From Clostridia bacterium (lineage in GTDB: Bacteria > Bacillota > Clostridia > Oscillospirales > CAG-272): DNA of 47,548 nucleotides. The notes beneath the pieces were generated by a model, which saw only the letters and a program-made list of their open reading frames with translations, was not told the DNA's origin and searched no databases. Of the stretch, positions 1 through 47,548 are shown one piece after another; positions within the stretch are counted from its first letter, which is position 1, and each line of letters starts with the position of its first letter. Where the stretch lies: assembly GCA_017631855.1 (NCBI GenBank), contig JAGBSP010000038.1, forward strand, positions 1 to 47,548, read 5' to 3'. A program made the position numbers and the translations under genes.

Positions 1-146
1 GAGTTTACGAGAACTACCTCGTAGCCCTCCTCCTTAAGTGCCAGACACGCCTGCGTGCCTGCATAGTCAAACTCCGCTGCCTGTCCAATCACGATAGGTC
101 CCGATCCGATGATCAGAATTTTTTTCAAGTCGGTTCTCTTTGCCAT
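1..146 (-). CDS. carB: Carbamoyl-phosphate synthase large subunit, N-terminal fragment
   Basis: The reading frame starts at an ATG (144-146) and runs off the left edge, so only about 48 residues are visible. They begin [20 protein letters not shown] and continue with a [14 protein letters not shown] stretch, the nucleotide-binding start of CarB. CarB makes carbamoyl phosphate from glutamine-derived ammonia, bicarbonate and ATP for pyrimidine and arginine synthesis. It lies 36 nt downstream of pyrC in the same direction, preceded by a TTTTGGAGGATATAA ribosome-binding region, so it is probably the third visible gene of the pyrR operon. Fragment only; the identification rests on the characteristic N-terminus. 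Confidence 0.93.
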
Positions 147-182
147 AATTTTATATCCTCCAAAAGTAATAATTTACAAGTT

Positions 183-1400
183 TTATTCTGCTTGCCAAAC
201 GGTCTTTCCGTCGAGCACAGTAAGCACGCATTTTCCGTAGAGCTCTTCACCCGCAAAGGGAGTCGCCTTTCCCATCGAGAGAAAGTCGTCGGGATTGACG
301 GTGAATTTCTCGTCGAGCTTCCACACCGAGAAATCGTTGCCGAGCGGAATTCCGAAGCGACGTCTTGGTGCTAAGACCATCTTTTCCATCAGATCGTCCA
401 GCGTCATCACACCCGTCCGAACAAGCTTCGTATAGAGCACCGCAAACGCGGTTTCAAGTCCGACAATTCCGAAGGGAGATCCCGAAAGACCTCTTGCCTT
501 CTCCTCTGCCGAGTGCGGCGCGTGGTCGGTCGCGATCATATCGATCGTACCGTCAAGCAGTCCCGAGAGAAGCGCCTCTCTGTCCTCGCTTGCGCGAAGC
601 GGTGGGTTCATCTTAAAGCGTCCCTCCTCGCGAAGGTCGCCGTCGTCCATCACAAGATAGTGCGGTGCGGTTTCGCAAGTAACGTCCACGCCTCTTGCCT
701 TTGCCTCGCGGATCAGCGCAACGCTCTCCTTTGTGGAGATGTGGCAGACGTGATACGCGCATCCGATCTCCTCGCAAAGCTTCAAGTCACGCGCAATCTG
801 CGCGTATTCGCTCTCGGAGCAGATACCCTTGTGACCGTGCGCTTTTGCGTATTCGCCGTCGTGAATATATCCACCGAAGAGCAGGTCGTTGACCTCGCAA
901 TGTGCCGCGATGATCTTTCCCTCTTTCTTTGCCTCGACCATCGCCGCGCGCATCATTTCCTCATTCTGCACGCCGCGTCCGTCGTCCGAAAACGCGATCG
1001 CGTCGGAAGCAAGCGCCCCAAAATCGACAAGATCGAGTCCCGCCTCCATTTTGGTAATCGATGCGTACGGATAGACGCGAATGACCGCGTCGCGCTCGAT
1101 CAGATCGAGCTGCTCGCGAAGATGCTCGGGACTATCGGGCACCGGATTGAGATTCGGCATCGTGCATACCGCCGTATAACCGCCGTGCGCGGCGGCAAGA
1201 CTTCCCGTCCTTATCGTTTCTTTATAAGAAAAGCCCGGCTCACGAAAATGCACGTGCACGTCGCAAAAGCCGGGAAGAACCGTATATTCGGGAGAATGGA
1301 AAGAAGAAGGCAGAGCTGCCTTCGCACGATCGAGAGAAAACGCGAATTCGACGGGAGTACCCGCCGCGATATTCGTCATCATTTCACCCTGTTTTTTCAT
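183..1400 (-). CDS. pyrC: Dihydroorotase
   Basis: A 405-residue protein of the class I dihydroorotase type, which cyclises carbamoyl-aspartate to dihydroorotate, the third step of pyrimidine synthesis. The metal-binding signature DVHVHFREPG is at about residues 47-56, and the second signature (ATDHAPHS) lies in the C-terminal third, both characteristic of the amidohydrolase fold. The N-terminus before DVHVHF is slightly short for the family (Bacillus PyrC is about 428 residues), so the small N-terminal beta part is reduced. The start follows AAGGGGAATTTACG; ATGs at codons 7 and 8 are alternatives. It sits 18 nt after pyrR and 36 nt before carB, so it is probably controlled by the attenuator upstream of pyrR. 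Confidence 0.95.
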   Translation of the reverse strand: MKKQGEMMTNIAAGTPVEFAFSLDRAKAALPSSFHSPEYTVLPGFCDVHVHFREPGFSYKETIRTGSLAAAHGGYTAVCTMPNLNPVPDSPEHLREQLDLIERDAVIRVYPYASITKMEAGLDLVDFGALASDAIAFSDDGRGVQNEEMMRAAMVEAKKEGKIIAAHCEVNDLLFGGYIHDGEYAKAHGHKGICSESEYAQIARDLKLCEEIGCAYHVCHISTKESVALIREAKARGVDVTCETAPHYLVMDDGDLREEGRFKMNPPLRASEDREALLSGLLDGTIDMIATDHAPHSAEEKARGLSGSPFGIVGLETAFAVLYTKLVRTGVMTLDDLMEKMVLAPRRRFGIPLGNDFSVWKLDEKFTVNPDDFLSMGKATPFAGEELYGKCVLTVLDGKTVWQAE

Positions 1401-1418
1401 CGTAAATTCCCCTTGTTT

Positions 1419-1967
1419 TTATTCTTGTGCGTCACAAATATAGACGCCGTTCTCGCCGTCGATGTCTCGCACGGCAACCGCAATAAATTCGTTTTTTGAG
1501 GTCGGCACGTTCTTGCCCACGTAGTCGGGACGGAACGGAAGCTCTCTGTGACCTCGGTCAATGAGCACCGCCAACTGTACCGCCTTCGGGCGGTCGTAAG
1601 CAAATACGGCTTCGAGCGCCGCCCGCGCCGTTCTGCCGGTATAAAGCACGTCATCAACGATAATCACCGTTTTCTCGCGGATATCGCACGGAATGTGGCA
1701 CGCGCCCGCCGTGCTCTGCTTGTCCGCCTCGGTCAGATCGTCGCGGTGAAGCGTAATATCCAGATGTCCGAGCGGAACGTCCACGCCCTCGAAGCGTCGG
1801 ATATTCTCGGCAAGGATCGCCGCAAGCGGAATTCCGCGTCGCTTGACACCAAGCAAGCAGATTTCCTCCGCGCCCTTGTTCCGTTCAATGATCTCGTGCG
1901 TGATGCGTGCAAGCGCACGCGTGAGCGCCGCCTCGTCCATCACCATCGCTTTTCGTTTCGGGTTCAA
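1419..1967 (-). CDS. pyrR: Bifunctional pyr operon attenuator / uracil phosphoribosyltransferase
   Basis: PyrR binds UMP and the pyr mRNA leader, releasing an attenuator so that transcription stops when pyrimidines are plentiful; it also has uracil phosphoribosyltransferase activity. The frame shows DITLHRDDL, the PRPP loop VIIVDDVLYTGRTARAA, and the C-terminal DRGHRELPFRPDYVGKNVPT block typical of PyrR. I place the start at a TTG (1965-1967) giving MNPKRKAMVMDE and 182 residues, which aligns with Bacillus PyrR (about 181 residues) and follows AAAAAGGACGG by about 9 nt. The frame stays open upstream, but that extension runs through the leader and its terminator and is not expected to be coding. 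First gene of pyrR-pyrC-carB. Confidence 0.94.
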   Translation of the reverse strand: MNPKRKAMVMDEAALTRALARITHEIIERNKGAEEICLLGVKRRGIPLAAILAENIRRFEGVDVPLGHLDITLHRDDLTEADKQSTAGACHIPCDIREKTVIIVDDVLYTGRTARAALEAVFAYDRPKAVQLAVLIDRGHRELPFRPDYVGKNVPTSKNEFIAVAVRDIDGENGVYICDAQE

Positions 1968-2000
1968 AAATTTCACCGTCCTTTTTGCGTGTTTGGCTAC

Positions 2001-2027
2001 AAAAAAAGTCCTGCCATTCGGCAAGAC
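2001..2027 (-). terminator. Attenuator terminator in the pyrR leader
   Basis: On the minus strand the stem GTCTTGCC / GGCAGGAC, with a GAAT loop and one G-U pair, is followed by seven T residues just before the pyrR ribosome-binding site. Its left arm can instead pair with GGTAAGA at 2087-2093 as an antiterminator. This is a classic attenuator arrangement. Confidence 0.85.
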
Positions 2028-2086
2028 CGTTCCGCAAAAATCCAATACGGGCGCGCCGTATTCCTCTGCTATGCTCCAAAAACCGA

Positions 2087-2117
2087 TCTTACCGATATCT
2101 CTGTATCGCTTTAAAGA
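2087..2117 (-). promoter_or_regulatory. PyrR-binding anti-antiterminator hairpin
   Basis: The minus strand reads TCTT, a purine-rich bulge TAAAG, stem CGATA, hexaloop CAGAGA, stem TATCG, then GT and AAGA, which pairs back to TCTT. A CNGNGA hexaloop with a purine-rich internal bulge is the known PyrR recognition structure. The last arm overlaps GGTAAGA, which would otherwise pair with TCTTGCC of the terminator. PyrR binding should therefore favour the terminator. Confidence 0.82.
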
Positions 2118-2141
2118 TGTCTTTATTTTTTAACCTTATTT

Positions 2142-2170
2142 ATTATAGCACAACTACTATATATTGTCAA
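2142..2170 (-). promoter_or_regulatory. Sigma-A promoter of the pyr operon
   Basis: TTGACA (2165-2170) and TATAAT (2142-2147), both perfect consensus and separated by exactly 17 nt, point at the pyrR leader. The transcript should start near 2135, leaving a leader of about 165 nt that holds the attenuator. Confidence 0.9.
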
Positions 2171-2194
2171 GGGGAAAATAAAAAAAAGTCAGGG

Positions 2195-2237
2195 GCGTGT
2201 TACTTTTTCTTTTGGGAAGAAGCAAGAACCAAAAGGC
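2195..2237. repeat. Degenerate copy of the GTTACTTTTTCTTT palindromic repeat
   Basis: GCGTGTTACTTTTTCTTT at 2195-2212 is identical to 11923-11940. The right half has decayed to GGGAAGAAGCAAGAACCAAAA, so the long palindrome is no longer intact. It lies between the pyr promoter and the terminator of the lipoprotein gene. Confidence 0.6.
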
Positions 2238-2276
2238 AACGGCGCCGCTGCGATTTCTCACAGCGATGCCGTTGCC
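2231..2276 (-). terminator. Terminator of the LRR lipoprotein gene
   Basis: On the minus strand the arms GGCAACGGC (2268-2276) and GCCGTTGCC (2235-2243) enclose a second stem CGCTG/CAGCG and are followed by TTTTGG. It lies 14 nt beyond the lipoprotein stop codon. Confidence 0.75.
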
Positions 2277-2289
2277 TGTCATTGAATGC

Positions 2290-5106
2290 TCATGAATTTC
2301 CCTGGGTGTAATTAAAGTGAATCGTTGCCGTCGCGGGGAGATAGTTCCGTCCGCTGACCAAGCTCCACTTTTGTTGTGTGTCGGCATAATAAACATCGGT
2401 CAAGCTCGTACAATTACGAAACGAGTTATTCGAAATACTGAACTTCGTGCTAAGAATCACTATGCTCTTCAAATTCGTACAGCCGTTGAATGCACTAGTA
2501 TCGATTTTTTTGACGAATTCGGAAAACGTAACGCGCTCCAAACCGGTCCAGCCGAAGAACGTCCAACGCTCAATTTCGCTAATACCATTGGGAGTCGTAA
2601 GCTCGGTCAAAAGCTCTCCGTTCAGATAGAAATTTTCGGCATAACACAACGGATTGGCATCCGAACTGTCAAGCTTGATTTTGCACCACGCCTTAAGGTC
2701 GCTGATATAGACGTTCTTCAAGGCAGTGCAGTCATTGAAGGCCTCGCTGTAAATATGCTCCACGGTCTTGGGAATCGTAATGCTCTCCAAGCCGATACAA
2801 CCATTGAAAGAATTTCCGCCAATGCTCGTTACCCCCTCAGGAATCACGATTTGGTTCAATCCGGTGCAACCATTGAAAAGATACGACGAAATATCGGTTA
2901 CTCCCTGAGGAATCACAAAGCTTTCCAATCCGGTACAACCACTGAAAGCACCTGAACCCATGCTGGTTACTCCCTGAGGAAGCTCAAAGGACTTCACACC
3001 AATACAACCTTTGAACGCTCCTGCACCAATGCTTGTGAGCTCCTGCGGAAAGAACACGGACGTCAAGGAGGTACATCCGCTGAAAGAGTTGGCTAAAACA
3101 TGAGTGGTCCCATCCGGAATTCTAAGCTCGGTCAAAAGCTCTCCGTTCAGATAGAGATGATTTGCATAGCTCAGCGGATTTGCGTTAGGGTTGGAAAAGC
3201 GAATTGCGAGCCACGCTGAAAGATCGCTGATATAGATACCGGTCAAGCCGTCGCAGTCAGCAAACGCATCCGTGTCGCTCACGGTGAGCCCAACGGGAAT
3301 TACAACACTTGTTAAGCTACTGCAGCCATAGAACGCGCTGGGACCAATACTTGTCACACGTTCAGGAATCGTGATCTCCGAAAGCTCGCTACAAGCATAA
3401 AACAGCTGTTTCTCAATCACCGTCAATTCCGCAGGAAGAGTAACGCTCCTCAGCTTGCTGCATAAGCTAAACGCAGCTTCGCCAATCTCCGTAACAGTGG
3501 CGGGAACCTCAAGTATCTCCAAGCTACTGCAAGAATGGAACGCATAGCTCTTAATTGTCTTCAAACGTTCGGGCATTGTAACACTCTTCAAGCTCGTACA
3601 CCCACGGAAAACGTGCTCATCAATCACCGTCACCCCGGCAGGAATCACAATTCCCGTCAGACTTTTACAGTCCCAAAAAACATTCTTTCCAATCTCGGTC
3701 AAGCCCTCAGGTAATGTCACGCTCGTCAAACTCGTACACTCCATGAAGGTACTGCCGTAAATGACCGTGATGCCGCTTGGAATCACAATCTCCGCCAACT
3801 GATAACAACGGCTGAAGGCGGCACCGCCAAGACTCGTCAAGCTGTCGGGAAGCACGACGTGCTCCAAGCTTTTGCATCCGCTGAATGCCTGATCTTCAAT
3901 CCGCTGTACCGTATTGGGAAGAGTAAGGCTTTTCAGATTTTTAACGTCTTTCATCGCGATCTGACCAATCACCTGTGTACCCTCATACACCGTAAACGAC
4001 ATATCTGCCTTATTTCTAGGATACAGGATCAGACGCGTTCCATCCTTGGTATACCATACGCCGTCAACCGAACGGTGGTTGGCATTATTCTCACCAAAGG
4101 TGATGTGAGTCAGCTCGTCACAATTGGAAAGCGCAGAAATATGGACTGTCACCACGCTGTCGGGAATGGTGATCCCCGTCATCTTGCTTTGCATGAAAGC
4201 AGATTTGGCAATCGTCAGCGTTCCGTCCTTCACCGTATAATCCCCCGAAGGATTTCCCGAAATCAAATGCTTTCCAATGTAAAGAACGCCATCTTCCCAG
4301 TTGCTTTGATTGTTATAATATCCTGTTCTATAAAAAGCATCATATCCAATATTTCTGATCGTATCGGGAAGCAAGAACTCCTTGATTGAGCTATTCGTGT
4401 AAAATGCCATATCAGGGATCAATCTTGTGCCGTCCTTGACAATACACGTGCCTTTCAAATCACTCCGTGCCGCAACCAAGCAATCTCCGATATACAGAAG
4501 TCCGTTTTCCCAATTACTCTGATTGGAATAATATGCCGTACTCTTAAACGCATCTTCCCCGATCGACGTCACCGTATCGGGAATCACAAACTCTACAACC
4601 TTAAATTTATTTGAGAAGGCTCTTGCCTGAATGGCAACAACAATATCCCCCGCAGGAGAGACCGAAGGAATTACGACCACAGTGTCGGTGCAGTTATCAC
4701 TCATTCCCGTGACCATACAGGTACCGTCTCCATTTGAGTAATACATCAGCCCGTCCGTAGGAATTTCCTGAATATCGCCGCAATTTGTGCAAAGCTTATT
4801 TTCATAGTTATGTCCCGTAGCGGGAATACCCTCACTCTCGGTTTCCGAGCAGTGGGGACAGCTTCTCTGTCGCAATCCATCTTCCTCGCACGAGGCTTCC
4901 TTGACGACTGTCCAATCGCCAAACCCGTGCTCCGTCTCGCTGTCAGACGAATCTTTGTCGTTTGGCTTTTTCAGTTCGTCGAGCGACTCTTCGGTGCTTT
5001 CGGTCAGTTCTCCGTCAAGCGTATTCTCTTCCTGACACGCGGCAAGCATACCCACGAGCATTGCAAGGCAAAGCATCAGAGAAAGCACTTTCATCAATAA
5101 TTTCAT
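2290..5106 (-). CDS. BspA-type leucine-rich-repeat surface lipoprotein
   Basis: A 938-residue predicted lipoprotein. The start at 5106 follows GGGGGTGAAACA and gives MKLLMKVLSLMLCLAMLVG, a lipoprotein signal with lipobox LAAC. An acidic Ser/Glu-rich linker follows. Next comes a segment DWTVVKEASCEEDG...CPHC...IPATGHNY...CTNCG with paired cysteines, a module common in clostridial surface proteins. The rest is more than twenty repeats of about 23 residues of the form aF-x-gC-x-sL-xxv-x-iP-xx-vt-xIg, the LRR_5/BspA class. Two tracts reading YISDLxAW with YLNGELLTEL interrupt the repeats. Such proteins usually mediate binding at the cell surface; the ligand here is unknown. It is divergent from the XRE regulator at 5240, with its own promoter and terminator. 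Confidence 0.9.
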   Translation of the reverse strand: MKLLMKVLSLMLCLAMLVGMLAACQEENTLDGELTESTEESLDELKKPNDKDSSDSETEHGFGDWTVVKEASCEEDGLRQRSCPHCSETESEGIPATGHNYENKLCTNCGDIQEIPTDGLMYYSNGDGTCMVTGMSDNCTDTVVVIPSVSPAGDIVVAIQARAFSNKFKVVEFVIPDTVTSIGEDAFKSTAYYSNQSNWENGLLYIGDCLVAARSDLKGTCIVKDGTRLIPDMAFYTNSSIKEFLLPDTIRNIGYDAFYRTGYYNNQSNWEDGVLYIGKHLISGNPSGDYTVKDGTLTIAKSAFMQSKMTGITIPDSVVTVHISALSNCDELTHITFGENNANHRSVDGVWYTKDGTRLILYPRNKADMSFTVYEGTQVIGQIAMKDVKNLKSLTLPNTVQRIEDQAFSGCKSLEHVVLPDSLTSLGGAAFSRCYQLAEIVIPSGITVIYGSTFMECTSLTSVTLPEGLTEIGKNVFWDCKSLTGIVIPAGVTVIDEHVFRGCTSLKSVTMPERLKTIKSYAFHSCSSLEILEVPATVTEIGEAAFSLCSKLRSVTLPAELTVIEKQLFYACSELSEITIPERVTSIGPSAFYGCSSLTSVVIPVGLTVSDTDAFADCDGLTGIYISDLSAWLAIRFSNPNANPLSYANHLYLNGELLTELRIPDGTTHVLANSFSGCTSLTSVFFPQELTSIGAGAFKGCIGVKSFELPQGVTSMGSGAFSGCTGLESFVIPQGVTDISSYLFNGCTGLNQIVIPEGVTSIGGNSFNGCIGLESITIPKTVEHIYSEAFNDCTALKNVYISDLKAWCKIKLDSSDANPLCYAENFYLNGELLTELTTPNGISEIERWTFFGWTGLERVTFSEFVKKIDTSAFNGCTNLKSIVILSTKFSISNNSFRNCTSLTDVYYADTQQKWSLVSGRNYLPATATIHFNYTQGNS

Positions 5107-5137
5107 TGTTTCACCCCCATGGACTTTGTTTTTTATT

Positions 5138-5166
5138 ATTATATCACAGACTTTTCTCAAAGTCAA
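5138..5166 (-). promoter_or_regulatory. Promoter of the LRR lipoprotein gene
   Basis: TTGACT (5161-5166) and TATAAT (5138-5143), 17 nt apart, read leftward into the lipoprotein gene. Confidence 0.82.
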
Positions 5167-5169
5167 CCA

Positions 5170-5196
5170 TTTTGAGGTAATCTTTTTAACTCAAAA
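5170..5196. promoter_or_regulatory. Possible operator (inverted repeat) between lipoprotein and XRE genes
   Basis: The half-sites TTTTGAG (5170-5176) and CTCAAAA (5190-5196) form a perfect 7-bp inverted repeat with a 13-nt spacer. It lies just upstream of the lipoprotein -35 box and before the XRE gene, a likely place for the XRE protein to bind. This is inference from position and symmetry. Confidence 0.4.
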
Positions 5197-5239
5197 GGGA
5201 TAAAATGTATTATAAGAAGATAAAAAAGGAGGACTCGTT

Positions 5240-5482
5240 TTGAACGTAGGAGAAGCAGTTCGTTTGCGAATCATTGATTTGTGTGAAGAACGGCAAATCA
5301 CCATCAACAAGCTTGCCATGCTTTGCGGCATTACGCAATCGACCATAAGCAACATTATCAGCGGTCGAAATAACAGCACTACCATTGCCACCATCAAAAA
5401 AATCTGCGACGGATTAGATCTCTCTCTCGTAGATTTTTTCAGCTCCGACCTCTTCAAAAATTTAGAACAAGAAATCCAATAA
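5240..5482 (+). CDS. Small XRE-family (Cro/cI-type) helix-turn-helix regulator
   Basis: An 80-residue protein that is almost entirely one HTH_3/XRE domain: helix 1 near residues 2-17, the HTH ITINKLAMLCGITQSTISNI at about 20-39, then TIKKICDGLDLSLVDFF, the usual closing helices. The start is a TTG at 5240, nine bases after AAAAAAGGAGG. There is no ligand-binding or dimerisation domain beyond the HTH core. It stands alone, divergent from the lipoprotein gene and closed by its own terminator, so control of the lipoprotein gene or of itself is the simplest guess. The target is not shown by the sequence. Confidence 0.85.
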   Translation: MNVGEAVRLRIIDLCEERQITINKLAMLCGITQSTISNIISGRNNSTTIATIKKICDGLDLSLVDFFSSDLFKNLEQEIQ

Positions 5483-5485
5483 GTA

Positions 5486-5515
5486 AAAAGACCGTTCCCG
5501 AAGGAACGGTCTTTT
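5486..5515. terminator. Bidirectional terminator between XRE gene and rpsR
   Basis: Perfect stem AAAAGACCGTTCC / GGAACGGTCTTTT with a CGAA loop, with A and T tracts on opposite sides. It serves both the XRE gene (plus) and the rpsF-ssb-rpsR operon (minus). Confidence 0.9.
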
Positions 5516-5522
5516 GTTCGAT

Positions 5523-5780
5523 TTAGTCGGTTACGTAAGGCAGAAGTGCGACCTGTCTTGCACGCTTGATCGCGGTGTTCAGTTCGCGCTGGTGCTTTGC
5601 GCAGGTGCCAGAAATTCTTCTGGGCAGGATCTTACCGCGCTCGCTGATGAACTTTCTCAGCTTTGCGGAATCCTTGTAGTCGATGAAATCAACCTTATCT
5701 GCACAGAAAATGCAGACCTTCTTTCTTCTGCGTACAACGGGACGCTGAGGGCGTGCCGCGGTGTTTTCAGCTCTATCCAT
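5523..5780 (-). CDS. rpsR: 30S ribosomal protein S18
   Basis: An 85-residue S18 protein with the family blocks [24 protein letters not shown] and [24 protein letters not shown]. It carries KVCIFC in the N-terminal half and a later Cys before AKHQ, so it is the cysteine-containing (probably Zn-binding) form of S18. S18 pairs with S6 on the small-subunit platform. It is the last gene of rpsF-ssb-rpsR, with a GGAGGATAAGAAC site before the ATG, and is followed directly by a strong terminator. Confidence 0.97.
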
Positions 5781-5819
5781 GTTCTTATCCTCCTAAAAAA
5801 TTATGGTGCGACGCGATTG

Positions 5820-6290
5820 TCAGAACGGCAGATCGTCGTCGGTGTTGAGCTCCTCAAAGTTGGGCGCCTTTGCCGCATTCGAGGAGAACGAGGGGGTCTG
5901 TGCATAAGCATCGGGAACGTAAGATCCGCCCTGCGGTGCGCCGCTCTCTGCGCGAGAGTCAACGAACATCGCGTCGTCAACGACGACCTCGGTTGCGTAT
6001 CTCTTCTGTCCCTGTGCATCCTGCCAAGCTCTGGTCTGGATGCTACCCGTCAGGCAGATCGCGGAGCCCTTACGGAAGAACTTCGTGATAAACTCTGCCG
6101 TCTGTCGCCATGCAACGACGTTGATAAAATCGGTTTGCTGTTCGGCGTTCTCGCCGCCTCTCGCAGAGAATCTTCGATTGATCGCAATGCTGAAGTTCGT
6201 GACAGAAACGCCCGACGTCGTTTGCTTGAGCTCGGGGTCACTCGTCAGTCTTCCTGCCAGCACGACCTTGTTCAAATTCAGATTCGACAT
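5820..6290 (-). CDS. ssb: Single-stranded DNA-binding protein
   Basis: A 156-residue SSB with an N-terminal OB fold (NKVVLAGRLTSDPELK, TNFSIAINRRF, DFINVVAWR, AEFITKFFRKGSAICLTGSI) over about residues 4-105. A flexible tail follows, ending in DDDLPF, the acidic tip through which SSB recruits replication and repair proteins. It coats single-stranded DNA during replication and recombination. The gene sits between rpsF and rpsR, the standard order in Bacillota, with a GGAGGTTCCGA ribosome-binding site. Confidence 0.97.
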   Translation of the reverse strand: MSNLNLNKVVLAGRLTSDPELKQTTSGVSVTNFSIAINRRFSARGGENAEQQTDFINVVAWRQTAEFITKFFRKGSAICLTGSIQTRAWQDAQGQKRYATEVVVDDAMFVDSRAESGAPQGGSYVPDAYAQTPSFSSNAAKAPNFEELNTDDDLPF

Positions 6291-6313
6291 TCGGAACCTC
6301 CAAAGAAGAGAAA

Positions 6314-6718
6314 TTACTCTGCGTCAGCAGGAGCAGCTTCTTCTACGGCAGCCTCAACAACGGGCTCAGCAACAGCTTCAGCAGCAGCCTTTGCAGCCTT
6401 TTCTGCCTTCTTCTCAGCAGCGTCGTACTCGAGTCTGATAATCATCGAACGCATGATCGTTTCATCAATGTTGAACACACGCTCAAGTTCTGCGGGGAAT
6501 GCAGGCTCGGTCTTGAAGGTAGCTACTACGTAGTAACCCTCGGGCATATCGTTGATCGGATATGCAAGACGGCGCTTGCCCCACTTTGCCACGTCAACAA
6601 CCTCGGCATTTGCCTCGATCATCGACAGGAACTTGTTCACGGTTGCGTCACAGGCTTCATCACCCTTCGTAACGTCAACGATGAACAGGCACTCGTAAGA
6701 ATTGATAACCTTTTCCAT
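6314..6718 (-). CDS. rpsF: 30S ribosomal protein S6
   Basis: A 134-residue S6 protein. The core (YECLFIVDVTKGDEA, GKRRLAYPINDMPEGYYVVATFKTEP, RVFNIDETIMRSMIIRLE) covers about residues 6-98. After it comes an Ala/Glu/Lys-rich C-terminal extension of some 35 residues ending in Asp-Ala-Glu, a low-complexity tail seen in several Clostridia. S6 binds S18 in the platform of the 30S subunit. First gene of the rpsF-ssb-rpsR operon; a GGGAGGTGTAAAAC site precedes the ATG. Confidence 0.97.
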   Translation of the reverse strand: MEKVINSYECLFIVDVTKGDEACDATVNKFLSMIEANAEVVDVAKWGKRRLAYPINDMPEGYYVVATFKTEPAFPAELERVFNIDETIMRSMIIRLEYDAAEKKAEKAAKAAAEAVAEPVVEAAVEEAAPADAE

Positions 6719-6819
6719 GTTTTACACCTCCCTATGGACTGAAGACCGCACGCATCGAATAAAATTTACGTGCAGTAAGGAGACGGGCGATGATTGAATT
6801 TTGCCCGTACCGAATTGGT

Positions 6820-6848
6820 ATTATACCATAGTTTTCAGGGCTTGTCAA
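6820..6848 (-). promoter_or_regulatory. Promoter and leader of the rpsF operon
   Basis: TTGACA (6843-6848) and TATAAT (6820-6825) with a 17-nt spacer. The leader of about 95 nt contains two possible hairpins: ACGGGC/GCCCGT (6783-6808) and GCACG/CGTGC (6748-6773). rpsF leaders in many bacteria bind the S6:S18 complex for feedback control, but I could not match the known motif with confidence. Confidence 0.85.
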
Positions 6849-6921
6849 TAGGTTTTCCAAAAAAATATTTGTTTGATTTTTTCCTTAAATATATAATAGC
6901 ATTTCCCCAAAAAATTTTCTA

Positions 6922-6950
6922 TTGCAATTTTTTCCTATATGCGCTATAAT
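6922..6950 (+). promoter_or_regulatory. Promoter of the SDR-glycosylase operon
   Basis: TTGCAA (6922-6927), 17-nt spacer, TATAAT (6945-6950), followed about 30 nt later by the GGTGG ribosome-binding site of the SDR gene. Confidence 0.75.
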
Positions 6951-6981
6951 AAAAGCAACAAAAACAATAGGTGGTTTTTTT

Positions 6982-7695
6982 ATGAATATTCTAATCACAG
7001 GCGGAAGCCGTGGGATCGGACGTGCTTGCGTAGAGCGCTTTGCACGCGACGGTCACCGTGTTGCCTTCCTTTATAAATCCAACACCGAAGCGGCAAACGA
7101 GCTTGCAAAAAGGACGGGCGCTGTCGCCATTCAAGCCGACATTTCGGACGTCGCCGACGTACGCGCCGCCGTTTGCCAAGCAAATAATACTCTTAGGGAC
7201 GTCGACGTCCTCGTCAACAACGCGGGCATTGCCGAATTCAAGCTCTTCACTGACATTTCGGACGGAGATTGGGAGAAAATGCTCTCCACCAACCTTTCGG
7301 GTGCATTTTTCGTGACGCGTGAGGTCGCAAAAACGATGATCGCCAACCATCGCGGCCGCATTATCAATGTCGGCTCGATGTGGGGCAAGGTAGGCGCCTC
7401 CTGCGAGGTACATTATTCTGCCGCAAAGGCGGGACTTCGCGGAATGACGATGGCTCTCGCCAAGGAGCTTGGCCCATCGGGAATCACGGTCAACTGCGTC
7501 GAGCCGGGTGTAATCGACACTGAAATGAACGCGATACTCGACGAAGACGCGCGCGCCGCACTCTGCGACGAAACGCCGCTCTGCCGACTTGGAACAGCAG
7601 AGGAGGTTGCCGCGCTCATTGCCTTTCTTGCGTCGGACGAGGCGGGCTTTATCACGGGTCAGTGCATCGGCATCGACGGTGGCTTTGCAATATGA
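6982..7695 (+). CDS. Short-chain dehydrogenase/reductase (FabG-like)
   Basis: A 237-residue classical SDR. The NAD(P)-binding motif TGGSRGIG is at about residues 6-13, NNAG near 85-88, the catalytic Tyr-Lys pair in YSAAKAG near 150-156, and an EPGVIDTEM loop follows. The C-terminus FITGQCIGIDGGFAI is typical of 3-oxoacyl-ACP reductases. It may be a fatty-acid FabG or another SDR; isolation from fab genes argues against certainty. The frame is open upstream, but ATG 6982 is chosen because it gives MNILITGG after an AATAGGTGG site. It overlaps the next gene by 4 nt (ATGA), so the two are translationally coupled. Confidence 0.88.
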   Translation: MNILITGGSRGIGRACVERFARDGHRVAFLYKSNTEAANELAKRTGAVAIQADISDVADVRAAVCQANNTLRDVDVLVNNAGIAEFKLFTDISDGDWEKMLSTNLSGAFFVTREVAKTMIANHRGRIINVGSMWGKVGASCEVHYSAAKAGLRGMTMALAKELGPSGITVNCVEPGVIDTEMNAILDEDARAALCDETPLCRLGTAEEVAALIAFLASDEAGFITGQCIGIDGGFAI

Positions 7696-8201
7696 GCAAA
7701 ATTCTTCCAAAGGACTATTTTTTACGTCCTGCGACCGAGCTTGCACCCGATCTTCTCGGAAAGTTTTTGTGTCGAAAAATAGAAAACGAAATCATCAAAG
7801 TTCGCATTCTTGAAACCGAGTGTTATTTTGGAGAAGAAGACACTGCTTGCCACGCGCACAAAGGAAGAACCGAGCGAACCGATATTATGTATCTGGCTGG
7901 TGGAAAGGCTTATGTTTATCTCTGCTACGGAATCCATTCTCTGTTGAATATTACAACAGGAAAAGAGGGACATCCCGAAGCCGTGCTGATCCGCGGCGTC
8001 GAAGGATCCATCGGTCCGGGGCGCCTGACCAAGCGGCTTTCGATCGACCGCACGCTCAACCGAATGCCACTCATCCCCGAAAGCGGACTTTGGCTCGAGG
8101 ACGATGGCGCACGCCCCGAATTTATCACCGCACCTCGCGTCGGCATTGATTACGCCAAGGAAGAAGATCGCAACCGTTTGTGGCGATTTATTGTAAAATA
8201 A
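7692..8201 (+). CDS. DNA-3-methyladenine glycosylase (AAG/MPG family)
   Basis: A 169-residue protein of the alkyladenine glycosylase family, which removes alkylated purines such as 3-methyladenine in base-excision repair. Visible blocks are FLRPATELAPDLLGKFLCR at the start, ILETECYFGEEDTACHAHKGRT, IMYLAGGKAYVYLCYGIHSLLNITTG, AVLIRGVE and GPGRLTKRLSID, the substrate pocket and helix-hairpin region of the family. The Glu in ETECY is the expected catalytic residue. It is somewhat shorter than the usual 190-210 residues but looks intact. The start overlaps the SDR stop (ATGA). Confidence 0.92.
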   Translation: MSKILPKDYFLRPATELAPDLLGKFLCRKIENEIIKVRILETECYFGEEDTACHAHKGRTERTDIMYLAGGKAYVYLCYGIHSLLNITTGKEGHPEAVLIRGVEGSIGPGRLTKRLSIDRTLNRMPLIPESGLWLEDDGARPEFITAPRVGIDYAKEEDRNRLWRFIVK

Positions 8202-8213
8202 AATTAAATTTTC

Positions 8214-8245
8214 AAGACGAACGGACTTTTTCGTTCGTCTTTTTG
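8214..8245 (+). terminator. Terminator after the glycosylase gene
   Basis: Stem AAGACGAACG / CGTTCGTCTT with an eight-base loop and a T tract, 13 nt after the stop codon. Confidence 0.88.
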
Positions 8246-8319
8246 TGTTGAAATATAATATACAAAAAGCATAGAGAATACTCGCCAAAAAAATCCCCGT
8301 ATTATCTCTTGTTTATCCC

Positions 8320-8348
8320 TTGACTTTTCTCTTTTTTTCGTGTATAAT
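8320..8348 (+). promoter_or_regulatory. Promoter of the hydratase-icd operon
   Basis: TTGACT (8320-8325) and TATAAT (8343-8348), 17 nt apart, about 60 nt before the hydratase start codon. Confidence 0.85.
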
Positions 8349-8408
8349 AATATGTTGTTTATAAATTTATTCTATTTTAGTTATATTTTTATTTTATAGG
8401 AGCAAGCT

Positions 8409-10652
8409 ATGATCCAACTGACTTCCCACGGCGTATATCTCGTGGACGGCAAGCCCGTCGCAAATGCGCCGATCTCCCCCGAAGAGGCAAGAAAAAATAC
8501 CATTGCCGCTTCGATCCTCCGTGCCCACAACGTCGGCTCGGACGAAAAGGCGCTCAACATTCGCTTTGACGCGCTCGTATCCCACGATATTACCTACGTC
8601 GGCATTATCCAGACGGCGCGTGCCAGCGGCCTCAAGGAATTCCCCATTCCCTATGCAATGACCAACTGCCACAACTCACTCTGTGCCGTCGGCGGTACCA
8701 TCAACGAGGACGACCACGTTTTTGGTCTGTCTGCGGCAAAGAAATACGGCGGCATTTACGTTCCCGCAAACCAGAGTGTCATTCACTCCTACGCACGCGA
8801 GGAGCTCGCAGGATGCGGAAAAATGATTCTCGGCTCCGACTCGCACACGCGCTACGGCGCACTCGGCACGATGGGTGTCGGCGAGGGCGGTCCTGAGCTT
8901 GTAAAGCAGCTGCTCAAGAATACTTATGACATCAACGCCCCCGAGGTCGTGCTCGTATATCTGACGGGCGAGCCTCGCCGCGGTATCGGTCCGCACGACG
9001 TTGCCATCGCGCTCGTCGGTGCAACCTTCGCTTCGGGCTTTGTCAAGAACAAGGTGCTCGAATTCGTCGGTCCCGGTGTCAAGCACCTGCCGATCGACTT
9101 CCGTAACGGCATTGACGTTATGACCACCGAAACGACCTGTCTCTCCTCGATTTGGGAAACCGACGAGGTTGTTAAGAAGCACTACGAGGCGCACGGACGC
9201 CCCGAGGAATACCGTGAGCTGAAGCCCGAGGGCATCGCTTACTACGATGCAATGATCGAAATCGATCTCTCCAAGATGGAATCGATGATCGCGCTTCCCT
9301 TCCACCCCTCGAACGCCTACACTATTCACGAGTTCGTCAAGAACGCTGACGAAATTCTTGCCTCGGTCGAAGCTGAAGCAAAGAAGAAATTCGGCAAGTG
9401 CAACCTCGACCTTCGTTCGAAGGTCAAGGACGGCAAGGTTCTTGCCGATCAGGGTATCATCGCAGGCTGTGCGGGCGGTATGTTCGACAGCATCGATGAA
9501 GCGTCCGCAATCCTCAAGGATCAGAGCACGGGCAACGGCTATTTCTCGCTGTCTGTTTACCCGACGAGCGTTCCCGTATCTCTTGAGCTCACGAAGCTGG
9601 GTGTCACCGCCGACCTGCTTTCGGCAGGCGCGGTCATCAAGCCCTCCTTCTGCGGTCCTTGCTTCGGCGCAGGTGACGTTCCCGCCAACAACGGACTTTC
9701 GCTCCGCCACACCACGAGAAACTTCCCGAACCGCGAAGGCTCCAAGCCCGGTGAAGGTCAGCTCTCCGGCGTTGCTTTGATGGACGCACGCAGCATTGCC
9801 GCAACGGCAAGAAACGGCGGTGTAATTACGGCGGCAACCGATATTGATTACGACTACACGCCTCACGAATATCACTTTGACAAATCGGTCTACGCAAAGC
9901 GCGTTTACTACGGCTACGGCAAGGCAGATCCCGACGCCGAGCTGATCTTTGGACCGAATATTACCGATTGGCCCACGCAGTACGAGCTCTCGGACAACCT
10001 GCTCGTCAAGCTCGCGGCAGTCATTCGCGATCCCGTGACCACCACCGACGAGCTGATTCCTTCGGGTGAAACCTCGTCCTACCGCTCGAACCCCCTGCGC
10101 CTTTCCGAGTTTGCGCTCTCCCGCCGCGTTCCCGAGTACGTCGGACGCTCCAAGGAGATTGCCGCAACCGAAGCCGCAAGAAGAGCAGGCGGCGACGTTT
10201 CGGAGCTCCGTTCGGTTCTCGCAAAGCTTGGCAACGCAGACGAGCTTCTGTCGAACACGCAGTTCGGCTCTTGCGTCTTTGCCAACAAGCCCGGCGACGG
10301 CTCGGCACGTGAGCAGGCAGCTTCCTGTCAGAAGGTACTTGGCGGCTTTGCCAACATCTGCTATGAGTTTGCAACCAAGCGTTACCGCTCCAACTGCATC
10401 AACTGGGGAATTCTTCCCTTCACGCTCCCCGAAGGCGCGCCCTTCGAGTACGAGGTCGGTGACTACGTCTTCGTCGAGGGAATCCGTGCCAAGATCGCCG
10501 CAGGCGTTGAGGAATTTGACGCCAAGGTCGTCAAGACCGACGGCAGCGTTGAGAGCATCACGCTCTTCGTCAAGGGTCTGACCGACGACGAAAAAGAGAT
10601 TATTCTCGACGGATGCTTGATGAACTACTACAAAGCACACAGCAACAATTAA
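8409..10652 (+). CDS. Aconitase-family hydratase (YbhJ-like)
   Basis: A 747-residue protein of the aconitase superfamily, in length and layout like the E. coli YbhJ group rather than AcnA or AcnB. Cluster-binding cysteines are recognisable in IIAGCAGGMFDS (counterpart of the GSCTNS loop) and SFCGPCFGAGD (counterpart of GPCIG). The substrate-binding loop SDSHTRYGALGTMGVGEGG is also present. A C-terminal swivelling domain follows. With icd only 41 nt downstream, the likely role is isomerising citrate to isocitrate so that 2-oxoglutarate can be made for glutamate. That role is inferred from context, as the YbhJ group is poorly characterised. Start follows AGGAGCAAGCT. Confidence 0.85.
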   Translation: MIQLTSHGVYLVDGKPVANAPISPEEARKNTIAASILRAHNVGSDEKALNIRFDALVSHDITYVGIIQTARASGLKEFPIPYAMTNCHNSLCAVGGTINEDDHVFGLSAAKKYGGIYVPANQSVIHSYAREELAGCGKMILGSDSHTRYGALGTMGVGEGGPELVKQLLKNTYDINAPEVVLVYLTGEPRRGIGPHDVAIALVGATFASGFVKNKVLEFVGPGVKHLPIDFRNGIDVMTTETTCLSSIWETDEVVKKHYEAHGRPEEYRELKPEGIAYYDAMIEIDLSKMESMIALPFHPSNAYTIHEFVKNADEILASVEAEAKKKFGKCNLDLRSKVKDGKVLADQGIIAGCAGGMFDSIDEASAILKDQSTGNGYFSLSVYPTSVPVSLELTKLGVTADLLSAGAVIKPSFCGPCFGAGDVPANNGLSLRHTTRNFPNREGSKPGEGQLSGVALMDARSIAATARNGGVITAATDIDYDYTPHEYHFDKSVYAKRVYYGYGKADPDAELIFGPNITDWPTQYELSDNLLVKLAAVIRDPVTTTDELIPSGETSSYRSNPLRLSEFALSRRVPEYVGRSKEIAATEAARRAGGDVSELRSVLAKLGNADELLSNTQFGSCVFANKPGDGSAREQAASCQKVLGGFANICYEFATKRYRSNCINWGILPFTLPEGAPFEYEVGDYVFVEGIRAKIAAGVEEFDAKVVKTDGSVESITLFVKGLTDDEKEIILDGCLMNYYKAHSNN

Positions 10653-10693
10653 ACCGTTTTTAAATTTTTCAAACTGTTCGGAGGTATTGAACT

Positions 10694-11908
10694 ATGGAAA
10701 AGATCAAAATGACAACCCCCCTCGTCGAGATGGACGGCGACGAAATGACAAGAATTCTTTGGCAGATGATCAAGGACGAGCTGTTGCTCCCCTTTATCGA
10801 TCTGAAGACCGAATATTACGACCTCGGACTCGTTGAGCGCGAGAACACCAAGGATCAGGTCACAATCGACAGTGCCAACGCAACGCTGAAGTACGGCGTT
10901 GCCGTCAAGTGCGCAACCATCACCCCCAACAAGCAGAGAGTTGAAGAATACAACCTGACCGAGATGTGGAAGAGCCCGAACGGCACCATCCGCGCCATCC
11001 TCGACGGTACGGTATTCCGCGCTCCCATTCTGATTGATTCGATCAAGCCTGCGGTTCGCAATTGGAAGAAGCCGATTACCATCGCGCGTCACGCATATGG
11101 CGACGTTTACAAGGCAACCGAGCACCGCGTAGAGGGTCCCGGCAAGGCTGAGCTTCTCTTCACCGCCGCTGACGGTACCGAGTTCCGCGAAACCATCTAC
11201 GACTTCGAGTGCGGCGGCGTTCTTCAGGGTCAGTACAATAAGGATTCCTCGATCGAGTCCTTCGCACACTCCTGCTTCCAGTACGCGCTTGACACCAAGC
11301 AGGACCTTTGGTTTGCTACCAAGGATACCATCTCCAAGAAATACGACCAGACCTTCAAGCTGACCTTCCAGCGCATCTTTGATGAGAGCTACAAGGCAAA
11401 GTTTGACGAGCTCGGCATCGAATATTTCTACACCCTCATCGACGACGCCGTTGCGCGTGTCATTCGTAGCGAGGGCGGTTACATCTGGGCATGCAAGAAC
11501 TACGACGGCGACGTTATGAGTGATATGGTATCGACTGCGTTCGGTTCGCTTGCGATGATGACCTCGGTACTTGTTTCACCCGACGGAAAGTACGAGTATG
11601 AAGCAGCACACGGCACGGTCACCCGTCACTACTACCGCTATCTCAAGGGAGAGGACACCTCAACAAACCCCATGGCAACCATCTATGCTTGGTCGGGTGC
11701 GCTCCGCAAGAGAGGTGAGCTGGACGGTCTTTCGGATCTTGTAAGCTTCGCTGATAAGCTCGAGGAAGCTTGTATCGATACCCTCAACGACGGCATTATG
11801 ACCAAGGACCTCGTCGGCCTCGTGAGCGAAGGATACACGGCAACCGCCGTCAACTCGATCGGCTTCATCAAGGCGATCAGAGAAAGACTTGAGAAGAAGT
11901 TAGCTTAA
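10694..11908 (+). CDS. icd: NADP-dependent isocitrate dehydrogenase (eukaryotic-type, type II)
   Basis: A 404-residue isocitrate dehydrogenase of the homodimeric type II subfamily shared with eukaryotic IDH1/2. It opens [20 protein letters not shown], followed by [21 protein letters not shown], the [10 protein letters not shown] phosphate/substrate loop, KRYDQTF-like [14 protein letters not shown], and the metal-binding [19 protein letters not shown] block. [13 protein letters not shown] marks the cofactor pocket. It oxidises isocitrate to 2-oxoglutarate and CO2 with NADP. It is paired with the upstream hydratase under one promoter; a CGGAGGTATTGAACT site precedes the ATG. No citrate synthase is in the window. 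Confidence 0.95.
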
Positions 11909-11926
11909 GGATAGATAAGGACGCGT

Positions 11927-11958
11927 GTTACTTTTTCTTTCGGGAAAGAAAAAGTAAC
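11927..11958. repeat. Perfect 14-bp palindrome, GTTACTTTTTCTTT element
   Basis: The arms GTTACTTTTTCTTT and AAAGAAAAAGTAAC flank a CGGG loop and match perfectly. CCAAAAAGAAAG follows. A second nearly intact copy is at 12189-12216 and a decayed one at 2195-2237. It starts 18 nt after the icd stop and may also help end that transcript, although it lacks a T tract. Confidence 0.85.
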
Positions 11959-12049
11959 CAAAAAGAAAGCTGCACCAAAAAGTGTGAAAGTTTTTGATCA
12001 AGCTTTTTTCAAAAAGCTTGCGGAGTCCAGAGGCAGCGCCTCGGTCGCC

Positions 12050-12093
12050 CAACGTTTTCGAAGAAAACTTGCCGTTGAGCGAAGCGAAACATC
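12050..12093. repeat. 44-bp structured repeat, copy 1
   Basis: The core starts CAACGTTTTCGAAGAAAACT and ends GAGCGAAGCGAAACATC. It folds as GTTTTC-GAA-GAAAAC inside a CAAC/GTTG stem. It is identical to copy 2 (12306-12349) except at about one position. Flanking TCGCCC and GGGCGA (12045-12050 and 12102-12107) can close it as an outer stem. Confidence 0.75.
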
Positions 12094-12188
12094 GTCGCAA
12101 CGGGCGAAACTCCCTATCGTTCATAAGCGCCCGAAAGGGTGAATTGCATCGAAGATGCAAGAGGGGAAACCACAAGTGGGGTTTCCCC

Positions 12189-12216
12189 TACTTTTCTTTC
12201 GGGAAAGAAAAAGTAA
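12189..12216. repeat. Second copy of the GTTACTTTTTCTTT palindrome
   Basis: TACTTTTCTTTCGGGAAAGAAAAAGTAAC repeats the first palindrome with one T missing in the left arm. It is followed by the same CCAAAAAGAAAGC sequence as copy 1. Confidence 0.8.
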
Positions 12217-12227
12217 CCAAAAAGAAA

Positions 12228-12259
12228 GCAACACAATTTTTGGATTGTGTTGCTTTTTT
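12228..12259 (+). terminator. Terminator-like hairpin in the repeat mosaic
   Basis: Stem GCAACACAAT / ATTGTGTTGC with a TTTTGG loop and six T residues on the plus side. It would end any plus-strand transcript coming through from icd. Confidence 0.7.
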
Positions 12260-12305
12260 CTTTGTACAGATTTCGGCTTTCTAAGGAAAAACCTTGGCGG
12301 ACACG

Positions 12306-12349
12306 CAACGTTTTCGAAGAAAACTTGCAGTTGAGCGAAGCGAAACATC
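12306..12349. repeat. 44-bp structured repeat, copy 2
   Basis: Same core as 12050-12093. Here the closing stem is CTTGGCGG (12293-12300) with CCGCCAAG (12353-12360). This differs in sequence from the closing stem of copy 1 but is equally well paired. Confidence 0.75.
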
Positions 12350-12368
12350 TTACCGCCAAGTTTTGATT

Positions 12369-13121
12369 TTATTTTAACTCAATAAACACCACTTCAGGCT
12401 CATTGAAAATTCGCGGAATCTTGCCCGATTTTTTGAGTCCCGTGCTGATGACAAGGCGATTTTCGTGCACGCCTGCCGTATATTTCGGGAAAAGCCCCTG
12501 TCCCGGAGCAAAGACGCCGCGGCCGAAGATGCGCCACTGACCGCCGTGCGCGTGACCGCTGACGATGAGATCGATGGGATAGTCCTTCAGATATTTCGCG
12601 TAATATTCGGGATGATGACACAGAAGCACGCGAGGCGCGTCGACCTTGCAAAATTCATCAAGCCACGAAAGATTTGGCATTCTTCCCTCGTTGATCAGAC
12701 CCGAATAAAGTCCGCCAAAGGCAATTCCGTCACGGAGCACGAAGGAGTCGCCAAGAAAGGTTGTGCCCGTTTCTTCTATGCGTTGCAGATCCCCTACGTC
12801 GTAATTTCGTTCCATCACCAGAAGCCGCCAATGCACGCTCCAAGAGCGCGTTCCGCCGTCCTCGTGATTTCCCGTGGTATAAAAGCTCGGAGCAATCTCG
12901 GAAGCTCCTCGAAGCATTCCGAGAGCATTCTCGTGCCACGCGTTATCCTTGCCGTCCAGACGTTCAAAAATATCCCCCGGCAGTAAGATATAGTCAGGAC
13001 GTTCCTTGCAAAGCAATGAAAGTGCTTCGTCGGGATTCTGCCCATGCAAATCGGACACGAGCGCAAATTTCAACTTTTTGGAAAAATTCCCTTGCGGGAG
13101 AAAGATCGTCGTTTTTTTCAT
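12369..13121 (-). CDS. Metallophosphoesterase (YkuE-like)
   Basis: A 250-residue calcineurin-like phosphoesterase. The metal ligands appear in order: ALVSDLHG (D-x-H), LLPGDIFE (GD), TTGNHED (GNH[ED]), LCHHPEY and SGHAHGGQW (GHxH). The GHAHGGQ ending is typical of the YkuE/YaeI group, which acts on lipid-linked or cyclic phosphate substrates; the substrate here cannot be told. No signal peptide is obvious. Its promoter lies just upstream (13151-13179), and an AGGAGAATATCCG site precedes the ATG. It is convergent with icd across the repeat mosaic. Confidence 0.9.
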   Translation of the reverse strand: MKKTTIFLPQGNFSKKLKFALVSDLHGQNPDEALSLLCKERPDYILLPGDIFERLDGKDNAWHENALGMLRGASEIAPSFYTTGNHEDGGTRSWSVHWRLLVMERNYDVGDLQRIEETGTTFLGDSFVLRDGIAFGGLYSGLINEGRMPNLSWLDEFCKVDAPRVLLCHHPEYYAKYLKDYPIDLIVSGHAHGGQWRIFGRGVFAPGQGLFPKYTAGVHENRLVISTGLKKSGKIPRIFNEPEVVFIELK

Positions 13122-13150
13122 CGGATATTCTCCTTTTGGTTTCTGCTTTT

Positions 13151-13179
13151 ATTTTATCATATTGCAGAAACGATGTCAA
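13151..13179 (-). promoter_or_regulatory. Promoter of the metallophosphoesterase gene
   Basis: TTGACA (13174-13179) and TAAAAT (13151-13156), 17-nt spacer, reading leftward. Confidence 0.8.
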
Positions 13180-13192
13180 GAAATATTGCCGC

Positions 13193-13221
13193 AAAAAAGG
13201 GTTGCGCCGAAGCGCAACCCT
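13193..13221 (-). terminator. Terminator of the orphan lipoprotein gene
   Basis: On the minus strand AGGGTTGCGC / GCGCAACCCT with a TTCG tetraloop runs into six T residues, 30 nt past the stop of the upstream gene. Confidence 0.88.
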
Positions 13222-13250
13222 AAATTGATTGATGTAAGATCGAATCTTAA

Positions 13251-14834
13251 TTACTTTGTAAGCAGATAGTAATCGAAGCCGTCCTCGGTAGCAACTGCGA
13301 AGATCTTCTTATCGTCGTTGTTCGAAGCAACGAAATCAATCTCGTCGTCAAACGTCTTGATCTCCGTTCCGTCAGCTGCGTAGTAGGTGTAAGAACCTTC
13401 GTCAACGATGACGTAACCGAACTCGGTCAGCTCGAAGTCCTTATTGGTTTCCTTTGCTACATCGTAGGAATAAACGGTCTTCTGTTCGCCATTGCAGAAT
13501 GCGAGAACGCTATACTTCTCCTCGTCGCCTTCCTTGACGAATACCGTGTTACCAACCGAATCAATTACCTCAGCCTCATTTGCGATCAGGTCGTAAACGA
13601 GCGTGAAGGTGAGGTCATAGATTGCTCTGTCGGTTACGATGTAACCGCCAACAATTGCCTCATACTCCTCGGTCACAGCAAACTGAAGCTTGCCCTTACC
13701 GTTGATCAGAGCCTCACCGTAAACGGTGTCAACAACGTACAGATCATCAGCCACCTTCGTGGGAACACCGTACTGACCGTCAACCAGCTTCAGCGACTTC
13801 TGAGCCTTAGCGGAGTTGTTCATCAGAACAACGTCCTCATTTTTTCTATTGAAGTCAAGCTGCTTATTTTCAATTTTTGCGATACCTGCAATGTTCTCCC
13901 ACTTATCGGTGAACTCATTCTCCTCGGGAGTCTCGGTGTTGTCATACACCTCATAGTTGGGAGCAAGCCACGTAACAACGTAGTCAAGATCAAGATCCTT
14001 CACGTCTCCCTTGGGAGTAACAAGTACGGAAACGAGATCCAACTTTTCGGTATCCTCAATAAAGTCAAATTTCTTAGCGTCATCGTTGAGCTCAACAGCA
14101 TACTGAATCAGAACGTTACCGTTATTCAGTACGTAAGGATAACCGCCAATATCACTATGCACTGCATAAGAAGGAAGCGTGTAGGTAGCTACGGGAGTAA
14201 AGTCCAGATCGTAAATAATGAGCGTTTCCTCGTCGAAGGAATAGAAGAATTCGTCGTTGTAATTTTCGAAATTGTCATAGGAAACGTAAGCAGGAACTGC
14301 ACCCTTTTCGGTCAGAGCACCGGTTGCAGCGTCAACGTTGTACATCACAGCGTTGATGATAACGAGCTTGTCGGTAACAACCTTTGCGTCGCCGATCTCG
14401 TACTTTTCCTCCACCGAAGCGATCTCAGCACCGGTTGCGTCGTGGTAGTACTTCATTACCTTGTCGTCACCGTCATCGGTAGCGGTGGTCTTGGTAACAA
14501 CGTAGATCGGAGCACCGTCTACAAAGGTAACCACATAAGTCTTATCCTCGTCGCTGGTCAGCGTGTCGCCAACAACTTCGCCGGCACGGAAGCTGAATAC
14601 TTTTACCTTCAGTCCGTCCTCAGCATCTGCAAATACTGCGAATTCGGAATTTGCCTCAACAAGAGTATAGCCGTCCAAATCGGAAAGCTTCTCTGCACTT
14701 GTGTAGAGCTTTTCATTGACGTCGAAGTCTTCGTTGAAAACCTTCTTCAGGTTCGAAACGGTAGCACAAGACGCCAGAACCATTGCAACAACAAGCATCA
14801 TTGCAAAAAGTCCCAAAAGTTTGAGTTTTTTCAT
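13251..14834 (-). CDS. Orphan lipoprotein of unknown function
   Basis: I do not recognise this 527-residue protein. The start at 14834 follows GGAGGATTTT and gives MKKLKLLGLFAMMLVVAMVL followed by ASC, a lipoprotein signal with the acylated Cys at about residue 23. The mature part is acidic, rich in Asp, Glu, Val and Tyr, with recurring strands such as GGYPYVLNNGNVLI, GGYIVTDRAIYDLTF and FGYVIVDEGSYTYYAADGTEI. Regularly spaced short beta strands with Tyr-Asp turns suggest a repeat beta fold, possibly a propeller. That is inference. It should be anchored outside the membrane. It is monocistronic, with its own perfect promoter and terminator. Confidence 0.75.
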   Translation of the reverse strand: MKKLKLLGLFAMMLVVAMVLASCATVSNLKKVFNEDFDVNEKLYTSAEKLSDLDGYTLVEANSEFAVFADAEDGLKVKVFSFRAGEVVGDTLTSDEDKTYVVTFVDGAPIYVVTKTTATDDGDDKVMKYYHDATGAEIASVEEKYEIGDAKVVTDKLVIINAVMYNVDAATGALTEKGAVPAYVSYDNFENYNDEFFYSFDEETLIIYDLDFTPVATYTLPSYAVHSDIGGYPYVLNNGNVLIQYAVELNDDAKKFDFIEDTEKLDLVSVLVTPKGDVKDLDLDYVVTWLAPNYEVYDNTETPEENEFTDKWENIAGIAKIENKQLDFNRKNEDVVLMNNSAKAQKSLKLVDGQYGVPTKVADDLYVVDTVYGEALINGKGKLQFAVTEEYEAIVGGYIVTDRAIYDLTFTLVYDLIANEAEVIDSVGNTVFVKEGDEEKYSVLAFCNGEQKTVYSYDVAKETNKDFELTEFGYVIVDEGSYTYYAADGTEIKTFDDEIDFVASNNDDKKIFAVATEDGFDYYLLTK

Positions 14835-14880
14835 AAAATCCTCCACTTATAATTTTTTTAGAGCATTACACTCTGGCTTT

Positions 14881-14909
14881 ATTATAGCACCGAGGGTCCA
14901 GTTTGTCAA
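14881..14909 (-). promoter_or_regulatory. Promoter of the orphan lipoprotein gene
   Basis: Consensus TTGACA (14904-14909) and TATAAT (14881-14886), 17 nt apart. Confidence 0.88.
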
Positions 14910-14995
14910 TGCTTTTGTGAAATTTTTTTAAACGAGATTGACATATTTACCAAACTATCAGCTTGATTTTAAGCAATATTAACCAAATTATTACC

Positions 14996-15034
14996 AAAAA
15001 ATGGCGTTTTCCCTCCCGAGAAACGCCATTTTTT
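14996..15034. terminator. Terminator downstream of spoVT
   Basis: Arms AAAAAATGGCGTTT and AAACGCCATTTTTT around a loop of about twelve bases, with A/T tracts on both sides. It lies 36 nt past the spoVT stop and could work in either direction. Confidence 0.85.
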
Positions 15035-15069
15035 GTAGTTTGGAATGTCGTACTTCCTCTGCGAAGAAC

Positions 15070-15627
15070 TCACGATTCCATCTGTTTTCCAAGAAAGCCT
15101 GCCGCGGTTAAAATCAGCTTTGCCTCGATTTCGGCGGCGTTTGCCTCTCTCGTTCGCTCGCTTCCCTCCTCCACGAGCGAGGCAATACACCCAACCACGT
15201 CGCCCTCGCTAACAATGGGCATCGCACAGCTTACAACGTGCCCCGTGCGCTCGGCAAGCGGAGAAATTTCGTCCCCTCCTTCACGGCGAGTGTACATTCC
15301 GCGCCCCTCCATCACTCGTTCCAGCTCGTCGGACAGAGGGCGCTCGTTGTATTCCTTACGGGAAACCCCCGCCGATGCGATCACGGCATCGCGATCGCAA
15401 ATAATCACCGACAAGTGGCAGGTTTTATAGAGCGTTTCGGCATACTGTGCGGCAAAGGACGAAAGCTCCCCGATGGGAGAATATTTCTTGAAAATGACCT
15501 CTCCCTCCCGATCGGTGTAGATCTCGAGCGGATCGCCCTCGCGGATTCTCATAGTTCTTCTGATCTCTTTGGGGATCACAACACGACCAAGGTCGTCGAT
15601 TCTTCTTACAATTCCTGTTGCTTTCAT
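15070..15627 (-). CDS. spoVT: Stage V sporulation protein T
   Basis: A 185-residue AbrB-family regulator. The N-terminal swapped-hairpin DNA-binding domain MKATGIVRRIDDLGRVVIPK..RRTMRIREGDPLEIY (residues 1-40) is nearly identical to Bacillus SpoVT. It is followed by a GAF-like domain (about 55-180), also as in SpoVT (178 residues). SpoVT modulates sigma-G-dependent genes in the forespore, so this gene marks the organism as a spore former. Upstream there is a TATAAT-like box at 15688-15693 but no clear -35, which would fit a sporulation sigma factor. The ATG is preceded by CAAGGAGATTTTTATATAA. Confidence 0.95.
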   Translation of the reverse strand: MKATGIVRRIDDLGRVVIPKEIRRTMRIREGDPLEIYTDREGEVIFKKYSPIGELSSFAAQYAETLYKTCHLSVIICDRDAVIASAGVSRKEYNERPLSDELERVMEGRGMYTRREGGDEISPLAERTGHVVSCAMPIVSEGDVVGCIASLVEEGSERTREANAAEIEAKLILTAAGFLGKQMES

Positions 15628-15749
15628 TTATATAAAAATCTCCTTGCTTTGCAAATTTGTACCTTTAGTATTTGTCGTCAAAAGAAAATTATACTGAAAA
15701 GGCATACTTTTTATGGCAACATTTGATTGTCAATTCATCCCGAAAATCG

Positions 15750-15778
15750 TTGACACTCGATGAATTTTGTGGTATAAT
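15750..15778 (+). promoter_or_regulatory. Promoter of the phosphate-transport operon
   Basis: Consensus TTGACA (15750-15755) and TATAAT (15773-15778), 17-nt spacer, about 30 nt before the GGGAGGAG site of the first gene. Confidence 0.9.
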
Positions 15779-15816
15779 TTACTTAAGTACAATATTCATT
15801 TGGGAGGAGTTTTGAT

Positions 15817-16467
15817 ATGTTCAAAAAGAAAACCGACGTTCACGCGCTGATCATGGAGCAAATTGACGACGTAAAAAAATGTCTTGTTCTTTTCGACGGT
15901 TTTATGCGTGCTGCCACCACCCCCGGAGTTAATCACGAAACCCTTTGTTCTCTTCGCGACGGAGTATCCGAAGCAGAAAACGTTGCAGACACCTCGCTCC
16001 GAACCATGATATGCTCTCTGAATAAATCCTATTATCTTCCGTCCACAATGGAAAGTCTGATCGCGATCGCCACGAGCTGCGATAAAATCGCCAACAAATG
16101 CGAGTCGATTGCAAATCTGATCGTGATTTACAAATTCCAGTTCACTGCTGAGTCTTACAAAGAATTCAACAAGATCTACGATATTATCAACAAGCAGTTT
16201 GAGCTTCTGGAAGAAGCCATCAGTATGCTTTTCTCCAACATGAGTCAGCTGCAAAAGGATCCTTCGATTTTGGACGAAATCCGTGCGCTGGAGTCGGAGA
16301 TCGACGCCATTGAAATGCAATTGTCCGAACGAATTTTCAATATGAATGCCGAGCTTGCGTTCAAGATGCAGTTCTTTGATCTTGTACGCAGCCTGTGCGA
16401 CGTTTCCGATATTATCGAGGACATCGCAGACAAAATTCAGATTATGCTGATATCGAGAAAGGCTTAA
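15817..16467 (+). CDS. PhoU-like DUF47 protein (Pit accessory protein)
   Basis: A 216-residue, all-helical protein of the DUF47/PhoU-like group. It begins MFKKKTDVHALIMEQIDDVKK. Family features are the pattern SEAENVADTSLRTM in helix 2, CDKIANKCESIANLIV in the middle, and a closing RSLCDVSDIIEDIADKIQIM helix whose acidic residues usually bind metal. These proteins are encoded next to PiT transporters and are thought to regulate phosphate uptake. Here the PiT gene follows after 7 nt. No membrane segment. The start follows GGGAGGAGTTTTGAT. Confidence 0.9.
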   Translation: MFKKKTDVHALIMEQIDDVKKCLVLFDGFMRAATTPGVNHETLCSLRDGVSEAENVADTSLRTMICSLNKSYYLPSTMESLIAIATSCDKIANKCESIANLIVIYKFQFTAESYKEFNKIYDIINKQFELLEEAISMLFSNMSQLQKDPSILDEIRALESEIDAIEMQLSERIFNMNAELAFKMQFFDLVRSLCDVSDIIEDIADKIQIMLISRKA

Positions 16468-16474
16468 CTCCCGA

Positions 16475-17542
16475 ATGTTCATCTATCTTTTACTTGCCGC
16501 AGGCTTATTTATGGGGTGGTCGCTTGGTACGAACGATGCTGCCAATGCGTTCGGAACTGCCGTTGCCACCCGTGTTGTAAAATACCGAACGGCAATTATC
16601 ATCATTGCGATTATGGTGGTTCTTGGCGCAGCCGTGGCAGGACATCATAATATTGGCAAGCTTTCGAGCATTGCGACGAACAACGAGGTCGTTGCTTCGA
16701 TCGACGAGGTCGAGGCTGCGGTCGAATCGGACACGCTGAACGATCTTCGGCTCAAGTCGGCGCTCAAGGCATTCATTATTTTTGCTTGCTCGGGCATTAC
16801 CGTATTCGGCATGAGCTACCTCAAGTTTCCCGTATCGGCAAACCAATCCATCACGGGAGCGGTCATCGGATGGGGACTTTGTTATGCGGACTATTCTTCC
16901 CCCGAAATTCTGAAAAGCAATCTGACCGAGATCCTTGAATTTATGTCAACGTGGCTGATCAACCCGCTGGGCGCCGCGATGATTTCCTTCGTTCTTGTCT
17001 TTTTTGTAAAAAAGTATATCGAAAAGCGTTTAACCTCGATGCAAAGCTACGACCGTATCGTGAAGTTCGGTTATATCGTTGCAGGCGCTTTCTCGGCGTA
17101 CAGTATCGGTCAGAACAGCTCTGCCAGTGTGACGGCGTTTTATTACGATGCCACCGGTCTTGGCGCAAATATTCTCACCGATCCGAGGCTCACCGCAATC
17201 ATCGGCGGCGTTGCGATTGCGATCGGCGTGCTGACCTTCTCCAAGCGAGTGATGATGACCGTTGGAGGATCGATTGCCGAGATCAGTCAGGTCGACGGCT
17301 TCGTCGTCATCATCGCAAGCGCGTTAACGGTTGTACTTATGGGAGAACTGATGGGAATTCCCGTTTCAACCTCTCAGTCGGTGGTTGGTGCGGTGGTTGG
17401 CGCGGGTCTTGTCAACGGCGTAAAAAGCGTCAACTTCGGCGTCTTCAAAAGAATTGCGATTGCTTGGGTCAGCTCCCCCACGGTCGCCGGTATTTTGACC
17501 TATCTTGTGGCGCTGGCAACCAAAAGCTATTTCGCGGCATAA
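16475..17542 (+). CDS. pit: PiT-family inorganic phosphate transporter
   Basis: A 355-residue integral membrane protein with about ten hydrophobic segments. The PiT signature is duplicated: GTNDAANAFGTAVATR near residues 14-30, and GIPVSTSQSVVGAVVGAGL near 293-311. FPVSANQSITGAVIGWGL in the first half is its partner. It couples phosphate (as metal phosphate) to H+ or Na+ uptake. It is translated 7 nt after the DUF47 gene and followed by a strong terminator, a two-gene phosphate operon. Confidence 0.94.
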   Translation: MFIYLLLAAGLFMGWSLGTNDAANAFGTAVATRVVKYRTAIIIIAIMVVLGAAVAGHHNIGKLSSIATNNEVVASIDEVEAAVESDTLNDLRLKSALKAFIIFACSGITVFGMSYLKFPVSANQSITGAVIGWGLCYADYSSPEILKSNLTEILEFMSTWLINPLGAAMISFVLVFFVKKYIEKRLTSMQSYDRIVKFGYIVAGAFSAYSIGQNSSASVTAFYYDATGLGANILTDPRLTAIIGGVAIAIGVLTFSKRVMMTVGGSIAEISQVDGFVVIIASALTVVLMGELMGIPVSTSQSVVGAVVGAGLVNGVKSVNFGVFKRIAIAWVSSPTVAGILTYLVALATKSYFAA

Positions 17543-17566
17543 TTTCATCCGCTTCATCAAAAACAG

Positions 17567-17597
17567 AAAGCCATTTGCTTGTGCAAATGGCTTTTTT
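17567..17597 (+). terminator. Terminator after pit
   Basis: Stem AAAGCCATTTGC / GCAAATGGCTTT with a TTGT loop and a T tract, 25 nt past the stop codon. The gap up to the next promoter (17598-17759) shows nothing else recognisable. Confidence 0.9.
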
Positions 17598-17759
17598 CAA
17601 TTTCTGTTTTACGTCAAAAAAACCATCGGATCGGTGCATCTCACGGCGGCGTTCTCCCTCTCTCGGTAAGGAATTTTCGAAATGAAAACAAATTTCTTTC
17701 GATATGGAAAATCAGCCTCAAAAGAGGAAAAATATGTTACTCTTTTTTCCCTTTTTCTA

Positions 17760-17788
17760 TTGACAAAGCAAGGATAGTTTGATACAAT
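17760..17788 (+). promoter_or_regulatory. Promoter of the seven-gene GH20-like array
   Basis: TTGACA (17760-17765) and TACAAT (17783-17788), 17 nt apart, upstream of the first paralog. It is the only clear promoter found for the array. Confidence 0.82.
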
Positions 17789-17796
17789 GACCATAG

Positions 17797-17820
17797 TATT
17801 TAAAAATATATTTTTAAATA
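17797..17820. promoter_or_regulatory. 24-bp perfect palindrome, candidate operator
   Basis: The half-sites TATTTAAAAATA and TATTTTTAAATA are exact reverse complements with no spacer. The site covers roughly +2 to +25 of the predicted transcript, a position where a bound repressor would block initiation or escape. The AT-only composition weakens the case. Confidence 0.5.
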
Positions 17821-17851
17821 AAAAAGAAATATTTTAAAGGAATTTTTTGCC

Positions 17852-18805
17852 ATGAGTGAGCCTATGATCTGGAGCTATCTGATCCATCTTAGCACCCACA
17901 TGTGGGGGGACGGAAGCGAGCCCTCGCGGGAGTGGTATCCTTCCCGCTTTTACAGCGAAAACAACAACGTTGATCTCGCCGTTTGGGACGAGGTTGTATC
18001 TGTAATGGCAGACAGAAAATACAATATGATGATCGTCGACGTCGGCGATGCCGTTCAGTATGAGTCGCACCCCGAGATCTCCGCCCCCGATGCGTGGAGC
18101 AAGGATTTTCTGAAAAAGAAGCTCGACGAAATGAGAGCGCTCGGCATTGAGCCGATCCCGAAGCTGAATTTCTCTTGCGGTCACCACACCTGGCTCAAGC
18201 AATACAACCGTATGGTTTCGACACCGATCTACTATCAGGTCTGTGCCGATCTGATCAAGGAGGTCTGCGAGCTCTTTGGCTATCCTCGCCTCTTCCACCT
18301 CGGCTTTGACGAAGAAGTTCCCTATCAGCCGGGACTTGAAAAGGTGATGATCCGCGGAGAGAAGCTCTGGTGGCACGATCTCTTCTTTATGGCTGCTGAG
18401 TGCGAAAAGTACGGTGCCCGTCCGTGGGTATGGTCGGACTACTATTGGGATTTCCCCGAGGTCTTCAAGAAGAATATGCCCAAGTCGATCCTTCAGTCGA
18501 ACTGGTACTACTACCCTCTGATGGATCACCCCAAGGATTCGCGCCCCTATCTGCGCATTCACACCTACGAATATCTCGACGAGCTTGGCTACGATCAGGT
18601 GCCCACCAGCTCCTCTTGCCACGGCGCTCCGCAGAACAACCATCAGACGGTCGCCTACGCCAAGGACAAACTCACCCCCGAGCTGCTCAAGGGCTTTATG
18701 GTCGCTCCGTGGTATATGACGACACCCCAGACGCGCTACGCCCTTCTCAACGACGTTGACCGTCTGTACTATGCCCGCAAGGCAATTTATCCTGAAACTC
18801 TGTGA
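17852..18805 (+). CDS. GH20-like TIM-barrel protein, array copy 1
   Basis: A 317-residue protein resembling the catalytic barrel of glycoside hydrolase family 20. In order: MSEPMIWSYLIHLSTHMWGD; an early strand MMIVDVGDA followed by YESHPEI; PIPKLNFSCGHHTWL (about 101-115, counterpart of the GH20 IPEIDMPGH strand); LFHLGFDEEV with Asp153-Glu154 in the place of the GH20 HxGGDE catalytic pair; GARPWVWSDYYWD; ILQSNWYYY; and a terminal APW and YPETL. No signal peptide or membrane segment, so it should be cytoplasmic. Substrate unknown; N-acetylhexosaminide cleavage is the family expectation. Closest by eye to copy 2, which starts 8 nt downstream. Confidence 0.8.
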   Translation: MSEPMIWSYLIHLSTHMWGDGSEPSREWYPSRFYSENNNVDLAVWDEVVSVMADRKYNMMIVDVGDAVQYESHPEISAPDAWSKDFLKKKLDEMRALGIEPIPKLNFSCGHHTWLKQYNRMVSTPIYYQVCADLIKEVCELFGYPRLFHLGFDEEVPYQPGLEKVMIRGEKLWWHDLFFMAAECEKYGARPWVWSDYYWDFPEVFKKNMPKSILQSNWYYYPLMDHPKDSRPYLRIHTYEYLDELGYDQVPTSSSCHGAPQNNHQTVAYAKDKLTPELLKGFMVAPWYMTTPQTRYALLNDVDRLYYARKAIYPETL

Positions 18806-18813
18806 GGTAAATA

Positions 18814-19767
18814 ATGAGTGAACCGATGATCTGGAGCTATCTGCTCCACCTGAGTACGCATATGTGGGGCGACGAGCATTCGACTTCGAGTGGCTACTAT
18901 CTCCCCGATCCGTACACCCCCGAAAATAACGTGGATCTTGCCACCTGGGACGACACCGTCCGCGCGCTCGGCGAGAGAAACTACAATATGGTCATTATCG
19001 ACCTTGGCGACGCGGTCAAGTACGAGTCGCACCCCGAGATCTGCGCTCCCGATGCGTGGGACAAGGATTTCCTCAAAAAGAAGCTCGACGAAATGAGAGC
19101 ACTCGGCATCGAACCGATTCCGAAGCTGAATTTCTCGGCGTGCCATCATACTTGGCTGAAGGAATACACGAGAATGGTCTCCTCTCCGATCTACTACCGG
19201 GTCTGCGCCGATCTGATCAAAGAGGTCTGCGAGCTCTTTGGCAACCCGCGTCTCTTCCATCTTGGCTTTGACGAGGAGATCGAGCTTTTGCAGAGAAACC
19301 GCGAAAAGGTGATTGTCCGCGGAGAGAAGCTCTGGTTCCACGATCTCTTCTTCTTTGCCGCTGAATGCGAAAAGTACGGTGCGCGTCCGTGGATCTGGTC
19401 GGATTATTTCTGGCATCATCCCGATCAGTTCAAGAAGAATATGCCAAAGTCCATTCTCCAATCCAACTGGTTCTATAACACCTTCCAGGATTGGCCCGAG
19501 GGACACCGTTACCGCACCGCGATTGAAACCTATGACGCGCTCGACGAGCTCGGCTACGACCAAGTGCCGACAGGTTCAACCTGGAGCCGTCACAAAAACC
19601 TCTATCAGACGGTCGCCTACGCAAAAAACCGCTTAAATCCCGATCTTGTGAAGGGATTCATGACAGCGCCTTGGATCATGACGACAAGAGAAAATCGCTT
19701 CCGTCTTCTGGACGACGCCGACCGCCTCTTCGTTGCCCGTGAGAAGCTTTACCCCGAAACTCTTTAA
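18814..19767 (+). CDS. GH20-like TIM-barrel protein, array copy 2
   Basis: 317 residues, the same length as copy 1 and sharing its MSEPMIWSYL start, which points to a recent duplication. The catalytic-site motif is HLGFDEEI with Asp153-Glu154. It differs from the other copies in PKLNFSACHHTWL, where the usual Ser-Cys-Gly-His becomes Ser-Ala-Cys-His, and in the loop ELLQRNREKVIVRG after the Asp-Glu pair. It keeps GARPWIWSDYFWH, ILQSNWFYN and the final YPETL. The ribosome-binding site GAGGT overlaps the stop codon of copy 1, so translation is probably coupled. No export signal. Confidence 0.8.
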   Translation: MSEPMIWSYLLHLSTHMWGDEHSTSSGYYLPDPYTPENNVDLATWDDTVRALGERNYNMVIIDLGDAVKYESHPEICAPDAWDKDFLKKKLDEMRALGIEPIPKLNFSACHHTWLKEYTRMVSSPIYYRVCADLIKEVCELFGNPRLFHLGFDEEIELLQRNREKVIVRGEKLWFHDLFFFAAECEKYGARPWIWSDYFWHHPDQFKKNMPKSILQSNWFYNTFQDWPEGHRYRTAIETYDALDELGYDQVPTGSTWSRHKNLYQTVAYAKNRLNPDLVKGFMTAPWIMTTRENRFRLLDDADRLFVAREKLYPETL

Positions 19768-19799
19768 ACACACATAAAAAATAAGGAAGGTAACACACG

Positions 19800-20768
19800 A
19801 TGAATCACAAATTTATGTGGGCGTATCTCATTCACCTGAGTACGCATATGTGGCAGGATGAAACTGCCGAGCCGGGTGGCACTTGGTATGCAGGAAAACC
19901 TTACGATGAGAACAACAACGTTCACATGGAAACGTGGGATGCGACGATAAAGTATCTTGCCGAGTGCAAATACAACACGGTGCTCATCGACGTCGGCGAT
20001 GCTGTCAAGTACGAGTCGCACCCCGAGATCTCCGCCCCCGATGCGTGGGACAAGGATTTCCTCAAGAAGAAGCTCGACGAGATGAGAGCGCTTGGAATTA
20101 CCCCCATTCCGAAGCTCAACTTCTCCTGTGGCCATATGACCTGGCTCAAGGAATACACGAGAATGATTTCCACACCCACCTACTACAAGGTTTGTGCCGA
20201 TCTGATTAAGGAAGTCTGTGAGCTCTTTAATTCGCCCGAATACTTCCATATCGGATTTGACGAGGAAGTGGCAAGAAAGCAGGGCGGAAGAGAAAAGATC
20301 ATCATCCGCGGCGAGAAGCTTTGGTGGCACGATCTCTTCTATCTGGCAGGCGAGTGCGAAAAGAACGGCGCACGTCCTTGGATGTGGTCCGATTATTTCT
20401 GGGAGAGAGGCAACGAGGAGATTTTCCTGAAGAATATGTCAAAGTCGATTCTTCAGTCCAACTGGTTCTACCCCTACTTCCAGGAGTGGCCCGAGGATCA
20501 TCCCAAGCGCTACGGCTTCCGTATCAAGACCTACGAGATCTTTGACGAGATGGGCTACGATCAGGTTCCCACCGCATCGACGGTTCTCAACAATTTCAAC
20601 CCCGTTCAGACCTGTGCATTCTGTAAAGAAAAGCTCAATCCCGAGCACCTGCTTGGCATTATGACTGCTCCGTGGTTTATGACCACCGAGGCAAACAAGC
20701 ACTCGCTGATGAACGACGTATACCGTCTGTATCTCGGACGCAAGAAATACTATCCCGAAACACTTTGA
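19800..20768 (+). CDS. GH20-like TIM-barrel protein, array copy 3
   Basis: 322 residues. It starts MNHKFMWAYLIHLSTHMW. Key blocks are YNTVLIDVGDAVKYESHPEI (58-77), PIPKLNFSCGHMTWL (102-116), FHIGFDEEVARKQ with Asp154-Glu155, GARPWMWSDYFWERG (190-204), MSKSILQSNWFYP (213-225), a KRYGFRIKTYEIFDEMGYDQ stretch (236-255), TCAFCK (271-276) and TAPW. It is most like copy 4, including the WERG[NH]E segment and the FQEWPEDHPKRYG loop. A 32-nt gap with AAGGAAGGTAACACACG separates it from copy 2. The Cys-rich TCAFCK motif is shared with copies 4 and 5 only. Confidence 0.8.
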   Translation: MNHKFMWAYLIHLSTHMWQDETAEPGGTWYAGKPYDENNNVHMETWDATIKYLAECKYNTVLIDVGDAVKYESHPEISAPDAWDKDFLKKKLDEMRALGITPIPKLNFSCGHMTWLKEYTRMISTPTYYKVCADLIKEVCELFNSPEYFHIGFDEEVARKQGGREKIIIRGEKLWWHDLFYLAGECEKNGARPWMWSDYFWERGNEEIFLKNMSKSILQSNWFYPYFQEWPEDHPKRYGFRIKTYEIFDEMGYDQVPTASTVLNNFNPVQTCAFCKEKLNPEHLLGIMTAPWFMTTEANKHSLMNDVYRLYLGRKKYYPETL

Positions 20769-20785
20769 TTTTTAGGAGAAACACT

Positions 20786-21751
20786 ATGAAACACGATTTT
20801 ATGTGGGCATATCTCATTCATTTAAGCGCTCATATGTGGGGAGACGATACCTTTGTCACCCCCAGATGGTACTGTGAAAAATATTACAACGAGAATAACA
20901 ACGTACATATTCCTACTTGGGATGCGATGATGCAGTATCTTGCCGAGTGCAAGTACAACACGGTACTGATCGACGTCGGTGACGCTGTCAAGTACGAATC
21001 TCACCCCGAAATCTCCGCACCCGATGCGTGGGATAAGGATTTTCTGAAGAAGAAGCTCGACGAGATGAGAGCCCTCGGTCTTACTCCCATTCCGAAGCTC
21101 AATTTCTCCTGCGGTCACCATACCTGGCTCAAGCAGTACACCCGTATGGTCTCCTCGCCCATCTACTATCAGGTTTGCGCAGACCTCATCAAGGAGGTTT
21201 GCGAGCTCTTCGACTACCCCGAGTATTTCCATATCGGCTTTGACGAGGAAGTAGCAAGAAAACAAGGCAACGTCGAGAAAATCATCATTCGCGGTGAAAA
21301 GCTGTGGTGGAACGACCTCTTCTATCTGGCAGGCGAGTGCGAAAAGAACGGCGCACGTCCTTGGATGTGGTCCGACTATTTCTGGGAGAGAGGTCACGAG
21401 GATATCTTCCTGAAGAATATGTCCAAGTCGATCCTGCAGTCCAACTGGTTCTACCCCTTCTTCCAGGAATGGCCCGAGGATCATCCGAAGCGTTACGGCT
21501 TCCGTATCAAGACCTATGAAATCTTCGACGAGATGGGCTACGATCAGGTTCCCACCTGCTCGTCCTTCCTCAACTCGGTTAACCCCGTTCAGACCTGCGC
21601 CTTCTGCAAGGATAAGCTCAACCCCGAGCACCTCTTGGGTATTATGACAGCTCCATGGTTCAGAACCTACGAGGATAACAAGCTCTCTCTGATGAACGAT
21701 GCTTATCGGTTGTACTGGGGACGAAAAAAGCACTACCCCGAAACTCTGTAA
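20786..21751 (+). CDS. GH20-like TIM-barrel protein, array copy 4
   Basis: 321 residues from the ATG at 20786, which follows TTTTTAGGAGAAACACT. The frame is open further upstream inside copy 3, but that part is a shadow. Asp153-Glu154 lie in FHIGFDEEVARKQG. GARPWMWSDYFWERGHEDIF, the ILQSNWFYPFFQEWPEDHPK loop and NPVQTCAFCKDKLNPEHLLG make it nearly a twin of copy 3, with long stretches of identical DNA. It differs mainly in the surface loop at residues 20-36 (DDTFVTPRWYCEKYY) and in replacing MTTE by RTYE after TAPW. Intracellular by sequence. Confidence 0.8.
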   Translation: MKHDFMWAYLIHLSAHMWGDDTFVTPRWYCEKYYNENNNVHIPTWDAMMQYLAECKYNTVLIDVGDAVKYESHPEISAPDAWDKDFLKKKLDEMRALGLTPIPKLNFSCGHHTWLKQYTRMVSSPIYYQVCADLIKEVCELFDYPEYFHIGFDEEVARKQGNVEKIIIRGEKLWWNDLFYLAGECEKNGARPWMWSDYFWERGHEDIFLKNMSKSILQSNWFYPFFQEWPEDHPKRYGFRIKTYEIFDEMGYDQVPTCSSFLNSVNPVQTCAFCKDKLNPEHLLGIMTAPWFRTYEDNKLSLMNDAYRLYWGRKKHYPETL

Positions 21752-21801
21752 TCATGCCTTACGGCAAAAAATAAAAAACAAAAATTTTTGGAGGACAAAA
21801 A

Positions 21802-22773
21802 ATGAGACACGACATGATGTGGGCATATTTGATCCACCTCTCGACGCACATGTGGAGCGACGCTTCCTACAACGACAGAAACCCTCTGTGGTATTCCAAG
21901 CCCTTTTCTGAGAACAACAACGTGAATCTCGAGGTTTGGGATGAAACGGTCAAGTTCTTGGCAGAGCGTCAGTACAACACGCTTCTGATCGACCTTGGCG
22001 ACGCTGTCAAGTACGAGTCGCACCCCGAAATCTCCGCCCCCGATGCGTGGGATAAGGATTTCCTCAAGAAGAAGCTCGACGAGATGAGAGCTCTTGGTAT
22101 CACGCCCATTCCGAAGCTCAACTTCTCCTGCGGACACCACACCTGGCTCAAGCAGTACAACCGTATGGTTTCCTCGCCCATCTACTATCAGGTCTGCGCA
22201 GATCTGATCAAGGAAGTTTGCGAGCTGTTTGACTATCCCAAGTACTTCCACATCGGCTTTGACGAGGAAGTAGAGAGAAAGCAGCAGGACGTAGAAAAGG
22301 TCGTCTGCCGCGGACAGAAGCTCTGGTTCCACGATCTGTTCTTTATCGCAGGCGAGTGTGAAAAGTACGGCGCACGTCCCTGGATCTGGTCCGACTATTT
22401 CTGGGAGCCCGAAAACGAGAAGTACTTCCTCGAGCACATGTCCAAGTCGATCCTCCAGTCCAACTGGTACTACGATCACTTTATGGACTTCCCGGACAAC
22501 CATCCCAAGCGCTACGGCTTCCGTATCAAGACCTACGAGATCTTCGATGAAATGGGCTACGATCAGGTTCCTACCGCATCGGGCTGGCAGAAGACCGTAA
22601 ACCTCCATCACACCTGTGCATTCTGTAAGGATAAGCTGGACAACGAGCGTCTGCTTGGTATTATGGCTGCTCCGTGGGTATTCACCACCGAGACCGACAA
22701 GTACCGTCTCTTTGACGATGCTCACCGCCTCTACATTGGACGTAAAACCTACTTCCCCGAGACATTGAAGTAA
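21802..22773 (+). CDS. GH20-like TIM-barrel protein, array copy 5
   Basis: 323 residues, the longest copy, starting MRHDMMWAYLIHLSTHMWSD. The site motif is FHIGFDEEVERKQQ with Asp154-Glu155. In place of WERG it reads WEPENEKYFLEHMSKS, a form shared with copy 6. It has ILQSNWYYDHFMDFPDNHPK and HHTCAFCKDKLDNERLLG, so it links the copy 3/4 type to the copy 6 type. The tail is YFPETLK rather than YYPETL. It begins 50 nt after copy 4 with TTTTTGGAGGACAAAAA before the ATG, the strongest ribosome-binding site of the array. No signal peptide. Confidence 0.8.
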   Translation: MRHDMMWAYLIHLSTHMWSDASYNDRNPLWYSKPFSENNNVNLEVWDETVKFLAERQYNTLLIDLGDAVKYESHPEISAPDAWDKDFLKKKLDEMRALGITPIPKLNFSCGHHTWLKQYNRMVSSPIYYQVCADLIKEVCELFDYPKYFHIGFDEEVERKQQDVEKVVCRGQKLWFHDLFFIAGECEKYGARPWIWSDYFWEPENEKYFLEHMSKSILQSNWYYDHFMDFPDNHPKRYGFRIKTYEIFDEMGYDQVPTASGWQKTVNLHHTCAFCKDKLDNERLLGIMAAPWVFTTETDKYRLFDDAHRLYIGRKTYFPETLK

Positions 22774-22790
22774 TTCTGAGGTAACACACT

Positions 22791-23753
22791 ATGGCAAACG
22801 AAATGATTTGGGCGTCGCTCGTGCATCTGAGCCGCCATATGTGGTCGGATGACTCCTGTGAACCGCTTTGGTATCTTGATCCTCCGTACAATCCCTGCAA
22901 TGAGATCGATCTCGACTGTTGGGATCAGTATATGAAGTTCACTGCCGAGAAGCAGTTCAACACGGTCGTCATTGACCTCGGCGATGCCGTCAAGTACGAA
23001 TCTCACCCCGAAATCTCTGCCCCCGATGCGTGGAGCAAGGATTTTCTCAAGAAGAAGCTCGACGAGCTCCGCGCACTCGGCATCACGCCCATTCCGAAGC
23101 TCAATTTCTCCTGCGGTCATATGACCTGGATGAAAGAATACAACCGTATGGTTTCCTCGCCCGCGTACTATCAGTTCTGCGCCGATCTGATCAAAGAGGT
23201 TTGCGAGCTTTTCGGTTATCCCAAGCTCTTCCACATCGGCTTTGACGAAGAAGTCGCAAGAAAGCAGCCCTACGAAAAGGCGGTCGTCCGCGGCGAAAAG
23301 CTCTGGTGGAACGATCTCTTCTTCATCTGCCGTGAGTGTGAGAAGCACGGTGCAAGACCGTGGATGTGGAGTGACTATTTTTGGGAACCCGAGAACGAGC
23401 AGATCTTCCTCAAAAATATGTCCAAAACGATTTTGCAGTCCAACTGGTACTACGACCGCTTCCAGGAATGGCCTGACAACCACCCGAAGCGCTACGGCTT
23501 CCGTATCAAGACCTACGAAATCTTCGACGAAATGGGTTACGATCAGGTTCCGACCAGCTCGACTTGGCAGTATAAGATGAATTCCGAGCAGACGGTTGCC
23601 TTCTGTAAAGATCGCCTGAACCCCGAACATCTCAAAGGATTTATGACGGCGGCTTGGAAGTACACCGACGAGGGAGATCTCTATTCGCTGATGAATGATG
23701 CACAGCGTCTCTACCTCGGAAGAAAGAAACATTACCCCGAAACCTTAAAATAA
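22791..23753 (+). CDS. GH20-like TIM-barrel protein, array copy 6
   Basis: 320 residues starting MANEMIWASLVHLSRHMWSD. The Asp152-Glu153 pair is in FHIGFDEEVARKQP. Its N-terminal loop (SCEPLWYLDPPYNPCNEIDLDCWD) is the most Cys-rich of the set and lacks the ENNNV motif of copies 1-5. It shares WEPENEQIFLKNMSKTILQ with copy 5. The late region reads SEQTVAFCKDRLNPEHLKGFMTAAW, with TAAW instead of TAPW, as in copy 7. A TTCTGAGGTAACACACT site precedes it, 17 nt after copy 5. Changes cluster in loops expected to line the active-site mouth, suggesting altered substrate preference. Confidence 0.8.
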   Translation: MANEMIWASLVHLSRHMWSDDSCEPLWYLDPPYNPCNEIDLDCWDQYMKFTAEKQFNTVVIDLGDAVKYESHPEISAPDAWSKDFLKKKLDELRALGITPIPKLNFSCGHMTWMKEYNRMVSSPAYYQFCADLIKEVCELFGYPKLFHIGFDEEVARKQPYEKAVVRGEKLWWNDLFFICRECEKHGARPWMWSDYFWEPENEQIFLKNMSKTILQSNWYYDRFQEWPDNHPKRYGFRIKTYEIFDEMGYDQVPTSSTWQYKMNSEQTVAFCKDRLNPEHLKGFMTAAWKYTDEGDLYSLMNDAQRLYLGRKKHYPETLK

Positions 23754-23778
23754 AAAATAAAATTAGGAGAATCCAAAA

Positions 23779-24747
23779 ATGAAACACGATATGTTATGGT
23801 GCGCGTTTGTTTATCTGAGCGATCACCAGTGGGATGACGCTTCCAGCGCTCCCCGCGGCTGGTATCTGAAGCCGAGCTATAATGAAAACAACTCTACCGA
23901 AGTCGAGGCTTGGGACGACTATATGAAGTTCCTTGCCGAGCGCAAATACAATTCGGCGATCATCGACCTCGGCGACGCGATCAAGTACGAATCTCACCCC
24001 GAGATTTCGGCACCCAACGCTTGGACCAAGGATTTTATGAAGCAGAAGCTCGACGAGATGAGAGCCCTCGGCATTATGCCGATCCCGAAGCTCAACTTCT
24101 CCTGCGGTCACATGACCTGGATGAAGCAGTATAACCGTATGGTTTCCTCGCCTGCCTACTATCAGTTCTGCGCCGATATCATCAAAGAGGTTTGCGAGCT
24201 CTTCGACTACCCCGAGTATTTCCACATCGGATTTGACGAGGAAGTCGAGAGAAAGCAGGTAACCTTCGAAAAGGTCGTCGTCAGAGCGCGTGATCTCTGG
24301 TGGCACGATTTCTTCTATATCGCAGGCGAATGCGAAAAGCACGGCGCAAGACCGATGTGCTGGGCAGACTATATGTGGGAGAGAGGACACGAGCAGCTGT
24401 ATCTTGACAGAATGTCGAAGTCGGTCGTTCAGATGAACTGGTTCTATCAGACCTTCACCGAGTACCCCGAAACGCATCCGAAGCGTTACGACTTCCGCAT
24501 CAAGTCCTACGAGCTTCTCAACGAGCGCGGATTTGATCAGATTCCCACCTGCTCGTCCTATCAGTGTCAGGTCAACGCATACCAAACGGTTGCCTTCTGT
24601 AAGGAAAAATTGGATCCCACCCTTCTCAAGGGCTTCTTGACGGCAGCTTGGTCGAGAACCACCGAGGCAGATCAGTACTTCTTCAAGAACGACGCACACC
24701 GCTTGTATCTTGCAAGAAAAGCACTCTACCCCGAAACGCTGAAGTAA
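23779..24747 (+). CDS. GH20-like TIM-barrel protein, array copy 7 (most divergent)
   Basis: 322 residues starting MKHDMLWCAFVYLSDHQWDD, so the HLSxHMW motif of the other copies has become YLSDHQW. The core is retained: YESHPEISAPNAW, PIPKLNFSCGHMTWM and FHIGFDEEVERKQ with Asp153-Glu154. Further on it departs: GARPMCWADYMWERG for GARPWMWSDYFWE, SVVQMNWFYQ for SILQSNWFY, RYDFRIKSYELLNERGFDQI for RYGFRIKTYEIFDEMGYDQV. The loss of the Trp in GARPW and the Gln-to-Met context before NW may reshape the pocket. It is 25 nt after copy 6 and is followed by the array terminator. Confidence 0.8.
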   Translation: MKHDMLWCAFVYLSDHQWDDASSAPRGWYLKPSYNENNSTEVEAWDDYMKFLAERKYNSAIIDLGDAIKYESHPEISAPNAWTKDFMKQKLDEMRALGIMPIPKLNFSCGHMTWMKQYNRMVSSPAYYQFCADIIKEVCELFDYPEYFHIGFDEEVERKQVTFEKVVVRARDLWWHDFFYIAGECEKHGARPMCWADYMWERGHEQLYLDRMSKSVVQMNWFYQTFTEYPETHPKRYDFRIKSYELLNERGFDQIPTCSSYQCQVNAYQTVAFCKEKLDPTLLKGFLTAAWSRTTEADQYFFKNDAHRLYLARKALYPETLK

Positions 24748-24762
24748 AAACAAAAAAAAATT

Positions 24763-24793
24763 GCCCTTGCGCCAAATGGCGCAAGGGCTTTTT
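24763..24793. terminator. Bidirectional terminator closing the GH20-like array
   Basis: Perfect stem GCCCTTGCGCC / GGCGCAAGGGC with an AAAT loop, a T tract on the plus side and a long A tract before it. It ends the array and, on the minus strand, the ABC exporter operon, whose stop codon is 3 nt away. Confidence 0.93.
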
Positions 24794-24795
24794 GA

Positions 24796-26661
24796 TTATG
24801 ATAGCGTTTGTTCCTCGGTGCGGTATTTTTCGGACTGCAGGCGAAACATTTCGGCGTATTTTCCATCCTTGGCAAGAAGCTCTTCGTGGCTTCCCACCTC
24901 GACAACCCGTCCCGTATCGAACATATAAATCCGATCGGCAATGCGTGTCGTAGACAGACGGTGTGAAATAAAGACCACCGTTTTATCCTCGGTATGGTGC
25001 AAGATCGACTGATTGAGATGATACTCTGCCATCGGGTCAAGCGCACTCGACGGCTCGTCCATAATCATCATCGGCGTATCCTGCGCAAAGACACGCGCAA
25101 TCGCCACCTTTTGCGACTCTCCGCCCGAAAGATTGACGCCCGCATCGTTAAACTCACGCGTCAGATGGGTCAAAATTCCGTCGGGGAGTGTAGCAAGCTT
25201 TTCGGAAAAGTCTGCCTTTTCCAAGGAAGCGAGCACCCGTTCGCGGTCGCGCTCCTCTACGTATTCTCCGTTCACGACGTTCTCGGCGACCGTTGCGGCA
25301 AAGATCTTGAAATCCTGAAAGACGGTTCCGATCTTTTGACGGTAGGCGTCGGGATCGTAGTTGCGGATATTGACACCGTTGTAAAGGATCTCGCCCTCGG
25401 TCGGATCATACAGACGCATCATCAGCTTGATGAGCGTGGTTTTTCCCGCGCCGTTGTAACCGACAATCGCAATTTTATCGCCCGCTCGGATCGTCAGATT
25501 AACGTCCTTGAGCGCTTCGGAAATTTTTTCCTCGGACGGCTTATCGCGGAAGCGGTACTTGGCGTGCGACGAAAATTCGTAGGAGAAGCTGACGTTTCGG
25601 AATTCGAGCGTTTCAAATTCGGGGATTTCGGTGATCTCACCTCGAATGGTCGGCTCGGTACGCAAAAATTCGCGATATTTTTCGATGTAGAGCGAGTGCT
25701 CGGCGTATCGTGCAAAGTTTCCAAGCAGGTTACTCAGTGTACCTCGCATTTGCAACACGAGGGTAATGGAAGCTACGAAACCGCCAATGGCAATTTCTCC
25801 TGCGGCAAGCAGTCCCATCATATAAAAGATAATGAGAAATCGCGTGATCTCAGCGAACACTTCCCAACCCACACCCCAGCAAAGAAAATACTTTTTTCCG
25901 TATTTGACGGCAAGCGAAATCTTCTTATCGGCAGTCTCATCGTATTCCTTCAAGAGAAGGTCGTTTGCGTGACTGACGCGAATCTCCTTGGCATAGTCGG
26001 GCAAATGGTAGACGCGATTCAAATATCCATGCTTTCGCCACAGAGGATTTGCTTCCTTGCGGTGCGCAAAATTCACTTTATTGCTCATAAACGAGCAAAT
26101 GACGCTGAAAATCGAAGACACTAACACGATGATTGCCGCCATCGGCTTTACGGTAAGGATCAGCGCAAAGCTTGTAGAGAAACTGACGATTTGGTAACAG
26201 AATCCTCGTACCGTGTTCATCACGTAGATGGCGCGACGGTCCGATTCGTTCATTGCCCAAACGAAATCATTGTAAAATTCGGGATCGTCAAAGTAAGCAA
26301 TATCCAGCGAACGAGCTTTCACAAAAAGCTCCTCGTGCATTTTCAGGTGTAACTTTTTCTGCAAAAGTGAGGAATACGCCTTGGAATACCAGGAATCATA
26401 GAACCATACGATCGTGAAGAACGCCATGACCAAGAGCGTTAACTTCAGCACGTAGGGAAAATCCCCGCCTTCGCCGATCGCATTGAGAAGATAAAAGGTA
26501 TAAATTGCAGTCATCGACGATCGGACGCCGTGAAGCATTCCCCAAAAAAGGCTGGCGAAGAAATAAGCGGGGGCGTATTTCGCGATCCTTCCGAGCATAA
26601 ACAAATTATTTCCAATGATCGTAGCAATCGGTTGCTTGGGTTGCTTCGTTTCCTTACTCAT
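24796..26661 (-). CDS. ABC exporter, fused permease-ATPase, subunit 2
   Basis: A 621-residue half-transporter. The membrane domain has about six helices within residues 20-320. The ATPase follows: Walker A VGYNGAGKTTL, Q-loop FQDFKIF, signature LSGGESQKVAIARVFAQ, Walker B MMIMDEPSSALDP, and H-loop VVFISHRLS. All catalytic residues are present. Its start codon overlaps the end of the upstream half-transporter gene by 8 nt (ATGAGTAA), so the two subunits are very likely made in equal amounts and form a heterodimer. Substrate unknown; the nearest families export drugs, lipids or peptides. No peptidase domain is present. Confidence 0.9.
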   Translation of the reverse strand: MSKETKQPKQPIATIIGNNLFMLGRIAKYAPAYFFASLFWGMLHGVRSSMTAIYTFYLLNAIGEGGDFPYVLKLTLLVMAFFTIVWFYDSWYSKAYSSLLQKKLHLKMHEELFVKARSLDIAYFDDPEFYNDFVWAMNESDRRAIYVMNTVRGFCYQIVSFSTSFALILTVKPMAAIIVLVSSIFSVICSFMSNKVNFAHRKEANPLWRKHGYLNRVYHLPDYAKEIRVSHANDLLLKEYDETADKKISLAVKYGKKYFLCWGVGWEVFAEITRFLIIFYMMGLLAAGEIAIGGFVASITLVLQMRGTLSNLLGNFARYAEHSLYIEKYREFLRTEPTIRGEITEIPEFETLEFRNVSFSYEFSSHAKYRFRDKPSEEKISEALKDVNLTIRAGDKIAIVGYNGAGKTTLIKLMMRLYDPTEGEILYNGVNIRNYDPDAYRQKIGTVFQDFKIFAATVAENVVNGEYVEERDRERVLASLEKADFSEKLATLPDGILTHLTREFNDAGVNLSGGESQKVAIARVFAQDTPMMIMDEPSSALDPMAEYHLNQSILHHTEDKTVVFISHRLSTTRIADRIYMFDTGRVVEVGSHEELLAKDGKYAEMFRLQSEKYRTEEQTLS

Positions 26662-28516
26662 TGTCCGTCACCTCGCTTCCCAGATAATTTTCAGCTTGGC
26701 GCGAGAACATTTCGGCGTATTTGCCACCGCGTGCCAAAAGCTCCTCGTGCGTTCCGATCTCGGCAATTTTGCCTTCATCCATCAGGATCACACGGTCGGC
26801 AAGCACCGCCGAGGAAAGTCGGTGCGAAATAAAGATCACGCTTCGTCCCTCGGTCGCGCGCATCATATTTTCAAACATCGTATATTCCGCGATAGGATCC
26901 AGTGCGCTCGAGGGCTCGTCAAGAATCACAAACGGCGTATTTTCGGCAAAAACGCGGGCGAGCGACAGCTTTTGCTGTTCTCCGACCGAAAGATTGGCAC
27001 CCTCGTCGTCAAATTCGCGCGTCAGAACCGTATCAAGTCCCTTCGGCAAGCGCATCACGCGCTCATACGCGCCGCTTTCCTTCAGTGCTCGGATGACAAG
27101 CTCCTCGTCGCCTTCTCTCGGCTCACGAAGCAACACGTTTTCACGCACACTCAGCGAAAAGAGCTTAAAATCCTGAAACACCGTGCCAAAGCGGTCGCGG
27201 TAAGAATCGAGCGTCATTTCCTTGATATTGACACCGTTCAGAAGAATTTCTCCTTCCTTCGGGTCATACAGACGAAGCAAAAGCTTCACAAGCGTCGTTT
27301 TGCCCGAACCGTTACTTCCGACAAGGGCGAGGCGCTCTCCTTTCTTCAAGGTAAAGCTGATATCTTCAAGCGTATCCTTCTCTGCTCCATCGTAGCGAAA
27401 GCTGACGTGTTCCACGCGAAGCTCGCCGCCGTCCTCGGACGCAATTCTCTCTCCTCCGACAATCGTCGGCTGGTAGTCGAGAAAATAGCGCACATCCTCG
27501 AGAAAGAGCGCGTGCTCGTGGAATTGTGTCAGCGTATCGACGATATAATTCAGGCTATAGGACACCGTTGAAATCGAACCGATTACCACAACACAGTCGC
27601 CCACACTCATACCGCCATTCGCAGGTCCTAAGTACATCGTACTCCAAACCGCGTAAAGCGTTGCGCCGAACACGGTCAGAACATCGAGTCCGAAATGCCG
27701 TAATGTAGAGAGCAAGGTCACCTTGAGTCCATACTTGTTCGTCAGATCGCGGAAAACACGATAACTTTCGCGAAGATCGCGCAGCATCAGGCGATACATT
27801 CCGCCAATACGCATCTCCTTGGCGTAATCGGAAAGATAGAAAGTTCTCTGCACATACCAGACGCGGCGTTCGGTCGATTTTCTTGCCACCGACCAATCGT
27901 GTGAGATCTTGCTTTCCTTCTTTTTAATGAAGCCGAGAAATAGCGGGATACAGGCAAAGACCATCAGCCACGGATCAATGAAGAAAAGCAAAAACGAATT
28001 TGCCGAGGTGGTAATGATATGGCTTAGCAACGTGTCGAGCGTATCCAAAACCTGAGACACCCGATAGCTCGCCTCGTCCATCGCACGAACGTATTTATCG
28101 TAAAACGCAGGGTTCTCATAACAACCAAGCTCGACCTCGGACGCCTTTGCGAACAGCTCCTTCTGGATCTGCATGGCGATTTTTTGTTGCATCTTCGGAG
28201 AAATAACATGCCAGAACCAGTTCAGTACAAGGTAGCTTACCACCGTCACCGCCATTAAGACAGCCACGTACATCACAATGCCCGAAAGCTCTTCTCCCAC
28301 TTCGACAGAATTGACGATCTTACGAAGCAGATACGCACCCGTAAAGAATTCCAACAGTCCGTAAATCACGGTCGAACTCAGGTAAACGATCAGATAGAAT
28401 GGCGACGCCTTGCCGATCTCACGAAGGGCAAACAAATTATTTTGCCATGTCCTCTTCAGGGATACCTTTTTCTCTTTTTTCTTTTTGTCTTTTTTATCCT
28501 TTGGTTGTTTCAACAA
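26654..28516 (-). CDS. ABC exporter, fused permease-ATPase, subunit 1
   Basis: About 620 residues beginning with a very Lys-rich cytoplasmic tail (KDKKDKKKKEKK), then a six-helix membrane domain and an ATPase. The ATPase has Walker A VGSNGSGKTTL, Q-loop FQDFKLF, signature LSVGEQQKLSLARVFAE, Walker B FVILDEPSSALDP and H-loop VIFISHRLS. The signature reads LSVGE rather than LSGGE, a mild departure that may make the two ATP sites unequal. The start is one of two consecutive TTG codons (28511-28516) after AAGGAGGG; the second has the better spacing. Probable partner of the downstream half-transporter. Confidence 0.9.
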   Translation of the reverse strand: MLKQPKDKKDKKKKEKKVSLKRTWQNNLFALREIGKASPFYLIVYLSSTVIYGLLEFFTGAYLLRKIVNSVEVGEELSGIVMYVAVLMAVTVVSYLVLNWFWHVISPKMQQKIAMQIQKELFAKASEVELGCYENPAFYDKYVRAMDEASYRVSQVLDTLDTLLSHIITTSANSFLLFFIDPWLMVFACIPLFLGFIKKKESKISHDWSVARKSTERRVWYVQRTFYLSDYAKEMRIGGMYRLMLRDLRESYRVFRDLTNKYGLKVTLLSTLRHFGLDVLTVFGATLYAVWSTMYLGPANGGMSVGDCVVVIGSISTVSYSLNYIVDTLTQFHEHALFLEDVRYFLDYQPTIVGGERIASEDGGELRVEHVSFRYDGAEKDTLEDISFTLKKGERLALVGSNGSGKTTLVKLLLRLYDPKEGEILLNGVNIKEMTLDSYRDRFGTVFQDFKLFSLSVRENVLLREPREGDEELVIRALKESGAYERVMRLPKGLDTVLTREFDDEGANLSVGEQQKLSLARVFAENTPFVILDEPSSALDPIAEYTMFENMMRATEGRSVIFISHRLSSAVLADRVILMDEGKIAEIGTHEELLARGGKYAEMFSRQAENYLGSEVTDNE

Positions 28517-28551
28517 TATCCCTCCTTAAAACCAAACATTCGATTAAATTT

Positions 28552-28580
28552 ATTATAGCACATCAATTCCCGAAAGTCAA
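28552..28580 (-). promoter_or_regulatory. Promoter of the ABC exporter operon
   Basis: TTGACT (28575-28580) and TATAAT (28552-28557), 17-nt spacer, reading leftward into the exporter genes. Confidence 0.85.
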
Positions 28581-28637
28581 TCAATCGTTGGTTGATACGC
28601 TCTCTATGATACCACAGAAAAATTGCAAATACAAGAC

Positions 28638-28666
28638 TTGACTTTTTTGCATTTTTGTGGTATAAT
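28638..28666 (+). promoter_or_regulatory. Rightward promoter that fires into a terminator
   Basis: TTGACT (28638-28643) and TATAAT (28661-28666), 17 nt apart. Transcription would start near 28673 and meet the hairpin at 28676-28714 at once. No plus-strand gene lies beyond it, as the next genes run on the minus strand. Confidence 0.65.
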
Positions 28667-28675
28667 ATAGATGTA

Positions 28676-28714
28676 AAAAACACCGCAGAGAGCAATTTCT
28701 CTACGGTGTTTTTC
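28676..28714. terminator. Terminator of the decarboxylase operon
   Basis: Arms AAAAACACCG / CGGTGTTTTT plus an inner AGAGA/TCTCT stem, with A and T tracts on both sides. It lies 12 nt beyond the oadA stop on the minus strand and also faces the plus-strand promoter at 28638. Confidence 0.9.
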
Positions 28715-28726
28715 TTCTTATTTTAC

Positions 28727-30127
28727 TTACACGGTATGAATTCCGAGTGCTTTATCTGCGTGCTCGGCGTCAATGCCGTATTTTTTTGCTTTGCGGTACT
28801 CAAAGAACTTGAGTGCTACCTGCTCAAAGAGCGCGTAGGAGAGGACGTCCTCTTCCTGCTCCATATAGGGCTTGATCTTCTCACGAAGTGCGTCAAGCTC
28901 GGGAGCGAGTGCGTCTGCGGGGCGCTCGGTGATACGCTCTGCGTCGCCAATGATCTTCTTTGCGAAGTCGTCGTCGATTGCTACGGGCGTCTTACCGTAC
29001 TGACCCTGAACCAGTCCCTTGAATTCCTTCGTTACCATCTTATAGCGTTCACCGCCGATGACGTTGAACACTGCCTGCGTTCCAACGATCTGCGAGGAGG
29101 GCGTAACGAGCGGTGCGTAACCCGAATCGGCACGAACTCTCGGTACTTCCTCGAGCACGTCGATCAGCTTATCCGACTTTCCTGCCTGCTTGAGCTGAGA
29201 AACGAGGTTGGAGAGCATTCCGCCCGGCACCTGATAGATCAGCGCGTTGACGTCGACCTTGAGCATCTTGGGGTCAAGCTGTCCGCTTGCCAAATACTTC
29301 TCACGAATCGGAGAGAAATACTTCGTGATCTCGTCAAGCTTTGCAAGATCAATGCCCGTGTCGTGCTCAGTACCCGCCAGCGTTGCGACGAGCGACTCGG
29401 TGGGCGGCTGAGAGGTACCCATTGCCATCGGAGAGATCGCGGTATCTACCACGTCAACGCCCGCCTCGATTGCCTTAAGAAGGGTCATCGAAGCAAGTCC
29501 CGAGGTGTAGTGGGTATGCAGCTGAATCGGAACCTTGACGGTTTCCTTAAGTGCCTTGACGAGCTCATACGCATCGTACGGCTTGAGAAGTCCCGACATA
29601 TCCTTGATACAGATCGAGTGCGCACCCATATCCTCGAGCGTCTTTGCATAGCTCGTAAAATATTCGGTGGTATAGATCTTGTTTTCGGGATCGGTCGTAT
29701 AGCAGATCGCCGCCTGCACGTGTCCGTTTTCCTTGATGGTTGCATTGATTGCAGTTTCAAGGTTACGGGGATCGTTCAAAGCATCGAAAATTCGAAGAAT
29801 ATCGATACCGTTGGCAATCGATTTCTGCACGAAATATTCCACCACGTCGTCAGAATAATGGCGGTAGCCGAGAATATTCTGTCCGCGGAAGAGCATCTGA
29901 AGCTTGGTGTTCTTTACCTCGGCGCGAATCTTACGCAGTCTTTCCCACGGATCCTCATTGAGGAAGCGCAAGCAAGAGTCAAAGGTTGCTCCGCCCCATG
30001 CTTCGAGCGAATGATATCCGATACCATCCAGCTTTGCGAGGATCGGAAGCATATCTTCGGTCGTCATTCTCGTCGCGATCAGCGATTGATGCGAGTCGCG
30101 GAGAACGGTTTCTGTAATCTTTACCAT
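28727..30127 (-). CDS. oadA: Oxaloacetate decarboxylase alpha / pyruvate carboxylase carboxyltransferase subunit
   Basis: A 466-residue protein with the DRE-TIM carboxyltransferase fold: TETVLRDSHQSLIATRM at the start, EAWGGATFDSCLRFLNEDPWERLR, MLFRGQNILGYRHY, RIFDALND, the biotin-lysine-binding CIKDMSGLL stretch, and the metal-binding HTHYTSG. It moves CO2 between carboxybiotin and pyruvate/oxaloacetate. It has no C-terminal biotin domain; the biotin carrier is a separate gene (31380-31787), as in split systems. Last gene of the five-gene operon, 21 nt after oadB, and followed by a strong terminator. Confidence 0.94.
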   Translation of the reverse strand: MVKITETVLRDSHQSLIATRMTTEDMLPILAKLDGIGYHSLEAWGGATFDSCLRFLNEDPWERLRKIRAEVKNTKLQMLFRGQNILGYRHYSDDVVEYFVQKSIANGIDILRIFDALNDPRNLETAINATIKENGHVQAAICYTTDPENKIYTTEYFTSYAKTLEDMGAHSICIKDMSGLLKPYDAYELVKALKETVKVPIQLHTHYTSGLASMTLLKAIEAGVDVVDTAISPMAMGTSQPPTESLVATLAGTEHDTGIDLAKLDEITKYFSPIREKYLASGQLDPKMLKVDVNALIYQVPGGMLSNLVSQLKQAGKSDKLIDVLEEVPRVRADSGYAPLVTPSSQIVGTQAVFNVIGGERYKMVTKEFKGLVQGQYGKTPVAIDDDFAKKIIGDAERITERPADALAPELDALREKIKPYMEQEEDVLSYALFEQVALKFFEYRKAKKYGIDAEHADKALGIHTV

Positions 30128-30148
30128 TTCTTTTTCCTCCTAAACAAA

Positions 30149-31327
30149 TCACCAAACCCACGACAGGAAAACACCTGCCGCAACGGCAGAGCCGATAACG
30201 CCTGCCACGTTGGGTCCCATTGCGTGCATCAAAAGGAAGTTCGAGGGATCTTCATCCTGACCTACCTTTTGTGATACGCGCGCCGCCATCGGAACGGCGG
30301 AAACGCCTGCCGAGCCAATGAGCGGATTGATCTTACCGCCCGACAGCCAGTTCATCAGCTTTGCGGTCAAAAGTCCGCCGCAGGTCGAGATGCAGAAGGC
30401 AACCAGACCGAGCGCGATGATGAGAAGCGTCTGCACTCTCAGGAAATTCTCGGCACTTGCCGTAGCGCCAACCGTAATGCCGAGGAAGATCGTGACGATA
30501 TTCATCAGCTCGTTCTGTGCCGTCTTGGACAGACGGTCGGTCACACCGCAGACGTTGAGAAGGTTACCGAACATCAAGCAACCAACCAGCGGTACGGCAT
30601 CGGGAATGATCATACCGACGATGAAGGTTACGACGATCGGGAACAGAATCTTCTCGGTCTTGGATACCTGACGAAGTGCGCTCATTTTGATCTGGCGCTC
30701 CTTCTTTGTGGTAAGTAATTTCATAAAGCGCGGCTGAATCATAGGGATCAGCGCCATGTAGCTATACGCTGCGATTGCAATTGCGCCAAGCAATGCGGGG
30801 GCGAGCGTTTTGGTTACGAGAATTGCCGTCGGTCCGTCCGCGCCACCGATAATACCGATCGAGGCAGCCTCCTGCGGAGAGAAGAAGCCCGAAAGAAGCG
30901 CTCCCGAGAAGGCAACGAAAACGCCAAGCTGTGCGCCCGCACCAATGAGAAGGCTCTTGGGATTCGAGATCAGCGGAGAGAAGTCGGTCATCGCGCCAAT
31001 GCCCATAAAAATCAAACAGGGGTAGATACCGAGCTTTACTCCCATATACAGAAGATCCAAAAGTCCACCCTCGTGAAGCACTTGGGAGTAACTGATCTCC
31101 TCTGCGATAAACAAGTCCAGATGGAACATATTTGCGCCGGGAAGATTGGTCAGAAGCATTCCAATGGCGATCGGAAGCAACAACAGCGGCTCAAATTTTT
31201 TCACAATCGCCAGATATACGAGAACAAAGGCGATCAGGAACATAATGGCGGTCTGCCACCAGGTTTCATTGGCAAACAGTCGGGCAACGCCTGTGGTTTC
31301 TAAGAAATTCTTTAAGCTTTCCAGCAT
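30149..31327 (-). CDS. oadB: Na+-translocating decarboxylase beta subunit
   Basis: A 392-residue integral membrane protein of the OadB/MmdB/GcdB family, with nine or more hydrophobic segments. Family marks are GIGAMTDFSPLISNPKSLLIGAGAQLG and the ion-channel motif GIIGGADGPTAI with its conserved Asp, and a C-terminal GPNVAGVIGSAVAAGVF. It decarboxylates carboxybiotin and couples this to outward Na+ transport. It lies between the biotin carrier and the oadA gene. Confidence 0.95.
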   Translation of the reverse strand: MLESLKNFLETTGVARLFANETWWQTAIMFLIAFVLVYLAIVKKFEPLLLLPIAIGMLLTNLPGANMFHLDLFIAEEISYSQVLHEGGLLDLLYMGVKLGIYPCLIFMGIGAMTDFSPLISNPKSLLIGAGAQLGVFVAFSGALLSGFFSPQEAASIGIIGGADGPTAILVTKTLAPALLGAIAIAAYSYMALIPMIQPRFMKLLTTKKERQIKMSALRQVSKTEKILFPIVVTFIVGMIIPDAVPLVGCLMFGNLLNVCGVTDRLSKTAQNELMNIVTIFLGITVGATASAENFLRVQTLLIIALGLVAFCISTCGGLLTAKLMNWLSGGKINPLIGSAGVSAVPMAARVSQKVGQDEDPSNFLLMHAMGPNVAGVIGSAVAAGVFLSWVW

Positions 31328-31379
31328 TTCCTACCGTTTTCCTTTCGATGAATTTAAAATTGTACGTTCGTCGGGAAAA

Positions 31380-31787
31380 TCAGTTGAGGGTAACGAGTAC
31401 TGCGTCGGTTTCAACCGTCGCGCCCTGAGCAACCTCAACGCTTGCTACCGTTCCGTCCTGAGGAGCGCAGATGTCGTTTTCCATCTTCATTGCCTCAAGA
31501 ACGATGAGAACGTCACCCTTCTTAACTGCTGCGCCAACCTTTGCGTTGACCTTCATAATGTTACCGGGCATCGGAGCCTTGACGGCAACTGCGCCTGCCG
31601 TACCAGCCGAAGCGGGAGCTGCTGCGGGTGCGGGAGCTGCTGCAGGAGCGGGAGCTGCAACGGGTGCGGGAGCCGCAACGGGTGCGGGAGCTGCATATAC
31701 GGGAGCTGCAACGGGTGCGCCGCCTGCTACCTCTTCTACGCTGACTACGTAAGTGACGCCATTAACAGTAATATTGTAAGTTTTCAT
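31380..31787 (-). CDS. Biotin carboxyl carrier protein of the Na+ pump
   Basis: A 135-residue biotin carrier. The short N-terminal segment MKTYNITVNGVTYVVSVEEV is typical of decarboxylase gamma/BCCP subunits. An Ala/Pro-rich flexible linker follows (about residues 23-62, repeats of APVAAPAP), then the biotinyl domain with the EAMKME motif, biotinylated Lys at 101, 34 residues from the C-terminus as expected. It shuttles carboxyl groups between the two carboxyltransferases and OadB. The repeat linker gives the DNA a visible GCGGGAGCTGC periodicity, which should not be mistaken for a satellite. Confidence 0.94.
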   Translation of the reverse strand: MKTYNITVNGVTYVVSVEEVAGGAPVAAPVYAAPAPVAAPAPVAAPAPAAAPAPAAAPASAGTAGAVAVKAPMPGNIMKVNAKVGAAVKKGDVLIVLEAMKMENDICAPQDGTVASVEVAQGATVETDAVLVTLN

Positions 31788-31827
31788 TGTGAATACCTAA
31801 CCTTTCAAAATAATATTTATTGAAGTT

Positions 31828-32253
31828 TTATTTTTTCGAATTCCAAGAGCGTCTACCCGATGCTCTGCGGAAAGAAACGACGCGGAATGCTCCGCTCTCG
31901 CCCTCTGCCTCACGGTAGGCAGAAACCGCCGCCGTCAGTACGGCAACCAATTCTTTTTCTTGATCCGCTCGGTATGCCTCAAGTCCTGCCGCGATCACCG
32001 CTTGCAGTACGTCGTCGGAGCTTCCCGTGGGTTCGGGAGCTTTCTTTGCTACCTTCGCCTCTTTCTTCGGCTTTGCTTCCTTTGGGGTTTTTCCTGCAAA
32101 TACAAGCTTAAAGATCGCAAGAACTGCCCAAAGAATGGCAAGAACCGAGAAAACCATCAGCATTCCGATGAGCGTCATTTTTCCTGCATACGCCCAGCGT
32201 TCTGCCGAAAACGCGCCGCCGAGCTCTGCCGATAATGCCATCATCATATTCAT
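31828..32253 (-). CDS. OadG-like small membrane subunit
   Basis: A 141-residue protein with one N-terminal membrane helix, KMTLIGMLMVFSVLAILWAVLAIFKLVF (about 25-52), then a Lys/Ala/Glu-rich linker and a soluble tail that includes ISAYREAEG-like AVSAYREAEGES. This is the layout of the OadG/MmdD gamma/delta subunits, which hold the decarboxylase complex at the membrane. Assignment relies strongly on position: 13 nt upstream is the mmdA-like gene and 40 nt downstream the biotin carrier. The tail ends in FRRASGRRSWNSKK. Confidence 0.85.
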   Translation of the reverse strand: MNMMMALSAELGGAFSAERWAYAGKMTLIGMLMVFSVLAILWAVLAIFKLVFAGKTPKEAKPKKEAKVAKKAPEPTGSSDDVLQAVIAAGLEAYRADQEKELVAVLTAAVSAYREAEGESGAFRVVSFRRASGRRSWNSKK

Positions 32254-32266
32254 TCCAAGCCTCCCA

Positions 32267-33631
32267 TCAGAGCGGCAATGCCGTATGCTTTCTTGTGGGA
32301 GCGCCCTCCGCTTTTGCGGAAAGCATTGCGAGCGACGCGCAAATTCTCTGGCGAAGCTCCGAGGGATCGATCAGGTCGTCGATCTCGCCTGCGTCACACG
32401 CAACTGCCGCCGATGCGCACTTCTCTTTCCATTCACTCTCAAGCTCTTCGCGGGAAACCTCACCGACACGGTCGTTCCATACGAAGGCAACCGACGCCTC
32501 GGGAGAGAGGACGCTGATGCACGCCGTGGGAAGCGCAAACGCGAGATCCGCGCCCACCGACTTCGAGCCGAGAAGCGTAAATGCCGTTCCGTATGCCTTG
32601 CCGAGCACCACGGTAACCTTTGCGCATTCCGAAGAGGTATATGCCATTGCAAGACGGGCAAGCTCGGATGCGTACGCCGCGTTCTCTGCCTCGTTCGAGG
32701 CGTCAAGTCCCTCGCTGTCAACCAGCGTCAGCACGGGAATCGAGAAAGCGTCGCAGAAGCTGAGAAGCTTCGTAGCGGCTCTTGCCGTCTTGATATCGAG
32801 AATTCCCTTCTTTTTGGGGTCGCACGCAATCACACCAGCCACAACGCCGCCAAAGGAAGCAAATCCAAAGCGCGCGTTCTCCGCATAGTCGCGATACAGT
32901 GCCGTAAAGCTTCCATCGTCCGAAAGATCCGAAAGAAGCGTGTCTACGTCGTAGTCGGAAGCAACCGAGATCTTACGGTTCAGGTCATCCGATCCCGTGC
33001 CGCAAGCCATATCGGCGTTGTTCTGAGGAAGCATTGCAAGAAGCTCCTTGACAAACGCAAACGCCTCTGCCTCGTTTTCCGTTTCCTTTGCCGCAAGGCC
33101 AAGCGTCGAAGCTCGATCTGCCTTGCCCACCGTAAAGGGTGCGCTCACAAAGAATTCGGAGGTTTCCTTCACCGTTACCACAAAATCAAACATCGAAGCC
33201 GCTACCGCCGCCGCTCCTCCGCAAATGCCGTCGATCACGGCGATCTGGGGGATGACGCCCGATGCGTCCGAAATGTTTTTCATCAGCGAGCCGTATGCCG
33301 CAAGCGCCGTCGCTCCGTCGTATACCGACGCTCCCGCGCTGTCAAACACACCAATCACAGGTGCGCCGTTCTTCACGGCAAGCGCATACAGCGATGCGAT
33401 CTTCTTTGCCTGACGTTCGCCGAAGACGCCCTTGGTGCGTCCGCTGTCTTGCAGAAATGCAAAAGCGAGCGCGCCGCCCACCGCACCGTATCCGCACACC
33501 ACACCTGCAAGGTCGGTTTCGGCATCGGAGCGTTTGAGATAGGCACCAAGCTCTACAAAAGTACCCGCATCAAACAGCGACTCCAAACGAGCCTTTGACA
33601 CGCCGTACGATTTTTCGTCAAATTGTACCAT
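32267..33631 (-). CDS. Acyl-CoA carboxyltransferase (MmdA-like)
   Basis: A 454-residue protein of the acetyl/propionyl-CoA carboxyltransferase beta family. It starts SKARLESLFDAGTFVELGAY and so lacks about 30-50 residues found at the N-terminus of MmdA or PccB (usually about 510). Motifs include KKIASLYALAVKNGAPVIGVFDSAGA, the oxyanion loop GGAAAVAASMFDFVV, and in the second half KKKGILDIKTARAATKLLSFCDAFSIPVLTLVDSEG. It is divergent, so the CoA substrate (methylmalonyl-CoA or other) is not certain. First gene of the operon; promoter at 33712-33740. Confidence 0.87.
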   Translation of the reverse strand: MVQFDEKSYGVSKARLESLFDAGTFVELGAYLKRSDAETDLAGVVCGYGAVGGALAFAFLQDSGRTKGVFGERQAKKIASLYALAVKNGAPVIGVFDSAGASVYDGATALAAYGSLMKNISDASGVIPQIAVIDGICGGAAAVAASMFDFVVTVKETSEFFVSAPFTVGKADRASTLGLAAKETENEAEAFAFVKELLAMLPQNNADMACGTGSDDLNRKISVASDYDVDTLLSDLSDDGSFTALYRDYAENARFGFASFGGVVAGVIACDPKKKGILDIKTARAATKLLSFCDAFSIPVLTLVDSEGLDASNEAENAAYASELARLAMAYTSSECAKVTVVLGKAYGTAFTLLGSKSVGADLAFALPTACISVLSPEASVAFVWNDRVGEVSREELESEWKEKCASAAVACDAGEIDDLIDPSELRQRICASLAMLSAKAEGAPTRKHTALPL

Positions 33632-33711
33632 AAAATTGCCTCCGTTCGTTGGTTTCGGGAGATTTTTTCAGATTTACTTTTCAATAAATCATTCTCCCCG
33701 ATTATACTATT

Positions 33712-33740
33712 ATGTTATCATATTCCGTTCTGTTTTGCAA
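33712..33740 (-). promoter_or_regulatory. Probable promoter of the decarboxylase operon
   Basis: TTGCAA (33735-33740) and TAACAT (33712-33717), 17-nt spacer, about 80 nt upstream of the first start codon. The boxes are weaker than those of neighbours; a second TATAAT-like box lies slightly downstream without a matching -35. Confidence 0.55.
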
Positions 33741-33881
33741 GATTATCGGCAGAGTTCATTTGTTAACTTTATATGAACATCCAAACATCCCGCCCAAGAT
33801 TTTTGGTAATTGCTCATATCTTACCCCAAAGCCTCATAAATATGTATTACGACACATCACAAAGGAAAGGGCGCAATACCT

Positions 33882-34337
33882 ATGAGCTACGGAGCAACCC
33901 AACATCATCGAAAAAAAGCCACCTCCGCCGAAGAAGGAGCTTCTCTATCAAAAATTTTTCAAAGTGCCACCATTGGCGTGGGCGCGTCTTTGCTTTGCGC
34001 CGCGGTCTTGCTTTTGGTCGGTGCACTAATCTGTCAACGTTCGCAGGATCCAAACAAAATGACGCTCCCGCTAGGACTCGTATCACTCTATCTCTCTGCC
34101 CTGCTCGGCGGAATTGTCGCCGTGCGCCACCGCGGATCCTCGGCGCTCTTGTGCGGTGCAGTCTGCGGAATTCTTCTGCTCGTCTTCTTTTGGATCGTTT
34201 CGATCTTTTTCGGAGACAGCGACGCCTTTTCCCTGCCGCTCTCACTTTTTCTTCGCTGTTTTACGGCATTCTTCTCGATTCTCGGTGCATATCTCGGACT
34301 GAAGCGGAGCAAAAGATCCCCACATCGAAAACGATAA
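33882..34337 (+). CDS. TIGR04086-type small membrane protein
   Basis: A 151-residue protein with a charged N-terminus, then four hydrophobic segments near residues 28-50, 62-82, 86-110 and 118-140, and a basic tail KRSKRSPHRKR. The layout matches the TIGR04086 family of clostridial membrane proteins, whose function is not known. An AAAGGAAAGGG site lies about 10-15 nt before the ATG. It stands alone between the decarboxylase operon and hppA and has its own terminator. Confidence 0.75.
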   Translation: MSYGATQHHRKKATSAEEGASLSKIFQSATIGVGASLLCAAVLLLVGALICQRSQDPNKMTLPLGLVSLYLSALLGGIVAVRHRGSSALLCGAVCGILLLVFFWIVSIFFGDSDAFSLPLSLFLRCFTAFFSILGAYLGLKRSKRSPHRKR

Positions 34338-34366
34338 AAAAGAGCAAGAAAAATCTTGCTCTTTTT
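34337..34366. terminator. Bidirectional terminator between the small membrane protein gene and hppA
   Basis: Stem AAAAAGAGCAAGA / TCTTGCTCTTTTT with a short A loop, directly after the TAA of the plus-strand gene and 22 nt beyond the hppA stop. Confidence 0.9.
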
Positions 34367-34388
34367 GTTTTGCTATAAATTATGTAAA

Positions 34389-36476
34389 TTAAAGGATAGA
34401 ACATGCTACGACGAGCGAAGCAAATACGATCGACACCATCGAGAGAAGCTTGATTAGGATATTGATGGAGGGTCCCGCGGTATCCTTAAAAGGATCTCCC
34501 ACCGTATCACCGACAACTGCCGCCTTGTGATTATCCGATCCCTTACCGCCGAAGTGATCGTTTTCGATGTACTTCTTCGCGTTATCCCAAGCGCCGCCCG
34601 AGTTGGACATAAAGACTGCCATCAAAAAGCCCGATGCCGTAGCACCTGCGAGCATTCCAACGACGCCCGTCGGTCCGAGAACCATTCCAACGATGACAGG
34701 AACGACGATCGCTACGAGTGTAGGAACGATCATCTCACGCAGACTAGCCTTCGTACAAAGGTCCACACAGCTTGCGTAATCCGCATCAGCTTCGCCCTCC
34801 ATCAGTCCGCGAATTTCTCTAAACTGACGGCGAACCTCCTTGACAACGCTCTGCGCCGCACGTCCAACCGCATTCATGGTGAGTGCCGCAAATACGAAGG
34901 GCAAACAAGCTCCGATAAAGAGTCCCACAAGCACGGCAGGATTCATGATCGAAAGATTTGCAATCTTTTCCACACCGCCGTCAATTCCGTTGATCTTATC
35001 AATGTAAGACACCATCAGTGCCAGTGCCGTCAGAGCCGCCGAGCCAATGGCAAACCCCTTACCCGTTGCCGCTGTGGTGTTTCCAAGAGAGTCGAGCGCG
35101 TCGGTTCTTTCTCTGACCTTTTCGTCAAGTCCCGCCATCTGCGCAATACCACCCGCGTTATCTGCGATCGGTCCGTAAGCATCGGTCGCCAGCGTAATAC
35201 CGAGTGTGGAGAGCATACCAACTGCCGCAAGAGCAATTCCGTAAAGTCCCATCGCAGCGCTCGTAGCGCCACCCGACACAAAATATGCGACGAGCACGCA
35301 GACCGAAACAATCACGATCGGAAGAAGCGTAGAGAGCATACCGACCGACAGACCTCCAATGATAATCGTCGCCGTACCCGTTTCACTTGTTGCTGCAAGA
35401 TTTTTGGTCGGCTTATAGCTATCCGAGGTGTAATATTCGGTTACCTGACCGATCAGCACACCACCGATAAGTCCGGCAAAAATTGCAAAATACATTGCCC
35501 AATGCTCTGCACCCAGCACGAAATATACGAGTGGGAAGGAAGCAATTGCGATCAAAATCGCAGAAAAATTCGTTCCGCGGGAGAGCGAACGAAGCAGTTG
35601 CTTCTGAGTTGCGCCCTCTTTCGTACGAACGAGGAAGGTGCCGAAGATCGAGCAAACGATACCGAGTGCCGCAATCAGCATCGGAAGCAGCATTGCCTTA
35701 ATGCTGTGCATTGCCGCAACGCCGAGCGCACAAGCCGAAATGACCGAGCCAACGTAGGACTCATAAAGGTCAGCACCCATTCCCGCAACGTCACCGACAT
35801 TGTCACCGACATTGTCTGCAATCACCGCGGGGTTACGAGGGTCATCCTCGGGAATACCTGCCTCAACCTTACCGACAAGGTCTGCACCAACGTCCGCCGC
35901 CTTAGTAAAGATACCTCCGCCAACGCGTGCAAAAAGCGCCATCGAGGACGCACCCATACCGAAGGTCAGCATCGCTGCCGTAATTTCCGCTGCTTCCAGA
36001 CGGAAAACAAATTTCAAAAGAGCGAACCAAACCGAAATGTCAAAGAGTCCAAGACCGACAACAGTAAATCCCATAACGCTTCCCGCCGAGAAAGCGACAC
36101 GAAGTCCCTTGTTCAGTCCCTCTTGGCAAGCGTTTGCCGTTCTTGCATTGGCACTCGTTGCGATCTTCATTCCGATAAAACCAGAAAGTGCCGAAAAAAC
36201 GCCACCGGTCAGGAAAGCAAAGGGCGTGTACCAGCTCAAAAGTCCGATGACCGCCATCACGATCAACACGGTGAACATAATGGCAAAAAAGATCGCTACA
36301 ATGCGGTACTGGCGTTTGAGATAGGCATTCGCTCCCTGACGGATGAACGCCGAGATCTTTTTCATTTTGTCGGATCCCTCGGAGAATTTCAATACCTTCT
36401 TTGCCGTAAAAAGCGCATACAGAAGCGCGATGATCGCCGCTGCAAAGGCAAGAATGGAAACAATCGTTTCAATCAT
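34389..36476 (-). CDS. hppA: K+-dependent membrane pyrophosphatase (Na+ or H+ pump)
   Basis: A 695-residue membrane protein with about sixteen helices. Diphosphate-binding sequences are [38 protein letters not shown] and the C-terminal DNAKKYIEN...[21 protein letters not shown]. The segment [14 protein letters not shown] has Ala where K+-independent enzymes have Lys, so this is the K+-dependent class; YESYVGS after MGADL fits too. It uses pyrophosphate hydrolysis to pump Na+ and/or H+; which ion cannot be decided by eye. I use ATG 36476, which follows GAGGAAGAAACTT; an in-frame ATG 15 nt upstream lacks a ribosome-binding site. Confidence 0.95.
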
Positions 36477-36543
36477 AAGTTTCTTCCTCATTTAAAAATG
36501 ATATTTTTTTTGCGAAAATTGATTTGTTTTTACTATAAATGAT

Positions 36544-36572
36544 ATTATATCACAAACTTTCTCCTTTTTCAA
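36544..36572 (-). promoter_or_regulatory. Promoter of hppA
   Basis: TTGAAA (36567-36572) and TATAAT (36544-36549), 17-nt spacer, reading leftward. Confidence 0.8.
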
Positions 36573-36575
36573 GGA

Positions 36576-36629
36576 AAAAACAGCAAAGATTGAAAAAAAT
36601 TTAACAATCTTTCAAAAATCTCTGTTTTT
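36576..36629. repeat. Nested inverted repeat between divergent hppA and nhaC-type genes
   Basis: Outer arms AAAAACAG (36576-36583) and CTGTTTTT (36622-36629); inner arms AAAGATTG (36585-36592) and CAATCTTT (36605-36612). It sits directly upstream of the hppA -35 box, so it may be an operator or a structured leader. Function not known. Confidence 0.5.
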
Positions 36630-36682
36630 GCCCGAAAAACCCACAAAAATTCTCACTTTTTTGGAAATTTTGCAAAAATCTC

Positions 36683-36711
36683 TTGAATATTTCTTCAATT
36701 TATGATATATT
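36683..36711 (+). promoter_or_regulatory. Promoter of the NhaC-type antiporter gene
   Basis: TTGAAT (36683-36688) and TATATT (36706-36711), 17 nt apart, about 30 nt before the start codon. Confidence 0.6.
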
Positions 36712-36744
36712 TATATCATCTTATAGACTTATTTAGGAGGTCTT

Positions 36745-38403
36745 ATGACAAAATCAAAGAAAATTTTGCTTTTGGTCGCGACTGTGGTAATCATTGCGCT
36801 GCTCGTCGTAGCAGGCGTTACCGACGCGGCAAACGGAACCGTTGCTTGTCCCGACTGTGACGGAACGGTCCTCGACTGCGAAACCTGCGGCGGAGAAGCC
36901 GAAGTTCGCGGAACGCTTTGGGCGCTTCTTCCCCCCGTCATCGCCATTGGCTTGGCGCTCATCACCAAAGAGGTATATAGCTCCCTCTTCATCGGTATCC
37001 TTTCGGGTGCTCTGCTCTATTCCGACTTCTCTTTTACGGGAACGATGGACGGAATCATCAACGACGGTCTGATTTCCGCCGTTGCCGACAGTGCGGGTAT
37101 CTTCATCTTCCTCGTTGAGCTCGGCATCATCGTTGCTCTGATCAACAAGGCGGGCGGATCTACCGCATTCGGAAACTGGGCAAAGACGCACATCAAGACG
37201 AGAACCGGCGCAATGCTTGCAACCTTCCTTCTCGGCGTGCTGATCTTCGTCGACGACTACTTCAACTGTCTGACGGTCGGATCGGTGATGCGTCCCGTGA
37301 CCGACAGCAAGCGCATCTCTCGCGCAAAGCTCTCTTACCTCATCGACGCAACCGCCGCTCCCATCTGTATGATCGCTCCGATCTCGAGCTGGGCTGCCGC
37401 TGTTTCGGGATATGCTCCCGAAGGTCAGGGACTGTCGCTCTTCATCAAAGCAATTCCCTACAACTTCTATTCGATCCTCACGCTCGTGTTCGTCGTTGCT
37501 ATCTCGGTGATGGCATTTGACTACGGCTCGATGAAGATTCACGAGCAGAACGCAATTGAGAACGGCGATCTTTACACCGTAGGTGAAAAGAACGAGTCGG
37601 TCGAGGTAGTTCCCTCCTCGAAGGGCCGTGTAATCGACCTTGTTCTTCCCGTTGTATTCCTGATCGTTGCCTGCGTATTCGCACTCGTTTACGTTGGCGG
37701 TATCTTCGACGGTGCAAGCTTTGTTGACTCCTTCGCAAACACCGACGCAACGGTTGGTCTGCCTTGGGGCGGTCTTGTAGCTCTCGTTGCCATCATTATT
37801 TATATGATGTTCCGCCGCGTCATCTCCTTCAAGGAATCGATGGATTGCGTACCTCAGGGCTTTATCGCAATGGTTCCCGCAATTCTCATTCTGACCTTTG
37901 CAACCGCACTCAAGAACATTACCACCGTCCTTGGTGCGAAGTACTTTGTCGGTGATCTGATGAGTGGACAGGCTGCCGCACTCGGCTCCTTCCTCCCCGC
38001 AATCATCTTCCTCGTTGCCTGCGTTCTGGCATTTGCTACCGGTACCTCTTGGGGTACGTTCGGTATTCTCATTCCGATCGTCGTTGCCATCTTCCCCGAG
38101 GGAAGCGAGCTGCTGATCATCGGTATGTCTGCTTGCCTTGCAGGTGCGGTTTGCGGTGACCACTGCTCTCCCATCTCCGATACGACGATTATGTCGTCGG
38201 CAGGCGGTCAGTGCAACCACCTCAACCACGTATCCACCCAGATGCCCTACGCCATCACGGTTGCGGCAATCTCCTTTGTTATGTTCGTCATCTCGGGCTT
38301 CGTGCAGAACATTTGGATCTGCCTGCCGCTCGGCATCGTGCTGACGGTTGCAACGCTGTTTGTAATCAAGGCAGTAACGAACAAGAAGACCGCAAAGGCA
38401 TAA
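36745..38403 (+). CDS. NhaC-family Na+/H+ antiporter with an N-terminal two-CxxC segment
   Basis: A 552-residue membrane protein with about twelve helices. The NhaC-like core shows ALLPPVIAIGLAL, LGVLIFVDDYFNCLTVGSVMRPV, IDATAAPICMIAPISSWAA, ATGTSWGTFGI and GDHCSPISDTTIMSSAGG, the usual signatures of the family. It would exchange Na+ for H+, although some members carry organic acids or amino acids. After the first helix it has Cys35, Cys38, Cys45 and Cys48 (CPDC and CETC), spaced like a zinc ribbon or DnaJ-type knuckle. This is unusual for NhaC. The start follows TTAGGAGGTCTT. Confidence 0.9.
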   Translation: MTKSKKILLLVATVVIIALLVVAGVTDAANGTVACPDCDGTVLDCETCGGEAEVRGTLWALLPPVIAIGLALITKEVYSSLFIGILSGALLYSDFSFTGTMDGIINDGLISAVADSAGIFIFLVELGIIVALINKAGGSTAFGNWAKTHIKTRTGAMLATFLLGVLIFVDDYFNCLTVGSVMRPVTDSKRISRAKLSYLIDATAAPICMIAPISSWAAAVSGYAPEGQGLSLFIKAIPYNFYSILTLVFVVAISVMAFDYGSMKIHEQNAIENGDLYTVGEKNESVEVVPSSKGRVIDLVLPVVFLIVACVFALVYVGGIFDGASFVDSFANTDATVGLPWGGLVALVAIIIYMMFRRVISFKESMDCVPQGFIAMVPAILILTFATALKNITTVLGAKYFVGDLMSGQAAALGSFLPAIIFLVACVLAFATGTSWGTFGILIPIVVAIFPEGSELLIIGMSACLAGAVCGDHCSPISDTTIMSSAGGQCNHLNHVSTQMPYAITVAAISFVMFVISGFVQNIWICLPLGIVLTVATLFVIKAVTNKKTAKA

Positions 38404-38414
38404 CTTCTACACAA

Positions 38415-38448
38415 AAAGCCGTTCTCGCAAGAGAACGGCTTTATTTTT
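38415..38448. terminator. Terminator of the antiporter gene and of pepD
   Basis: Stem AAAGCCGTTCTC / GAGAACGGCTTT with a GCAA loop and T-rich right flank. It lies between two convergent genes. Confidence 0.88.
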
Positions 38449-38455
38449 ATTCTAT

Positions 38456-39883
38456 TTATTTTATATTCTTTAATACCTCGGTGATCAAAAGGAAGAAGCG
38501 CTCGAAGGATGCTTTATGAAGCCTCTCATCGGGCGAATGAAGATTTTCGATCACAGGACCGCAAGACAAAAGATCCATCTCGGGGATTGCCTGCTTGATC
38601 ACGCCACATTCCAAACCTGCGTGAATCGATTCGATGCGAAGCTCCTTTCGAAACAATCGACGGAACACCTCGGCATAGTGGCTCTGCAGTTCGGAATGCT
38701 CTGCAACCTCCCAACCGGGATAGCGTCCGTGGTGTCGGATCTCTCCGCCAAGGCGTATAGCGTACCCCTCCAGCTCTGCGAGCGACGCCTCGAGCTGCGA
38801 CTCCTTGGCAGAACGCGAGGCAAAGGTCAGAATGACGCGATCGCCCTCAGTACGAACGACACCAAGATTGCGAGAAAACTGCACGAGCCCCGGAAGCGTC
38901 GGCTCCCAAGCAAACACCCCGTTGGGGACGGTAGCGAGAAGTCTTACGAGCTTCTCACTCATCTCGTCATCAAAGCAAGCAGATACACCGTCACTTGGAC
39001 TCAACGAAAGCTCGGCGGCGTGATCGTCCTCGCAAAGGGTTTTGCGAACCGATTGCCATACGGCGTCGAGCGCTGCCTTTGCCGCCGCAGTATCCTCTAC
39101 AAAAAATACCGCTGTTGCCTCGCGTGGAATCGCGTTATCCTTTGAGCCACCGTCAATGCTTGCAATCAGCAATTTCTGCTCTTTGGCGATTGCCGCAAGA
39201 AGCTGACCGAGCAAGCAATTTGCGTTGGCTCTTCCTCGGTGAATATCCTCGCCCGAATGTCCGCCCATCAGACCCTTGAGCGCAAGTCGGACACACGGTT
39301 TTGGTGCGTTTGTTCTTTTGCCCAACAGCGTCAGATCACTGCGCGCACCGCCCGAGCTTCCGACAATGATGCCCGTATCGTCAGCGCCGTCCATATTGAT
39401 CATCCGCCTTGCGGAAATCCTACGGTAATCAAAGGCGATCGCACCGTCAAGTCCAACTTCCTCGCTCGTTGTAAACAGACATTCGAGTGGCGGGTGCGCC
39501 TCTCCGTCCAAAATCGCGAGCATCACGGCAACCGCAACACCGTTATCGGCACCAAGCGTCGTACCGCGGGCGCGAATCCATCCGTCCTCTTCGTACAGCG
39601 AGAGCGGGTCTTTGGAAAAGTCATGCGCAACACCTTCGTTCTTCTCGCAGACCATATCGCTGTGTCCCTGCAAGAGCACGGGAGAGATCCCCTCTCTTCC
39701 CTTCGTCGCGGGCGCGCTGATCAGCACGTTATTCCATTCGTCACGCACGTAAGAAAGCCCTTTTTCTTGCGCAAAAGCTACGAGATACTCGGCAATCCCC
39801 TCCTCGTGTCCCGAGGCACGCGGAATGGCGGAAATTTCTTCAAAATAGCGCAAAAGCTTTGGATATGCAACCTCTCTGATCAT
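38456..39883 (-). CDS. pepD: PepD-type aminoacyl-histidine dipeptidase (peptidase M20)
   Basis: A 475-residue cytoplasmic peptidase of the M20 family. The metal and catalytic motifs are LLQGHSDMVCEKN (His ligand), GTTLGADNGVAVAVMLAI (bridging Asp), LFTTSEEVGLDGA (catalytic Glu-Glu) and NMDGADD. LKGLMGGHSGEDIHRGRANAN is the lid region of PepD. A late HAGLECGVIKQAIPEMDLLSCGP block ends the metal site. It cleaves dipeptides with a C-terminal His and others. ATG 39883 is preferred because GGAGGAATT precedes it; the upstream extension lacks a site. It is the last gene before a convergent antiporter gene. Confidence 0.94.
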   Translation of the reverse strand: MIREVAYPKLLRYFEEISAIPRASGHEEGIAEYLVAFAQEKGLSYVRDEWNNVLISAPATKGREGISPVLLQGHSDMVCEKNEGVAHDFSKDPLSLYEEDGWIRARGTTLGADNGVAVAVMLAILDGEAHPPLECLFTTSEEVGLDGAIAFDYRRISARRMINMDGADDTGIIVGSSGGARSDLTLLGKRTNAPKPCVRLALKGLMGGHSGEDIHRGRANANCLLGQLLAAIAKEQKLLIASIDGGSKDNAIPREATAVFFVEDTAAAKAALDAVWQSVRKTLCEDDHAAELSLSPSDGVSACFDDEMSEKLVRLLATVPNGVFAWEPTLPGLVQFSRNLGVVRTEGDRVILTFASRSAKESQLEASLAELEGYAIRLGGEIRHHGRYPGWEVAEHSELQSHYAEVFRRLFRKELRIESIHAGLECGVIKQAIPEMDLLSCGPVIENLHSPDERLHKASFERFFLLITEVLKNIK

Positions 39884-39904
39884 AATTCCTCCTGACAAAA
39901 TAGC

Positions 39905-39934
39905 AGAAGATTGGCTACGGAGAGCCAATCTTCT
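39905..39934 (-). terminator. Probable terminator between mreB and pepD
   Basis: Perfect stem AGAAGATTGGCT / AGCCAATCTTCT with a six-base loop. On the minus strand it is followed only by GCTATTTTGTC, so termination may be partial. Confidence 0.6.
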
Positions 39935-39940
39935 AAGTAT

Positions 39941-40981
39941 TCAACGTTTGATCTGTGACAGATCGATCACTCCGTCGGGCAGACGGTCGAGATACTGTAA
40001 AATCTTTCCCGTACCGAGAGCAACACACTTGATGGGATCCTTTGCTACACGCGTCTTGATCTCAATCACGTCTGCCATCAGTCGGTCAAGTCCGTAGAGA
40101 AGGCTTCCGCCTCCCGTCAGCACGATGCCGTTTTTGAGCACGTCGCCCACAAGCTCGGGCGGCGTTTTTTCAATGACCGAGCAAACCGCGTCAAAGATTG
40201 CGGAAATCGGCTCCATCATTGCCTCCAACATCTCCTTGGAGGAAAGCTCGACGACCTTCGGCAGTCCCTGCACCAGACACCGTCCCTTAACCTGCATCGT
40301 CTTTGCCGTACCGTGCTCGTAGACCGCTCCAATGCGAATTTTGATCTGCTCAGCAGTCCGCTCTCCAATGGCGATATTGTATTTTCTACGCACGTAGCGC
40401 ATAATTGCCTCGTCAAATCGGTCGCCCGCAATCTTGAGTGACTTGGATACGACGATACCTCCAAGAGAGATCACGGCAACGTCGGTTGTACCGCCGCCGA
40501 TGTCGACGATCATATGTCCCGTGGGGCTGAAAATATCAAGTCCCGCTCCCATTGCCGCCGCCACGGGCTCGGCAACAAGGTAAGTCTTTCGTGCCCCCGC
40601 CTGCGATCCTGCGTCAATGACGGCTCTCTGCTCAACCTCGGAAATCCCCGTAGGCACACAGATCACCACGCGCGGACGCATCACAGCGTTTCCGCACGCA
40701 CGGCGAATGAAGAATTCGATCATCTTCTCGGTCACGTCGTATCGGTTAATCACTCCCTCGCGCAGAGGGCGGATTACCTCAATATTATTCGGATTTCTTC
40801 CAAGCATCACCTGCGCATCCTTGCCGATCCGCGTGATGCAATCGGTATTCTTATCAACTGCCACCACGGACGGCTCGTTCAGCACGATGCCCTTCCCGTC
40901 CACGTAGACGAGAACGCTCGCCGTGCCAAGGTCAAGACCTAAGTCCTTGGCTAACATTTTCTTTGCCTTGAAATTCCACAT
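39941..40981 (-). CDS. mreB: Rod shape-determining protein MreB/Mbl
   Basis: A 346-residue bacterial actin. The phosphate-1 loop DLGLDLGTASVLVY is at about residues 13-26, with VVICVPTGISEVEQRAV near 103-119 and the second ATP loop MIVDIGGGTTDVAVISLGGIV near 158-178. NGIVLTGGGSLLYGLDRL, the adenosine motif, is near 290-307. It polymerises on the inner membrane and guides wall synthesis. There is no mreC or mreD next to it, so it may be an Mbl-like copy. A GGGGAGAAATT site precedes the ATG, and its promoter lies at 41024-41052. Confidence 0.95.
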   Translation of the reverse strand: MWNFKAKKMLAKDLGLDLGTASVLVYVDGKGIVLNEPSVVAVDKNTDCITRIGKDAQVMLGRNPNNIEVIRPLREGVINRYDVTEKMIEFFIRRACGNAVMRPRVVICVPTGISEVEQRAVIDAGSQAGARKTYLVAEPVAAAMGAGLDIFSPTGHMIVDIGGGTTDVAVISLGGIVVSKSLKIAGDRFDEAIMRYVRRKYNIAIGERTAEQIKIRIGAVYEHGTAKTMQVKGRCLVQGLPKVVELSSKEMLEAMMEPISAIFDAVCSVIEKTPPELVGDVLKNGIVLTGGGSLLYGLDRLMADVIEIKTRVAKDPIKCVALGTGKILQYLDRLPDGVIDLSQIKR

Positions 40982-41023
40982 AATTTCTCCCCTCGGTAGG
41001 GTGATTTTTTCCTAATTACTTTT

Positions 41024-41052
41024 ATTATACAGGATTTTTCCAAAAAATGCAA
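41024..41052 (-). promoter_or_regulatory. Promoter of mreB
   Basis: TTGCAT (41047-41052) and TATAAT (41024-41029), 17-nt spacer. The -35 box overlaps the comF terminator hairpin. Confidence 0.7.
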
Positions 41053-41074
41053 GAGGAACTTGTCGTTCCGCGCA
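41042..41074 (-). terminator. Terminator of the metK-recD2-comF operon
   Basis: On the minus strand TGC...GGAAC, loop GACAA, GTTCC...TGCA, followed by six T residues, six nt past the comF stop. Confidence 0.65.
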
Positions 41075-41079
41075 CTTTT

Positions 41080-41808
41080 TTAGTCCTGCGCGATACAAAA
41101 TGCCAAAATTTCTTTCGCGCCTGCCTGCGCCAAAAGCTTAACACACCCCGACATACTCGCACCTGTGGTCACAATATCGTCTACAAGAAGAATACATTTT
41201 CCCGCAATCGCACGCTCGTCCCTCACGTAAAAAAGTCCCTTGACGTTGACGAATCGACGAGCGCCCGTCAGGGTCTTCTGCTCACGTCCGCCTCTGCGAC
41301 GTCCAATGGCTTCCACGTAGGCGATTCCCGTCTTTTCGGAAAGCGCACGACAGATCAGCGCCGACTGATCAAAACCGTAAAGCGTTTTGGCTCGCCGTCC
41401 TCTCGGTAGGTTCACGATCACCACATCCTGCCGCCGTTCGGAAAAGCCGCACGCGCAAATCTCTTCCTCGACTGCCGCCGAAAGCTCGCTTGCCACGAAT
41501 TCGGATATTCGTTTATTCGGGCGGTGTTTGATGCGATAGATCATTTGATTTTGCGGCTCTTTGACCTTTTTCGGATGGTAAAAGATCAGCTTTCTGAGAG
41601 AGAAAACACCACGAAGACCTTTGGGCGTACAGGTACATTCGGTCACGACGCGCAAGCACTCGGAGCAGTTTTCCGCCTTGGCAACAAGCCACGCGCGTTC
41701 ACAGTCGGAGCAAAAGGCTTGCCGCGAGCGCTCGTAGGGAAGAATTTCTCCGCATCCGCCACATTTGCGCACAAAGATAAAGCGCTCTAAAAATTCTTTT
41801 CGATCCAT
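41080..41808 (-). CDS. comF: ComF family phosphoribosyltransferase-like protein
   Basis: A 242-residue ComF-type protein. The N-terminal zinc fingers CGGCG...FCSDC (about 16-36) and CSECL...CTC (about 48-60) precede the conserved IYRIKHRPNKRISEF. A type I phosphoribosyltransferase domain follows with GFDQSALICRALSEKTG and the PRPP loop ILLVDDIVTTGASM. ComF helps bring single-stranded DNA into the cell and primes it for recombination during natural transformation. Here it is 8 nt after recD2, in keeping with a role in DNA handling. No other competence gene is visible in the window. Confidence 0.92.
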   Translation of the reverse strand: MDRKEFLERFIFVRKCGGCGEILPYERSRQAFCSDCERAWLVAKAENCSECLRVVTECTCTPKGLRGVFSLRKLIFYHPKKVKEPQNQMIYRIKHRPNKRISEFVASELSAAVEEEICACGFSERRQDVVIVNLPRGRRAKTLYGFDQSALICRALSEKTGIAYVEAIGRRRGGREQKTLTGARRFVNVKGLFYVRDERAIAGKCILLVDDIVTTGASMSGCVKLLAQAGAKEILAFCIAQD

Positions 41809-41816
41809 CTGTCACC

Positions 41817-44042
41817 TCAGCGAGCCAGCCACTCGGAAAGTCCCGTATAGCGCATAGTTTGTCGATCGTTTTCCACCATTTCCCGCACGATCTCCTCGCG
41901 ACCGACGAGAATTGCCATCGTCTGCGCCCGTGTGACGGCGGTATAGAGCAGATTGCGGGACAGAAGCATTGCCGCCGCCGAACACATCGGCAGGATCACA
42001 ATGGGATATTCACTACCCTGACTTTTATGTACCGTAACGGCATAGGCGTGCTCCAGATCCTCCAGAAAGGAAAAATCGTAAATCACGCGGCGGTCATCAA
42101 AGAGGATGGTCATTTCCTTATTCGAAAGATCGATCTCCTCAATGTGTCCGATGTCGCCATTGAAAATACCGTTCCCCATCCGATCGTCGTAGATCCGCGT
42201 CCAAAGCATATCGTAATTATTCCTCGTCTGCATCACGCGATCTCCCTCACGGAAAATGCGATCGCGAAATTTGGTTTCGCGAAGACGGGGAGAGGGCGGA
42301 TTAAGGGTTGCTTGAAGCAACACGTTCAGGCTCTCGGTGCCCGACTCTCCCTTACGAGAGGGCGCGATGACCTGTATTCCCTGCTTTGCCATCTCGCCAT
42401 AGGTGCGAGGCAGGCGGTTTTTACAAAGATCCGCAATCGTCAGCGCAATCTCGTGATCTCCGCCACGACGGAGAAAGAAGAAATCATTGTCCTTGACCGA
42501 AAGATCGGGCATCTCACCGCGATTGATGCGGTGCGCGTTGGTCACGATCAGACTCTCTTGCGCCTGACGGAAGATCTCGTTGAGACGCACGGTAGCAAAG
42601 CGCTCACTCTTGATCAGGTCACGGAGCACGTTGCCCGCGCCCACCGACGGAAGCTGATCGGCATCACCAATGAGAATCAGCCTTGCCCCCGGTTTGATCG
42701 CCTTGAGAAGGGCGCACATCAAAAGGTTGTCGATCATCGACGCCTCGTCGATGATGATGACCTGCTCCTCGAGAAGATCGTCCTCGTTTTTGAGGAAGGT
42801 CGACCGCTCGCCCTCGCCGTAGGTCATCTCAAGAAGTCGATGAATGGTCTTTGCCTCCATCGAGGTTGCCTCCGACAGCCGCTTGGCGGCGCGTCCTGTG
42901 GGAGCGGCAAGCGCAATGTCGTATCCCATACTGTCAAAAATATGGATCAAGGCACGCACGACGGTGGTTTTTCCCGTACCGGGACCTCCCGTCAGAATCA
43001 TCACGCCGTAGCGAAGCGCGTCTGCCATGGCTCTCTTTTGCAAGGAGGCGTAACGAATTCCACTCTTGGCTTCCTCACCCTCGATAAATCGGTCGATATC
43101 CTGCAGATCCACCGACGCGCAATGGTCCTCAAGAAGGATCATTTTTTCAGCAATATATTTTTCGGCATCGTAGGACGCCGCATCGTAAACCATTTCATCC
43201 TCGCCGCGCCGAACCACACGAACGCTTCGGTTTTGCAAAAGCATAGAAAGTGCGCGAGCCGCGCTCTCCTGTTCGACCGAAAGCAGCTGTGCCGCCATTG
43301 GAACGAGCTTTGCTCTCGGAAAGCACACATGTCCATTTTGCGCGGAATTTTGTGAAAGCACGTAGAGGATTCCACTCATCAATCGCTCTAAATGATCCGC
43401 ATCAAACCCGAGCTTTTGCGCCATACTGTCCGCGCGCTCAAAGCCGATGCCGTCGATCTCGTTGCAAAGGCGGTAGGGGTTCTTTTTTGCAATATCCACC
43501 GCTCTCGCACCCCATTGCTTATAAATCTTTACCGTCGTTGCAACACCAAAATAGTCCCGAAAGAAGATCATTGCCGAGCGGATGCCCGCCTGCTCACGAA
43601 AGCTCTCGGATGCCGCGAGTGCGGTTTTCATCGAAATTCCCTTGATGCTCGCGAGCCATTCGGGATGGTTTTCGATGACGTCAAAGCTGTCCTCGCCGAA
43701 TTCTTCGACGATCCGCTGTGCGGTTTTCGGACCAATTCCCTTGATGGCACGCGAGGAAAGATAACGCAAAATCGACGCCGTATCGGCAGGCATCACGCGC
43801 TCGTATTGCGACACCGAAAACTGCCGTCCGTATTTGGGATTGTGCGTCCATTGACCGTACACGCAAAGGTGATCCCCCGCGCCGATCATCGGCATAATTC
43901 CCACGGCGGTAATGATCTCGCCATCCTCGGAGGACGCCATATCGCAAATGGTATATCCGTTGTCCTCGTTTGCATAAATCACGCGCTCGACGCTTCCCTC
44001 GATGCGTTGCAGGGACGTACTCTGCTCCATATTCTCTGCCAT
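41817..44042 (-). CDS. recD2: RecD2-type ATP-dependent DNA helicase
   Basis: A 741-residue helicase of the RecD/TraA family. An N-terminal OB-like part (EGSVERVIYANEDNGYTIC) is followed by helix-hairpin-helix elements (IKGIGPKTAQRIVEEFG, ASIKGISMKTA) at about 95-145. The SF1B motor follows, with Walker A TGGPGTGKTTVV near residue 350, IIDEASMIDN, GDADQLPSVGAG, LNEIFRQA and the late HKSQGSEYPIVILP. It unwinds DNA 5' to 3' in repair, independent of RecBC. ATG 44042 follows AAAGGAGGAGGCT; the upstream extension is rejected. Between a small membrane protein gene and comF. Confidence 0.95.
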   Translation of the reverse strand: MAENMEQSTSLQRIEGSVERVIYANEDNGYTICDMASSEDGEIITAVGIMPMIGAGDHLCVYGQWTHNPKYGRQFSVSQYERVMPADTASILRYLSSRAIKGIGPKTAQRIVEEFGEDSFDVIENHPEWLASIKGISMKTALAASESFREQAGIRSAMIFFRDYFGVATTVKIYKQWGARAVDIAKKNPYRLCNEIDGIGFERADSMAQKLGFDADHLERLMSGILYVLSQNSAQNGHVCFPRAKLVPMAAQLLSVEQESAARALSMLLQNRSVRVVRRGEDEMVYDAASYDAEKYIAEKMILLEDHCASVDLQDIDRFIEGEEAKSGIRYASLQKRAMADALRYGVMILTGGPGTGKTTVVRALIHIFDSMGYDIALAAPTGRAAKRLSEATSMEAKTIHRLLEMTYGEGERSTFLKNEDDLLEEQVIIIDEASMIDNLLMCALLKAIKPGARLILIGDADQLPSVGAGNVLRDLIKSERFATVRLNEIFRQAQESLIVTNAHRINRGEMPDLSVKDNDFFFLRRGGDHEIALTIADLCKNRLPRTYGEMAKQGIQVIAPSRKGESGTESLNVLLQATLNPPSPRLRETKFRDRIFREGDRVMQTRNNYDMLWTRIYDDRMGNGIFNGDIGHIEEIDLSNKEMTILFDDRRVIYDFSFLEDLEHAYAVTVHKSQGSEYPIVILPMCSAAAMLLSRNLLYTAVTRAQTMAILVGREEIVREMVENDRQTMRYTGLSEWLAR

Positions 44043-44062
44043 AGCCTCCTCCTTTCTTTGTA

Positions 44063-44371
44063 TCATTCCGTTTTCTCTACCAAACAACAGCTGACGCCAA
44101 AGCGAGTCAATACGGTCCTTAGCCGTTCGTTTTGCAACAGCTCCCGCGTTGTGATCACCACGACCCTTCCCGAAGGAAGTCCCAAGGCTGAAAACAGCGC
44201 GTCACGGATCAGCTCTTCTGCTGCGTCCGCGTCGCGCTGTGTCAGAATTTCAATGGCGAGCAGCGTGTGCCGCGAGCCAAAGAGCCTCCGCGCGAGCCAA
44301 TGCACCGCGCTGTAAATCCCCAGCAGGGCAAGAAAACAGATAACAATCTCTAAAAAAATCCAAACAACCAT
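44063..44371 (-). CDS. Small membrane-anchored protein of unknown function
   Basis: A 102-residue protein from ATG 44371, which follows GAGGAGGTAAGGAAT. Residues 2-24 (VVWIFLEIVICFLALLGIYSAVH) form one membrane helix. A soluble part follows with LLAIEILTQRDADAAEELIRDALF, a helical segment, and GRVVVITTRELLQNERLRTVL, which could form a small alpha/beta domain. I do not recognise the family with certainty. It lies between metK and recD2, with gaps of about 50 and 20 nt, so it is probably co-transcribed with them. The longer open frame upstream overlaps metK and is discarded. Confidence 0.7.
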   Translation of the reverse strand: MVVWIFLEIVICFLALLGIYSAVHWLARRLFGSRHTLLAIEILTQRDADAAEELIRDALFSALGLPSGRVVVITTRELLQNERLRTVLTRFGVSCCLVEKTE

Positions 44372-44420
44372 ATTCCTTACCTCCTCAATGCAGAATATGC
44401 ATCGAAGAGGAAGTGGGTGC

Positions 44421-45605
44421 TCAGGCAAGAAGCTTTGCGAGCTCCTCTGCCATTTCAAGCTTTTCCCAAGGAAGGTCGATGTCCTCGCGTCCCATATGAC
44501 CGTATGCCGCCGTCTGGCAGTAGATCGGTCTGCGAAGATCAAAGCGCTGAATGATTGCGGCAGGACGAAGATCAAAGAGCTTCTCTACTGCCTCGGAGAT
44601 CTTATCCTCCTCTACCTTACCCGTCCCGAAGGTATCGATCATCACAGATACGGGCTTTGCCACGCCGATGGCATATGCCACCTGAACCTCACAACGGTCG
44701 GCAAGTCCCGCCGCCACGATGTTCTTTGCGATGTAACGGCAAGCGTAGGACGCCGAACGGTCCACCTTCGTCGGGTCCTTACCCGAGAACGCGCCGCCGC
44801 CGTGACGAGAATATCCACCGTAAGTATCGACGATGATCTTTCGTCCCGTCAGACCCGTGTCACCTGCAGGTCCGCCCACAACAAAGCGTCCTGTGGGGTT
44901 AACGTAAATTTTCGTTGCCGCATCCATCAGCTCTGCGGGAACGATGGGCGTGATGACCTCACGAATGACGTCCTCACGAATTGTTGCAAGCTCAACATCA
45001 GCGCTGTGCTGAGAAGAAATAACGATCGTATCAACGCGTACCGGCGTATCGTCGTGATATTCCACCGTGACCTGCGTTTTTCCGTCGGGACGGAGATAGC
45101 CGAGCGTTCCATTCTTACGAACCTCGGTCAGACGAAGTGCCAGCTTGTGCGAGAGCGAAATCGGCAGAGGCATCAGCTCTGCGGTTTCGTTGCAGGCATA
45201 ACCGAACATCAACCCTTGGTCGCCCGCGCCCGTATCGAGTCCGTCGTTCATCTCGCCTTCCTTTGCTTCGAGCGACTTGTCCACGCCCATTGCAATATCG
45301 GGCGACTGCTCGTGGATCGAGGAAATGACAGCACAGCTATCACAGTCAAATCCATACTTTGCACGCGTATATCCGATCTCACGTACCGTTTCGCGAACGA
45401 CGGTGGGAATATCGACGTATGCCTTCGTCGTAATCTCGCCCATCACGGTCACAAGTCCGGTCGTACAAAAGGTTTCGCACGCCACACGAGACATCGGATC
45501 CTGACGAAGCATCTCGTCAAGGATCGCATCCGAAATTTTATCGCAGATTTTGTCGGGATGTCCTTCGGTCACCGACTCCGAGGTAAATAACTTTTTCTTC
45601 ATCAT
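44421..45605 (-). CDS. metK: S-adenosylmethionine synthetase
   Basis: A protein of about 394 residues that joins methionine and ATP to give SAM. It opens [20 protein letters not shown] and shows [36 protein letters not shown], the [26 protein letters not shown] loop and a final [19 protein letters not shown]. These are the substrate and metal sites of MetK. The start is one of two adjacent ATGs (45603-45605 or 45600-45602) after AAAAGGAGAAAGA. The frame is open further upstream, but that is the SAM-I riboswitch and not coding. First gene of a probable metK-hypothetical-recD2-comF operon. Confidence 0.97.
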
Positions 45606-45630
45606 TCTTTCTCCTTTTCGTTCTTTCAAC

Positions 45631-45754
45631 AAAAAAATCTCCGTTCTCCGGAGATCAAGCAAGTTCTCATCTTCCGGAATTAGCACCTTACCGCATATTT
45701 TGGCAGGTTGCCGTGGTTTCATCGAGCCTGTCTCTCCACCACTCTTGATAAGAT
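45631..45754 (-). promoter_or_regulatory. SAM-I riboswitch (S box) with terminator upstream of metK
   Basis: The minus strand carries CTTATCAAGAGTGGTGGAGA, then GACAGGCTCGATGAAACC, CGGCAACCTGC and AAGGTGCTAATTCC, the standard S-box conserved sequences in order. The expression platform ATCTCCG-GAGAA-CGGAGAT with seven T residues ends at 45631. High SAM should stop transcription of metK. Confidence 0.96.
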
Positions 45755-45769
45755 TTCTATATTGATTAT

Positions 45770-45798
45770 AGTATATCATATTTTTTTGCAAATTGCAA
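45770..45798 (-). promoter_or_regulatory. Probable promoter of metK
   Basis: TTGCAA (45793-45798) and TATACT (45770-45775), 17-nt spacer, immediately before the riboswitch. A TATAAT lies 5 nt further downstream but with poorer -35 spacing. Confidence 0.6.
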
Positions 45799-45909
45799 GT
45801 ATTTTTTAAAAATCGAGAGAGATTTCTTTTTGTGATGTTTTTTACAATAGCAAAAATAAATCCCCTTGTATTTACCGCATTTTTTCATTTCTTTTGTATT
45901 GATTAATAA

Positions 45910-45947
45910 AAAATACCGATTTTCAAACAACAGAAAATCGGTATTTT
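45910..45947 (-). terminator. Terminator after the COG2426 gene
   Basis: Stem AAAATACCGATTTTC / GAAAATCGGTATTTT with an eight-base loop, 3 nt past the stop. The gap between it and the metK promoter (45799-45909) shows nothing else I can name. Confidence 0.85.
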
Positions 45948-45950
45948 GAA

Positions 45951-46457
45951 TTATGCAAAAATAGCAACCGCGCCGTAGGAAATCAGCGTCATAATCACGC
46001 CTGCGATCATAACACCGAACAAGCAAGACAGCAACGCCTTCCAGAATTTCATATCGATCATTGCCGCTACGAGCGAACCCGTCCACGCGCCCGTTACGGG
46101 GAGCGGCACGGCAACGAACAGACAAACGCCCCAGAAGGAATACTTTGCGATCTTGTCGCGGTTCTTTTCCACCTTTCGGTTGAGCCAGCCCGCGAGCTTA
46201 TTGAAAAATTTCACCTTGGAGTTCGTCATCCATCCCAAAAACGCCCTGATAAAGAGCAAAATAAAGGGTACGGGAACCATATTACCAAGAACACTGAGGA
46301 AATAGCTCTGCCACCACGGTAGTCCGAGAATTGCGCCCATCGGGATCGCGCCTCTGAGTTCAATGATCGGAATCATCGAGCAGAAGAAAACGCAAAGCTC
46401 TTCGCCAACCGTCACCAAAAAGAAATCCCGAATGGCACCTACGATCGAATCCAACAT
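45951..46457 (-). CDS. COG2426 small multidrug-export-type membrane protein
   Basis: A 168-residue membrane protein with four to five hydrophobic segments. It shows IPIIELRGAIPMGAILGLPWWQSYFLSVLGN near the N-terminus, PVPFILLFIR, and the late VAVPLPVTGAWTGSLVAAMIDM and GVMIAGVIMTLISYG, the pattern of COG2426 (annotated as small multi-drug export, though transport has rarely been tested). The ATG at 46457 lies about 10 nt after AAAGGAA; an in-frame TTG three codons earlier is too close to that site. It follows the RibU-like gene by 25 nt and is probably in the same transcript. Confidence 0.85.
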   Translation of the reverse strand: MLDSIVGAIRDFFLVTVGEELCVFFCSMIPIIELRGAIPMGAILGLPWWQSYFLSVLGNMVPVPFILLFIRAFLGWMTNSKVKFFNKLAGWLNRKVEKNRDKIAKYSFWGVCLFVAVPLPVTGAWTGSLVAAMIDMKFWKALLSCLFGVMIAGVIMTLISYGAVAIFA

Positions 46458-46482
46458 AAAATTCAAATTCCTTTCTTTGAGA

Positions 46483-47142
46483 TCATTTCAATACGAAAAA
46501 GATAATAACAAGCGAAATAATAATCACCAAAGCGGCAATCACTGTAACAACAATTGAGCGCGCCGTGTTTTTTGCGGTAGGCACTTGGATTTCGGTCGCC
46601 TGCTTTTTCGCAAAGAACCCCGTACGTTTGAGTACGTTCGAGAGCGGCTTATATAACAATAGTACAATTGCTCCATTGAGGGTTGCCTTGATAAAGTTGA
46701 AAGGCAAGAGCACCTTGGGAATGAGTGCCGCTACCTCTTGCACAGGAACGCCCATATAATACGGCGTAATCAAAAGATTCGCCAGCACCATCACCGCTGT
46801 CACGGCAAACACGCCCGACAAAAGTCCAACGATTGCACCGTAAAAGCTTTTTTTATACTTATAGATCAGTCCCGTAACCATCGAAAAGGTCACCGAGGAC
46901 AACATGTTCATCACAAATCCGTACACGCCCGTCGAGCTATGCGTCACCATTTCCAAAAACGGAACAAGTACAGCAATAAAGAGTCCCGAGATCGGTCCAA
47001 AAAGCAATGTGCAAAGCACGATAATCGAATCCTTGATCTCAAGCGACAGAAATAGTACGGGAATTTTAACATAGGTCAGCGCAAATGCAAGTGCACAAAA
47101 CATTGCAACCGCCGACAGCTTTTTAATACGATTGTTTGACAT
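46483..47142 (-). CDS. ribU: ECF transporter S component, riboflavin (RibU-like)
   Basis: A 219-residue S component with six hydrophobic segments. It starts with the short N-terminal ALAFALTYVKIPVLFLSLEIKDSIIVL, which matches the RibU pattern of Lxxxxxxx-D-x-xx in helix 2, followed by LLFGPISGLFIAVLVPFLEM, NMLSSVTF and the late PKVLLPFNFIKATLNGAIVLLLYKPL. The substrate call is supported by the FMN riboswitch directly upstream. It would work with a shared EcfAAT module not in this window. A C-terminal extension with one more hydrophobic stretch (RSIVVTVIAALVIIISLVI) is unusual for the family. Confidence 0.92.
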   Translation of the reverse strand: MSNNRIKKLSAVAMFCALAFALTYVKIPVLFLSLEIKDSIIVLCTLLFGPISGLFIAVLVPFLEMVTHSSTGVYGFVMNMLSSVTFSMVTGLIYKYKKSFYGAIVGLLSGVFAVTAVMVLANLLITPYYMGVPVQEVAALIPKVLLPFNFIKATLNGAIVLLLYKPLSNVLKRTGFFAKKQATEIQVPTAKNTARSIVVTVIAALVIIISLVIIFFVLK

Positions 47143-47151
47143 AATAAAAAT

Positions 47152-47177
47152 CTCCCTTTTTTCTAAAAAATAGGGAG
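47152..47177 (-). terminator. Hairpin that holds the ribU ribosome-binding site
   Basis: On the minus strand CTCCCT and AGGGAG pair around an A/T-rich stem, followed by ATTTTTATT. The right arm carries AAGGGAG, the ribosome-binding site of ribU. The hairpin can act as a terminator and as a blocker of translation, controlled by the FMN riboswitch. Confidence 0.7.
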
Positions 47178-47203
47178 AAGATATGAACTTTGATGTATCT
47201 CAA

Positions 47204-47318
47204 AAATATCTTCTCTCATCCGGACTTTACCGTCGGCACAGGAATCTCACCTGTTCGGCTCTTTCGAGTTCGCGGGCTTTCACCGCCGGTATGGAATTTC
47301 ACCAATCCCCAAAGATTT
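47204..47318 (-). promoter_or_regulatory. FMN riboswitch (RFN element)
   Basis: The minus strand contains the RFN conserved blocks in order: ATCTTTGGGGAT, GGTGAAATTCC, GGCGGTGAAAGCCCGCGA, CCGAACAGGTGAGATTCCTG, GCCGACGGTAAAGTCCGGAT and GAGAGAAGAT. It lies just upstream of the ribU hairpin and should repress riboflavin uptake when FMN is abundant. Confidence 0.97.
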
Positions 47319-47332
47319 TATTTTCATTGGAA

Positions 47333-47365
47333 ATCAGCACCGAGAAAAAGCTTCTCGGTGCTGAT
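47333..47365 (-). terminator. Terminator after tuf
   Basis: Arms ATCAGCACCGAGAA / TTCTCGGTGCTGAT with a short loop, 15 nt after the tuf stop. The T tract on the minus strand is short (TTT), so strength is uncertain. Confidence 0.7.
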
Positions 47366-47380
47366 GAAAATCAATGCAAC

Positions 47381-47548
47381 TTATGCAAGGATGTTGGATA
47401 CGACGCCCGATCCTACGGTTCTACCACCCTCACGGATAGCGAAACGCAGACCCTCTTCGCAAGCGATGGGGGTAATGAGCTCAACAGTCATATCAACGTT
47501 GTCGCCAGGGCGGCACATATCAACGCCTGCGGGAAGCTCGATGATACC
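47381..47548 (-). CDS. tuf: Elongation factor Tu, C-terminal fragment
   Basis: The last 55 residues of EF-Tu run off the right edge. They include [20 protein letters not shown] and [15 protein letters not shown], and end in SNILA. EF-Tu brings aminoacyl-tRNA to the ribosome. The neighbouring fus and rps genes expected upstream are outside the window. A terminator follows the TAA at 47381. Confidence 0.97.

Follow-up and report, generated by a model that had tools for sequence, protein, structure and literature searches.

A tandem array of seven GH20-like genes

The window analysed here, a stretch of 47,548 nt of genomic DNA from a gut bacterium, carries seven tandem plus-strand ORFs that follow each other head to tail from position 17852 to 24747. 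Copies 1 (17852-18805, 317 aa), 2 (18814-19767, 317 aa), 3 (19800-20768, 322 aa), 4 (20786-21751, 321 aa), 5 (21802-22773, 323 aa), 6 (22791-23753, 320 aa) and 7 (23779-24747, 322 aa) are separated by gaps of 8, 32, 17, 50, 17 and 25 nt, respectively. These ORF coordinates confirm the layout of seven genes of 317-323 codons with gaps of 8-50 nt given in an earlier note on this DNA. Each ATG has a Shine-Dalgarno-like purine run within the 20 bases 5' of it. The mechanical call placed the start of ORF 4 at GTG 20672, overlapping copy 3; the likely start, judged from the preceding AGGAG, is ATG 20786.

The array is flanked at its 5' side by a PhoU-like/Pit phosphate transporter gene pair, and at its 3' side by two convergent genes with ABC ATPase domains. 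Among 30 genomes of the genus, its own included, four have the flanking Pit gene (E 1e-30) and 11 the ABC gene (E 1e-100). Apart from its own genome, only G264 carries the two, which lie there on separate contigs, and no clean empty site was found among the 30. One same-genus contig (G301:C76, locus L126) runs collinear with the window on the ABC side and breaks off within the 3' end of a copy-7-like gene; it covers only that end of the array and gives no copy number for G301. The presence of this gene end beside the same ABC pair indicates that the two genomes have the array site at least partly in common. Chance or an assembly artefact as the origin of the array is ruled out by this collinearity, together with the 55-86% identity and the high synonymous change among the copies. 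We also considered the array as phage or plasmid cargo. Copy 3 had no tblastn match at 1e-5 among 50,697 phage and 72,556 plasmid records, and no mobile gene was detected among the 20 other window proteins scanned, both of which argue against this origin.

Transcription signals

A stem-loop at 17567-17594, between the phosphate transporter gene and the array, is terminator-like on the minus strand and has T's behind it on the plus strand as well; from its sequence it appears to close the Pit gene and to part two transcription units. On the plus strand, positions 17760-17788 (TTGACA-17-TACAAT, with TG before the -10 box) match a sigma-70-type promoter with an extended -10 at 11 of 12 positions, as a consensus match only. 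Directly behind the -10 box lies a perfect, AT-rich 24-bp palindrome (17797-17820), a probable operator, of which none is expected in shuffles of the window. It is unique in the genome (1.83 Mb, 67 contigs, 85.5% complete) even with up to three mismatches allowed, and so no regulon could be drawn.

At the other end, a putative plus-strand intrinsic terminator (24763-24788) consists of an 11-pair stem followed by TTTTT, and reads also as the terminator of the convergent ABC gene. Shuffled windows contain about as many such sites as the real one (6.4 promoters expected against six found, 8.0 terminators expected against nine found), so that only quality and position argue for the promoter at 17760-17788 and the terminator at 24763-24788. 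The proposal of one promoter and one terminator for the operon thus stands as to good sites at both ends; a single promoter for all seven genes is what we infer, and an internal promoter may lie at 22637-22664, where 10 of 12 positions match.

Relation to GH20 and the predicted pocket

The motifs H-[IL]-G-F-D-E-E, PIPKLNFS and YESHPEI are present in all seven copies. The strand that the earlier note gave as GARP(W)xW is GARPWxW in copies 1-6 and GARPMCW in copy 7. The catalytic Asp-Glu within H-x-G-x-D-E is intact throughout the array. Profile searches, which the earlier note had proposed as a check of the GH20 relation, gave sub-threshold matches to Pfam PF00728 in copies 7 and 3 only (21.3 and 19.2 bits; gathering score 22.3) and no match in the other five. 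The structure prediction proposed alongside, made for copy 3, returned a GH20-type (beta/alpha)8 barrel, with D154-E155 after the strand formed by residues 148-152, i.e., at the predicted end of strand 4. The relation to GH20 is therefore borne out by the predicted fold and the position of the catalytic pair, but all seven copies remain below the Pfam cut-off. We would describe the window proteins as GH20-like by predicted fold and catalytic pair, and do not file them as full GH20 members. They had also been described as single-domain proteins, which agrees with a first barrel strand that begins at residue 6 in the copy 3 model and with the lack of any match in the window copies to the GH20b domain (PF02838) of the Model A architecture.

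The closest known proteins are the single-domain "Model B" members of GH20, namely the lacto-N-biosidase of Treponema denticola (9fyl/9fym), which is among the best structural matches of copy 3, Niako3494 (8bal) and the dispersins. The window copies differ from these by an identity of at most 21%, by scores below the Pfam cut-off, and by the presence of seven paralogues in one operon. No characterised member of this GH20-like branch was found in the literature searched, and no comparable seven-gene array is described in its titles and opening abstracts. The array is real, conserved and recurrent, and its novelty lies in layout and pocket, not in kind.

Seven residues are conserved across the family: H112, H150, D154, E155, W196, Y224 and W292, each in 105-109 of 113 aligned rows. 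Apart from the Asp-Glu pair, their equation with residues of SpHex is our assumption. In the sequence alignment we saw no counterpart for two further residues of subsite -1, the Arg of strand 1 and the Asp/Glu of strand 8. According to extracts of PMC4449183, both are conserved residues of the GH20 hexosaminidases (R162 and E444 of SpHex). The first strand of the window copies lacks an Arg, and copy 6 has one just after the strand (LSRHMW). Two positions after W292, copies 1-7 carry M, M, M, R, F, Y and R, respectively, and acids are absent from the eight residues seen most often there, which account for 89 of the 113 family rows. With no alignment counterpart for the Arg and the Asp/Glu, ordinary terminal GlcNAc or GalNAc may not be the substrate.

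Divergence among the copies

The 21 pairs of window copies are 55.5-85.9% identical, with pS of 0.51-0.71 and pN of 0.086-0.308. Copy 7 has diverged furthest of the seven. The duplications are old and have been retained under purifying selection. In a quick tree of 79 rows (SH-aLRT support), the seven copies are not monophyletic. Copies 3, 4 and 5 cluster (97), and copy 2 is placed close to copy 1, L038 and L039 (94). Copy 1 groups with L038 (100), copy 6 with a gene of L131 (97), and copy 7 with genes of L131 and L043 (97), where L038 and L131 are separate contigs of the same genome, from another genus. The orthologue of copy 1 in that genus is 88% identical (pS 0.48) and that of copy 6 is 91% identical (pS 0.61); S-adenosylmethionine synthetase, compared alongside, has 80% identity. 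Orthologues of separate copies in another genus imply that the copy types predate the present array, or that they were exchanged between genera.

Counted as residue types per position, the copies vary most in rim loop L7 (4.43), strongly in L1 (3.07) and little in L2 and L3; the outer helices a1, a5 and a8 match loop L1 in this respect (2.9-3.1). Rim identity was 84% in two clear orthologue pairs, versus 35-68% in five window paralogue pairs. The orthologue-like pair L131b-L043b (rim 67%, rest 89%) is no better in its rim than paralogous copies 3 and 4 (rim 68%, rest 89%), so that rim divergence need not mean new specificity. The copies have diverged more strongly in their rim loops than in the remainder of the protein, and these sequence comparisons are at most suggestive of rim-specific diversification.

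Distribution and genomic context

The distribution of the family is patchy: own genome included, the genus has it in 6 of 30 genomes, the taxonomic family in 41 of 295, the order in 24 of 394 and a sample of the class in 6 of 391. Copies per genome are lower bounds in the last three surveys, which scored no more than seven or five candidates for each genome. Among 54 named loci, 30 have Clostridia-type labels, many with ruminant hosts, and the remainder are mostly from Bacteroidota. Further relatives occur in Armatimonadota, Ereboglobus, Phycisphaerae (Planctomycetota) and a Bathyarchaeota bin. The window copies begin with the barrel itself. Elsewhere, 11 of 18 N-termini carry RRxFxK/R motifs, which we take to be Tat-signal-like, and all 11 belong to Bacteroidota or the Phycisphaerae bin (among them L064, L067, L068, L069, L072, L074, L079, L084, L087 and L090).

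We found no constant partner gene in Clostridia, where the commonest Pfam family occurred in 7 of 89 neighbours scanned, and no transporter, kinase or deacetylase gene inside the window operon. In the non-clostridial set, neighbours include Gfo/Idh (8 of 86), SusD (4 of 86) and SIS_2 (3 of 86). At the Petrimonas locus L072 the family gene lies near genes for TonB/SusD, a classical GH20 (42.8 bits; GH20b just below the cut-off), SIS, Gfo/Idh and SSF proteins, and at L069 near PIG-L, GNAT and PfkB. From their annotated domains, such Bacteroidota contexts would be compatible with amino-sugar glycan catabolism, and are far from constant. The contig L071, from a metagenome-assembled genome labelled Clostridiales, shares its gene layout with L072, and the label may be wrong.

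The commonest neighbour family in the non-clostridial set is "Ceramidase_alk" (10 of 86). We set it aside as a functional clue; four of these proteins, looked at singly, gave 27.6-38.6 bits, to either side of the 32.1-bit cut-off. In L069 (6922-12401), the family gene is surrounded by three proteins of 467-496 aa with weak similarity to ceramidase.

Sister arrays with altered Asp-Glu pairs

A search for comparable arrays, another of the earlier suggestions, was productive. A genome of another family in the same order (G449) has seven tandem copies (L123:4968-11838), and a second genome of that genus (G533) has six on a 7,072-base contig (L124:147-6037), i.e., an array of at least six. Smaller arrays occur in G263 (three copies), G436 (three), G032 (two) and others; many loci elsewhere are single-copy, counts that are lower bounds because flanks are short. 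No further family members were found in the loci searched, beyond copies of known rows and short pieces. A same-strand ORF of 326 aa between two family genes in L049 was considered as an altered copy and rejected, as the 116-row family profile did not match it.

The G449 and G533 arrays share family, tandem order and gene length with the window array, but they occupy separate tree branches and contain copies with an altered Asp-Glu pair, whereas all seven window copies are intact. The pair is intact in 106 of the 113 family rows, and the seven exceptions are three of the seven L123 genes (SC, DD, GD), three of the six L124 genes (AN, GE, GD) and L036 (EE). With A for intact and P for altered, the genes run A A P A P P A in L123 and A P A P P A in L124 in the direction of transcription, so that the last six match. 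None of the 13 genes has an internal stop. The six altered copies form one group in the quick tree (SH-aLRT 99), with long branches that make its placement unsure. Between the two genomes, altered copies are 38-42% identical (pS 0.74-0.75, saturated) and intact ones 58-59%. Because the intact genes of G449 and G533 fall outside the window clade, the two kinds of array arose separately unless the tree is wrong.

Possible functions of the array

We favour, with a probability of about one half, a battery of differently specific intracellular GH20-fold glycosidases encoded in one operon. Each copy would use the GH20 Asp-Glu pair, probably to cleave an N-acetylhexosaminide or similar bond by a substrate-assisted mechanism. 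The copies would have a common catalytic core and differ in the pocket-rim loops L1, L4, L6, L7 and L8, and since these loops differ, the amino-sugar oligosaccharide, imported or recycled, that each copy accepts is probably a different one. A repressor at the palindrome behind the -10 box would probably switch all seven jointly. Activity, substrates, intracellular location and repression are all inferred here. An operon with no transporter, kinase or deacetylase gene and no constant clostridial neighbour counts against this battery, and the altered copies in the arrays of two relatives are left unexplained by it in pure form.

Alternatively, the array may encode the subunits of one or more hetero-oligomeric GH20-like enzymes, in which paralogues would associate through the barrels, each completing the active site of the other, as in human HexA; dedicated non-catalytic subunits would have evolved in the sister arrays. 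The mixture of altered and intact copies in the shared order A P A P P A with no internal stops, the persistence implied by a single group of altered copies from both species, and the operon order and near-constant length all fit co-assembly. In HexA, HexB and OfHex1 dimers form through the GH20 catalytic domains, and the active site is completed by the partner, according to extracts of PMC4449183. Human HexA, an alpha/beta GH20 heterodimer, is a two-domain lysosomal enzyme, whereas a dimer of the window proteins is hypothetical. Active and inactive glycosidase paralogues are also kept together among the GH28 pseudoenzymes of leaf beetles (PMC6549527, in part), an analogy for the sister arrays only, from another enzyme family and another organism. 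All the same, we regard hetero-oligomers as rather doubtful: the window copies are all intact, the many single-copy loci (again lower bounds) indicate that a partner is not obligatory, the diverged, long-branched altered copies also fit relaxed selection, and two of them retain part of the pair (L123_6922, with only E to D, and L124_2080, which keeps Glu).

It is less likely that the copies keep the GH20 fold and Asp-Glu pair for another bond or for sugar binding, as N-biosidase-like enzymes or sugar sensors with an altered -1 subsite. The structural match to the T. denticola lacto-N-biosidase, the varied residues two after W292 and the first strand without Arg point this way; in LnbB, too, Gln replaces the conserved Arg (PMC4449183, in part). 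Least likely is an amplification for gene dosage, with every copy doing the same job and multiplicity raising only the amount of enzyme. The tandem order and the 86% identity of copies 3 and 4 would suit it, but all remaining pairs share 55.5-73.4% identity at pS above 0.5 and are hence old, and another genus retains orthologues of single copies.

A bolder combination, which we consider speculative and improbable, is that the arrays encode modular hetero-oligomeric glycosidases, whose paralogous subunits combine and each lend rim loops to the neighbour's pocket; all would be catalytic in the window, and some dedicated non-catalytic subunits in G449 and G533. If true, one operon would give a multi-specific cytoplasmic enzyme complex. 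The arrays raise the question of whether heteromeric GH20 enzymes with pseudo-enzyme subunits exist in prokaryotes. They also offer a natural library of how tandem duplication diversifies glycosidase specificity, within a widely distributed GH20-like branch whose pocket appears to be altered and which extends over Clostridia, Bacteroidota, Armatimonadota, Planctomycetota and a Bathyarchaeota bin.

Elsewhere in the window, a BspA-type leucine-rich repeat protein is encoded at 2290-5166, and an oxaloacetate decarboxylase-like set (PYC_OADA, OAD_beta, biotin carrier and carboxyl transferase) adjoins an H+-pyrophosphatase gene at 28727-36491.
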